Part shown: one piece after another, positions 1 to 64,000 of the stretch
How the letters are laid out: every line of letters starts with the position of its first letter
How positions within the stretch are numbered: position 1 is the stretch's first letter
Source: Terebella lapidaria
Taxonomy: Eukaryota; Annelida; Polychaeta; Terebellida; Terebellidae
Length of the DNA: 64,000 bases
Reading direction: 5' to 3'
Assembly (NCBI GenBank): GCA_949152475.1
Contig: OX424555.1
Coordinates: forward strand, 99,667,515-99,731,514
Translations under genes and position numbers: made by a program
Notes under the pieces: generated by a model
Seen by the model: the letters and a program-made list of their open reading frames with translations, nothing else
What the model was told of the DNA's origin: nothing
Databases searched by the model: none

Positions 1-408
1 AATCACGGACATCAATAGTGCGGCCACAGTCTGAGGCTACAACACAAATCACGGACATCAATAGTGCGGCCACAGCCTGAGGCTACAGCACAAATCACAA
101 CATCAATAGTGCGGCCACAGCCTGAGGCTACAACACAAATCACGGACATCAATAGTGCGGCCACAGTCTGAGGCTACAAGACAAATCACGGACATCAATA
201 GTGCGGCCACAGCCCGAGGCTACAACACAAATCACGGACATCAATAGTGCGGCCACAGCCTGAGGCTACAGCACAAATCACAACATCAATAGTGCAGCCA
301 CAGCCTGAGGCTACAACACAAATCACGGACATCAATAGTGCGACCACAGTCTGAGGCTACAAGACAAATCACGGACATAAATAGGCGGCCACAGCCCGAG
401 GCTGCAAC
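1..408. repeat. 46-bp minisatellite at the window edge (~9 copies)
   Basis: The unit contains AATCACGGACATCAATAGTG followed by CGGCCACAGCCTGAGGCTAC. Some copies are 44 bp through loss of a GG dinucleotide. The array is cut by the start of the window. Confidence 0.95.
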
Positions 409-1184
409 ACTCAAACTTTGAAATAGATGCTTTTTTAGGCAAAGAATCAATGAATATTACTAAAAATGTTGTTTCTAGTCCTTGTTGAAGACTGATCTAC
501 TAATTTATTTGTGTGAATCCTTGAATGTAAATTCTGTCCAAGGTCAATGGTAATTTTTTTCTATGGACCACACACCCATACAGCACATACAGCACAGTCA
601 CATTTTGCTGTGCTTGGGTGTGCTATAACTGTGATAGTCACGATATCTATGTAATGATAAAGTTACCGGAAATTGTAGTGGACATATTTATTCTACTGTT
701 GGAAAATTGTGATCAATGAATATGTAAATAGATGCACGTTACTAATTTCCTGTGATTCCTGTGAATAAAGTGAGTTTGTCTAGACCAAGTAGATTTAAAT
801 TGAGTTTCCTGTGATTCCTGTTGATAAAGTGAGTTTGTCTAGACCAAGTAGATTTAGAGTGAGTTTGTCTAGACCCAGTAGATTTAAAATGAGTTTGTCT
901 GGACCAAGTAGATTTAGAGTGAGTTTGTCTAGACCAAGTAGACTTAAAGGGAGTAGTGACACCCCTTGAAAATCTTCCATTGAGTGTTGTGATGTCACCT
1001 CTGTCGTTTTGGTGGCAAATGAATGCCCGATTTCTAGTCTGACATGCAATATTTAAATGCAGATTGTGGGAATTCTGCCGCGCCGACCCCCACATTTTAT
1101 TTCATTTATTTGACATGCACTATCCATCAGACTGAGTTCTGAAAGTGTCTACAATATGGATATTTTTCTGGGGCTTATAATTCA
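409..1184. other. AT-rich flank with a short 30-bp tandem repeat
   Basis: No gene is seen. Between about 768 and 950 there are five copies (four in tandem) of a ~30-bp unit GTGAGTTTGTCTAGACCAAG plus TAGATTTA. A related single copy, GTTTGTCTAGACCAAG, lies at about 4246, on the other side of the inserted element A. Confidence 0.8.
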
Positions 1185-4097
1185 TTGTATCCCCCCAACA
1201 AAGTTCGGCGGATACTATGGATTTACGATCGTCACGCCGCCGCGTCCAGAGACACTTTCTTGTGAATGTGCTACAGCTTGCAAATCTGAACCGATTTTGA
1301 TAATATTGTATATGGACATGTCTTATGGTGAGGTCACGACACCTGTCGATTTTGGTTGCCATAGCAACCAAAATGGCCGATTGGCGACACATTTTGTGAC
1401 AAAATCAGCAATTTCAACACCCATGGCTTGTGAACGCTCTAGGAGTTGTAATTTTACAGGAATCACTACAATATTGAACAGGCCTGTTGAGCAATGCTCA
1501 GGCAGGAAACCTATTGTTTTTCGGAAAGATTGAATAAATATCAATAAGTTTATGAGATAATTTATTACAACAATGTGAAATATCCAGTTTGAGATGTATG
1601 ATCATTCCATTTGGTTGATAACTGCAAACAAATCACACTGGGCATGTGTACCAATTTACAGGTGATGATTTTGTGTGGAAAGATTACTTTTACTGAATAC
1701 ATTAACAGAAATATGACCAGTTTAACTTAGTTACTAGTAAAACTTAAATTAGTTTTACTAGTTAAGTTTATTACTGGCCGAAATAAAAATAGTTAGGCAA
1801 AGAAACATTTATTATTGGGCTCAACAAGGTACATGTAAAGGTTGTGTCCAGTATTGACTTTATGGCTGCAGTACCATTGATATTCGTGAATAAGTTAACA
1901 TTAATATTGCTAGTTAAGTCTATTATTGAGCACAATAAAGAAAGTCCAGGCAAGGGACATTTATTATTGGGATCAATGAGAAAAAGGTTGTGTCCAGAGT
2001 GCTTCTATGGTGTAGTATCATTGATATTACTGAATAATTTAATATTAATTTGGCTAGTTAAGTGTATTATTGACCACGATAAAAATAGTTAAGGTGAGGA
2101 ACATTCATTATTGGGCGCTTATTATCAGTTAAAATATGGTGAAAACTTATGGTGAAAAGTATGATTTGAAATATCAGTTTTGGTTAACTTTTGAATTTCA
2201 ACTTGAATTCAAGTTTGTCAAATATTCTGAGTTGAAATATATCTTTTGATGAGAAGTTTGATCTGGCTGTAATTAGGGCATTTCGGCCCGAAATGCCCTT
2301 ATGGTTTTGTCTGGTTTTTTTTTTTTTCTTTTTTTTTTACTTTCCGCCGTTTTGGTTTCCGATCAATAACTCGGGAACGCCTGAATGGATCTTGTCCAAA
2401 TTTACACCACTGGTCAGAAATATTACATGGAAGACCCCTATTGTTTTGGAGGCGGCTCCGGGGTCCGTGAGGTCCATGAGGATGAAATCAAGGTTTATTT
2501 TGAGACTTGGTTTCCGATCAATAACTCAAAAAGTATTCATGCAATGGCAAGTATTCTATGCATGGGAGTTCATATACCACCAGGGAAGAACCCTATTGAT
2601 TTTGGGATCAATCCGTCGAACGACCTCTGACCTAGAGCTCGGAAGAATTTTTGCTGATTCATCCTTGAGGCTTTCATGCATATCTCGGAAACGGTGCGTC
2701 GTAGAGCAAAACGGAGCTCAATTTCGGCCTCCTGGCACTAGACAAACTAGTCTAGGGGGTATTTTGGGTCGAGACGACCCCTGGTGTCGAATTTATTTTT
2801 TCGCTGACTCGGCACTTCCTGTTCGACCGTATCTCGGAAACGGTGCGTCATAGAGCGAAACGGAGCTCAATTCCGGACTTCTGGCACTAGACAAACTAGT
2901 GCCAGACAACTAGTCTAGTGGGTATTATGGGTCGAGACGACCCCTGGTGTCGAATTTATTTTTGCCGACTCGGCACTTCCTGTTCGACCGTATCTCGGAG
3001 ACGGTGCGTCGTAGAGCGAAACGGAGCTCAATTCCGGCCTTCTGGCACTAGACAAACTAGTCTAGTGGGTATTTTGGGTCGAGACGACACTTGGTGTCAA
3101 TTTTTTTTTCGCCGACTCGGAACTTCCTGTTTGGCCGTATCTCGGAAACGGTGCGTCGTAGAGCGAAACGGAGCTCAATTCCGGCCTTCTGGTACTAGAC
3201 AAACAAGTCTAGGGGGTATTTTGGGTCGAGACGACCCCTGGTGTCGAATTTATTTTCGCCGACTCGGCACTTCCTGTTGGGCCGTATCTCGGAAAGGGTG
3301 CATCGTAGAGCGAAACGGAGCTCAATTCCGGCCTTCTGGCACTAGACAAACTAGTCTAGTGGGTATTTTGGGTCGAGACAACCCCTGGTGTCGAATTTAT
3401 TTTCGCCGACTCGGCACTTCCTGTTCGACCGTATCTCGGAAACGGTGCGTTGTAGAGCGAAACGGAGCTCAATTCCGGACTTCTGGCACTAGACAAACTA
3501 GTCTAGTGCGTATTATGGGTCGAGACGACCCCTGGTGTCGAATTTATTTTCGCCGACTCGTCACTTCCTGTTCGACCGTATCTCGGAAACGGTGCGTCGT
3601 AGAGCGAAACGGAGCTCAATTTCGGCCTCCTGGCACTAGACAACTAGTCTAGGGGGTATTTCGGGTCGAGACGACCCCTGGTGTCGAATTTATTTTCGCC
3701 GACTCGGCACTTCCTGTTCGACCGTATCTCGGAAACGGTGCGTCGTAGAGCGAAACGGAGCTCAATTTCGGCCTCCTGGCACTAGACAACTAGTCTAGGG
3801 GGTATTTCGGGTCGAGACGACCCCTGGTGTCGAATTTATTTTCGCCGACTCGGCACTTCCTGTTCGACCGTATCTCGGAAACGGTGCGTCGTAGAGCGAA
3901 ACGGAGCTCAATTCCGGACTTCTGGCACTTCATATGCACTAATTTCAGTGGTGACCTCGAACTTGACCTTCAATGACCTTGAAAGGTCAATGCAGCAATT
4001 TTGGTGGAAAAAAAACAGATTAATATTTGGGGTGACATGGACGATGGGGCTACGGGGGATACACTCAAGCGGTCGTAGGCGACCGGAAACGTCTAGT
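1185..4097 (-). mobile_element. Element A, copy 1 (reverse orientation, interrupted)
   Basis: This non-autonomous element is present three times in the window, with the other copies at 9634-11139 and 36368-38014. In element orientation it starts CTAGACG..CCGGTCGCCTACGACCG (a hairpin) and GTGTATCCCCC, has an internal ~131-bp tandem repeat, a GCGGAC/GGC-type microsatellite, and ends CCGAACTTTGTTCGG (a hairpin) and GGGGATACAAT. This copy is split by satellite element C at 2276-3930. No coding capacity was recognised. The superfamily is unclear. Confidence 0.8.
2276..3930 (-). mobile_element. Satellite element C, copy 1, nested in element A
   Basis: It begins with a 25-bp palindrome (AGGGCATTTCG-GCC-CGAAATGCCCT), then a non-repeated arm, then about eight copies of a ~147-bp unit. 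The unit core is ATCTCGGAAACGGTGCGTCG plus TAGAGCGAAACGGAGCTCAA. The same family is found in the other orientation at 31570-33700 and 38869-39870. The surrounding sequence on both sides is element A, so this is a later insertion. Confidence 0.85.
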
Positions 4098-5916
4098 TTT
4101 GAACTGGATAATAATGCAAATTTCGAAGAATAGCCAAATATTGTTCAAAAGTGTTTTACAGAACATCCAATGCAGTAACCCCCAGTTTTAACGCATCGTG
4201 AACATAAGCAGCATGCAAAAAATTCATCCGATGTCTTTAATGTAAGTTTGTCTAGACCAAGCTGATCGAGTCAAGAAACTCATTCCCTTCAATGCTTGAA
4301 TCAAAACGCAAGCCATTTTTTTGTTTTTATTTTAAACAAAGATCACACTCATGCAGACAAATAGCTTGGCGCCTGACCAGACTAAGATATTACAGTGAAT
4401 GTGTACATCTAGGATCTACAACACCACTGGACCCCCCCCCCCCCTCACAACATCCTGATCCCACAGCTTGGGTAAAACAACAAAAACTTTGATGCACAGC
4501 CCTGGAACACAAAATAACTTGTCACAACTCAGCACCGATACAACTTCAATAAATGATAAACATGTCCAATACATGGAAAAGTGGTCCACAAAATAATGCA
4601 CTAAACTCAATGATTGCCATAGTTGAGAGGACATGATGATGAAAGTATGTAACTCGTCAAACAATCCACATATAGCAAAACTATCAACATACAGAATGCT
4701 TCAATGTACTCAGCTCAAGTACACAAAATAACAATTGTCAAAAATATAACAAAAAAAACAGAACAGACACTTTTTGACTAGTTTGATTTTGGATATGAGA
4801 AAGCAAAAGCTCAAACTTGAGAGCCCGGCAGTGAAGGACATTGGTGGGTAAAGTTAAACTCAAGCCAGATGATCCCAGAATCAGATTTTTAGCTATTAGA
4901 GTTTACTGTATTGTGCCTCTCATAACTGGAGGCAGTGGGAATGAACAACAGGCGAGCGTACATACAAGCATCGTGGAATATACATCAGTAAAATCAGAGA
5001 TCAAAGCAAGGATCGGTATGCACTACGATACAATATACATAGATTACAGTACTGTCAAATATCACAATGTATCAAAATCCAAACAAACTCACCCTCAAAC
5101 CAACAGGTATATTCCCTCAACACGCCCACAAAATATGCATGATTAATGTGACCGAAAATCCAGATTTACAATAAAGCTGATTCTGTGATCAGTAAAATTT
5201 GCACCATGGTTACTGACTAGATAAATTCCTTCTGAGAAAATTTCTCCAATTTTTTTTGACACAAATTCAAATTCTCAACGTAACAATACAAATTTCAAAT
5301 TGTGCATAGTTTCTACGATTTCAGACTGGAACTTGCTGTTGAACAATCTTCTGAACACATAAAATTCAAAATGTCAAACATGTCGTCAGAACTTATCATA
5401 AAATTCCCTACAAACCTTTCAGGAACACCACAAAAGTAATAAACATGAATATTTAAAATGCTGACATCAATATATACATCCATAAATACACTTTATATGT
5501 CCTAGACAATAGATAGACACTGACCTTGTCTGTGTTGGAACTCGACCGATTGTACAATACAAAGTATCTCAAATACACACAACACAAATACACCAGCTAT
5601 AGTACAAAGTCGCCACGAAGTTTGTACATCGACCGATTAGAACAGACAGCGCAGGGGTTGTCATGGCAACCACAAACAACGAGATTCCACACAGTAGAGG
5701 GGGATTTTACAGACACAGTTTTATACAAGCAAGCGACTGGACCGAGTCCAGCTCTAGTTCTGAGAAGATTGTGATGCTAGTGTAATATTTAAACATACCA
5801 GGTGAAAATTCTTGGTGAATACAGAAACTAGCACTGACTATTGTGAACATGTACCACACTGAAGATACAGTTGATGTTGTTTGCAGTTTAGACTGTATGG
5901 TTATGATGTATCCTGC
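4098..5916. other. Unique sequence downstream of FSTL4/5, probable 3' UTR and flank
   Basis: No repeat family or convincing reading frame is seen. As it lies directly downstream of the FSTL4/5 stop codon it should hold the 3' UTR. There is a C12 tract at about 4431. An AATAAA in the minus sense occurs at 4326-4331, which would give a long 3' UTR of about 1.6 kb. Confidence 0.5.
4326..4331 (-). terminator. Candidate polyadenylation signal for FSTL4/5
   Basis: AATAAA on the minus strand, about 1.6 kb after the stop codon. It is the clearest hexamer I saw in the unique flank, but chance occurrence is easy in AT-rich DNA. Confidence 0.25.
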
Positions 5917-6125
5917 TCACAAGTGAATGGGGTTGACCCAAGCGACGACGTTGCCGTGTTTGATGTCCTGCCACTGACATTGGACGCTGCGTCTCTCTCC
6001 ATCAATCACGACCACCGAGTCCTTGGACGGCGTCATCAGGAAGTCTCCGAACATCCCACCGCCGAGGATCACTCGGTTGTGCTGACTCCAGGGCCACTCT
6101 TGGGGGTCCATGGCCGGCCCCACAC
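5917..6125 (-). CDS. FSTL4/5: FSTL4/5 exon 15: C-terminus and stop
   Basis: Encodes residues 906-974 and a TGA stop at 5917-5919. It contains EWPWSQHNRVI, GGMFGDFLMTPSKDSVVVID and GNVVAWVN, closely resembling the end of vertebrate FSTL5 (…FGQYLMTPSKDS…). The acceptor is TTTACAG. Confidence 0.92.
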
Positions 6126-9100
6126 CTGTAAATATACCATAACAGTTATCACACACAGGCTATCAATAACCGATTGTAGGTCATAGCACAGAACTAGCCA
6201 CGAACCTTGGATCATCTCAACTTTGCCGCTGTCCAGCTGGATGTAGAGCACATCGTTCCTGTTGGTGGCGCTGGCGTAGAAGTCGTATCCATGGCCGCGA
6301 CTCGACGGGAAAAACGTCACGTCACTGATGTGCAGGTTTGTGTACTCATCAAAGATGTGCTCCATAGAACCTGACAGCAGAACACATAGTCATTATCTCC
6401 ACACACAAAGCTCAGCGTGACAGATATCTGTCACTGACAGGCTTCCCCACCCCCCAACAACAAACAAACCTTCTCAATTCAAAAGTGGACACTGGTTATG
6501 ATGAATGCATACGCATTTAATGCTCACCGTCGTCAAGCAGTTTGCTGACTGACACCGTATTGCCGTCGGTTTCCACGGTGACGAGGTACCTAGCGTCGGG
6601 GGAAAGATAAGGTTCACCACCAAGGGCTGTGTGCTCCAGAACACGGTCAGTCACATAGTCAATGACCAGCCGTGTCGACTTGTCTGTCTGTCCGAGGGGC
6701 GACATGCAGTGCACGATTACTTGGCCGCCTGGGGAGGGAACAAACCAGGTCAGACATCCTAGCCAACAGGCAAACACACAACAACAGAGTGACAAAGTGA
6801 GAAGTTACCCATGGGGACGAAGGCGAGGGACTTGGGCAGGCAGCTGTAGCGTGTCAAGTCGATGTGGCGTACTACGGCCATGGTTCTCAGGTTGACTTTG
6901 TACAGTCCCTGCTCGTCCAGGTGGGTCACGTAACCGAAGTCGAACTCGTGTCGCAGGTCATTATTCAGTGGCAGAAACATGTCGTTGATCTGAAACATGC
7001 ACAAGTATTGTAGTACATTGATTGGTGAGACCGACTGAACCAAAAACATCGCGATTCTGCCCGACTTACCAGGTCAAACTGTCCTGCGACAGGCTGCATG
7101 TGCACGCTGTGGTGTTGCGAGTTCTCGCTTGCTCGCTGGATCACCACCGCGGTCTTGTCGCCGCTGTCGTCTGGACCGTTCCAGCACAGCACCCAGACCT
7201 GGTCCAGATGCTCTACATACTGTAGCTTGACTGGGTACTTGTCTGTCGGGATAATCTGTGCAGAGAATAAACTTACTGTAAACTGGGTTCCCAACACATG
7301 ACAATATGACTGTAACTACTTCTCGGCGGCTCTGCTGATATTGTTATGACGGTAACTACTTCACGGCGGCTCTGCTGATATTGTTATGAAGGTAACTACT
7401 TCTCGGCGGCTCTGCTGATATTGTTATGACGGTAACTACTTCTCGGCGGCTCTGCTGATATTGTTATGACGGTAACTACTTCTCGGAGGCTCTGCTGATA
7501 TTGTTATGAAGGTAACTACTTCTCGGCGGCTCTGCTGATATTGTTATGACGGTAACTACTTCACGGCGGCTCTGCTGATATTGTTATGACGGTAACTATT
7601 TCACAGCGGCTCTGCTGATATTGTTATGACGGTAACTACTTCTCGGCGGCTCTGCTGATATTGTTATGACGGTAACTACTTCTCGGCGGCTCTGCTGATA
7701 TTGTTATGACGGTAACTACTTCTCGGCGGCTCTGCTGATATTGTTATGACGGTAACTATTTCACAGCGGCTCTGCTGATATTGTTATGACGGTAACTACT
7801 TCTCGGCGGCTCTGCTGATATTGTTATGACGGTAACTACTTCTCGGCGGCTCTGCTGATATTGTTATGACGGTAACTACTTCTCGGCGGCTCTGCTGATA
7901 TTGTTATGAAGGTAACTACTTCTCGGCGGCTCTGCTGATATTGTTATGACGGTAACTACTTCTCGGCGGCTCTGCTGATATTGTTATGAAGGTAACTACT
8001 TCACAGCGGCTTTGCTGATATTGTTATGACGGTAACTATTTCACAGCGGCTCTGCTGATATTGTTATGACGGTAACTACTTCTCGGCGGCTCTGCTGATA
8101 TTGTTATGACGGTAATTACTTCTCGGCGGCTCTGCTGATATTGTTATGACGGTAATTACTTCACAGCGGCTCTGCTGATATTGTTATGACGGTAACTACT
8201 TCTCGGCGGCTCTGCTGATATTGTTATGACGGTAACTACTTCACAGCGGCTCTGCTGATATTGTTATGACGGTAACTACTTCTCGGCGGCTCTGCTGATA
8301 TTGTTATGACGGTAACTACTTCACAGCGGCTCTGCTGATATTGTTATGACGGTAACTACTTCTCGGCAGCTCTGCTGATATTGTTATGACGGTAACTACT
8401 TCACAGCGGCTCTGCTGATATTGTTATGACGGTAACTACTTCTCGGCGGCTCTGCTGATATTGTTATGACGGTAACTACTTCTCGGCGGCTCTGCTGATA
8501 TTGTTATGACGGTAACTATTTCACAGCGGCTCTGCTGATATTGTTATGACTGTAACTACTTCTCGGCGGCTCTGCTGATATTATTATGACGGCAACTACT
8601 TCTCGGCGGCTCTGCTGATATTGTTATGACGGTAACTACTTCACGGCGGCTCTGCTGATATTGTTATGACGGTAACTACTTCACGGCGGCTCTGCTGAAA
8701 TTGTTATGACGGTAACTACTTCTCGGCGGCTCTGCTGATATTGTTATGACGGTAACTACTTCACGGCGGCTCTGCTGATATTGTTATGACGGTAACTACT
8801 TCACGGCGGCTCTGCTGATATTGTTATGACGGTAACTACTTCTCGGCGGCTCTGCTGATATTGTTATGACGGTAACTACTTCACGGCGGCTCTGCTGAAA
8901 TTGTTATGACGGTAACTACTTCTCGGCGGCTCTGCTGATATTGTTATGACGGTAACTACTTCTCGGCGGCTCTGCTGATATTGTTATGAAGGTAACTACT
9001 TCACAGCGGCTCTGCTGATATTGTTATGACGGTAACTACTTCACGGCGGCTCTGCTGATATTGTTATGAAGGTAACTACTTCACGGCGGCTCTGCTGATA

Positions 9101-12100
9101 TTGTTATGACAGAAACTACTTCACGGCGGCTCTGCTGATATTGTTATGACGGTAACTACTTCTCGGCGGCTCTGCTGATATTGTTATGAAGGTAACTACT
9201 TCACAGCGGCTCTGCTGATATTGTTATGACGGTAACTACTTCACAGCGGCTCTGCTGATATTGTTATGACGGTAACTACTTCACAGCGGCTGGACTCACC
9301 TCCACAGGATTGATGCGTTTGGTGATCTCTATGACAACGACACGGTGGAGTTCGGGCTGTGAGATGTAGATGAAGCGATCACGGACGTTAACAGCACTGC
9401 CCCAGCTACAGTGGTCCTTGTTACAGAGCTGCGGCAGGCCCGTGTCTGACGGCACGTAGCGTAGGTTGGAAAACCCGGGGGTGACCTGGTGCTCGAGGTG
9501 GCAGCGACGCGGCTCATAGACAGAGTAACCGTGGTCGTGGAACACCAGAAACACCTCCTGGATACTACCACCTGGGCGAGAACCCAGAACAACATCTGAA
9601 TACACACTCGATCAGGCAAACGCTCAGAGCTAACTAGACGCTCCCGGTCGCCTACGACCGCTTGGGTGTATCCCCCGTAGCCCTATCATCACTGTTGCCC
9701 CAAATATATCACTGATGTACATTGTGAGTGTGAAACCTTTCAAGCTTATTGAAGGTCGAATCCAAGATCACCACTGAAATCACTGCACACGAATTTCCAT
9801 TTTGACATGTTCGATAAAATAACGAAATTATAGCCAGATAAAAGTTTTCACCATAAGTTATATTTCAACTCAACTATGTGCCAAACTTGGTTCCAAGTTG
9901 AAATTCAAAGTAAAAGTTGACGAAAACTACTTCTCAAGATGACGAAATGGGAGCCAGATCAAACTTTTCACCATCATTTAAATTTTAACTCATAATATGT
10001 GCCAAATTGGGTTTCAAGCTGAAATTCGAAGTAAAAATTGACTTTACTGGTAAAAATAATGTTAACTTATCCGGTTACACCCATGAAATCTCTACTGGAC
10101 AAAACTTCTAAATTGTTGAGCTCAATAATAAATGTTTCTTGTTTCAACTATTTTTCTTGAGGTCAATAATAGACTTAACTAGTAAAAATGATGTTAACTT
10201 ATTCGGTTACAGCCATGAAATCTTTACTGCACAAAAGCTTTACCTTGTTGAGCCCAATAATAAATGTTTCTTGTCTTAACTATTTTTCTTGAGGTCAATA
10301 ATAGACTTAACTAGTAAAAATGATGTTAACTTATTTGGTTACAGCCATGGAATCTTTACTGCACAGGAGCTTTACCTTGCTGAGCCCAATAATAAATGTT
10401 TCTTGTCTTAACTATTTTTATTGTTGTCAATAATAGACTTAACTAGTAAAAATAATGTTAACTTATTCGGTAACACCTGTGAAATCTCTACTGGACAAAA
10501 CCTTTACCTTGTTGAGCTCAATAATAAATGTTTCTTGTCTTAACTATTTTTATTGTGGTCAATTATAGACTTAACTAGTAAAACCAATGTTAACTTATTC
10601 AGTAATAATGTTCTGTTTTCACCAAAAACATCAGTTCTGTATTCTGAACAAGAATCCAGTGCAATTTGCTTTCATAGTAGCGGTTATTGGAGTGATCACA
10701 CATGTCAAAGTAGGTATTTTAATTGTCGTAATAAGTTCAAACTTATTAATACTCAAACTTATTAATATTTATTCGATCATTCTGAAAAACAATAGGTTTC
10801 GTGTGATGGTCTTTCTCATTGAGCCTGTGCAATTTCATCATCATTCATCGAAAACTCCCACCCGTAGAGCGTTCACAACCCATGTGTGTTAAACAGGCTA
10901 ATTTGAGCACAAAATGTTACGCCAATCGGCTATTTTGGTTGCTATGGCAACCAAAATCGATAGGTGTCGTGATCTTACCATAAGACATGTCCATATAAAA
11001 TTTTATCAAAATCGGTTCAGATTTGCAAGCTGCAGCGCGTTCACAAGAAAGTGTCTGCGGACGCGGACGCGGCGGCGGCGGCGGCGCGACGATCGTAAAT
11101 CCATAGTATCCGCCGAACTTTGTTCGGGGGATACAATTACCCATTTACCCGGTGATGATGGACTTTGATTGTACCTTTGGAGTATTTGGGCACATTGGAG
11201 TTCTCGATGAAGACTGTGGCGATGTCCTGAGAAGTCCCAGCTGAATTTGAGGCCACGCACTTGTATGCACCAGTGTCTTTAGTGTACATCGCCTTCTTGA
11301 TCTCTAGAGTTGACTTGTTGTCTGTCAAGGCAAATGAATTTCATCAGAGCAAACCTAAAAGATCTGCTGCTAAGAGAGTTATTAAAACACATAACATGAG
11401 GTAGTCTTTGTTGTCATGGGCTACAGTGAGTCTACATACGCAGCATGATGTAGTGTTTGTTGTCATGGGCTACAGTGAGTCTACATACGCAGCATGATGT
11501 AGTGTTTGTTGTCAGGGGTTACAGTGAGTCTACATACGCAGCATGATGTAGTGTTTGTTGTCAGGGGTTACAGTGAGTCTACATACGCATCACGAGGTAG
11601 TGTTTGTTGTCGGGGGTTACAGTGAGTCTACATACGTAGCATGAGGTAGTGTTTGTTGTCGGGAGTTACAGTGAGTATACATACGTAGCATGAGGTAGTG
11701 TTTGTTGTCAGGGGTTACAGTGAGTCTACATACGCAGCATGAGGTAGTGTTTGTTGTCATGGTTACAGTGAGTCTACATACTCAGCATGAGGTAGTGTTT
11801 GTTGTCAGGGGTTACAGTGAGTCTACATACGCAGCATGAGGTAGTGTTTGTTGTCATGGTTACAGTGAGTCTACATACGCAGCATGAGGTAGTGTTTGTT
11901 GTCAGGGGTTACAGTGAGTCTACATACGCAGCATGAGGTAGTGTTTGTTGTCATGGTTACAGTGAGTCTACATACTCAGCATGAGGTAGTGTTTGTTGTC
12001 AGGGGTTACAGTGAGTCTACATACGCAGCATGAGGTAGTGTTTGTTGTCATGGTTACAGTGAGTCTACATACGCAGCATGAGGTAGTGTTTGTTGTCAGG

Positions 12101-15100
12101 GGTTACAGTGAGTCTACATACGCAGCATGAGGTAGTGTTTGTTGTCATGGTTACAGTGAGTCTACATACGCAGCATGAGGTAGTGTTTGTTGTCGGGGGT
12201 TACAGTGAGTCTACATACGCAGCATGAGGTAGTGTTTGTTGTCAGGGGTTACAGTGAGAGGCTCCTCATTCATCTCCCAGCGAATCTCAGGCTCCGGAAC
12301 TCCATCGGCATGGCAACGCAGCTTGACGCTCCCTCCTGATGTGTGAAACTGGGTCGAGGGGCTGACCTTCACCTCTGGAGTCACTGTAACACAACACACA
12401 CTCAAGGTGAGTGAACTGGGTCAAGTATGAACTACACAGCATGTGTACATAGTGCTTCATAGGTGTGTGTACTGACTCTGTACTTTGAGGATGTGTGTAC
12501 TCAGTCTGTACTTTGAGGAGGTGTGTACTGACTCTGTACTTTGAGGATGTGTGTACTCAGTCTGTACTTTGAGGTGTGTACTCAGTCTGTACTTTGAGGA
12601 GGTGTGTACTGACTCTGTACTTTGAGGATGTGTGTACTGACTCTTGACTTTGAGGATGTGTGTACTGACTCTGTACTTTGAGGATGTGTGTACTGACTCT
12701 GTACTTTGAGGATGTGTGTACTGACTCTGTACTTTGAGGATGTGTGTACTCAGTCTGTACTTTGAGGATGTGTGTACTGACTCTGTACTTTGAGGATGTG
12801 TGTACTCACTCTGTACTTTGAGGATGTGTGTACTGACTCTGTACTTTGAGGATGTGTGTACTCACTCTGTACTTTGATGATGTGTGTACTCACTCTGTAC
12901 TTTGAGGATGTGTGTACTGACTCTGTACTTTGAGGATGTGTGTACTCACTCTGTACTTTGAGGATGTGTGTACTGACTCTGCACTTTGAGGATGTGTGTA
13001 CTCAGTCTGTACTTTGAGGATGTGTGTACTCACTCTGTACTTTGAGGATGTGTGTACTGACTCTTTACTTTGAGGATGGGTGTACTCACTCTGTACTTTG
13101 AGGATGTGTGTACTCACTCTGTACTTTGAGGATGTGGGTTTGCTGTACAGAATCCTCGTAGCGATCCTGACAGGTATAGTTGCCGATGTGGTGGAGCCCA
13201 ATGTTCTTCAGATAAAGTGAGCCATCTGTAAACACCTGTAAAGAGACAAGACGCCAATGATCTCCTGGACATTGTGCAGTCACCTCGCTCCAACAGCAGC
13301 ATGTTACTGGGTACACGCTGACCTGTATGTCACTAGTGTTGCTAGGTACTGACCTGTATGTCACTAGTGTTGCTAGGTACTGACCTGTATGTCACTAGTG
13401 TTGCTAGGTACTGACCTGTATGTCACTAGTGTTGCTAGGTACTGACCTGTATGTCACTAGTGTTGCTAGGTACTGACCTGTATGTCACTAGTGTTGCTAG
13501 GTGCTGACCTGTATGTCACTAGTGTTGCTAGGTGCTGACCTGTATGTCACTAGTGTTGCTAGGTACTGACCTGTATGTCACTAGTGTTGCTAGGTACTGA
13601 CCTGTATGTCACTAGTGTTGCTAGGTACTGACCTGTATGTCACTAGTGTTGCTAGGTACTGACCTGTATGTCACTAGTGTTGCTAGGTACTGACCTGTAT
13701 GTCACTAGTGTTGCTAGGTACTGACCTGTATGTCACTAGTGTTGCTAGGTGCTGACCTGTATGTCACTAGTGTTGCTAGGTACTGACCTGTATGTCACTA
13801 GTGTTGCTAGGTACTGACCTGTATGTCACTAGTGTTGCTAGGTACTGACCTGTATGTCACTAGTGTTGCTAGGTGCTGACCTGTATGTCACTAGTGTTGC
13901 TAGGTACTGACCTGTATGTCACTAGTGTTGCTAGGTACTGACCTGTATGTCACTAGTGTTGCTAGGTGCTGACCTGTATGTCACTAGTGTTGCTAGGTAC
14001 TGACCTGTATGTCACTAGTGTTGCTAGGTACTGACCTGTATGTCACTAGTGTTGCTAGGTACTGACCTGTATGTCACTAGTGTTGCTAGGTGCTGACCTG
14101 TATGTCACTAGTGTTGCTAGGTACTGACCTGTATGTCACTGGACACCAGTTTGTCCAAAGGCGCTCCGTTTCGCTGCCACACAATCTCCACAGCTCCCTC
14201 AATGTCACACCTCAGCTCCACACTGTTTCCACGGGTTACCCGGGAGGAGAAGACCTTGAGTTCCTCATCAAGTCGCACCGTCGAGATATCTGCACAAACA
14301 AAGGGACTACTTACAATCTAATCTACAGCAAACTGGATATTCATCAGCATAGTTCAGTGACAGATATCAGGAAAAGCTTCATTAACTCAACTAATCCTAC
14401 CATGTAAATTTTTCTCTATTTATGACATGCACACAAACAAAAAGTTTATTTGAAAGTCATGAACGTCCTAAACCTACCACCATTTTATTTTTCATACAAG
14501 TTCAGCATGCTCCAATTGTGCCCTAAGCTACTACTTTGTTCAATGTCTAATACTCATGCATAATCGACAGAACACAGCTGTGAAATTAATGGAAGAACTG
14601 TTTGCGTTGACATGTGAACATGTGGGCCGTGTGAATGCCACCAGTCTGTGTAGTGTGAGCATCGGCAACCGAATGTCACACTGTGTGTGATAAGATAATG
14701 AATGCAATTATATACTTTACCATGTCTAGAAAACGCTGCAGTGTAGTTTGTGTATGTTTATATGGACTGGAGTTGTCCTGAGAACTGACTCGGACATTGT
14801 GACTTGAGCTGCAGGAGGAATGTGTGGAGACTGGTGCAATGATAAATCACACGTCCCGTTCAATTTGACTTGCTCCATTACGCCTGTGACAGTTGTGACA
14901 AGTCCAGTGTGCTTACAGATTTAGTCAGGATTTGATTCAAGCACAGTAAATGCCATGGTAACTGTCACAGCCAGACTGACAGTTTGAGATTGGACCGTGA
15001 TGTGACAAGTCTAAAGACAGATCCACCGGATCAATGTAATTTCACAGAATCGCTGCTTTACGATACTTGAACAGCGCGTCACATCACAAGATCCAGTCAT

Positions 15101-18100
15101 CATGGAGAGATCCCACAGCTCTGGAAGCATTGATGTGTGCTAGGGGTGGAGTGGGGCAGGGAGGTGATGGGAATGGGGGTAGCATGGGGTAGGATGGTGG
15201 GGGTGTTCTATCTAAGAGCCAGCATAGACGGCACATCGTGTTAGTCACGGCACAAAACTTGGTCTCTCCGGGGCTATCAAACATCAAGTATTGTATTCTC
15301 CAGCGGCTCTCAGAAACAGAGCCGCAAGAAGCAATCGTCTTCGCCTCACCACCCGTATCAGGACAATGATCAGGCAAAGCAGGGCTCGCCTAATATAGAA
15401 CCCGGCACCGAGACTAAATCTTATAGACGGGTCAGTGACTGGCTAATACCTAAATATAGCAAGGTCACAGACACCGCCCCTCAGCATCTTCTGAAAACAT
15501 CCCAGGTTCTTGAACAGTTGTTATCAGGAAAACAGAGGTAGACGTGTCTAAGAGACTTTTGCCTATCAGTCTGTATGTATAATTGTGGTGGTTATTGCAG
15601 TAATGAGGGCTTGAGGGTCTTGAGGTGAGTGGGAGACAGGGAGAGGTGTGAGGGACTGTGTCTGTGTGTGGACTAGAGGACGACAGACCGGAGGGAGTCC
15701 TGTCACGACGCATCCCGGGAGTCTTGTGGGCGCCAGGGACAGAGATGGCCTGATTGCTGCCCAGCAGAACCCAAAACCTCCTCCCTCCCATACACACACC
15801 ACAACACACAGGGACATGTGCTACTGCCTCCCCCCCCCCCCTCCCCCCTCCATCCCCCACAAACTCAGGGCGACAGGTATTGATCCACGTGACTCACAGC
15901 CAAGGAGCCACAGAACGGAAGGCAAAGAACGGCCATGGTGGGGGTGAGTAGAGGTGGAGGCGAGAAACATGTTCGAGCCGCCTGTTGGATGTCCCCAGAT
16001 CCATGTAACCATGACAACATTTAACCCTCTGTCCTTGGATAAAACCCGAGGCTTACAGCCGCCTTGTGAGTCTCGAGCAGAGCTGCTCACATCAAAGGTC
16101 GACTTGTTGCTGGAGCGAGATAGCACTCCTCCCAACACACTCGCCTCACTAAATCCAAACTGCTCGCACAATATTGCATTAGCTAATAGCAGAAATATCA
16201 TTGTGTGTTCCTGGTAACGGTGCTGTCAAGTGTCTATATACAGTCAAACCTGTCTATGTGAGACACGCTGGGGACTTTGACAAAATGTCTCGCTTATGGG
16301 GGTGGCTCTGTTATCCAGGGTGAGATAGCCGGGCGCCAAGTGAAATTTTAACATATATGTATCAACACAATATGTCCATATCAATCATTCATTCTCATCA
16401 TAACGATCACCCAATGTCACGTGGACAAGTAAATGTACAAATCTAAAAATCTAAAACAGAATGGATAGACGTACAGTACTTTTTACGACTTGGTGCCTTC
16501 GTCTGAAAAAAAAATATTTTAAAAACAATTAAATAAAAATGAAATAAAATTAAATGATTTTTTCTTCTTGTTTTTCACTTGTTTCTATTACGAGTTGCAC
16601 ATTTTAGATTTTTTATTGTCATCATCATAATCTCATCATAATCTTGCCAAAAGGCATCGACAACTTTGCGCGACCTTTGTAGTTTATCATACAGTTCAAT
16701 CGCCTTCACTTTGTCGGCGAGTGAGAGCGTTACAGGTTGAGATTTTGTTTTTGGTTTAGACATGGTTGTTGATTTGCCAGTAAGTACTGATATGAAATAA
16801 AGCAACATCGCACTGGTATTTAAAGTGAATTTCTTGAATTGTATTAATCTACTCGGCAGTCAGCTACTCGATTTGTTATTACGTGTCAACAAAAAGTAAG
16901 CGGTGCGTGGAGTCACTATGTCTGCGACTTGAAATCACATCAGGGAACACAACCAGCAGTGTGACCAGGCTTCATTTGGTCACAATCTATTACAGTGTTT
17001 ATTTTAATTGAAAATTGGTCATGTGTGCGATATTGATAATGTACGTGCTATAACGGCAATCAATGAAACGTGACAGCGATGCCCCGCCCATAATTAACCC
17101 CAGTGATGGAATCCGCTACTGCCATTGGTTAACAGCATGTGACGACACCGATCAATAATGGGAATCACCGTGCATAATTGGCGTTGAACAATCGACCGGT
17201 GACATCGCTCATGTGACTGGCGCTCATACATAGGGTTATCGTAGATTGCGGACTGCAAATCACTGGCGCTCGGCGCCGTTGAGCAGGTGTATCGCTTTCA
17301 CAGTACATTTAACATGGCAGAGGGATCGGGACTTTGAGAAAACGTCTCGCTTGGACAGGTGTCGCCCATATAGAGGTGTATCGCTCACCAGGTTTGACTG
17401 TACCTCATGACTGGGAATGTGGTCGTAATATTGCTGGACATATTGTGTACAGCGTAGTGTGGCTAAGTCAGAAGTAAGAATTCCCTCACACTCGCCTAGA
17501 GCCACAAGCCCCACGATACCCGGGAGACTAGGCTCACAGCCTCCACTACCACTAAAATATTCAACAGGTGCTGTCCCCGACGTTAATCACCAGACGCCGC
17601 TGGCAATAATGAACCATCGTACTTGTGGTGGCAACAGCACACCACACACCTCTACAACACTACCCCGCACCTCCCGAAACCTTCTGGAACAGCCTAACAC
17701 TGATCAAATCATCAGAGTATATCTAGTTTAGAAATATTCTGTGCACTACAAATTTCAAACACTATAGTTGTCCTGCAAAAATTTTATGCAGAAAAGTACC
17801 TGTCATGCCATGGATGTTACCTAACTTACGGTGGATACTTACGGTAGGCGGTGTAGAACTCTGTCAGTGAGGTGTTACCTTTGTTGCCATGGATACTTAC
17901 GGTTGGCGGTGTAGAACTCTGTCAGTGAGATGTTACCTTGTTGCCATGGATACTTACGGTAGGCGGTGTAGAACTCTGTCAGTGAGATAGTACCTTGTTG
18001 CCATGGATACTTACGGTAGGCGGTGTAGAACTCTGTCAGTGAGATGTTGCCGTCGCCGTTGCGGTCGGAGAAGCTGAGGAAGTCTGTGAGGTGACAGAAG

Positions 18101-21100
18101 CGTGAGAGTTTGTCGAGGTGATTGCGGTGCTCTATATCAGACATCTCCGCCTCGGTCAGTTGCTGGTCCGATGTCTTGTCGTAGTAGTTAAACATGATGT
18201 TCGCCACAAACTGCTTCTCTGTAATAGAAACAGCAGATAAATACGGTATTTCCGTCAATAGTGTAACAAGCACGCACAAATTTTTATCGCCTTATTATGA
18301 GACGACATGGATTGTAGCAAACACACACATTTTCATCGCATTATTACGCAATAATATGTCATCATTATATATGCAATAATTATAGCGTATTTATACAATA
18401 TTGCATAATTATGCGAAAATATTGGGGCCCTTGTCCTGATGGAGCTACAGAGCTACAAAAATTCTGTCAAGTTTGTTTGGACAAATGACCAGTTGCACTA
18501 TGACCAGCAAAGCCGGTAGCACTACGGATACACCTCGGATGACGCTGCTGAGGCGTCACAGGGGTCCAAGTGAGACTGGGGCGCAATTTATAAGTTATCT
18601 ATGACTAGATTCTATGGGGATGACTGGGCAAATGTTCGCCTAACCATGCTAACAGGCCATCTTCAACGTGCTAAGTTGGCTTGCCTGTGTGCGTCCAACT
18701 GTGTATGCTGAATAGTATGAGCGCTGCAGGTGCGTCTGCTGAATCGACACGTGCATCCACAAAACTGACAACTCACACATGATGGATTCATCCATGAGTG
18801 TCTAATATATCTGAATAGATTAAAATATTCAAGTGCCATTTTTGGTGACCCAGGACGTGAACAGTACTGTAGACAATTTATCTGTTTGTGTGCTGTACAT
18901 TACACAACCATATTTCGTTTAAATGTACTCATTCGAGAGAGTTGTCGCTCAATAACACGCTGTGAATTCCCACACTCAGACAATGTGATTAGTGACCACA
19001 TGACTAGAACAGCTCAATGACAAGGGTTCTCGGGATTAATTCTGTGATTGATACCGCCCTCAAACTAACAACACTTGACCACTGATGGATGCTAATGGTT
19101 CTGGGCCTCGCACAGACACGAATCAATACGTCTATAATCGACCCGTGTCCTCTTACGGTCAGGAATCAATGCTGTCCCAATCTACTGTCACCTTCAGATG
19201 CAGTTGATGAGCTGTGATTGGAAGAATAAACAATATGCTGGACAAAACTGTGTTGGTGGGTTGAAGGGTGACAATACTTGGACTGGTCAGTGGGACATTG
19301 TCACCCGGTAACTGGTAACACATAACCAGCTGTCAGCCCCACACCATGCAGCTATATTTATTGGTACTTGACGCTATTATCACACACTGTGGGCAATAAC
19401 GCTGCCATGGCAACAGGACAAAGCCGTCACATTAATGTCTGCCAACAGATTATACAGCATTTTACGGCAGCTTTCTGCTTTAAAGTGCTTTTAGGCCACT
19501 TCGCTCTTCTGGCAATATAACTGTATGGAAATCAATATTAGTATCATAATAACATGAGTAACAGTACACAGTTGGAGGGTCACATTCGAGCAAAATCCTC
19601 GAATGTGACCCTCTGTGACGATTATGGCACTATAACATGTAAAATCTACCACAACAATGGCAGTTGACATGGAATCCTGTGGAAAATTGTTAGAACTGAG
19701 AAATGCAGAGTAACAGACTGGGAACAAAGTAGTGAATAAAACGTGGCAGGGACTCAGAACAAAGGTCCAGAGTGTAATTGGCTTTCGGTGTTGGACTTTT
19801 GTTTTGGGGCTCAAATTCTCCCGGGCTTTGTTTAATGAATCACCGTGAGATCCTAGTCTTGTCAGATGTACAATGCTCTCGACTTAAATGGAAGGTAATA
19901 TTGCCCAGACAGGACAAAGAGAAGTGAATACTTGATGTACAATGTGCACATAATTTACAGTCCAAACTCTAACCCTTCCATAGCTGTACACATTAGGAAA
20001 ATCGGTACGGGATTGTGTATGTCAGATGGCACTAGAGACTATCAGCAGACATACGATGTCACATATCAATTCAGCTCCACAACTTATCACGGTAACACAA
20101 TATACAGTCCTGCTTGGATGGGTCAATTTACCATTGACTGCAAAAATCTGCATATTACATGGATCAGTACAACAGTCTACACTCGGACAGGGTCAGTGTA
20201 AGGGTCTACATACTTGAAGGGTCAGTAGCACAGTCTATCTCGCCGATCCTGGCGCAGTGGTACTGAAGCAGGTTGGACTTGAGTCGGTTGTACTCCAATT
20301 CCTCACACGGGTTCGGAGTCAGACCGCCCAGCGCCGCCGGGTCCGGGTCTGTCTGCCCCGCCGCCGACTTGTCGCCATGGAGATGAGGCTCAGGTTCGCT
20401 GTAGTCAGACTCGGCGGCGGTGTCACTATAGTCTGGGAACTTCTGGAAATCCTGCTCGAGCTGCTGCCTCGAGTCGGCCTTCTGCTTCTCATCAGCGTTC
20501 TTCTCGACTTCCTTGGTGACATCAAACACCGGCGGCTTCCACGACTCCTTCTTGGATTCTGTGGAGACAAACACAGCAGTTTTACGGTCATCACACTCAC
20601 AGATAAACCTGTAGCCTAGGGCCATCACACTCACAGATAAACCTGTAGCTTTAGGGTCCTCACACTCACAGATAAACCTGTAGCTTTAGGGTCGTCACAC
20701 TCACAGATAAACCTGTAGCTTTAGAGTCGTCACACTCACAGATAAACCTGTAGCTTTAGGGCTGTCACACTCACAGATAAACCTGTAGCTTTAGGGTCGT
20801 CACACTCAGATAAACCTGTAGCTTTAGGGTTGTCACACTCATAGATAAACCTGTAGCTTCAGGGTCATCATACTCAGATAAACATGTAGCTTTATAGTTG
20901 TCACACTCACAGATAAACCTGTAGCTTTAGGGTCATCCTACTCACAGATTAACTTGTAGCTTTAGGGTCGTCACACTCACAGATAAACCTGTAGCTTTAG
21001 GGTTGTCACACTCACAGATAAACCTGTAGTTCAGGGTCGTCACACTCAGAGATAAACTTGTAGCTTTAGGGCCGTCACACTCACAGATAAACCTGTAGCT

Positions 21101-24100
21101 TTAGGGCTGTCACACTCACAGATAAACCTGTAGTTTAGGGTCGTCACACTCACAGATAAACCTGTAGCTTTAGGGCTGTCACACTCACAGATAAACCTGT
21201 AGCTTTAGGGCTGTCACACTCACAGATAAACCTGTAGCTTTATAGTTGTCACACTCACAGATAAACCTCTAGCTTTAGGGTCATCACACTCACAGATAAA
21301 CTTGTAGCTTTAGGGTCGTCACACTCACAGATATACCTGTAGCTTTAGGGTTGTCACACTCACAGATAAACCTGTAGCTTTAGGGTTGTCACACTCACAG
21401 ATAAACCTGTAGCTTTAGGGTCGTCACACTCAGAGATAAACCTGTAGCTTTAGGGCTGTCACACTCACAGATAAACCTGTAGCTTTATAGTTGTCACACT
21501 CACAGATAAACCTCTAGCTTTAGGGTCATCACACTCACAGATAAACTTGTAGCTTTAGGGTCGTCACACTCACAGATAAACCTGTAGCTTTAGGGCTGCC
21601 ACACTCACAGATAAACCTGTAGGTTTAGGGTCGTCACACTCACAGATAAACCTGTAGCTTTAGGGTCGTCACACTCACAGATAAACCTGTAGCTTTAGGG
21701 TCGTCACACTCACAGATAAACCTGTAGCTTTAGGGTCGTCAAACTCACAGATAAACCTGTAGCTTTAGGGCTGTCACACTCACAGATAAACCTGTAGCTT
21801 TCGGGTCATCACACTCACAGATAAACCTGTAGCTTTAGGGTCGTCACACTCACAGATAAACCTGTAGCTTTAGGGTCGTCACACTCACAGATAAACCTGT
21901 AGGTTTAGGGTCGTCACACTCACAGATAAACCTGTAGCTTTAGGGTCGTCACACTCACAGATAAACCTGTAGCTTTAGGGTCGTCACACTCACAGATAAC
22001 CTGTAGCTTTAGGGTCGTCACACTCACAGATAACCTGTAGCTTTCGGGTTGTCACACTCACAGATAAACCTGTAGCTTTAGGGTCGTCACACTCACAGAT
22101 AAACCTGTAGCTTTAGGGTCGTCACACTCACAGATAAACCTGTAGCTTTAGGGTCGTCACACTCAGAAAAACATGTAGCTTTAGGATTGTCACACTCACA
22201 GATAAACCTGTAGCTTTAGGGCTGTCACACTCACAGATAAACCTGTAGCTTTAGGGTCGTCACACTCACAGATAAACCTGTAGCTTTCGGGTCGTCACAC
22301 TCAGAGATAAACCTGTAGCTTTAGGGCTGTCACACTCACAGATAAACCTGTAGCTTTAGGGTGGTCACACTCACAGATAAACCTGTAGCTTTAGGGCTGT
22401 CACACTCACAGATAAACCTGTAGCTTTAGGGTCGTCACACTCACAGATAAACCTGTAGCTTTAGGGCTGTCACACTCACAGATAAACCTGTAGCTTTAGG
22501 GTCATCACACACAGATAAACCTGTAGCTTTAGGGTTGTCACACTCACAGATAAACCTGTAGCTTTAGGGTCGTCACACTCACAGATAAACCTGTAGCTTT
22601 AGGGTTGTCACACTCACAGATAAACCTGTAGCTTTAGGGTCGTCACACTCAGAGATAAACCTGTAGCTTTAGGGCTGTCACACTCACAGATAAACCTGTA
22701 GCTTTATAGTTGTCACACTCACAGATAAACCTCTAGCTTTAGGGTCATCACACTCACAGATAAACTTGTAGCTTTAGGGTCGTCACACTCACAGATAAAC
22801 CTGTAGCTTTAGGGTTGTCACACTCACAGATAAACCTGTAGCTTTAGGGCTGTCACACTCACAGATAAACCTGTAGCTTTAGGGTTGTCACACTCACAGA
22901 TAAACCTGTAGCTTTCGGGTCGTCACACTCACAGATACACCTGTAGCTTTAGGGTTGTCACACTCACAGATAAACCTGTAGTTTAGGGTCGTCACACTCA
23001 GAGATAAACCTGTAGCTTTCGGGTCGTCCCACTCACAGATAAACCTGTAGCTTTAGGGCTGCCACACTCACAGATAAACCTGTAGCTTTCGGGTCATCAC
23101 ACTCACAGATAAACCTGTAGCTTTAGGGTTGTCACACTCACAGATAAACCTGTAGCTTTAGGGTCGTCACACTCACAGATAAACCTGTAGCTTTAGGGTC
23201 GTCACACTCAGAGATAAACCTGTAGCTTTAGGGTCGTCACACTCAGAAAAACATGTAGCTTTAGGATTGTCACACTCACAGATAAACCTGTAGCTTTAGG
23301 GCTGTCACACTCACAGATAAACCTGTAGCTTTAGGGTCGTCACACTCACAGATAAACCTGTAGCTTTCGGGTCGTCACACTCACAGATAAACCTGTAGCT
23401 TTAGGGCTGTCACACTCACAGATAAACCTGTAGCTTTAGGGTCGTCACACTCAGAGATAAACCTGTAGCTTTAGGGCTGTCACACTCACAGATAAACCTG
23501 TAGCTTTATAGTTGTCACACTCACAGATAAACCTGTATCTTTAGGGTCGTCACACTCACAGATAAACCTGTAGCTTTAGGGTTGTCACACTCACAGATAA
23601 ACCTGTAGCTTTAGGGTTGTCATGATGTTTGTATCCAGATGACAAAAAGCCAATGTAAAGAAATGGTGAAATGGTGACATTATACAATGTAGTAGATTGT
23701 ATTGTTTGGTGTATTGTTTATGCTGATGACAGGTGCTGATTCATTGTTGATTTATTAGGAATAAAATCAGAAACGATTGATCTTCCTTAACTAGTTACTA
23801 ACTGAAGCTGTGAGAGGGTCAGAGTACGACACAGCTTCTAGTGCTACAGCCCATTGAAACAGGTACCTTCTACACGGTATAGGAAAAGGAACACTCGGAT
23901 AAACAGAAATTGTGCAGCAAACTTGGATACAAACATTCAAAGATAAACATAAACACAAGACCATCGCTGAGAGGCCACAAGACATTCTGCCCAGGGAATA
24001 ATTAAAATGTTTATAATTTCACTGAGTCCTACCAAATGTGGGCAAGTTATTGATCACACAAGGATTTCTCATTACTTCACACCACATGACCCTGACACTT

Positions 24101-27100
24101 GTGATGTGGGGCCGTCTCAGGGAGCACTCGTTGTCCCACAGATGACATGAGCACACGGAGCACTCATTGTCTGACAGATCTGAATCATGAACATCCACGG
24201 CATCCTTGCTGCACAAGATCTATCAATGATTCTACAAATGTACTCCACCACCTACACAAAGCTATCTTGCCAGTAAAACCCAACTTCTCTGTGCTGGACC
24301 TGATCCATGACCAAATAGAGAGTATTCAAGTGGAAAATGAAGAAATAACACACAGTATGATACTTCAGGTTTAGGAACACAAGTGAAGACCATGCCATAT
24401 CATGCCATGGGCTGGAATAATGACATGTCATCTGAGGATATGGATGTCATGGTTACCTGGGGGTGGGGCCACACACTTGGCCCCGGTGTGGTCGATGGCT
24501 ATGTGGATGTCATGGTTACCTGGGGGTGGGGCGACACACTTGGCCCCGGTGTGGTCGATGGCTATGTGTGTGTCATGGTTACCTGTGGGTGGGGCGACAC
24601 ACTTGGCCCCGGTGTGGTCGATGGCTATGTGGGTGTCATGGTTACCTGGGGGTGGGGCGACACACTTGGCCCCGGTGTGGTCGATGGCTATGTGGGTGTC
24701 ATGGTTACCTGTGGGTGGGGTGGCACACGTGGCCCCGGTGTGGTCGATGGCTATGTGTGTGTCATGGTTACCTGTGGGTGGGGCGACACACTTGGCCCCG
24801 GTGTGGTCGATGGCTATGTGGGTGTCATGGTTACCTGGGGGTGGGGCGACACACTTGGCCCCGGTGTGGTCGATGGCTATGTGGGTGTCATGGTTACCTG
24901 TGGGTGGGGCGACACACTTGGCCCCGGTGTGGTCGATGGCTATGTGTGTGTCATGGTTACCTGGGGGTGGGGCGACACACTTGGCCCCGGTGTGGTCGAT
25001 GGCTATGTGGGTGTCATGGTTACCTGCGGGTGGGGTGGCACACGTGGCCCCGGTGTGGTCGATGGCTATGTGGGTGTCAGGGTTACCTGGGGGTGGGGCG
25101 ACACACTTGGCCCCGGTGTGGTCGATGGCTATGTGGGTGTCAGGGTTACCTGGGGGTGGGGCGACACACTTGGCCCCGGTGTGGTCGATGGCTATGTGGG
25201 TGTCAGGGTTACCTGGGGGTGGGGTGGCTCACTTGGCCCTGGTGTGGTCGATGGCTATGTGGGTGTCATGGTTACCTGGAGGTGGGGCGACACACTTGGC
25301 CCCGGTGTGGTCGATGGCTATGTGGGGGTCATGGCTACCTGGGGGTGGGGTGGCACACTTGGCCCCGGTGTGGTCGATGGCTATGTGGATGTCATGGTTA
25401 TCTGGAGGTGGGGCGACACACTTGGCCCCGGTGTGGTCGATGGCTATGTGGATGTCATGGTTATCTGGAGGTGGGGCGACACACTTGGCCCCGGTGTGGT
25501 CGATGGCTATGTGGATGTCATGGTTATCTGGAGGTGGGGCGACACACTTGGCCCCGGTGTGGTCGATGGCTATGTGGGGGTCATGGTTACCTCGGGGTGG
25601 GGTGGCACACTTGGCCCTGGTGTGGTTGATGGCTATGTGGGTGTCATTGTTACCTGAGGGTGGGGTGGCACACGTGGCCCCGGTGTGGTCGATGGCTATG
25701 TGGGGGTCATGGTTACCTGGGGGTTGGGTGGCACACTTGGCCCCGGTGTGGTCGATGGCTATGTGGGGGTCATGGTTACCTGGGGGTGGGGTGGCACACT
25801 TGGCCCCGGTGTGGTCGATGGCTATGTGGGGGTCATGGTTACCTGGGGGTGGGGTGGCACACTTGGCCCTGGTGTGGTCGATGGCTATGTTGGTGTCATT
25901 GTTACCTGGGGGTGGGGTGGCACACGTGGGCCCGGTGTGGTCGATGGCTATGTGGGTGTCATTGTTACCTGGGGGTGGGGTGGCACACGTGGCCCCGGTG
26001 TGGTCAATGGCTATGTGGGGGTCATGGTTACCTGGGGGTGGGGTGGCACACTTGGCCCCGGTGTGGTCGATGGCTATGTGGGTGTCATGGTTACCTGTGG
26101 GTGGGGTGGCACACTTGGCCCCGGTGTGGTCGATGGCTATGTGGGTGTCATGGTTACCTGTGGGTGGGGTGGCACACGTGGCCCCGGTGTGGTCGATGGC
26201 TATGTGAGGGTCATGGTTACCTGGGGGTGGGGTGGCACACTTGGCCCCGGTGTGGTCGATGGCTATGTGGGGGTCATGGTTACCTGGGGGTGGGGTGGCA
26301 CACTTGGCCCTGGTGTGGTCGATGGCTATGTGGGTGTCATTGTTACCTGGGGGTGGGGTGGCACACGTGGCCCCGGTGTGGTCGATGGCTATGTGGGGTT
26401 CATGGTTACCTGGGGGTGGGGTGGCACACTTGGCCCCGGTGTGGTCGATGGCTATGTGGGGGTCATGGTTACCTGGGGGTGGGGTGGCACACTTGGCCCT
26501 GGTGTGGTCGATGGCTATGTGGGTGTCATTGTTACCTGGGGGTGGGGTGGCACACGTGGGCCCGGTGTGGTCGATGGCTATGTGGGTGTCATTGTTACCT
26601 GGGGGTGGGGTGGCACACGTGGCCCCGGTGTGGTCAATGGCTATGTGGGGGTCATGGTTACCTGGGGGTGGGGTGGCACACTTGGCCCCGGTGTGGTCGA
26701 TGGCTATGTGGGGGTCATGGTTACCTGGGGGTGGGGTGGCACACTTGGCCCTGGTGTGGTCGATGGCTATGTGGGTGTCATTGTTACCTGGGGGTGGGGT
26801 GGCACACGTGGCCCCGGTGTGGTCAATGGCTATGTGGGTGTCATGGTTACCTGTGGGTGGGGTGGCACACGTGGCCCCGGTGTGGTCAATGGCTATGTCG
26901 GTGTCATGGTTACCTGGGGTTGGGTGTCACACTTGGCCCCGGTGTGGTCAATGGCTATGTCGGTGTCATGGTTACCTGGGGGTGGGGTGGCACACGTGGC
27001 CCCGGTGTGGTCAATGGCTATGTGGGTGTCATGGTTACCTGTGGGTGGGGTGGCACACGTGGCCCCGGTGTGGTCAATGGCTATGTCGGTGTCATGGTTA

Positions 27101-30100
27101 CCTGGGGTTGGGTGTCACACTTGGCCCCGGTGTGGTCAATGGCTATGTCGGTGTCATGGTTACCTGGGGGTGGGATGGCACACGTGGCCCCGGTGTGGTC
27201 AATGGCTATGTGGGTGTCATGGTTACCTGTGGGTGGGGTGGCACACGTGGCCCCGGTGTGGTCGATGGCTATGTGGGTGTCATGGTTACCTGGAGGCGGG
27301 GTGGCACACTTGGCCCCGGTGTGGTCGATGGCTATGTGGGTGTCGCGGACGCAGGCCATGCGGTGGAGCTCACAGTGGCTGGGGTAGACAACACCATCAC
27401 TTCCGCAGACTTGTTTGCTGTGACCCAGGCAGTAGTCAGGCCCGGCACACACACAGTGACCCTTGCCTGCCTTGTCCAGCTCACAAGTGCGGCCGTACTT
27501 ACAGTAGATAGTCTTACACGCATCTGCAACAGAAAAACGCTACAACATGTACAAGATGATTGTGAACAATTCTGCTCCTCCCTCCTGAAAGTATTGATAA
27601 CATTGCAGTCTTAAGTGTTGAGGATATTTTTCATGTCTATATTTGGCACCACAACATTCTGCGAAATCGTCTGGGGTCTGAACAAGTGTAATTCTCGCCA
27701 AATTGACAAAAAGTTGCAGCAGAGAGCCTGAGGCTGTAACCATGGTAACAGTATTGATCTTAAAAAAAGGTACTGTTTCACAAAACAAACATGGATTTCA
27801 TATCTGAGCCAACTGGTACCAAACCTTCAGATGCAGTATATCTACAGTCACAACAACTATTCAAGTTTCAGTTTGAGTACTGACCTTGAAAGGCTGCTGG
27901 GTGTGGTTTGCCTGTTGGTTTGCCTGTTGGTTTGTGGGTGGGTTTGTCAGTGACGGGTCCTGTGGTGACCGGGCTGGTGGCGGGTTTTAGTTGTTTGCGG
28001 ATGTTGTCAGTGGTTGCAGGTTTCTTGTTCTCCGGCGGAGTCCAGATCGAGTCTCGAAAGTGGTACTCACTTGAATCATCGTAGAACGCTGGGGGTACAA
28101 ACGGTCGACCGCTCAGGTCTCCAGACTTGTAGTAACCCTGTCACAAAACACAGCTCACTGTACACCAAAACACATGTCATAAAACAGCACAATCTTCAAC
28201 AGTAACCCAGCACGAAACACAGGAAACAAAAAAAATTAGCCCAATGGGCTAGAAAGGTTACCGGAGAAATATACAGAGTTAAGCCGAGAAAGTTGTTGGT
28301 CAAATTCAAGGTGACAACTGAAATCGCCATATCTCTAACCTTGAAAATGGGATCAAAGGTTAAATTCTAGATCACCAAACTATTCAGCATACATCATTTC
28401 CTATATGTTCACTATGGGCCCCTAAGCTGTAAATTTGATAATAAGCGAGATATAAGCCATTTTGTAATCTGACTTTGAAAATAAAATGACACCTTGAAAT
28501 TTAGGTCAAAGGTCAAACTCAATATCATTAAAATATTCAGAATATCTCATTTCCTATATGTTCACAATTGATTCCTAAGCTGTAAAGTCGATAATAAGCA
28601 AGATATTAGCCATTTTGTCCTGTTGAGCTTGAAAATGAGGTCAAAAGTCAAATTCAAGGCCACTAGAATATTCAGCATATATCATTTCCTATATGTTCAC
28701 AATTGATTCCTAAGCTGTGAAGTCGCTAAGAAGCAAAATATTGGCCATTTTGTCCTGTGACCTTGGAAATGAGGTCAAAGGTCAAATTCAAGGTCACGAG
28801 AATATTCAGCATATATCATTTCCTATATGCCCACAATTGATTCCTAAGCTGTAAAGTCGATATTAAGTGAGATATTAGCCATTTTGTCCTGTGACCTTGA
28901 AATGAGGTCAAAGGTCAAATTCAAGGTCATGACAATAATCTGCATATATCATTTCCTATATGTTCATAACTGATTCCTAAGCTGTAAAGTCGATAACAAG
29001 CGAGATATTAGCCATTTTGTCCTGTGACCTTGAAAATGAGTTCGAAGGTCAAATTCAAGGTCATCAAAATATCCAGCATATATCATTTCCTATATCTCCA
29101 CAATTGATTCCTAAGCTGTAGAGTCGATAATAAGCGAGATATAAGCCATTTTGTGCTCTGACCTTGAAACTGAGGTCAGAGGTCAAATTCAAGGTCACGA
29201 GAATATTCAGCATATATTATTTCCTATATGTCCACAATTGATTCCTAAGCTGTAGAGTCGATAATAAGCGAGATATAAGCCATTTTGTGCTCTGACCTTG
29301 AAACTGAGCAGGGATCGACATTAACACTGGCCCGCTGGCCCCACTCCATATTTTGAACCTGTGGGGCCAGTAGGGGCCACCAGATTCTCTAAGTCACTGG
29401 CCCCACTGGGCCAGTATAAAATCTGCATTCTTTGAATTTGTACCTAACAATGTTTCAGTTCCTTTGAAAGCCTTTCCGTGTTCTTTGTAAAAAATACATC
29501 AGTGTTTGATATTCATGTACATATTGATCATGTTGATTGATATTAAACTTCGAAAGTGGGGCCAGTAGATTATGGATGGGGCCAGTAATTTCCAGATGTT
29601 ACTGGCCCCATAGGGCCACTGGTATCATATGCCTAATGTCGATCCCTGCTGAGGTCAGAGGTCAAATTCAAGGTCACGAGAATATTCAGCATATATAATT
29701 TCCTATATGTCCACAATTGATTCCTAGTCTCTAATCTCAATATCAAGTGAGATATTAGGCATAATGTGTCCCATTATAAAGCATAGGAGAATTTAACATG
29801 GGAAAGTCCTATTTGGGCCGAGTTTGGGCCAAAATGGCCCACTTCGAGCGATTCAAGCGCAACGAAATTTATAGACATCATAGAAGTACATATGAGGAGT
29901 CTTATGTATCAAAAAGAAAAAAAGTTACTGAACAGATTTTGAGAAAATGGCCGCCAAAGTCCAAAATCAGGCCTTTTTCGTCGAAAATGGCCTCCATTTT
30001 GAAGGAAAAGCGAAAATCAAAAAACTAAAAAATACCTCCTTCTTGAATTATTTTTAAGTATTTTTCTGCAAAATTTCAGAAAAATTCGCCCGTAAACAAA

Positions 30101-30655
30101 AAAGATAAAAATGTGGACGACGACGACGACGACGACGGACGCCGGACGACGGACGACGGACGCAACGCCATGACAATAGGTTATCGGACCATAGGTCCGG
30201 TAACCTAATATCCTGTATATTCAATGATGCTAATATATATGACACATAATGAACTTCCTGTATATCAATACTTGAGTTCACCATTATCAAACAATACCAG
30301 CTACTAGTATATCCTAATACCAAGTGGCCGGTCTAAACACAAAATTTGCTTCAAGACAAATGAATATTCACTTTATTCAGTTGATATAATTATAAATACG
30401 TGTGCTGAGGGTCAGAAAATCTAGATACCATCAAATCTACAAAGATTATTACATGTAACACACTTAGATAAGCTGATATGATGCTAATATGACTATAACT
30501 GCCACAAATACTGTGAAATGACACTTGCTGTCCAGGGACCATTGTAATACGAGGTTGGTTGCTACGGTTACCTTTGCAAACTGTGGCTTGCTGCTGGAGA
30601 GCTGGATGTGCGCAATGGACAGGAGTCCGCAGAGAACAAGGTGAGTCAGAGACAT
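5917..30655 (-). CDS. FSTL4/5: Follistatin-related protein, FSTL4/FSTL5 type (complete, 15 coding exons)
   Basis: Predicted secreted glycoprotein of the follistatin-like 4/5 family, probably extracellular and calcium-binding; its ligand is not shown by the sequence. Coding exons on the minus strand: 30572-30655, 27885-28137, 27290-27523, 20214-20558, 18015-18218, 14129-14289, 13118-13235, 12219-12383, 11175-11321, 9300-9571, 7070-7255, 6809-6989, 6528-6728, 6206-6370, 5917-6125. All introns are GT/AG, the phases agree at each junction, and the total is 2925 nt (974 residues plus stop), which strongly supports the model. Domain order: signal peptide 1-22, Thr/Pro/Lys-rich region to about 112, follistatin/Kazal about 115-185, acidic linker 191-305, EF-hand pair 306-373, Ig1 about 375-466, Ig2 467-570, C-terminal region 571-974. 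The protein is longer than the roughly 850 residues of vertebrate FSTL5, mainly in the N-terminal stretch and linker. Introns are packed with tandem arrays and transposons. An in-frame ATG at 30667 would add four residues (MESS). Confidence 0.93.
6206..6370 (-). CDS. FSTL4/5: FSTL4/5 exon 14
   Basis: Encodes residues 851-905, including HISDVTFFPSSRGHGYDFYA and DVLYIQLDSGKVEMIQ. The donor CAAG|GTTCGT is the weakest of the gene, but the frame and family alignment across the junction (MIQG-VGPAM) support it. Confidence 0.87.
6528..6728 (-). CDS. FSTL4/5: FSTL4/5 exon 13
   Basis: Encodes residues 784-850. It contains STRLVIDYVTDRVLEH and YLSPDARYLVTVETDGNTV, a pattern of hydrophobic strands and turns expected for a beta-propeller-like fold. 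The donor is ACG|GTGAGC, phase 1. Confidence 0.9.
6809..6989 (-). CDS. FSTL4/5: FSTL4/5 exon 12
   Basis: Encodes residues 724-783 and one base of the next codon. It includes HEFDFGYVTHLDEQGLYKVN, which reads like one blade of a propeller-like repeat. It is bounded by TTTCAG and ATGG|GTAACT; the introns on both sides are only 80 bp. Confidence 0.9.
7070..7255 (-). CDS. FSTL4/5: FSTL4/5 exon 11
   Basis: Encodes 62 residues (662-723), phase 0 at both ends: IIPTDKYPVKLQYVEHLDQV followed by WVLCWNG. The acceptor is CTGCACAG and the donor CTG|GTAAGT. It is part of the beta-rich C-terminal region of the family. Confidence 0.9.
7304..9292. repeat. 40-bp minisatellite filling FSTL4/5 intron 10 (~50 copies)
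   Basis: The unit is 40 bp, containing GGCTCTGCTGATATTGTTAT, repeated about 50 times with few substitutions (TCTCGGCGGC versus TCACAGCGGC forms). It starts 8 nt inside the intron after the exon-10 donor and ends about 48 nt before the exon-11 acceptor, so the 2.04-kb intron is almost nothing but this array. Confidence 0.97.
9300..9571 (-). CDS. FSTL4/5: FSTL4/5 exon 10: start of C-terminal region
   Basis: Completes codon 571 and encodes residues to 661. It begins GGSIQEVFLVFHDHGYSVYE and is followed by Cys-containing beta-rich sequence ending KRINPVE, a recognisable start of the FSTL4/5 C-terminal region. The donor is GAG|GTGAGT. A 40-bp minisatellite starts 8 nt after the exon. Confidence 0.9.
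9634..11139 (+). mobile_element. Element A, copy 2, filling FSTL4/5 intron 9
   Basis: A full-looking copy of about 1.5 kb. It begins CTAGACGCTCCCGGTCGCC and ends TTCGGGGGATACAATTAC. The core is about four copies of a ~131-bp unit (10040-10570) containing GACTTAACTAGTAAAAATGA and AATAATAAATGTTTCTTG. Near the right end is a GCGGACGCGGCGGC-type microsatellite. The 10-bp inverted end TGTATCCCCC/GGGGGATACA and end-proximal hairpins suggest a DNA transposon that moves through hairpin-bearing ends. It makes up nearly all of the 1.6-kb intron. Confidence 0.82.
11175..11321 (-). CDS. FSTL4/5: FSTL4/5 exon 9: second half of Ig domain 2
   Basis: Encodes residues 522-570, starting NKSTLEIKKAMY and containing DTGAYKCVASNSAG, the classic second half of an I-set Ig domain. 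It ends AAAG|GTACAA in phase 1. The next intron is almost entirely a transposon-like element (A). Confidence 0.92.
11394..12257. repeat. 46/49-bp minisatellite spanning the exon-8 5' splice site (~18 copies)
   Basis: Each unit contains a copy of the exon-8 end (minus strand CACTACCTCATGCTGC) and the donor GTATGT. There are two length forms, 49 bp and 46 bp, which differ by a 3-bp indel (CAGGGGTTACAG versus CATGGTTACAG on plus). In the exon-distal half the forms tend to alternate. The array begins inside exon 8 and runs almost to the next acceptor. Confidence 0.96.
12219..12383 (-). CDS. FSTL4/5: FSTL4/5 exon 8: first half of Ig domain 2
   Basis: Encodes residues 467-521: TPEVKVSP, the first Ig cysteine in VKLRCHADG, and the core tryptophan in EIRWEMNE. 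It ends CTCATGCTGC|GTATGT in phase 1. The last ~38 nt of the exon plus the donor are the unit of the 46/49-bp array that fills the following intron. Confidence 0.92.
12450..13137. repeat. 28-bp minisatellite spanning the exon-7 5' splice site (~24 copies)
   Basis: The minus-strand unit is CATCCTCAAAGTACAGA followed by GTSAGTACACA. The first part is the end of exon 7; GTGAGT or GTCAGT is the donor. A variant CTGAGT that has lost the GT occurs in several units. The array starts within the exon and continues into intron 7. Confidence 0.96.
13118..13235 (-). CDS. FSTL4/5: FSTL4/5 exon 7: second half of Ig domain 1
   Basis: Encodes residues 428-466. It contains DGSLYLKN and IGNYTCQD, the second Ig cysteine with an N-glycosylation sequon, and ends THILKVQ. 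The donor is GTACAGA|GTGAGT. The end of the exon and the donor form part of the 28-bp repeat unit of the array at 12450-13137. Confidence 0.92.
13326..14139. repeat. 31-bp minisatellite spanning the exon-6 5' splice site (~26 copies)
   Basis: The minus-strand unit contains GTGACATACAG (the last 11 nt of exon 6) followed by GTCAGTACCTAGCAACACTA. The copies are nearly identical; the only common change is GTACTGAC versus GTGCTGAC on the plus strand. It fills most of intron 6. Confidence 0.97.
14129..14289 (-). CDS. FSTL4/5: FSTL4/5 exon 6: first half of Ig domain 1
   Basis: Completes codon 374 and encodes residues 375-427 of an I-set-like Ig domain. The first Ig cysteine is in VELRCDIEG and the core tryptophan in EIVWQRN. 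The exon ends GACATACAG|GTCAGT in phase 0. The last 11 nt and the donor recur in every unit of the 31-bp array downstream. Confidence 0.92.
14290..16240. other. FSTL4/5 intron 5, distal part
   Basis: Intron sequence with no exon recognised. It includes a C-rich patch (about 15829-15856) and G-rich stretches near 15140-15210. Reading frames here lack family signatures and codon character and are treated as chance. Confidence 0.6.
16241..17400 (-). mobile_element. pogo/Tigger-like DNA transposon remnant in FSTL4/5 intron 5
   Basis: Terminal inverted repeats CAGTCAAACCTG at 16241 and CAGGTTTGACTG ending at 17400, flanked by TA on both sides, as expected for pogo/Tigger elements of the Tc1/mariner superfamily. 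At about 16575-16760 on the minus strand a 62-residue frame MSKPKTKSQPVTLSLADKVK continuing AIELYDKLQRSRKVVDAF matches the N-terminal psq/CENP-B-like helix-turn-helix of pogo transposases. The catalytic DDE part is absent, so this copy is an internally deleted, non-autonomous derivative. Confidence 0.88.
17403..17832. other. FSTL4/5 intron 5, proximal part
   Basis: Sequence between the pogo remnant and the EF-hand-derived repeat. Nothing recognisable was seen in it. Confidence 0.5.
17833..18050. repeat. 57-bp repeat spanning the exon-5 (EF-hand) 5' splice site (4 copies)
   Basis: Four copies of a 57-bp unit. The exon-proximal copy is the end of exon 5 (EF-hand loop positions 7-12 and the following helix start) with donor GTAAGT. 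The three intron copies stay in frame on the minus strand and read ISLTEFYTAYRKYPWQQ with small changes, so use of a later donor would add 19, 38 or 57 residues. Confidence 0.95.
18015..18218 (-). CDS. FSTL4/5: FSTL4/5 exon 5: EF-hand pair
   Basis: Encodes residues 306-373. Loop 1 is DKTSDQQLTEAE (319-330) and loop 2 is DRNGDGNISLTE (357-368). Both have acidic or oxygen ligands at positions 1, 3, 5, 9 and 12, so calcium binding is plausible. The donor TACC|GTAAGT lies inside a 57-bp repeat, and three more copies of the exon end follow in frame in the intron. Confidence 0.93.
18219..20213. other. FSTL4/5 intron 4
   Basis: Unique intron sequence of about 2 kb. The only structure seen is the near-perfect hairpin at 19575-19613. 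Next to the exon-4 donor there is a possible diverged two-copy duplication (GTCTACA…AGGGTCAGT at about 20176-20198 and 20205-20226), resembling an early stage of the donor-spanning arrays elsewhere in the gene. Confidence 0.55.
19575..19613. repeat. Perfect 16-bp-arm inverted repeat in FSTL4/5 intron 4
   Basis: The arms GAGGGTCACATTCGAG and CTCGAATGTGACCCTC pair without mismatch around the loop CAAAATC. It is too short for a normal pre-miRNA. I saw no target-site duplication around it. Confidence 0.85.
20214..20558 (-). CDS. FSTL4/5: FSTL4/5 exon 4: acidic linker and helical region
   Basis: Encodes residues 191-305. It begins after CTCCACAG with a Lys/Glu-rich segment, continues with an Asp/Glu/Ser-rich stretch (DYSDTAAESDYSEPEP), and ends with a helical-looking YNRLKSNLLQYHCARIG that leads into the EF-hands. 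The linker is longer than I recall for vertebrate FSTL5. The donor is TCAA|GTATGT. A 35-bp minisatellite begins about 22 nt upstream of the acceptor. Confidence 0.88.
20581..23621. repeat. 35-bp minisatellite in FSTL4/5 intron 3 (~87 copies)
   Basis: The plus-strand unit is CTTTAGGGTCGTCACACTCA plus CAGATAAACCTGTAG, about 87 copies with substitutions and occasional 1-5 bp indels. Blocks of variant units recur, which points to unequal exchange. The array begins about 22 nt upstream of the exon-4 acceptor. Unlike most arrays in this gene, no overlap with an exon is seen. Confidence 0.96.
23622..24437. other. Unique sequence between two arrays in FSTL4/5 intron 3
   Basis: About 0.8 kb of non-repetitive intron between the 35-bp and 60-bp arrays. 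No exon is needed here, since exons 3 and 4 join in phase, and none was recognised. Confidence 0.55.
24438..27345. repeat. 60-bp minisatellite spanning the exon-3 (Kazal) 5' splice site (~48 copies)
   Basis: The 60-bp unit includes the last ~51 nt of the Kazal exon (minus strand, encoding THIAIDHTGA.C) and the donor GTAACC. Copies extend 2.9 kb into intron 3. Most are exactly 60 bp; a few are a base or two shorter. Larger blocks are repeated, for example a variant with ACACGTGGGCCCGG near 25925 and again near 26555. All plus-strand frames are open over long stretches only because the unit is a multiple of 3 and lacks stops. Confidence 0.97.
27290..27523 (-). CDS. FSTL4/5: FSTL4/5 exon 3: follistatin/Kazal module
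   Basis: Encodes residues 113-190. A small Cys-rich follistatin N-lobe (CKTIYC, then CVC) is followed by a Kazal core with QVCGSDGVVYPSHCELHRMAC, which matches the family pattern C-G-S-[DN]-G-x-x-Y-x-x-x-C-x-L-H-x-x-A-C. The exon ends CCTCCAG|GTAACC. The last ~51 nt of the exon, together with this donor, form the repeat unit of the 60-bp array that follows at 24438-27345. Confidence 0.93.
27885..28137 (-). CDS. FSTL4/5: FSTL4/5 exon 2: Thr/Pro/Lys-rich N-terminal region
   Basis: Encodes residues 29-112, from GYYKSGDLSGRPF to a run of THKPTGKPTGKP. It looks flexible and is probably O-glycosylated. The acceptor is TGTGACAG and the donor CAAG|GTCAGT. Phase 0 at the start and phase 1 at the end fit exons 1 and 3. 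The stretch has no recognisable fold and I do not know a counterpart in vertebrate FSTL5. Confidence 0.82.
28236..30207. mobile_element. Element B, full-looking copy in FSTL4/5 intron 1
   Basis: A ~1.97-kb non-autonomous element. The left end is TTAGCCCAATGGGCTA (hairpin) then AAGGTTACCGGA. The core holds about ten copies of the 134-bp satellite B. A unique arm follows, then a GACGAC/GGACGCC microsatellite. The right end is the hairpin TAGGTTATCGGACC-ATA-GGTCCGGTAACCTA. The ends share inverted AGGTTACCGG/CCGGTAACCT. It carries a nested hAT-like insertion at 29309-29648. Intron 1 is mostly this element. The plan resembles pearl-type elements of bivalves and Helitron-like non-autonomous elements; class not settled. 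Confidence 0.85.
29309..29648. mobile_element. hAT-like MITE nested in element B
   Basis: Terminal inverted repeats CAGGGATCGACATTA and TAATGTCGATCCCTG. The interior repeats the motif CTGGCCCC / GGGGCCAGT in both orientations. It interrupts a satellite B unit; comparison with intact units shows CTGAG on both sides (duplication of 3-5 bp depending on where the end is set). The ends resemble the element at 61263-61750, which has a 7-8 bp duplication. Confidence 0.82.
30572..30655 (-). CDS. FSTL4/5: FSTL4/5 exon 1: start and signal peptide
   Basis: Encodes 28 residues beginning MSLTHLVLCGLLSIAHIQLS, a typical signal peptide with a hydrophobic core. It ends in phase 0 at a GTAACC donor. I chose the ATG at 30655 because it has A at -3 and directly precedes the hydrophobic run; the in-frame ATG at 30667 is an alternative. 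Upstream there is a (TCTG)n tract and a possible acceptor near 30750, so a non-coding 5' exon may lie further upstream. Confidence 0.8.
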
Positions 30656-30667
30656 GCTGCTCTCCAT

Positions 30668-30982
30668 CTGTCTGTCTGTCTGTCCGTCGATGTGTCTGGG
30701 GTCTGCGGGTGGGGATAGGGGCGTCTTCAGCAATCTCTCACACCTCAAGACACCTGTACGACAATATCATTGTCAAACATAAATCAAGTCCATTTTGAGA
30801 AAAACTAAACACACTCTGGTCACCAACAGCTGTGTGGCTTTATCCCGCTGAGGCCATGTCATTCCAATCGCCCAACTGTGTTAAAACAGACAAAATATAA
30901 TTAGTGCCCAGCCAGTGACTCTCAGGGAAAAAAATTATGTTTCAGACATTGGCATTTTTATCATTTTCAGTAATACTTTTAA
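30668..30982. other. Upstream flank / possible 5' UTR of FSTL4/5
   Basis: Contains the 5' untranslated part next to the start codon with a short (TCTG)n tract at about 30668-30686, and a possible 3' splice site near 30750 (minus strand GTCGTACAG). No TATA-like promoter was recognised. Confidence 0.4.
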
Positions 30983-31459
30983 AGCAACTGCCTTCGAAAC
31001 CAGTCAATATTTTTTAAAAACTATATTTCATATTAAACATGCTGAATAAACTAAAATGAGACACACTGACATCAAATGTAATGAAAATAACCTGTCCTCA
31101 GGGAAATTTTGCTCATTTGAACAGGCGGTTCTCGCGTAAATACGTACATCATGGTATATCACAGATTATTTTCTCATATAACTACACCATATAATGCACA
31201 TACGAACTGGAAAATGCACTGGATATGGACTTTTAAGCATGATTTAGGCATTTGTTTACATTCGGGTTTGATGGACACACTTCGTTTGTTTATTTACAAA
31301 ACTGGTACAAAATGGGTATTAAAACGAATGAAAAGACAACTCGGACGGACTGTAATTGTCAAAATCATTGAGCACACCTTTTGTTATATTACATTAGATG
31401 TGTTTCACAAAAATTCAGTTTTGAAAAAAATATTGCATATACATTCGAAGGCAGTAGCT
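30983..31459 (+). mobile_element. TTAA-flanked MITE, copy 1 (piggyBac-like)
   Basis: Inverted ends AGCAACTGCCTTCGAA and TTCGAAGGCAGTAGCT, flanked directly by TTAA on both sides. TTAA duplication is the mark of piggyBac-type insertion. A second copy in opposite orientation is at 62715-63253, also TTAA-flanked. The reading frame shared by the two copies is probably a by-product of nucleotide similarity. Confidence 0.8.
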
Positions 31460-31569
31460 TTAACAAACTTGTGACATATTCGTAAAGTTATTATTTCTGC
31501 CATTTATATAGGATTGTTTAGGATACTAAGCTATTAGTATAATAGTACTATATATCAAAATAAACTAGA

Positions 31570-33700
31570 CATAAAGGCCTAGAGGCCTTGGGGCATTTCG
31601 ATCCACAACACAATCACAGGAGAACTGTTAATTACTGACAACTCTGCAACCAAAATGATTATGTACAATGTAGATACATCCATTTCAATCCAAGATGACG
31701 GTTTCTGCCCAGGCACAATTTCACCCAATATACCCCTAAGACATGTTTGTCTAGTACCACAAGTCCAAAAATAACATCCATTTCATTCAACGATGCATCG
31801 TTTCCCAGATATGGCCAAAAATGAAAAATGTCAAGAAAGCAAAAGAAAAATTGGCCCAGGATCAAGTTGACCCAACATACCCCTAAGACATAATTGCCTA
31901 GTGTCATGAGTCCTAAAATAACGTCCGTTTCGCTCTATGACACACTGTTTCCGAGATATGGCCGAAAATGAAGCACGCCGACTCAGCAAAAAAAAATTGG
32001 CCCAGGGCCAAGTTCACCCAACATACCCCTAAGACACGTTTGCCTAGTGTCACAAATCCGAAAATAATGTCCGTTTCGCTCTACGACGCACCGTTTCCAA
32101 GATATCGACGAAAACGAAAAATGCCGCTTCGGCAAAAAAGTTTTGGGTCAAGGTCAAAGTTCATCCATAATACCCCTAAGGCATGTTTGTCTAGGTCGAC
32201 GAGTCCGAAAATAACGTCCGTTTCACTCTACGACGCACCAATTCCGAGATATCAACGAAAACGGAAAATGCCGACTCGGCAACAAAATTTCGGGTCAAGG
32301 TCAAAATTCATCCATAAAACCCTCAAGACATGTTTGTCTAGGTCGACGAGTCCAAAAATGGCGTCCATTTCGCTCTACGACGCACTGTTTCCGAGATATT
32401 GGCAAAAACGAAAAATGCCAAATTGGCGAAAACATTTTGGGTCAAGGTCAAAGTTCATCTATAATACCCTTAGGACATGTTTGTCTAGGTTCACGAGTCC
32501 AAAAATAACGTCCGTTTCGCTCCACGACGCACCGTTTCCGAGATATGGGCCGAAAATGAAAAACGTCGACTCAGCAAAAGAAAATTTGGCCCAGGGCCAA
32601 GTTCACTCAAGATACCCCCTAAGACATGTTTGCTTAGTGTCACGAGTCCGAAAATAATGTCTGTTCCGCTCTACGATGCACCGTTTCCGAGATAATGAAG
32701 AAAACGAAAAATGTCGACTCGGCAAAAATATTTCGGGTCAAGGTCAAAGTTCATCCATAATGCCCTCAAGACATGTTTGTCTAGGTCAACGAGTCCAAAA
32801 ATGACGTTTCGCTCCACGACTTAACGTTTCCGAGATATGGGCCGAAAATGAAAAACATGGACTCAGCAAAAGAAAATTTGGCCCAGGGCCAAGTTCACCC
32901 AAGATACCCCTTAAGACATGTTTGCTTAGAGTCACGAAAATAACGTCCGTTCCGCTCTACGATGCACCGTTTCCAAGATATTGAAGAAAACGAAAAATGT
33001 TGACTCGGCAAAAAAAATTCGGGTCAAGGTCAAAGTTCATCCATAATACCCTCAAGACATGTTTGTCTAGGTCAACGAGTCCAAAAATGACGTCCGTTTC
33101 GCTTCACGACGCACCGTTTCCGAGATATCGAAGAAAACAAAAAATGCCGACTCGGCAAAAAAATTTCGGGTCCAGGCCAAAGTTCGTCCATAATACCCCT
33201 TAGACATGTTTGTCTAGGGCGACGAGTCCGAAAATAACGTCCGTTTCGCTCTACGACGTACCGTTTCCGAGATATGCAGGATGCCTCAAGGATGACTCAG
33301 CAAAAAATGATTTCAACCTCATCGTCCGGAAACCAAGTCTCAAAATCAGCATTGATTTCATCCTCTCGGACCTCACAGACCTCGGAGCCGGATCAAAAAA
33401 AAATACCCCTCAGAGATGTTTGTCTAGTGCGACGAGTCTGAAAATAAAGTCCATTTCACTCTACGACGCACCGTTTCTGAGATATCGAAGAAAACGAAAA
33501 ATGCCGACTCGACAAAAAAGATTTGGGGCGACGAGTCCGAAAATAACGTTCGTTTCGCTCTACGACGTACCATTTCTGAGATATGCAGGATGCCTCAAGG
33601 ATGACTAAAGCAAAAAATTATTTCGACCTCTAGGTCAAAAGCCCAAAATCAATAGGGTTCTTCTCTGGTGGTATCAACCAGGAGCTAGCGGCCACACCCA
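31570..33700 (+). mobile_element. Satellite element C, copy 2
   Basis: Starts near a small hairpin AAGGCCTAGAGGCCTT and GGGGCATTTCG. It consists of more than ten diverged copies of a ~147-bp unit with the core CGTTTCGCTCTACGACGCAC plus CGTTTCCGAGATAT, followed by a non-repeated arm that ends with AGGGTTCTTCTCTGGTGGTA. Open frames through it reflect repeat periodicity, not a gene. Confidence 0.85.
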
Positions 33701-34079
33701 ATATATTATCCACTTTTTCATTCAATTATTTCATATCTGACATAATATTTGCTCCATCTTGTTGAAACTGACATTGTGGTTTCTTGCGAGTATGGAGGGT
33801 GGACTTTACATATCAGCTCTAATCGGTATCACCTGTGATGTATGATACGTCATTATATGTAAAATCACTTTCGTGGACGAAGCACTATTAGGTGTGAATG
33901 CACCAAGTGGTTGGATCATGTTGATAGGGCTATGATAGCACTATCATTGCACTATCATTGCACTATTAGGTGTGAACATGGTATAAGTCAGACTCTCGGA
34001 GCACATGTACAATTTAGTGGGCAATCCTGTTTCTCTCTGATAATCAATGACAATGATGAGTTTATCAGTGGCACAAAAT
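33701..34079. other. Intergenic sequence, partly paralogous to 62315
   Basis: No gene seen. From about 33997 it matches the segment starting near 62323 (CGGAGCACATGTACAATTTA) and so belongs to a duplicated or dispersed sequence into which the hAT element at 34080 inserted. Confidence 0.6.
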
Positions 34080-34618
34080 TAGGGCCCGGACGAGTCGACG
34101 GGTACCCGAATTCGGGGCGGGTCAAACAATTACCCGGGTCGGAATTTCATTACCCGTACCCGAGAAGGAATAATGATATAGTTTTTGTTTTGAAAATTTG
34201 CGATAAACGCTAGTAAAATCACAGAAATGACAAGAAATTCATCGGGAAAAAATCTGAAGTAGTTTTATGAGATCATGTGATCTCTTTCAAACTCGAAAAT
34301 AAACAGCGACGAAACAAATAATGTGTGTCAAAGATTGCTGACTGGCATTTACGTGTTACATATTGCTCGTATTTGCTCCAGTGATTCCCGTTCGAATCTT
34401 CATCTATATTTGGACGGGTTACCCGGTTTAAGGTGCGCTATGAGCACATTAGTGAGCTATGGTATATTTGAGTTGGTGCTAGGGGCCTATCTAGCCAATG
34501 AGGGGGGTTAGATCACCATGGTGAAAGTCGAATACCGCACCTTACTCGTTACCCGGGGCGGGTCGGGTTACACCACACGGGTACCCGGGTCAGAAATGTT
34601 CGACTCGTCCGGGCCCTG
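34080..34618. mobile_element. hAT-superfamily MITE with perfect 8-bp target duplication
   Basis: The terminal inverted repeats start YAGGGCCCGGACGAGTCGA at both ends (one base, T for C, differs at the very left end). Direct CACAAAAT is found at 34072-34079 and 34619-34626. The unoccupied sequence is present at about 62392-62399 in the paralogous segment. The element is 539 bp, rich in TACCCGGG motifs at its ends, and without transposase. Confidence 0.93.
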
Positions 34619-34855
34619 CACAAAATGAATACACTGTACAGATAATAAAGAAAATCTGGTGTGTAATAAATCTTGAACACTTTTCTATCATAACCAATTG
34701 TCATTCCGCATCCTAACTATGGAAAATTATTAAGCAATAAAATTACCCACGTTATTGTACATCCTAGCCAGACTACAAGTAGATCTAGTCTGATCCCTTC
34801 ACCTGTCTTCTGTCTCCCTCATCAGTCCCTGTCACTGCACCAGTTCACTGTCAAG

Positions 34856-34886
34856 CAGCCTGAGCGACGCCGCGTCGCTCAGGCTG
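34856..34886. mobile_element. 31-bp palindromic micro-element with 8-bp target duplication
   Basis: Arms CAGCCTGAGCGACG and CGTCGCTCAGGCTG around CCG, flanked by direct CTGTCAAG at 34848-34855 and 34887-34894. CA…TG ends with an 8-bp duplication are hAT-like. It looks like a remnant reduced to two inverted ends. Confidence 0.7.
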
Positions 34887-34894
34887 CTGTCAAG

Positions 34895-35248
34895 TGACTT
34901 CACAACGACAAAGATCCAGGCAATTTTAACTCTCAATTAGGCTATAATTTGTTTTCATCTGAGAAAACTGAAACGATCCGCGATTTAGAACCCACCTCTA
35001 ACAATTCTGGTCGATGTACCACATAATCCCTGCAGCTTTAGTCCGGAATCTGGGTGATGTGTGCTTGTGTATTCCTCACACACACGGCTGTCACCCAACT
35101 GTCACATTAGAATCCAGGCCGCTAGGCGGCGCCACCAGTAGACTGTCATTGTGGACGAGTCCATTAGTGACACAAACCGTGGGGGTGTACGGAATAGTTA
35201 GGCAAGACACGAGGCGGGAAATATGGGAGCGTGAACGAGACCTAGCCG
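34895..35248. other. Intergenic sequence
   Basis: About 350 bp of apparently unique DNA. It contains an open frame without recognisable similarity. Nothing else was seen. Confidence 0.5.
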
Positions 35249-35312
35249 GTTGCAATAAAAGTGGTAAGTTTGACTTGAAATTTAGTGCAACTCAGGATGT
35301 AAAGCGGCCCAT

Positions 35313-35367
35313 ACACGATCAATAATATTGCGCAATATTTAATATTGCGCAATATTATTGATCGTGT
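35313..35367. repeat. 55-bp near-perfect palindrome
   Basis: Two 27-bp arms that pair fully around a single T at 35340. The inner part, AATATTGCGCAATATT, is itself a palindrome. It should form a strong cruciform or hairpin. Confidence 0.9.
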
Positions 35368-36367
35368 GTGTTGAATATTGATGGTTTGCGCAATATATTA
35401 ACATCAATTTTTTTTTATTTTTATTGATGGAACGTCAATAATATTGCGTTGATTTCAAAATCCGTCAATAATATTGCGCAATATTTCAAACTATTTTGTT
35501 CGTGCATCATTCGATAAGCATTACGCCCACATTTGTAGATGTATAATCCTTCAGGCTCATGATAATTTTGAACATTTTATAATGATTGCATATGCCTACC
35601 AAATTTCCACCTTACTCGATATGCTTGTCGTGCGATATTCATGAGGTCCAGTGCAATTCAAACGTTCAGAAATGTTGTCAACACTCTAACGGCAACGTTC
35701 GTGAGATAAAAACTTGTACATGTAGATCTACAATAGGGGCCTTCTGTTAGATATAATGTAGTAATCAATTTTGTTTTCAAAATGTAAAAAAAGTAATTGT
35801 ACGGTATCTGAACAGAAAAACATTGACCGAGCACACAAATCGTTTTCGAATATTATAAAGTTACTGACCGAGCACACAAAAGGCCCCTCACTCTGCTTTG
35901 AACAATTCTACTAGGCTAATTGAAAGACATATATTTTCCCATGCCAATCCATATGATGCGAGTTGTTATTTATACTTGTGTTCATAAATTGCTCCTGAAG
36001 TAACTCGAAATATACTATTAAAAAACAACTAGTACTAATGAATGATAATATATATAAAAACAAATACTAGTATATCAAGCGTCGTATTTCAGTTTCGTGT
36101 GACTATATATATGGAAAATATTCGATTGAACGGGGATCTATGGAAATTACATGTATACTATTGTGCCCCCCCCCCCCCCCGCAAAAAAAAGAATCACCGT
36201 CCATTCTTAAAAAAATTCTTGTAGTCTTCCGGCTCGTTCAAGCGCAATTCTGCAATAAGTCTCTCATGAGAGAAATCGTTTCTCCTCAGTAACCAATTTT
36301 TCATCCATAATCGCCTTTTTCTGCGTTTAAACTTTTTATTTCCTGTGGATGATATTCCCAAAGCCAA

Positions 36368-38014
36368 CTAGACGCTTCCGGTCGCCTACGACCGCTTGGG
36401 TGTATCCCCCGTAGCACTATCGTTCCTCGTGCCCCAAATATATTACTAATAAGTGTGAAAAACTAGAACAAGGGATAGAGAAGATTACCAGAGAAATGTA
36501 AAATCTTAGGCCACAACTGTTTTTTTTTCCCCACCAAAATTGCTAAATTAATCTTTCAAGGTTATTGAAAGGCGAATTCAAGATCACCACTGAAACCACT
36601 GCATATGAATGTCCCTTTCGACATGTTCGATAACAAAAACGAAATCACAGCCAAATCATACTTTTCACCTAAATTTATATTTCAACTCAGGATTTTTGAC
36701 ATACTTGGTTCCAAGTTAAACAATTAACCAAAACTGCATTTCAAGATCACGAAATTGGAGCCAGATCGAACTTTTCACCATAAGTTATATATCAACTCAT
36801 AATATGTGACAAACTTGTTCCCAAGTTGAAATTCAAAGTAAAAGTTGATCAGAACTGCATTTCAAGATGACAAAATTGGAGACAGATCGAACTTTTCGCC
36901 ATAAGTTATATTTTAACTCATAATATGTGCCAAACTTAGTTTCAAGCTGAAATTCAAAGTAAAAGCTTTTTACTATAAGTTATATTTTGACTCATAATAT
37001 GTATCAAACTTGGTTTCAAGTTGAAATTCAGAGTAAAAGTTGACCAAAACTGTATTTCAAGATGATGAAATTCGAGCGAGATCAATGTTTTAGTAAAAAT
37101 AATGTTAACTTATCCAGTTACACCCAGATATCTCTACTGGACAAAACCTTTACCTTGTTGAGCTCAATAATAAATGTTTCTCGTCTTAACTGTTATTATT
37201 GAGGTCAATGATAGATTTAACTAGCAAAAATAATGTTAATTTATTTGGTTACAGCCATAAAATCTCTACTGGACAGAACCTTTACCTTGTTGAGCCCAAT
37301 AATAAATATTTCTTGTCTTAACTGTTTTTATTGTGGTCAATAATAGACTTAACTAGTAATAATAAGGTTAACTTATTCGGTTACACTCATGAAATCTGTA
37401 CTGGACAAAACCTTCACCTTGTTGAGCTTAATAATAAATGTTTCTCATCTTAACTATTTTAATTGTGGTCAATAATTGACTTAACTAGTAAAATTAAGGT
37501 TAACTTATTCGATAATATCGATCTGTTTTCAATAAAAACAGCAGTCCTCCATTCTGAACAAGAATCCAGTGCTATTTGTTTTCATAGTACAGGGTATGGA
37601 TAGATCAGAGATGTTCAAGTCGGTATTTTAACGGTCGTAATAAGTTAGCCCGTTAACTAATGAAAAACGATAGGTTCCGTGTGAGGGTCTTTTTCTCCGA
37701 GACTGTGCGATTTCATCATCATTCATTGAAAACTCCCACTCGTAGAGCGTTCACAAGCCATGTGTGGTAAACAGGCTAATTTGAGCACAAAATGTGTCGC
37801 CAATCGGCCAATTTGGTTGCTATGGCAACCAAAATCGATTGGTGTCGGGATCTTACCATAAGATGTGTCTGTATAAAAAATTATTAGAATCGGTTAAGAT
37901 TTGCAACCTGTAGCGCGTTCACAAGAAAGTGTCTGCGGACGCGGACGCGGACGCGGACGCGGCGCGACGATGACAAATCCATAGTATCCGCCGAACTTCG
38001 TTCGGGGGATACAA
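36368..38014 (+). mobile_element. Element A, copy 3, nested in the TA-flanked element
   Basis: Same orientation as the copy at 9634, with the same ends (CTAGACGCTTCCGGTCGCC; TTCGGGGGATACAAT), internal ~131-bp repeats between about 37085 and 37510, and a (GCGGAC)n tract before the right end. It differs from copy 2 by many substitutions and has extra tandem material in the left arm. Confidence 0.85.
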
Positions 38015-38349
38015 TAATGCCACGCAGTCATCGAGATCTAGATCCATCTCGGTGGATGACATGTACAATAATGACGTTTATTTGAAAAAATATTGCGCAA
38101 TATCATTGAACCGTGTGTGGGAGGCATTAATATTATGCAATATATTAACACAATAATATTGCACAATATTATTGATCGCGTATGGAACGCTTTAGGGTGA
38201 CTTGGATAAGTCGTACTTAGAAAACGCGTTGCAATAAACAGATTGAAATCGCACTTGAGTAAGTCAGACTTATGTAAGTATGACTTGGTTATTTACGTTA
38301 TTTGAGTGTAATTTTTTGCTCAAGCCGCACTTAATATTTTTATTGCAAC

Positions 38350-38514
38350 GCGGGGATGAACAGAGTTTTGGGGAGACCCAGCTCTTATCAGGGGGACAGC
38401 GAGATCCTCGATCTTGTCTGAGGACTACCTGCGAGGCAGAGGACGAGCCGCATCAGAGGGACGAGGAAGAACCCGATCGGCAGAGGGGAGGCAGCGAGCA
38501 CCTTATCCATCCTT
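38350..38514. other. GC-richer unassigned segment
   Basis: About 160 bp of higher GC content, open in one plus-strand frame, that matches no repeat seen elsewhere in the window. It could be a captured exon fragment or another element. No function can be assigned. Confidence 0.4.
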
Positions 38515-38868
38515 TCCAATTTATACATGTCACAGAGGTACATATGAGGAGTGTTATGCATGAATAAGAAAAAAAGTTACTGAACAGATTTTGAGAAAAC
38601 GACAGCCAAAGTTCAAAATTGGCCATTTTTCGACGAAAACGGCCGCCATTTTGAAATAATTGCGAAAATCAAAAAACTAAAAAATACCTCCCTCTCGAAA
38701 TATTTTTAGGCATTCTTGTGCAAAATTTCAGAAAGATTCGATCGTAAACTTTAAAGATAAAAATGTAGACGGACGACGACGGACGACGACGGACGATGAC
38801 GACGAGGACGGACGACGGACGCAACGCCACGGCAATAGGTTATCGGACCAAAGGTCCGGTAGCCTAAT
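38515..38868. mobile_element. Element B, right-end fragment
   Basis: Matches the right arm of element B, including the GGACGACGACGG microsatellite and the terminal hairpin TAGGTTATCGGACC-AAA-GGTCCGGTAGCCTA. The left part of the element is missing. Confidence 0.8.
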
Positions 38869-39870
38869 AATTGGCCCAGGACCAAGTTCACCCAACATAC
38901 CCCTGAGGCATGTTTGTCTAGTGTCACGAGTCCGAAAATAACGTCCATTTCGCTCTACGTCGCACCGTTTCCGAGATATGGCCGAAAATGAAAAACGGCG
39001 ACTCAGCAAAAAAAAATTTGGCCCAGGGCCAAGTTCACCCAACATACCCCTAAGGCATGTTTGTCTAGTGTCACGAGTCCGAAAATAACGTCCGTTTCAC
39101 TCGAGATATGGCCGAAAATGAAAAACGCCGCCTCAGCAAAAAAAAATTTGTCCCAGGGCCAAGTTCACCCAACATTGCCCTAAGGCATGTTTGTCTAGTG
39201 TCACGAGTCCGAAAATAACGTCCGTTTCGGTCTACGACGCACTGTTTCCGAGATATGGCCGAAAATGAAAAATGCCGCCTCCGCAAAAAAAAATTTGTCC
39301 CGGGGCTAAGTTCACCCAACATACCCCTAAGACAAGTTTGTCTAGTGTGACGAGTCGAAAATAACCTCCGTTTCGCTCTACGACGCACCCTTTCTGAGAT
39401 ATGGCCGAAAATGAAAAACGTCAGCTCAGCAAAAAAAAATTTGGCCGAAGCCAAGTTCACCCAACATACCCCCAAGACATGTTTGTCTAGTGTCACGAGT
39501 CCGAAAATAACGTCCATTTCGCTCTGTGATGCACCGTTTCTGAGATATGCAATGAGCCTCAAGGATGACTCACCAAAATTGTTTTCGGCCCGTGGGTCAG
39601 AGATCGTTTGAGGGATTGACCCCATAATCAATAGGGTTTCTCTGTGACACTATATCAACATATATGTCAAGTTTCAGAATGGTAGCACAAGTACTTTTTG
39701 AGTTATCATCCGGAAACCATTTGACACAAAATTCATCCTCACGGACTAACCGGACCTCGGAGCCGGCTTCAAAACAATAGGGTTCATCTATGTAATATAT
39801 GTGATAACTGGTGAAAAATTCTCGAAGATTCGTCAAGGCGTTCTTGAGTTATCGTACGGAAACCGAAAAG
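38869..39870 (+). mobile_element. Satellite element C, copy 3
   Basis: About five ~147-bp units with the core CGTTTCGCTCTACGACGCAC, followed by the non-repeated arm containing CCGGAAACCATTTGACAC and ATGTGATAACTGGTG, which also occurs reversed in copy 1 at about 2340-2530. Confidence 0.85.
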
Positions 39871-39873
39871 TGA

Positions 39874-41480
39874 AAAGGGCTAAGATAGGATACCGGACAA
39901 TTTTGGTTTCAAGCATTGTAGGTGACTTTGAGATTTACCAGTCAAGGTCATCTTTGTGAATCTCAATGTCACCATCAGGTATGCTGCATATGACTTCGTA
40001 TGTTCATAATACAGAAGGCCGGAATTGAGCTCCGTTTCGCTCTACGACTCACCGTTTCCGAGATACGGCCAAACAGGAAGTGCCGAGTTGGCAAAAAAAA
40101 AAGTTTTATCAACAAGTATTTCGTGTGTAGAGGCCAATTTCAGATTTTGAGATTCGCCCTTCAAGGTCTTTAAGGTCAAGTTCAAGGTCACCAAAAAATG
40201 TGCCATTTATACATGACTCTTTTACAGGCTTATACACAATCCTAACCTGTATGTGCAAAAGTTTATGCTTCAGAGGCCACTTTCAAGATTTCAAGTCAGA
40301 CATTTAGCACTCAAGGTCATCCAAGGTCAAAATCAAGGTCATCATCAGTTGTTTCATATATGACTTCCTATACGTTCATAATGCAAACTGAAGCTCTATC
40401 TACATGCATTTCATCTGTAGAGGCAAATTTGGGCATTTTTTCACCCAAAAATGGCTGTTTTGACCTTTCAAGGTCATCAAAGGTCAAATTCAAGGTCACC
40501 TCCCAACTCGCTATATATGACTTCCTATTTGAAAGTGCCAATATCTAAGCTCTATCTTCAAGCGTACTATGAGTACAGTCCTGGCAGCTCCCATTATGAA
40601 GGAAAAAAGTGCCGAAAATTTTCTAAGTCCAAAATTTTTTTCAAAGGGTGAAAAAATTTTTTTTGTCTAGAAATGACCCAAAATGAATAGTAACGCGATT
40701 TGGGGCAAACAAAATTGTTTTCGCCGACCCGTCAAAAATTCAAAATGGCCGCCACACGGAGACTTATAAACATCATAAAGGTACATAAGGGGAATATTTT
40801 GAAACAATAATCTCAAAACTGATCAGACAGTTTTCGAGAAAAGACAGGCCATGTGCAAATTTGAGCATTTCTCGACCCAAAAATGGCTGTTTTGACCTTT
40901 CAAGGTCATCCAAGGTCAAATTCAAGGTCACCACACAAGTCGCCATATATGACTTTCCATTTGAAAGTGCCAATATCTAAGCTCTATCTTCAAGCGTTCT
41001 TTGAGTACAGTCCCTGCAGCTCTCATTATGAAGGAAAAAAGTGCCGAAAATTTTCCAAGTCCAAAATTTTTTTCAAAGGGTGAAAATTTTTTTTTTGTCT
41101 AGAAATGACCCAAAATGGATAGTAACGCCATTTGGGACAAATACATTTTTTTTTTGCCGTACATAAGGGGAATCTTTTCAAACAAAAATCTTAAAACTGA
41201 TCAGACAGTTTTTGAGAAAATGGCCGCCAAAGTCCAAAATTGGCCATTTTTCGTCAAAAATGGCCGCCATTTTGAGAAAAATGCGAAAATCAAAAAACTA
41301 AAAAATAACCCCCTCTTGAAATATTTTTAGGCAACTTTGTGCAAAATTTCAGGAAAATCCGCCTGTAAACTTTAAAGATAAAAATGTGGACGGACGACGG
41401 ACGACGGACGCCGGACGACAGACGGACGACGGACGCAACGTGACGGCAATAGGTTATCGGACCATAGGTTCGGTAACCTA
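39874..41480. mobile_element. Element D, copy 1 (left end incomplete)
   Basis: Starts AAGGGCTAAGATAGGATACCGG and ends with the hairpin TAGGTTATCGGACC-ATA-GGTTCGGTAACCTA, so its ends belong to the same group as element B, but the core differs: two copies of a ~430-455-bp unit with TTTGACCTTTCAAGGTCATC and CCAATATCTAAGCTCTATCTT. A (GGACGAC)n tract precedes the right end. Confidence 0.8.
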
Positions 41481-41790
41481 AAAAAAAAAGAAAAATTAGC
41501 CCAAGGGCTAAGAAAGGTTACCGGACAATATACATTTTAGATATTAGCCTTTTGTCCAGTGACCTTGAAAATAAAGTCACTGATAAATTCAAGGCCATGA
41601 AATTTTCAACAAATGTATCACTTCTAGTATGTCCACAATTAATTCCTAAGCTGTAAAGTCGATAATAAGTGAGACATTAGCCATTCTGTGATGTGACCTT
41701 GAAAATGAGGTCAAAGTTCAAGTTCAAGATCATGAAAATATTCAGTATATATCATTCCTCTATATTCGCAATTGATTCCTATGCTGTAAA

Positions 41791-42299
41791 TGTCAGATTC
41801 AATCTATTACCACCAATACAATCAGATTTTGATGATGTCAATAAGAAACGTAAAATACCACATTTTGCAATAGAAACAAACAAAGCCCGACCAAATAGTT
41901 TATCCAAAGACACACTGGCGTCTTCAGGGGCAGACAATGTGTTAAATGTAGTTGTTTCTACTGTACACCAGATGGAATTAGTATACAACTGCCCAACAAC
42001 CTATGAAAATAATTTAGAAATCCGAATCTAACCCCATGGAATAGATACATGACAAGTACAAAAGTACCCAATCACAAGCCCGAAGGCTACTGAGTTGATG
42101 GTATCCTCGGGGACAGATTTAACGTCCGCCAGCAGTGACACCGACTCAGTGGTATAAATGTAAGTATCAATCCATTACCACCAATACAATCAAATTTTGA
42201 TGATGCCAATAAGAAACGTAAAATACAACATTTTGCAATAGAAACAAAGCCCGACCAAATAATCTATCCGAAGACACACTGGCGTCATCAGGGGCAGAT
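41791..42299. mobile_element. Short element with ~140-bp direct terminal repeats (TRIM-like fossil)
   Basis: Direct repeats at about 41791-41936 and 42159-42299, beginning TGT, with a ~220-bp middle. It interrupts a satellite B unit and is flanked by GTAAA on both sides (41786-41790, 42300-42304). Terminal direct repeats with a 5-bp duplication fit a miniature LTR-type element. It has no coding part. The two terminal repeats differ noticeably, so it is not recent. Confidence 0.6.
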
Positions 42300-45200
42300 G
42301 TAAAGATGATAATAAGCGACATATTAGCCATTTTGTTCTCGGTCCTTGAAAATGAGATCAAAGGTCAAATTCTAGATCACCAAAATATTCAGCATACATC
42401 ATTTCCTATATGTTCACTATGGACCCCTAAGCTTTAAATTTGATAATAAGCGAGATATAAGCCATTTTGTATTCTGACCTTGAAAACAAAAAGACTAACC
42501 TTGAAATTTAGGTCAAGGGTCAAATTCAAGGTCAATAGAATATTCAGCATATATCATTTCCTATATGTTCACAATTGATTCCTAAGCTGCAAAGTCGTTA
42601 ATAAGCAAGATATTGGCCATTTTGCCCTGTGACCTTGAAAATGAGGTCAAAGGTCAAATTCAAGGTCACGAGAATAGTCAACATATATCATTTCCTATAT
42701 GTTCACAATTGATTCCTAAGCCGTAGAGTCGATAATAAGCGAGATATTAGCAATTTTGTCCTGTGACCTTGGAAATGAGGTCAAAGGTCAAATTCAAGGT
42801 CACGAGAATATTCAGCATATATCATTTCCTATATGTTCACAATTGATTCCTAAGCTGTAAAGTCGATAATAAGCGAGATATTAACCATTTTGTCCGGTGA
42901 CCTTGAAAATGAGGCCAAAGGTCAAATTCAAGGTCACGAGAATATTCAGCATATATCATTTCTTATATGTTCACAATGGATTCCTAAGCTGTAAAGTCGA
43001 TAATAAGCGAGATATTAGCCATTTTGTCCTGTGACCTTGAAAATGAGGTCAAAGGTCAAATTCAAGGTCACGAGAATATTCAGCATATATAATTTCCTAT
43101 ATGTTCACAATTGATTTCTAAGCTGTAAAGTCGATAATAAGCAAGATATTAGCCATTTTGTCCTGTGACCTTGAAAATGAGGTCAAAGGTCAAATTCAAG
43201 GTCACGAGAATGTTCAGCATATATCATTTCCTATATGTCCACAATTGATTCCTAGTCTCTAATCTCAATATTAAGTGAGATATTAGGCTTAATGTGTCCC
43301 ATTATAAAGCATAGGAAAATTTAACAAGGGAAAGTCACATCTGGGCCGTGTTTGGGCCCAAAATGGCCCACGTCGAGTGATTCAAGCGCAACGAAATTTA
43401 TACATGTCACAGAAGTACATATGAGGAGTGTTATGCATCAATAAGAAAAAAAGTTACGGAACAGATTTCGAGAAAACGACCAACAAAGTCCAAAATTAGC
43501 CATTTTCGACGAGAACGGCCGCTATGATCTTGAGCCCAAGGTCAGAGGTCAAATTCAAGGTCACGAGAATATTCAGCATATATCATTTCCTATATGTCCA
43601 CAATTGATTCATAGTCTCTAATCTCAATATTAAGTGAGATTTTAGCCTTAATGTGTCCCATTATGAAGCATAGGAGAATTTAACATGGGAAAGTCCCATT
43701 TGGGCCGAATTTGGGCCCAAAATGGCCCACTTCGAGCGATTCAAGGGCAACGAAATTTATACATGTCACAGGGGTACATATGAGGAGTGTTATGCATCAA
43801 TAAGAAAAAATTAGCCCAATGGGCTAGTAAGGTTACCGGAGAAATATACAGAGTTAAGCCGAGAAAGTTGAAAGTCAAATTCAAGGTGACCACTGAAATC
43901 GCCATATCTCTAACCTTGAAAATGGGATCAAAGGTTAAATTCTAGATCACCAAACTATTCAGCATACATCATTTCCTATATGTTCACTATGGACCCCTAA
44001 GCTGTAAATTTGATAATAAGCGAGATATAAGCCATTTTGTAATCTGACTTTGAAAATAAAATGACTGACCTTGAAATTTAGGTCAAAGGTCAAATTCAAT
44101 ATCATTAAAATATTCAGAATATATCATTTCCTATATGTTCACAATTGATTCCTAAGCTGTAAAGTCGATAATAAGCAAGATATTAGCCATTTTGTCCTGT
44201 TGACCTTGAAAATGAGGTCAAAGGTCAAATTCAAGGTCATGAGAATTTCAGCATATATCATTTCCTATATGTTCACAATTAATTCCTAAGCTGTAAAGTC
44301 GCTAATAAGCAAGATATTGGCCATTTTGTTCTGACCTTGAAAATAGGTCAAAGGTCAAATTCAAGGTCACGAGCATTATCAGCATATATCATTTCCTATA
44401 TGTTCACAATTGATTCCTAAGCTGTAAAGTCGCTAATAACCAAGATATTGGCCATTTTGTCCTGTGACCTTGAAAATAGGTCAAAGGTCAAATTCAAGGT
44501 CACGAGCATTTTCAGCATATATCATTTCCTATATGTTCACAATTGATTCCTAAGCTGTAAAGTCGCTAATAAGCAAGATATTGACCATTTTGTCATGTGA
44601 CCTTGGAAATGAGGTCAAAGGTCAAATTCAAGGTCATGAGAATATTCTGCGTATATCATTTCCTATATGTTCACAATTGATTCCTAAGCTGTAAAGTCGA
44701 TAATAAGCGAGATCTTAGCCATTTTGTCATGTGACCTTCAAAATGAGGTCAAAGGTCAAATTCAAGGTCATGAGAATTTTCAGCATATATCATTTCCTAT
44801 ATGTTCACAATTGATTTCTAAGCTGCTAAGTCGCTGATAAGCAAGATATTGGCCATTTTGTCCTGTGACCTTGAAAATAAGGTCAAAGGTCAAATTCAAG
44901 GTCACGAGAATTTTCAGCATATATCATTTCCTATATGTTCACAATTGATTCCTAAGCTGTAAAGTCGCTAATAAGCAAGATATTGGCCAATTTGTCCTGT
45001 GACCTTGAAAATGAGGTCAAAGGTCAAATTCAAGGTCATGAGAATATTCAGCATATATCATTTCCTATATGTTCACAATTGATTCCTAAGCTGTAAAGTC
45101 GATAATAAGCGAGATATTAGCAATTTTGTCCTGTGACCTTGGAAATGAGGTCAGGGTCAAATTCAAGGTCATGAAAATATTCAGCATATATCATTTCCTA

Positions 45201-48200
45201 TATGTTCACAATTGATTCCTAAACTGTAAAGTCGATAATAAGCGAGATATTAGCCATTTTGTCATGTGACCTTGAAAATGAGGTCAAAGGTCAAACTCAA
45301 GGTCACGAGAATATTCAGCATATATCATTTCCTATATGTTCACAATTGATTCCTAAGCTGTAAAGTCGATAATAAGCGAGATATTAGCCATTTTGTCCTG
45401 TGACTTTGAAAATGAGGTCAAAGGTCAAATTCAAAGTCACGAGAATTTTCAGCATATATCATTTCCTATATGTTCACAATCGATTCCTAAGCTGTAAAGT
45501 CGCTAATAAGCAAGATATTGGCCATTTTGTCCTGTGACCTTGAAAATGAGGTCAAAGCTCAAATTCAAGGCCACGAGAATATTCAGCATATATCATTTCC
45601 TATATGTTCACAATTGATTCCTAAGCTGTAAAGTCGATAATAAGCGAGATATTAGCAATTTTGTAATGTGACCTTGGAAATGAGGTCAAAGGTCAAATTC
45701 AAGGTCACGAAAATATTCAGCATATATCATTTCCTATATGTTCACAATTGATTCCTATACTGTAAAATCGATAATAAGCGAGATATTAGCCATTTTGTAA
45801 TGTGACTTTGAAAATGAGGTCAAAGGTCAAATTCAAGGTCACGAGAATATTCAGCATATATCATTTCCTATATGTTCACAACTGATTCCTAAGCTGTAAA
45901 GTCGATAATAAGCGAGATATTAGCCATTTTGTCCTGTGACCTTCAAAATGAGGTCAAAGGTCAGTTCAAGGTCACGAGAATTTTCAGCATATATCATTTC
46001 CTATATGTTCACAATCGATTCCTAAGCTGTAAAGTCGCTAATAAGCAAGATATTGGCCATTTTGTCCTGTGACCTTGAAAATGAGGTCAAAGCTCAAAAT
46101 CAAGGCCACGAGAATATTCAGCATATATCATTTCCTATATGTTCACAATTGATTCCTAAGCTGTAAAGTCGATAATAAGCGAGATATTAGCAATTTTGTC
46201 CTGCGACCTTGGAAATCAGGTCAAAGGTCAAATTCAAGGTCAGGAAAATATTCAGCATATATTATTTCCTATATGTTCACAATTGATTCCTAAACTGTAA
46301 AGTCGATAATAAGCGAGATATTAGCCATTTTGTCATGTGACCTTGAAAATGAGGTCAAAAGTCAAATTCAAGGTCACGAGAATATTCAGCATATCAGCCA
46401 TTTTGTCATGTGACCTTGAAAATGAAGTCAAAAGTCAAATTCAAGGTCACGAGAATATTCAGCATATATCATTTCCTATATGTCCACAATTCATTCCTAG
46501 TCTCTAATTTCAATATTAAGTGAGATATTAGGCTTAATGTGTCCCATTATAAAGCATAGGAGAATTTAAAAATTAGCCCAATGGGCTAGTAAGGTTACCG
46601 GAGAAATATACAGAGTTAAGCCGAGAAAGTTGAAGGTCAAATTCAAGGTGACCACTGAAATCGCCATATCTCTAACCTTGAAAATGGGATCAGAGGTTAA
46701 ATTCTAGATCACCAAACTATTCAGCATACATCATTTCCTATATGTTCACTATGGACCCCTAAGATGCAAATTTGATAATAAGCGAGATATAAGCCATTTT
46801 GTAATCTGACTTTGAAAATAAAATGACTGACCTTGAAATTTAGGTCAACGGTCAAATTCAATATCATTAAAATATTCAGAATATATCATTTCCTATATGT
46901 TCACAATTGATTCCTAAGCTGTAAAGTCGATAATAAGCAAGATATTAGCCATTTTGTCCTGTTGACCTTGAAAATGAGGTCAAAGGTCAAATTCAAGGTC
47001 ACGAGAATTTTCAGCATATATCATTTCCTATATGTTCACAATTAATTCCTAAGCTGTAAAGTCGCTAATAAGAAAGATATTGGTCATTTTGTCCTGTGAC
47101 CTTGAAAATAGGTCAAAGGTCAAATTCAAGGTCACGAGCATTTTCAGCATATATCATTTCCTATATGTTCACAATTGATTCCTAAGCTGTAAAGTCGCTA
47201 ATAAGCAAGATATTGGCCATTTTGTCCTGTGACCTTGAAAATAGGTCAAAGGTCAAATTCAAGGTCACGAGCATTTTCAGCATATATCATTTCCTATATG
47301 TTCACAATTGATTCCTAAGCTGTAAAGTCGCTAATAAGCAAGATATTGGCCATTTTGTCCTGTGACCTTGAAAATGAGGTCAAAGGTCAAATTCAAGGTC
47401 ACGAGAATATTCAGCATATATCATTTCCCATATGTTCACAATTGATTCCTAAGCTGTAAAGTCGATAATAAGCGAGATATCAGCAATTTTGTCCTGTGAC
47501 CTTGGAAATGAGGTCAAAGGTCAAATTCAAGGTCATGACAATATTCTGCGTATATCATTTCCTATATGTTCACAATTGATTCCTAAGCTGTAAAGTCGAT
47601 AATAAGCGAGATCTTAGCCATTTTGTCATGTGACCTTCAAAATGAGGTCAAAGGTCAAATTCAAGGTCATGAGAATTTTCAGCATATATCATTTTCTATA
47701 TGTTCACAATTGATTTCTAATCTGTAAAGTCGATAATAAGTGAGATATTAGGTATTTTGTGGTCTGACTTTGAAACTGAGGTCAGAGGTCAAATTCAAGG
47801 TCACGAGAATATTCAGCATATATCATTTCCTATATGTCCACAATTGATTTCTTGTGTCTAACCTCAATATTGAGTGAGATATTAGACATAATGTGTCCCA
47901 TTATAAAGCATAGGAGAGTTTAACATGGAAAAGTCTCATTTGGGCCACGTTTGGGCCAAAAAGGCCCACTTCCAGCGATTCAAGCGCAACGAAACTTATA
48001 AACCTACATATGAGTAGTGTTATGTATTAAAAAGAAACTTGAAAATGAGGCCAAAAGTCAAATTCAAAATCACAAAAATACTATGGATATATCATTTCCT
48101 ATATGTCCACAATTGATTCCTAAGCGGTAAAATCGATAATAGCGAGATATTAGCCATTTTGTGCTATGACCTTGAAAATAAGGTCAAAGGTCAAATTTAA

Positions 48201-49174
48201 GGTCATCAGAATATTCAGTGTATATCCTTTCCTATATGTCCACATATGATTCCTAAGCTGTAAAGTCGATAATAAGCGAGATATTAGCCATTTTGTCCCG
48301 TGACCTTGAAAATGAGGTCAAAGGTCAAATTCAAGGTCACGTGCATATTCAGCATATATCATTTCCTACATGTCCACAATTGATCCCTAAGCTGTAAAAT
48401 CGATAATAAGTGAGATATTAGCCATTTTGTCCCGTGACATTGAAAATGAAGTCAAAGGTCAAATTCAAGGTCATGACAATAATCTGCATATATCATTTCC
48501 TATATGGTCATAATTGATTCCTAAGCTTTAAAGTCGATAATAAGCGAGATATTAGCCATTTTGTCCCGTGACCTTGAAAATGAGGTCAAAGGTCAAATTC
48601 AAGGTCATCAGAATATTCAGTATATATCATTTCCTATATGTCCACAATCGATTTCTAAGCTGTAAAGTCGATAATAAGCGAGATATTAGCCATTTTGTCC
48701 TGTGACCTTGAAAATGAGGTCAAAGGTCCAATTCTAGGTCACGAGAATTTTCAGCATATATCATTTCCTATATGTCCACAATTGATACCTAGTCTCTAAT
48801 CTCAATATTAAGTGAGATATTAGGCTTAATGTGTCCCATTATAAAGCATAGGAGAATTTAACATGGGAAAGTCCCATTTGGGCCGAGTTTGGGCCCAAAA
48901 TGGCCCACTTTGAGCGATTCAAGGGCAACGAAACTTATACACATCGTAGGAGTACATATGAAGAGTGTTATGCATCAGTAAGAAAAAAAGTTATTGAACA
49001 GATTTTGAGAGAATGGCCGCCAAAGTCCAAAATCAGGCATTTTTCGTCAAAAATGGTCGCCATTTTGAAAAAAATGCGGAAATCAGAAAACTAAAAAAAA
49101 GTTTCCTGGAAATATTTTTAGGTATTTTTGTGCAAAATTTCAAAAAGATTTGACCATATACTTTAAAGATAAAA

Positions 49175-52100
49175 TTAGCCCAATGGGCTAGAAAGGTTAC
49201 CGGAGAAATATACAGAGTTAAGCCGAGAAAGTTGAAGGTCAAATTCAAGGTGACCACTGAAATCGCCATATCTCTAACCTTGAAAATGGGATCAAAGGTT
49301 AAATTCTAGATCACCAAACTATTCAGCATACATCATTTCCTATATGTTCACTATGGACCCCTAAGCTGTAAATTTGATAATAAGCGAGATATAAGCCATT
49401 TTGTAATCTGACTTTGAAAATAAAATGACTGACCTTGAAATTTAGGTCAAAGGTCAAATTCAATATCATTAAAATATTCAGAATATATCATTTCCTATAT
49501 GTTCACAATTGATTCCTAAGCTGTAAAGTCGATAATAAGCGAGATATTAGCCATTTTGTCCTGTTGACCTTGAAAATGAGGTCAAAAGTCAAATTCAAGG
49601 TCACTAGAATATTCAGCATATATCATTTCCTATATGTTCACAATTGATTTCTAAGCTGTAAAGGCGCTAATAAGCAAGATATTGGCCATTTTGTCCTGTG
49701 ACCTTGAAAATGAGGTCAAAGGTCAAATTCAAGGTCATAAGAATATTCAGCATATATCATTTCCTATATGTTCACAATTGATTCCTAAGCTGTAAAGTCG
49801 ATAATAAGCGAGATATTAGCAATTTTGTCCTGTGACCTTGGAAATGAGGTCAAAGGTCAAATTCAAGGTCATGAGAATATTCAGCATATATCATTTCCTA
49901 TATGTTCACAATTGATCCCTAAGCTGTAAAGTCGATAATAAGCGAGATATTAGCCATTTTGTCATGTGACCTTGAAAATGAGGTCAAAGGTCAAATTCAA
50001 GGTCATGAGAATTTTCAGCATATATCATTTCGTATATGTTCACAATCGATTCCTAAGCTGTAAAGTCGCTAATAAGCAAGATATTGGCCATTTTGTCATG
50101 TGACCTTGAAAATGAGGTCAAAGGTCAAATTCAAGGTCACAAGAATATTCAGCATATATCATTTCCTATATGTTCACAACTGATTCCTAAGCTGTAAAGT
50201 CGATAATAAGCGAGATACTAACCATTTTGTCCTGTGACCTTGAAAATGAGGTCAAAAGTCAAATTCAAGGTCACGAGAATATTCAGCATATATCATTTCC
50301 TATATGTCCACAATTCATTCCTAGTCTCTAATTTCAATATTAAGTGAGATATTAGGCTTAATGTGTGCCATTATAAAGCATAGGAAAATTTAAAAATTAG
50401 CCCAATGGGCTAGAAAGGTTACCGGAGAAATATACAAAGTTAAGCCGAGAAAGTTGAAGGTCAAATTCAAGGTGACCACTGAAATCGCCATATCTCTAAC
50501 CTTGAAAATGGGATCAAAGGTTAAATTCTAGATCACCAAACTATACAGCATACATCATTTCCTATATGTTCACTATGGACCCCTAAGCTGTAAATTTGAT
50601 AATAAGCGAGATATAAGCCATTTTGTAATCTGACTTTGAAAATAAAATCACTGACCTTGAAATTTAGGTCAAAGGTCAAATTCAATATCATTAAAATATT
50701 CAGAATATATCATTTCCTATATGTTCACAATTGATTCCTAAGCTGTAAAGTCGATAATAAGCGAGATATTAGCCATTTTGTCCCGTGACCTTGAAAATGA
50801 GGTCAAAGGTCAAATTCAAGGTCATGACAATAATCTGCATATATCCTTTCCTATATGGTCATAATTGATTCCTAAGCTTTAAAGTCGATAATAAGCGAGG
50901 TATTAGCCATTTTGTCCCGTGACCTTGAAAATGAGGTCAAAGGTCAAATTCAAGGTCATCAGAATATTCGGTATATATCATTTCCTATATGTCCACAATC
51001 GATTTCTAAGCTGTAAAGTCGATAATAAGCGAGATATTAGCCATTTTGTCCTGTGACCTTGAAAATGAGGTCAAAGGTCAAATTCAAGGTCACGAGAATA
51101 TTCAGCATATATCATTTCCTATATGTCCACAATTGATTCCTAGTCTCTAATCTCAATATTAAGTGAGATATTAGGCTTAATGTGTCCCATTATAAAGCAT
51201 AGGAGAATTTAACATGGGAAAGTCCCATTTGGGCCGAGTTTGGGCCCAAAATGGCCCACTTTGAGCGATTCAAGGGCAACGAAACTTATACACATCGTAG
51301 GAGTACATATGAAGAGTGTTATGCATCAGTAAGAAAAAAAGTTATCGAACAGATTTTGAGAGAATGGCCGCCAAAGTCCAAAATCAGGCATTTTTCGTCA
51401 AAAATGGTCGCCATTTTGAAAAAAATGCGGAAATCAGAAAACTAAAAATGAGTTTCCTGGAAATATTTTTAGGTATTTTTGTGCAAAATTTCAGAAAGAT
51501 TTGACCATATACTTTAAAGATAAAATTAGCCCAATGGGCTAGAAAGGTTACCGGAGAAATATACAGAGTTAAGCCGAGAAAGTTGAAGGTCAAATTCAAA
51601 GTGACTACTGAAATCGCCATATCTCTAACCTTGAAAATGGGATCAAAGGTTAAATTCTAGATCACCAAACTATTCAGCATACATCATTTCCTATATGTTC
51701 ACTATGGACCCCTAAGCTGTAAATTTGATAATAAGCGAGATATAAGCCATTTTGTAATCTGACTTTGAAAATAAAATGACTGACCTTGAAATTTAGGTCA
51801 AAGGTCAAATTCAATATCATTAAAATATTCAGAATATATTATTTCCTATATGTTCACAATTGATTCCTAAGCTGTAAAGTCGATAATAAGCGAGATATTA
51901 GCCATTTTGTCCTGTTGACCTTGAAAATGAGGTCAAAAGTCAAATTCAAGGTCACTAGAATATTCAGCATATATCATTTCCTATATGTTCACAATTGATT
52001 TCTAAGCTGTAAAGGCGCTAATAAGCAAGATATTGGCCATTTTGTCCTGTGACCTTGAAAATGAGGTCAAAGGTCAAATTCAAGGTCATGAGAATATTCA

Positions 52101-53873
52101 GCATATATCATTTCCTATATGTTCACAATTGATTCCTAAGCTGTAAAGTCGATAATAAGCGAGATATTAGCAATTTTGTCCTGTGACCTTGGAAATGAGG
52201 TCAAAGGTCAAATTCAAGGTCATGAGAATATTCAGCATATATCATTTCCTATATGTTCACAATTGAATCCTAAGCTGTAATTTCGATAAGCGAGATATTA
52301 GCCATTTTGTCATGTGACCTTGGAAATGAGGTCAAAGGTCAAATTCAAGGTCATGAGAATATTCAGCATATATCATTTCCTATATGTTCACAATTGATTC
52401 CTAAGCTGTAAAGTCGATAATAATCGAGATATTAGCCATTTTGTCATGTGACCTTGAAAATGAGGTCAAAGGTCAAATTCAAGGTCACAAGAATATTCAT
52501 CATATATCATTTCCTATATGTTCACAACTGATTCCTAAGCTGTAAAGTCGATAATAAGCGAGATATTAACCATTTTGTCCTGTGACCTTGAAAATGAGGT
52601 CAAAAGTCAAATTCAAGGTCACGAGAATATTCAGCATATATCATTTCCTATATGTCCACAATTCATTCCTAGTCTCTAATTTCAATATTAAGTGAGATAT
52701 TAGGCTTAATGTGTGCCATTATAAAGCATAGGAAAATTTAAAAATTAGCCCAATGGGCTAGAAAGGTTACCGGAGAAATATACAGAGTTAAGCCGAGAAA
52801 GTTGAAGGTCAAATTCAAGGTGACCACTGAAATCGCCATATCTCTAACCTTGGATATGGGATCAAAGGTTAAATTCTAGATCACCAAACTATACAGCATA
52901 CATCATTTCCTATATGTTCACTATGGACCCCTAAGCTGTAAATTTGATAATAAGCGAGATATAAGCCATTTTGTAATCTGACTTTGAAAATAAAATGACT
53001 GACCTTGAAATTTAGGTCAAAGGTCAAATTCAATATCATTAAAATATTCAGAATATATCATTTCCTATATGTTCACAATTGATTCCTAAGCTGTAAAGTC
53101 GATAATAAGCGAGATATTAGCCATTTTGTCCCGTGACCTTGAAAATGAGGTCAAAGGTCAAATTCAAGGTCATGACAATAATCTGCATATATCCTTTCCT
53201 ATATGGTCATAATTGATTCCTAAGCTTTAAAGTCGATAATAAGGGAGATATTAGCCATTTTGTCCCGTGACCTTGAAAATGAGGTCAAAGGTCAAATTCA
53301 AGGTCATCAGAATATTCGGTATATATCATTTCCTATATGTCCACAATCGATTTCTAAGCTGTAAAGTCGATAATAAGCGAGATATTAGCCATTTTGTCCT
53401 GTGACCTTGAAAATGAGGTCAAAGGTCAAATTCAAGGTCACGAGAATATTCAGCATATATCATTTCCTATATGTCCACAATTGATTCCTAGTCTCTAATC
53501 TCAATATTAAGTGAGATATTAGGCTTAATGTGTCCCATTATAAAGCATAGGAGAATTTAACATGGGAAAGTCCCATTTGGGCCGAGTTTGGGCCCAAAAT
53601 GGCCCACTTTGAGCGATTCAAGGGCAACGAAACTTATACACATCGTAGGAGTACATATGAAGAGTGTTATGCATCAGTAAGAAAAAAAGTTATCGAACAG
53701 ATTTTGAGAGAATGGCCGCCAAAGTCCAAAATCAGGCATTTTTCGTCAAAAATGGTCGCCATTTTGAAAAAAATGCGGAAATCAGAAAACTAAAAAAGAG
53801 TTTCCTGGAAATATTTTTAGGTATTTTTGTGCAAAATTTCAGAAAGATTTGACCATATACTTTAAAGATAAAA
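49175..53873. repeat. 2.35-kb higher-order repeat, two copies plus a partial third
   Basis: Left ends at 49175, 50397, 51526, 52745 and 53874 alternate in spacing: 1222, 1129, 1219, 1129. The ~2350-bp double unit is nearly identical between copies (same embedded 64-codon frame, same variant units). A third copy starts at 53874 and then diverges. This is recent tandem duplication of a two-element block. Confidence 0.92.
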
Positions 53874-54916
53874 TTAGCCCAATGGGCTAGAAAGGTTACC
53901 GGAGAAATATACAGAGTTAAGCCGAGAAAGTTGAAGGTCAAATTCAAAGTGACCACTGAAATCGCCATATCTCTAACCTTGAAAATGGGATCAAAGGTTA
54001 AATTCTAGATCACCAAACTATTCAGCATACATCATTTCCTATATGTTCACTATGGACCCCTAAGCTGTAAATTTGATAATAAGCGAGATATAAGCCATTT
54101 TGTAATCTGACTTTGAAAATAAAATGACTGACCTTGAAATTTAGGTCAAAGGTCAAATTCAATATCATTAAAATATTCAGAATATATCATTTCCTATATG
54201 TTCACAATTGATTCCTAAGCTGTAAAGTCGATAATAAGCGAGATATTAGCCATTTTGTCCTGTGACCTTGAAAATGAGGTCAAAAGTCAAATTCAAGGTC
54301 ACTAGAATATTCAGCATATATCATTTCCTATATGTTCACAATTGATTTCTAAGCTGTAAAGGCGCTAATAAGCAAGATATTGGCCATTTTGTCCTGTGAC
54401 CTTGAAAATGAGGTCAAAGGTCAAATTCAAGGTCATGAGAATATTCAGCATATATCATTTCCTATATGTTCACAATTGATTCCTAAGCTGTAGAGTCGAT
54501 AATAAGCGAGATATAAGCCATTTTGTGCTCTGACCTTGAAACTGAGGTCAGAGGTCAAATTCAAGGTCATGAGAATATTCAGCATATATCATTTCCTATA
54601 TGTCCACAATTGATTCCTAGTCTCTAATCTCAATATCAAGTGAGATATTAGGCATAATGTGTCCCATTATAAAGCATAGGAGAATTTACCATGGGAAAGT
54701 CCCATTTGGGCCGAGTTTAGGCCAAAATGGCCCACTTCGAGCGATTCAAGCGCAACGAAATTTAAAGACATCATAGGAGTACATATGAGGAGTCTTATGT
54801 ATCAAAAAGAAAAAAAGTTACTGAACAGATTTTGAGAAAATGGCCGCCAAAGTCCAAAATCAGGCATTTTTCGTCGAAAACGGCCGCCATTTTGAAAAAA
54901 AAGCGAAAATCAAAAA

Positions 54917-57180
54917 TTAGCCCAAGGGCTAAGATAGGTTACCGGACAACTTTAGTTGAAACAGGACAGGTGAGATATGACGTTAAGATAAACCAATCAT
55001 CTTCGTGAACTTCAATGTCATCATTAAGTGTGCAGCATATAACCTTGTATTCATGTATGTTCAAAATACAAATACAAGCCTAGGTCTATCAACAAGTCTT
55101 TTGTCTATAAACGAAATTTACACATTTCTTGTTGGACGTGAGATATAGCACTCAATGTCATCTGACGTCAAGTTCAACGTCACCCAAAAAAGCCACATAT
55201 ATATGTGGTATACATGTATATGACTTCCAATTCCAGCTATACCTACAAACATTTTTTGGCTGTAGAGGCCAATTTACACACTCAAGGGGCCTTTTAAGCA
55301 ATTCAAAGCACTCCATCTTTATACACAATGTCAGGGACCCCAATTAGCATGTTTTATAACAAAAATCTCAAAACTGATCAGATAAATTTGAAGGAAAACG
55401 ACCAAAAATTAAATTTGGGGCCTATTCAGCCTAAATTTCTAGCCTTTTGAGCAATTCAAGGCACTTTATACACTATATACATATTTATACACATCATGTC
55501 AAAAACCCCAATTACTATGTTTTGAAATAAAAATCTCAAAAGTGATCAGACAGTTTTCGATTAAAGACAAACAAGGTGCAAATTTGGGCATTTTTCGACT
55601 CAAAAATGGCTGTTTTGACATTTCAAGGTCATCCAAGGTCAAATTCAAGGTCACCACACAAGTCTTCATATATGACTTCCCATTTGAAAGTGCTAATTTC
55701 TAAGCTCTATCTTCAAGCATTCTATGAGTACAGTCTAGGCAGCTCCCATTATGAAGGAAAAAAGTGCCGAAAATTTTCCAAGTCCCAAATTTTTTTCAAA
55801 GGGTGAAAAAATTTTTTTTGCCTAGAAATGGCCCAAAATGGATAGTAACGCAATTTGGGGCAAACAAAATTTTTTTCGTCGACCCGTCAAAAATTCAAAA
55901 TGGCCGCCACACGGAGACCAGCGATTCAAGGGCAACAAAACTTATACACATCATAAAGGTACATAAGGGGAATCTTCTGAAACGAAAATCTCAAAACTGA
56001 TCAGACAGTTTTCGAGAAAAGACAGAAAAGCTGCAAATTTGGGCATTTTTCGACCCAAAAATAGCTATTTTGACCTTTCAAGGTCATCCAAGGTCAAATT
56101 CAAGGTCACCACACAAGTCGCCATATATGACTTCCCATTTGAAAGTGCCAATATCTAAGCTCTATCTTTAAGCGTTCTATGAGTACAGTCCGGGCAGCTC
56201 CCATTATGAAGGAAAAAAGTGCCGAAAATTTTCCAAGTCCAAAATTTTTTTCAAAGGGTGAAAAATTTTTTTTTGCCTAGAAATGGCCCGAAGTGGATAG
56301 TAACGCGATTTGGGGCAAAAAAATTTTTTTTCGCCGACCCGTCAAAAATTCAAAATGGCCGCCACACGGAGACCGGCGATTCAAGGGCAACAAAACTTAT
56401 ACACATCATAAAGGTACATAAAGGGAATCTTCTGAAACGAAAATCTCAAAACTGATCAGACAGTTTTCGAGAAAAGACAGAAAAGCTGCAAATTTGGGCA
56501 TTTTTCGACCCAAAAATGGCTATTTTGACCTTTCAAGGTCATCCAAGGTCAAATTCAAGGTCACCACACAAGTCGCCATATATGACTTCCCATTTGAAAG
56601 TGCCAATATCTAAGCTCTATCTTTAAGCGTTCTATGAGTACAGTCCGGGCAGCTCCCATTATGAAGGAAAAAAGTGCCGAAAATCTTCCAAGTCCAAAAT
56701 TTTTTTCAAAGGATGAAAAATTTTTTTTTTGCCTAGAAATGGCCCGAAATGGATAGTAACGCGATTTGGGGCAAAAAAAAATTTTTTCGCCGACCCGTCA
56801 AAAATTCAAAATGGCCGCCACACGGAGACCGGCGATTCAAGGGCAACAAAACTTATACACATCATAAAGGTACATAAGGGGAATCTTTTGAAACAAAAAT
56901 CTCAAAACTGATCAGACAGTTTTTGAGAAAATGGCCGCCAAAGTCCAAAATTGGCCATTTTTCGTCAAAAATGGCCGCCATTTTGAGAAAAATGCGAAAA
57001 TCAAAAAACTAAAAAAAAACCCCCTCTTGAAATATTTTTAGGCATTTTTGTGCAAAATTTCAGAAAAATCCGCCTGTAAACTTTAAAGATACAGCTGTGG
57101 ACGGACGACGGACGCCGGACGACGGACGCCGGACGCAACGTGACGGCAATAGGTTATCGGACCATAGGTCCGGTAACCTA
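54917..57180. mobile_element. Element D, copy 2, inserted in an element B copy
   Basis: The left end is TTAGCCCAAGGGCTAA then TAGGTTACCGGAC; the right end is the hairpin TAGGTTATCGGACC-ATA-GGTCCGGTAACCTA at 57150-57180. The core contains three ~455-bp units (starting near 55575, 56036 and 56491). The flanking sequence GCGAAAATCAAAAA / AAAACTAAAAAATACC is a single element B arm interrupted by the insertion, so element B is the empty-site reference. Confidence 0.87.
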
Positions 57181-57345
57181 AAAACTAAAAAATACCTCCT
57201 TCTTGAATTATTTTTAAGTATTTTTGTGCAAAATTTCAGAAAAATTCGCCCGTAAAGAAAAAAGATAAAAATGTGGACGACGACGACGGACGACGGACGC
57301 AACGCCACGCCAATAGGTTATCGGACCATAGGTCCGGTAACCTAA
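57181..57345. mobile_element. Element B right end, continuation after the element D insertion
   Basis: Continues the element B arm broken at 54916 and includes the GACGACGACGG tract and terminal hairpin ending CCGGTAACCTA. Together with the part before 54917 it forms one element B copy split by element D. Confidence 0.82.
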
Positions 57346-57599
57346 AAACATGGTGCCAAATGGGGTATTGTATAAAAGTAATACAGAATAGAAACATTTT
57401 GTTAGTTTTACTTAATATCATACATGCAGTATATGAATGAAATGATTCGAGACTGAGATTAAAGTGAAGATTTGACTGAATATTCAATTATTTTTGGCCC
57501 GAGTTACTTCGAAATTTTATGCAATAATTAGGATGGCAAAATGTGTGCTTTTTGTCAATGGAACACAAAAACTCGTACTCTCCAACTTCCCGCTAGTGC

Positions 57600-57905
57600 A
57601 CACCATTAGCACATGATTGGAACGCAGCAAAAGGTACACGAGAGGAATGTTTTGAAACAAAAATCTCAAAACTGATCAGACAGTTTTTGAGAAAATGGCC
57701 ACCAAAGTCCAAAATTGGCAATTTTTCGTCAAAAATGGCCACCAAATCGGCAAAAACGATTCAATCAAAAAGTTTGTGGATATTGGCCCAAGGTATGTTC
57801 TGACAAATTTATGGAAATTCATCATGCCAAACAAAAGTTAGAGCCGGACGGATGACGGACAAACACCACGATAATAGCTTATCGGCACAAAGGGCCGGTA
57901 AGCTA
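57600..57905. mobile_element. Relative of element B/D, right-end fragment with a variant hairpin
   Basis: The arm resembles element D (CTCAAAACTGATCAGACAGT), and the end is the hairpin TAGCTTATCGGCAC-AAA-GGGCCGGTAAGCTA. Compared with element B the stem has changed in both arms (AGGTTA/TAACCT to AGCTTA/TAAGCT), keeping pairing. A shorter relative, AAGCTTATCGGGCC-ATAT-GGACCGGCAAGCT, lies at about 59666-59694 in a UBE2D intron. Confidence 0.7.
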
Positions 57906-58930
57906 AAAATTATTATTTTGAATAATTTTTGGTGTTCGAATGTAAGGTCAGAAAATGAGCCAACAAAATGTGAATGAATTTGATTTATTATGAAAAGTAA
58001 AACATATACATACAAGATGAGTCTGCCATAGACGTACACTGAACAGTTCAATGAACATCTACACAAGTTAGACAATCAGAAATATGTGCCACAAACTGTA
58101 CACAGTCCTTGCGTGATCCTGACAAACAATGTACAGCAGTGGTCATATTTCTGTTAGGAGCGAGGACGTAACACAATACGCTCATACCGATTACAGACCG
58201 ACTTTCTATGTCACTTTCTGTACTGTAGGCAATACTACAGTCAATTTCTATATCTTCAAAATCATTTAGCACTGAATATACTTTCATAAGAGATGCACTA
58301 TTTGGGCGTTTTTTTCAATTGATCATGACTCGGCAAGTGTGGTCACAAGAGTCAAAATTACCTAGATATTTGAGGTCATGGACGCATGGCATGATCTTTT
58401 GTATCAACAATTTATGACCACTTGATACAAAACGAAAGCTGCAAAAATGACCTCAAATTTACAAGTAGACAACCAGCAGAAATGCACTCTGTCAATACTT
58501 TCTGAGGGCTGTTTGGCAACTTTATCACACAGGTAGCGGGACTTGACCGCCACTGAACATTTCAAGGAACAAACCACTAAATGCACCACCTTTATGCTGT
58601 GTCAACAATTTCTTACAAACGAACGAGACTAGTATGCTTTCTGTACATCAGAAAAGCATCTTCTGATGTATGACCATTTATCCCTTATTTTCTGGTTATG
58701 TTTTTGTCTGATGAATTTCCACAACATTCAATGGAGCGGCACATTGTCCAAACGGTCAAAGTTGAGAATTTACGGACAAAATTAAACAAGAGAAAAGCCG
58801 CTGTCATAGGATAGTTCAGACAGTAGTCTTCAATCCATCCACCAAATGGTATCATTTCCTCGAACTTAAAAGTGGCTTTGACAATAAATCACACAGGATG
58901 CAGTTCTAAAGTTCATACAAACATATTACA
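57906..58930. other. Unique sequence downstream of UBE2D, probable 3' UTR and flank
   Basis: No repeat recognised. It follows the UBE2D stop codon on the minus strand, so a 3' UTR of up to about 1 kb is likely. An AATAAA in minus sense is at 57984-57989. Confidence 0.5.
57984..57989 (-). terminator. Candidate polyadenylation signal for UBE2D
   Basis: AATAAA on the minus strand, about 945 bp after the stop. Suggestive only, since the region is AT-rich. Confidence 0.3.
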
Positions 58931-60646
<1,716 letters not shown>

Positions 60647-61262
60647 CTGAACAAACATAAACAAACACTTTACATTGAAAATGCAGTTACTACATACATG
60701 ATAAGACCATCTACGGGTATTACAAGTAAGGACAGTCACTCTCAATCAATGAATGTCACCAATTGCAAATGTACGATGAGTACTAGATTACTTGTACATC
60801 AAGTCCTTCACTATTATTATATACCACCCAGTACCAAAACACAATAATATCCAAGTCAAATAACAAACAGTAAGATGATTAATCACAACTCGGATGTTTT
60901 AGTGTAAAGTATTTCTTCTCTATTTATGACTTCCAGTGTGCCCTCACAGAAAAGCATCTATTGGGTGATTAAGGTCAGATATGACTTAACAGATGAAACG
61001 ATTTCTAGGGTACCAAACATCTAACAGACATGACAGTGCAAAGAATGGCACACACACAATTTTCACTTTCCAAGTTCGGCTATCACTATTATTTTTGTGT
61101 ACGACGGCCATCAGTATTAACTCTTCAGTATTTGACAGTTGAATTTGGAACATGTTGGATTTGATGTTTATTTGTTACACTGCGTTGAATTCAGAACATG
61201 TTAGATTTGGAGCTGGTGAATAAATACTGTAGCATTCTTGAACAAGACTTAATGTGAAACAT
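60647..61262. other. UBE2D first intron or upstream region
   Basis: Unique AT-rich DNA. I looked for an exon encoding the conserved MALKRI start on the minus strand here and up to the window end and did not find one. Confidence 0.5.
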
Positions 61263-61750
61263 CAGGCCTTGACATTGAGCATTTTATTGCACTGGCCCTG
61301 TCGGGCCAGTGGGGTTAGGGTCTTTGTGGACCGATAAAAGTGCGTAAACGACAACGACGTGTCGAGTTCAGCTATGCTGCATAAATTGTCAAATAAAGCG
61401 CCACCTGGCGAATGCACAGTGCATTGCTTCTCAGAAAAAGAACTCTCGAGCGGGAGGTAAATAATTGCCATTTATTGCGATCATGTGACAAAACAGATGG
61501 TGACAGCGCAACAAAAACGTTCAGAAAACGAAACCAAAACATAAACATGAACCGTGAAATGACTGCCCTTGTGTGCATGTGTGCCTGTGTATTGGTATAT
61601 CGTAATCCCTGAAAATTTTAATCTTCATATCGGGCCATCAATAGAGGAAAATCTGGTGGCCCGTTTGGGCAACTGTGAAGTCATATTTGGTGGCCCGACC
61701 ATGTGTTTCAGTGGCCCCGGGCCACCGGGCAAGTGTTATTGTCGAGCCCT
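61263..61750. mobile_element. hAT-like MITE with CTGGCCC-rich ends
   Basis: Ends CAGGCCTTGACATTGAGC and GTTATTGTCGAGCCCT(G), related to the element at 29309. Flanked by TGAAACAT (61255-61262) and GGAAACAT (61751-61758), an 8-bp duplication with one change. GGCCAGTGGGG and CGGGCCACCGGG motifs lie near the ends. No transposase was seen. Confidence 0.78.
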
Positions 61751-61758
61751 GGAAACAT

Positions 61759-62688
61759 GACTTTATTCAGAATATTGCATCACATATGCATGTATGCAAT
61801 GAAGCATACTGTAGTTACGGCTTTACTTTTTGGAAGAAAGCATGAAAAATTGCATACAGGGTTTTTTAAAATATATATGCTGATTGCAAATCGGTTAGAA
61901 TACATTTGATCCGACACGTGTAACCTCTTGAAAAACAAGATGGGCACCATGAACAACCATGATAACATAAATCAAGTTTTTGTCACAAGCTCCATTCTAA
62001 TCACGCTATAATGATGATTTTTGTGTCTAAATACTAGTATATATGTTTTTGATGGTGATGAATACGATTCTGAGGTTATTTCAGCACTCGGTGGCCATCT
62101 TGGAATTGTGAATCCATGTTGGTGGTCAAAATACCATAAATATGGTCATACTTTATCACATTGTGTTTTCACAATTTGATTGATCAAGAAAACGCAATAT
62201 TCACCATTATTCACCAAACCACCTTCCTGGGTGAAGTCAGAGCAACAATTGACAATTGAGTCGCCTTGGATTTTGCAGTAGCTCAAATTTATTGCTGTCT
62301 TCTCAATTTAGAATGAAGCGGAGCACATGTACAATTTAGTGGGCAATCTTGTTTCTCTATGCTAATCAATGACAATGATCAGTTAATCAGTGGCACAAAA
62401 TGATAAATACAGATAAAAAGAACATCTAGTTTGTAATGAAGAACACTTTTCTATCATAACCGATTGTCATTCCGGATCCTAAGTATGGAAAATTAGTTGA
62501 TAATAAAATTGCCCACATTTTTGTACATCCTCGCCGAACATTGTAGTGTTGGATAAATATCTGGTCACGCAATGTGTGCCTTGGCCATGATCGAAGTGTC
62601 AAACTAGATATTATCCACCCATGGCCACCTCTTGAGCTGTGCCCTACTCGCGCTTCTCGTTCGATGAGTGGGGCACCTGGGTTTAGAT
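61759..62688. other. Intergenic sequence including the empty hAT site
   Basis: No gene was recognised. About 62323-62530 is paralogous to 33997-34767 without the hAT element (GTGGCACAAAATGATAAAT at about 62389). The rest looks unique. Confidence 0.6.
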
Positions 62689-63631
62689 TAGGGCTTCAAC
62701 AAGTACTTGGTTAAAGCTGCTGCCTTCGAATGTATGCAATATTTTTTTCAAAACCAATTTTTTGTTAAACACATCTAATGCAATATAAGAAAAGGTGTGC
62801 TCAATGATTTTGACGATTACAGTCCGTCCGAGTTGTCTTTTCATCCGTTTTAGTGCCCAATTTGTACTGGTTTTGTAAATAAACAAACAAAGTGTATCCA
62901 TCAGAGCCGAATGTAAACAAATGCTCATATCGCGCTTAAAAGTCCACATCGAGTACATTTTCCACTTCGTATCTGCATATATAGTGTAGTTGTGAGCGAA
63001 TAATCAGTGATATACCATGATGTGCGTGGAATTGTCAGTCTATCTCGCACTTCTATGCTTTGTTTACATCTGCGTGTGATGGAAACAGTTCCTGTATTTA
63101 CGCGAGAACCGCCTGTTCAAATGAGAAAAATTTCCCTGAGGACTGGTTATTTTCATTACATTTGATGTGAGTATGTTTCATTCAGTTAGTTTATCATGTT
63201 TAATATGAAATATAGTTTTCAAAAAATACTGACTGGTTTCGAAGGCAGCTGCTTTAACCAGTTACGGTTCAGTTACAAAATCTGTAACCGGTTACTCTTG
63301 AACATATTTTGCAACCTCTTAATATAGCCTAAAACACTAAAATTTCTGCCTAAACTTACAGAATTGGAAGTAATTTAACACTCTCCGATTGAAATAGAAC
63401 GTTTATTCATCAAAATACATATTTTCACGTGAGAATGTTGTTTTAGGCACGATTTTGACCTGTTTTTTGACACGGAGATTTGATGAAATGTGAACTGCGA
63501 AAAAAAAATTGATGTTATATCTACTTTGGACAATATTTAGCTCTATATATATGTAGAGCGAGTAACCGGTACGGATTGGTTACAAGCCAACGAGTAACCG
63601 ATCACGAAATTCTGTACTCGTTGAAGCTGTA
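62689..63631. mobile_element. hAT-like element hosting a nested MITE
   Basis: Inverted ends TAGGGCTTCAACAAGTAC and GTACTCGTTGAAGCTGTA, flanked by GTTTAGAT (62681-62688) and GTTTAGGC (63632-63639), an imperfect 8-bp duplication. The subterminal parts contain repeated GTTAC / GTAACCGGTTACTC motifs. It is interrupted by the TTAA-flanked MITE at 62715-63253. Confidence 0.77.
62715..63253 (-). mobile_element. TTAA-flanked MITE, copy 2, nested in a hAT-like element
   Basis: Inverted ends AGCTGCTGCCTTCGAA and TTCGAAGGCAGCTGCT flanked by TTAA at 62711-62714 and 63254-63257. It is the reverse-oriented relative of 30983-31459. The internal sequence is 539 bp here against 477 bp in copy 1. Confidence 0.82.
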
Positions 63632-63639
63632 GTTTAGGC

Positions 63640-64000
63640 AGTGATAGAAATTAGCGCCAGTCCGACGGCCCGAGGCCGGGAGATTTCCGTCAGGACCTGC
63701 AGAAATGCCCAACTGAGAGGCCCGGCGGTCCGGTGAATAATTAGCAAAAGTTTCGAACTGATTTACGCAAAGTTATCGAAACCACATCGAATGCGCGTCA
63801 GTACGGTAAATTCCTACAAGTGATCGGTCGTCATCGGAAATGCTCGGGTTATTTTCGTGAGCTTGAATTGTTATAGTCTCTCTGATTGGCTAACTGTTTG
63901 ATGGGGAGGCGTTTTCAGCCAATGAAAATCGGTGTTGTAACATCAGTCGGTTATGCAAAAATGGCGCGTTATGGCGAATCTTGGTAAAAAACAATTTGTG
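63640..64000. other. Unassigned sequence at the window end
   Basis: GC-richer stretch with AGTCCGACGGCCCGAGGCCGGG, then apparently unique DNA. It may be part of a further element or of the UBE2D upstream region. No exon was recognised. Confidence 0.35.

What the first reader, a model, noticed from the sequence alone, without database searches (positions are those of the whole stretch)
7304..27345. Minisatellites repeatedly seeded on the 5' splice sites of one gene
Five of the seven large arrays in the FSTL4/5 gene (after exons 3, 5, 6, 7 and 8) have a repeat unit made of the last 11 to ~51 nt of the exon plus its own donor. The donors differ (GTAACC, GTAAGT, GTCAGT, GTGAGT, GTATGT) and the unit lengths differ (60, 57, 31, 28, 46/49), so the arrays arose independently at the same kind of site. 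A sixth array begins 8 nt after the exon-10 donor. Independent recurrence at exon-intron borders in a single gene calls for a mechanism tied to 5' splice sites (transcription- or R-loop-linked slippage, or selection for extra donor/U1 sites).
Basis: partly seen in the sequence, partly recalled or inferred. Interest (0 to 1): 0.88.

Follow-up and report, generated by a model that had tools for sequence, protein, structure and literature searches.

The report
Minisatellites growing across exon ends
In one animal gene of the follistatin-like type, several introns have been swollen by tandem copies of the end of the preceding exon together with its splice signal; this matches a curiosity already described in lancelets ("mirages"), and much of the pattern could come from very short introns plus selection rather than from a special mechanism at splice sites.

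Summary
In a minus-strand gene model (exons 2-15 in the window), the exon end plus its 5' splice site lies inside the repeat unit at 5 of 13 donors (introns 3, 5, 6, 7, 8), and at 0 of 13 acceptors; a sixth donor (intron 4) is only suggestive. Units are 63, 57, 31, 28 and 48/49 nt and unrelated, so origins look independent. The kind is not new: exon-intron-boundary minisatellites of lancelets are in print as "mirages" (Adh3, globins, troponin C, PGBD5). Whether this window is a lancelet could not be tested.

The inference that a donor-linked mechanism is needed is weaker. Without arrays, introns 6, 7, 8 and 10 are about 80-101 nt, like introns 11, 12 and 14 (80 nt each). In such introns a 28-63 nt duplication can hardly avoid the donor or the 3' signals, and copies of the donor should be tolerated best. 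That null gives 5 of 7 easily if introns 3 and 5 were also short once, poorly at their present lengths. Donor columns are not generally better conserved among copies, which gives no support to selection for extra donors. Unit ends close behind the donor are a weak residual hint of a donor-linked process. Slippage is untested.

The parts
27290..27523 (-). exon 3 (Kazal domain); its last 55 nt are the first copy of the intron-3 array
   Evidence: gene model; Pfam; edge
24441..27344 (-). intron-3 donor-spanning array, 63-nt unit, 46 copies; in frame, 69 codons to the first stop if retained
20581..23622 (-). second intron-3 array, 35-nt unit, 87 copies, ends 22 nt before the acceptor of exon 4; does not include the exon
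20147..20237 (-). exon-4 end and possible decayed donor-spanning repeat in intron 4; suggestive only
   Evidence: Markov resamples 15 of 5000; real-sequence sliding control 6 of 342
17832..18048 (-). intron-5 donor-spanning array, 57-nt unit, 3.8 copies, in frame (46 codons to the first stop if retained)
13318..14140 (-). intron-6 donor-spanning array, 31-nt unit, 26.5 copies; 82 nt of intron remain after it
12464..13136 (-). intron-7 donor-spanning array, 28-nt unit, 24 copies; 80 nt of intron remain after it
11395..12258 (-). intron-8 donor-spanning array, 48/49-nt unit, 17.7 copies; 73 nt of intron remain after it
7305..9291 (-). intron-10 array, 40-nt unit, 49.7 copies, starts at +9 after the donor; 49 nt of intron remain after it
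5917..28137 (-). follistatin-like (FSTL4/5-type) gene, exons 2-15; 862 residues read in one frame over exons 3-15
   Evidence: Pfam Kazal_2, two I-set domains and SPARC_Ca_bdg (20 bits, below its cut-off of 22); the FSTL name rests on domain order, recalled
9572..11174 (-). intron 9: about 1513 of 1603 nt is dispersed repeat; about 90 nt remain
   Evidence: segment 9625-11137; intron length

Best explanation
These are mirage-type boundary minisatellites. Tandem duplications of about 30-60 nt arise at many places in the gene, by a process not resolved here. In introns of about 80-100 nt most of them hit the exon, the donor or the branch-point/acceptor zone. Those spanning a donor are tolerated, because the first (original) donor still defines the exon and all further copies become intron; those in exons or spanning acceptors are mostly purged. 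Surviving duplications then expand and homogenise, probably by unequal exchange, into 4-46 copies and inflate the introns. Shown: the anatomy, the short array-free introns, 5 of 13 donors against 0 of 13 acceptors, no general excess of conservation at donor columns. Inferred: use of the first donor, the purging, unequal exchange, and that introns 3 and 5 were once short.
For: Five firm donors and 0 of 13 acceptors. Sequence left downstream of the array is 82, 80, 73 and 49 nt in introns 6, 7, 8 and 10; array-free introns 11, 12, 13 and 14 are 80, 80, 157 and 80 nt; intron 9 is about 90 nt without its dispersed repeats. Null model for 7 firm arrays: P(5 or more at donors) 0.33-0.97 with all introns about 90 nt and acceptor copies tolerated at 0-20% of the rate. 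Donor window ranks 23/63, 23/31, 22/28, 29/49 in conservation. The spliced frame is open over exons 3-15 when the first donor is used; retained copies would bring stops after 3, 10 and 2 codons in introns 6, 7, 8. Short tandem similarity also occurs away from donors, e.g. near 24157 and 18317. Published mirages are reported not to disturb splicing (PMC3087553, PMC3902484, passages).
Against: With introns 3 and 5 at present length the same null gives P 0.0016-0.052 (up to 0.055 with the intron-5 element taken out), and 0.067-0.11 even with compact introns if acceptor copies were fully tolerated. With intron 4 counted (6 of 8) the figures are 0.00006-0.0023 and 0.027-0.057. Introns 2 (361 nt) and 4 (1995 nt) are not short and hold no firm array, so short introns throughout are not shown. 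Intron 5 carries a 1164-nt element (16239-17402) but about 2.4 kb more is unexplained; in intron 3 an inverted repeat around the stretch between the arrays is weak (15 of 1000 shuffles). GT is kept in all copies of introns 5, 6 and 8. Unit ends lie close behind the donor. No RNA data.
Confidence: 0.55

Rival explanations
1. Breaks or nicks are targeted to the stretch just behind the 5' splice site (for example R-loops or stalled co-transcriptional U1 complexes), so duplications start there by mechanism.
For: Intronic parts of the units are 8, 20-23, 19, 6-9 and 9 nt; P of so small a sum 0.006-0.097 for the 5 firm arrays, 0.003-0.076 with intron 4. The intron-10 array begins at +9. Introns 3 and 5, long today, are also hit at the donor.
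Against: Post hoc, five to six events, sensitive to the minimum part assumed; chance matches at the left edge make the intronic part look shorter. Geometry can explain introns 6, 7, 8 and 10. Tandem similarity also exists away from donors. Published lancelet cases include 3' boundaries (PMC3087553).
Confidence: 0.2
2. Extra donors are selected, as a U1 platform or buffer for splicing fidelity.
For: Many copies keep the exact 9-mer of the first donor: 34, 4, 20, 7 and 13 sites in introns 3, 5, 6, 7, 8, the first included. GT is kept in 27 of 27, 18 of 18 and 4 of 4 copies in introns 6, 8, 5.
Against: Donor window conservation ranks 23/63, 23/31, 22/28 and 29/49; intron 5 ranks 1/57 but has 4 copies; GT lost in 5 of 24 and 3 of 46 copies of introns 7 and 3. 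Recent common descent of copies suffices.
Confidence: 0.05
3. The repeats are coding: exon 3 or exon 5 can extend in frame through copies, giving a variable-length protein.
For: 63- and 57-nt units are multiples of 3; 69 and 46 codons to the first stop if retained.
Against: Three of five units are not multiples of 3 and stop after 3, 10 and 2 codons. The intron-3 frame ends at 27081.
Confidence: 0.07
4. Assembly artefact.
For: Long arrays are error-prone; no reads or second assembly available; intron 6 has only 2 distinct units among 26.
Against: 32 distinct units among 46 in intron 3; an assembler does not know donors; in the published PGBD5 case newer reads confirmed the repeats (PMC3902484, passages).
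Confidence: 0.05

Closest known systems
Lancelet 'mirages' (Adh3, Canestro et al. 2002, known to me only through citing papers; globins Gb6 and Gb9, PMC3087553; troponin C and PGBD5, PMC3902484)
   Same: Minisatellite-like tandem repeats spanning exon-intron boundaries; many copies carry splice signals; in print said not to disturb splicing (passages)
   Different: Here 5 (perhaps 6) in one gene, all at donors, up to 46 copies; in the passages I saw, globin and PGBD5 copy numbers are about 2-7 and both 5' and 3' boundaries occur. Species of this window unknown.
Human tandem repeats at exon-intron boundaries in segmental duplications (PMC2812944, passages)
   Same: Repeats with units of about 30 bp alter gene structure, 27 intron modifications among them
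   Different: About 4 copies on average; found as differences between recent paralogs and tied to new introns
Intron gain by tandem genomic duplication (Rogers' AG/GT idea, as cited in PMC3087553; PMC4974935, listing only)
   Same: Tandem duplication involving splice signals
   Different: Here existing introns grow; no new intron is shown

Membership tests
mirage minisatellites | tandem array spans an exon-intron boundary | tested here: met
   5 of 13 donors firm, 0 of 13 acceptors
mirage minisatellites | minisatellite-size unit (10-72 bp in Adh3, up to about 160 bp in globins) | tested here: met
   28-63 nt; ranges from PMC3087553 (passage)
mirage minisatellites | normal splicing despite duplicated signals | not testable with these tools
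   only the open spliced frame is shown; no RNA
mirage minisatellites | length instability, even somatic | not testable with these tools
   one sequence only
mirage minisatellites | occurs in a cephalochordate genome (as in all cases in the passages read) | tested here: inconclusive
   no genome held; a 28-nt satellite pattern gave 0 matches in genome contigs and viral contigs, which says nothing about lancelets
transposon-derived repeat array | unit dispersed elsewhere | tested here: not met
   the seven arrays are outside the dispersed segments, tested within this window only; the 132-nt array of intron 9 lies in one
intron gain by tandem duplication | duplication creates an intron in a formerly continuous exon | not tested
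   needs orthologues

The most novel reading that the evidence does not exclude
Tandem duplications in this lineage are nucleated by breaks just downstream of the U1-bound 5' splice site, so that 5' splice sites are mutational hotspots for minisatellite birth and introns lengthen from their 5' ends.
Probability: 0.17. Interest if true: 0.85.

Novelty: new member of a known kind. Interest (0 to 1): 0.45.

Why it matters
It is a rich example (five firm, apparently independent cases in 13 introns) of a little-studied way in which introns grow, and it yields a simple testable null: compact introns plus tolerance of duplicated donors. If genome data exceeded that null in long introns, it would point to a splice-site-linked source of DNA duplication. 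The arrays also pose a natural splicing test: how the first of up to 34 identical donor 9-mers is chosen.

Tried and rejected
Selection for extra donors: tested by conservation among copies, no general excess. Homology at the ends of the first duplicated segments: one search printed 0 nt in 7 of 7 (the five firm donor arrays, intron 4 and intron 10; the 35-nt array was not tested). On checking I withdraw this as evidence: the left edge was set where the periodicity stops, so 0 is expected by construction, and decayed last copies hide the right edge. Slippage is therefore neither supported nor refuted. A sixth firm donor case in intron 4: looked firm (0 of 300), downgraded after the real-sequence control. 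Acceptor arrays: none of 13. Growth of arrays from the exon side: identity to the first copy falls along the array weakly in intron 7 (rho -0.44, p 0.04) and not significantly in introns 3, 6, 8, 10; intron 5 not tested. A terminal-inverted-repeat element between the intron-3 arrays: weak (15 of 1000 mononucleotide shuffles). Species identification: no Rfam match at gathering scores; satellite pattern 0 matches; one repeat-rich stretch (55523-57349) without phage match. C. elegans CeRep25B paper (PMC4039745, passages) and Plasmodiophora paper (PMC6823432, passages): not the same phenomenon.
Full report
What is there. On the minus strand lies a gene whose 14 exons in the window (exons 2-15) can be read with GT-AG borders; exons 3-15 give one open frame of 862 residues. 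Pfam finds a Kazal_2 domain, two immunoglobulin domains and a SPARC calcium-binding match (20 bits, below its cut-off of 22). The follistatin-like 4/5 name rests on this order of domains and is recalled. Third-position GC is 0.71.

The arrays. Seven large arrays lie in the gene, outside the dispersed-repeat segments of the window. Five cross a donor (introns 3, 5, 6, 7, 8). The array of intron 10 begins at +9, and a second array of intron 3 ends 22 nt before the acceptor. Aligned with its own intron, the exon end beats all 300 first-order Markov resamples at 6 of 13 donors, while 13 of 13 acceptors are unremarkable, the lowest count being 53 of 300. The sixth donor, intron 4, does not stand out enough on real sequence: 6 of 342 sliding positions reach its score, one being the site itself, and with nearer targets (808 positions) 9 listed positions at three places score higher. 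I keep it as suggestive.

Independent origins. Units, lengths and donors differ between the arrays, and so does the spread among copies: 32 distinct units of 46 in intron 3, 2 of 26 in intron 6. How the first duplications were made is open: the end-homology count is 0 by construction and is not used.

Why donors? The sequence between the end of the array and the acceptor is 82, 80, 73 and 49 nt in introns 6, 7, 8 and 10. With one unit kept, these introns would be about 80-101 nt (my subtraction). Introns 11, 12 and 14 are 80 nt and intron 13 is 157 nt; intron 9 is about 90 nt without its dispersed repeats. Introns 2 (361 nt) and 4 (1995 nt) do not fit this picture. In a short intron a 28-63 nt duplication has few places that miss both the donor and the 3' zone. 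I modelled uniformly placed duplications, dropping those in exons and discounting those over acceptors. For the 7 firm arrays the chance of 5 or more at donors is 0.33-0.97 if all introns were about 90 nt and acceptor copies are tolerated at 0-20% of the rate, 0.067-0.11 if acceptor copies are fully tolerated, and 0.0016-0.052 if introns 3 and 5 had their present length, up to 0.055 with the intron-5 element removed. An earlier run with 8 arrays, intron 4 included, gave 0.18-0.92, 0.027-0.057 and 0.00006-0.0023. So the filter can account for four arrays, and for all only if introns 3 and 5 were short. Intron 5 holds an element with perfect 14-nt inverted ends (16239-17402); a 62-residue open piece from it has no Pfam match. 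For intron 3 an insertion between the arrays is only hinted at (15 of 1000 shuffles).

Hints of mechanism. The intronic part of the unit is 8, 20-23, 19, 6-9 and 9 nt. Sums this small have P 0.006-0.097 under the assumptions tried, 0.003-0.076 with intron 4. This was noticed after the fact, rests on five or six events, and chance matches at the left edge push in the same direction.

Selected donors? In the arrays with many copies the nine donor columns rank 23 of 63, 23 of 31, 22 of 28 and 29 of 49 windows in conservation (introns 3, 6, 7, 8). Intron 7 has lost GT in 5 of 24 copies and intron 3 in 3 of 46; introns 6, 8 and 5 keep GT in 27 of 27, 18 of 18 and 4 of 4, and intron 5 ranks first of 57 but has 4 copies. 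Exact copies of the first donor 9-mer number 34, 4, 20, 7 and 13 in introns 3, 5, 6, 7, 8. On balance there is no general excess of conservation at the donor.

Protein. If copies were retained in mRNA, introns 6, 7 and 8 would stop after 3, 10 and 2 codons, introns 3 and 5 after 69 and 46, so limited in-frame extension is conceivable for the last two.

Literature. [quoted passage not shown] PMC3902484 (passages) adds PGBD5 and troponin C. PMC2812944 (passages) gives human examples. My ten answered paper searches listed no paper that I recognised as a genome-wide donor-versus-acceptor count of such arrays; for most listed papers I saw only title and abstract start. The kind is therefore known. 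What is notable here is the number and size of the arrays in one gene.

Limits. The species is unknown, no whole genome is held, and there are no reads, RNA or orthologues. Use of the first donor, purging of acceptor copies and unequal exchange are inferences. On checking I withdrew the end-homology argument; my odds did not rest on it and are unchanged.

Noticed in passing
window 16239-17402: A DNA element in intron 5 with perfect 14-nt inverted ends TACAGTCAAACCTG/CAGGTTTGACTGTA, apparently a decayed TA-flanked transposon; a 62-residue open piece has no Pfam match.
   Followed up: partly
window 42296-54949: A 12.6-kb repeat stretch dominated by a 134-bp satellite with a 402-bp higher-order period.
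   Followed up: no
window 2681-3929, 31707-33276, 38976-39549: A 147/294-bp satellite that appears in both orientations in the window.
   Followed up: no
window 10036-10600 and 37091-37511: A 132-bp tandem family inside dispersed repeats, one array lying in intron 9.
   Followed up: partly
window 1-410: A 46-bp array that starts at the first base of the window and could not be placed relative to a gene.
   Followed up: no
window 20581-23622: The 35-nt unit of the second intron-3 array itself holds GTGAGT and a branch-point-like CCTAAAG, so it may come from an intron end or a lost exon (seen by eye).
   Followed up: no
window 27904-27934: A 12-nt in-frame coding repeat in exon 2 (Thr-Gly-Lys-Pro).
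   Followed up: no
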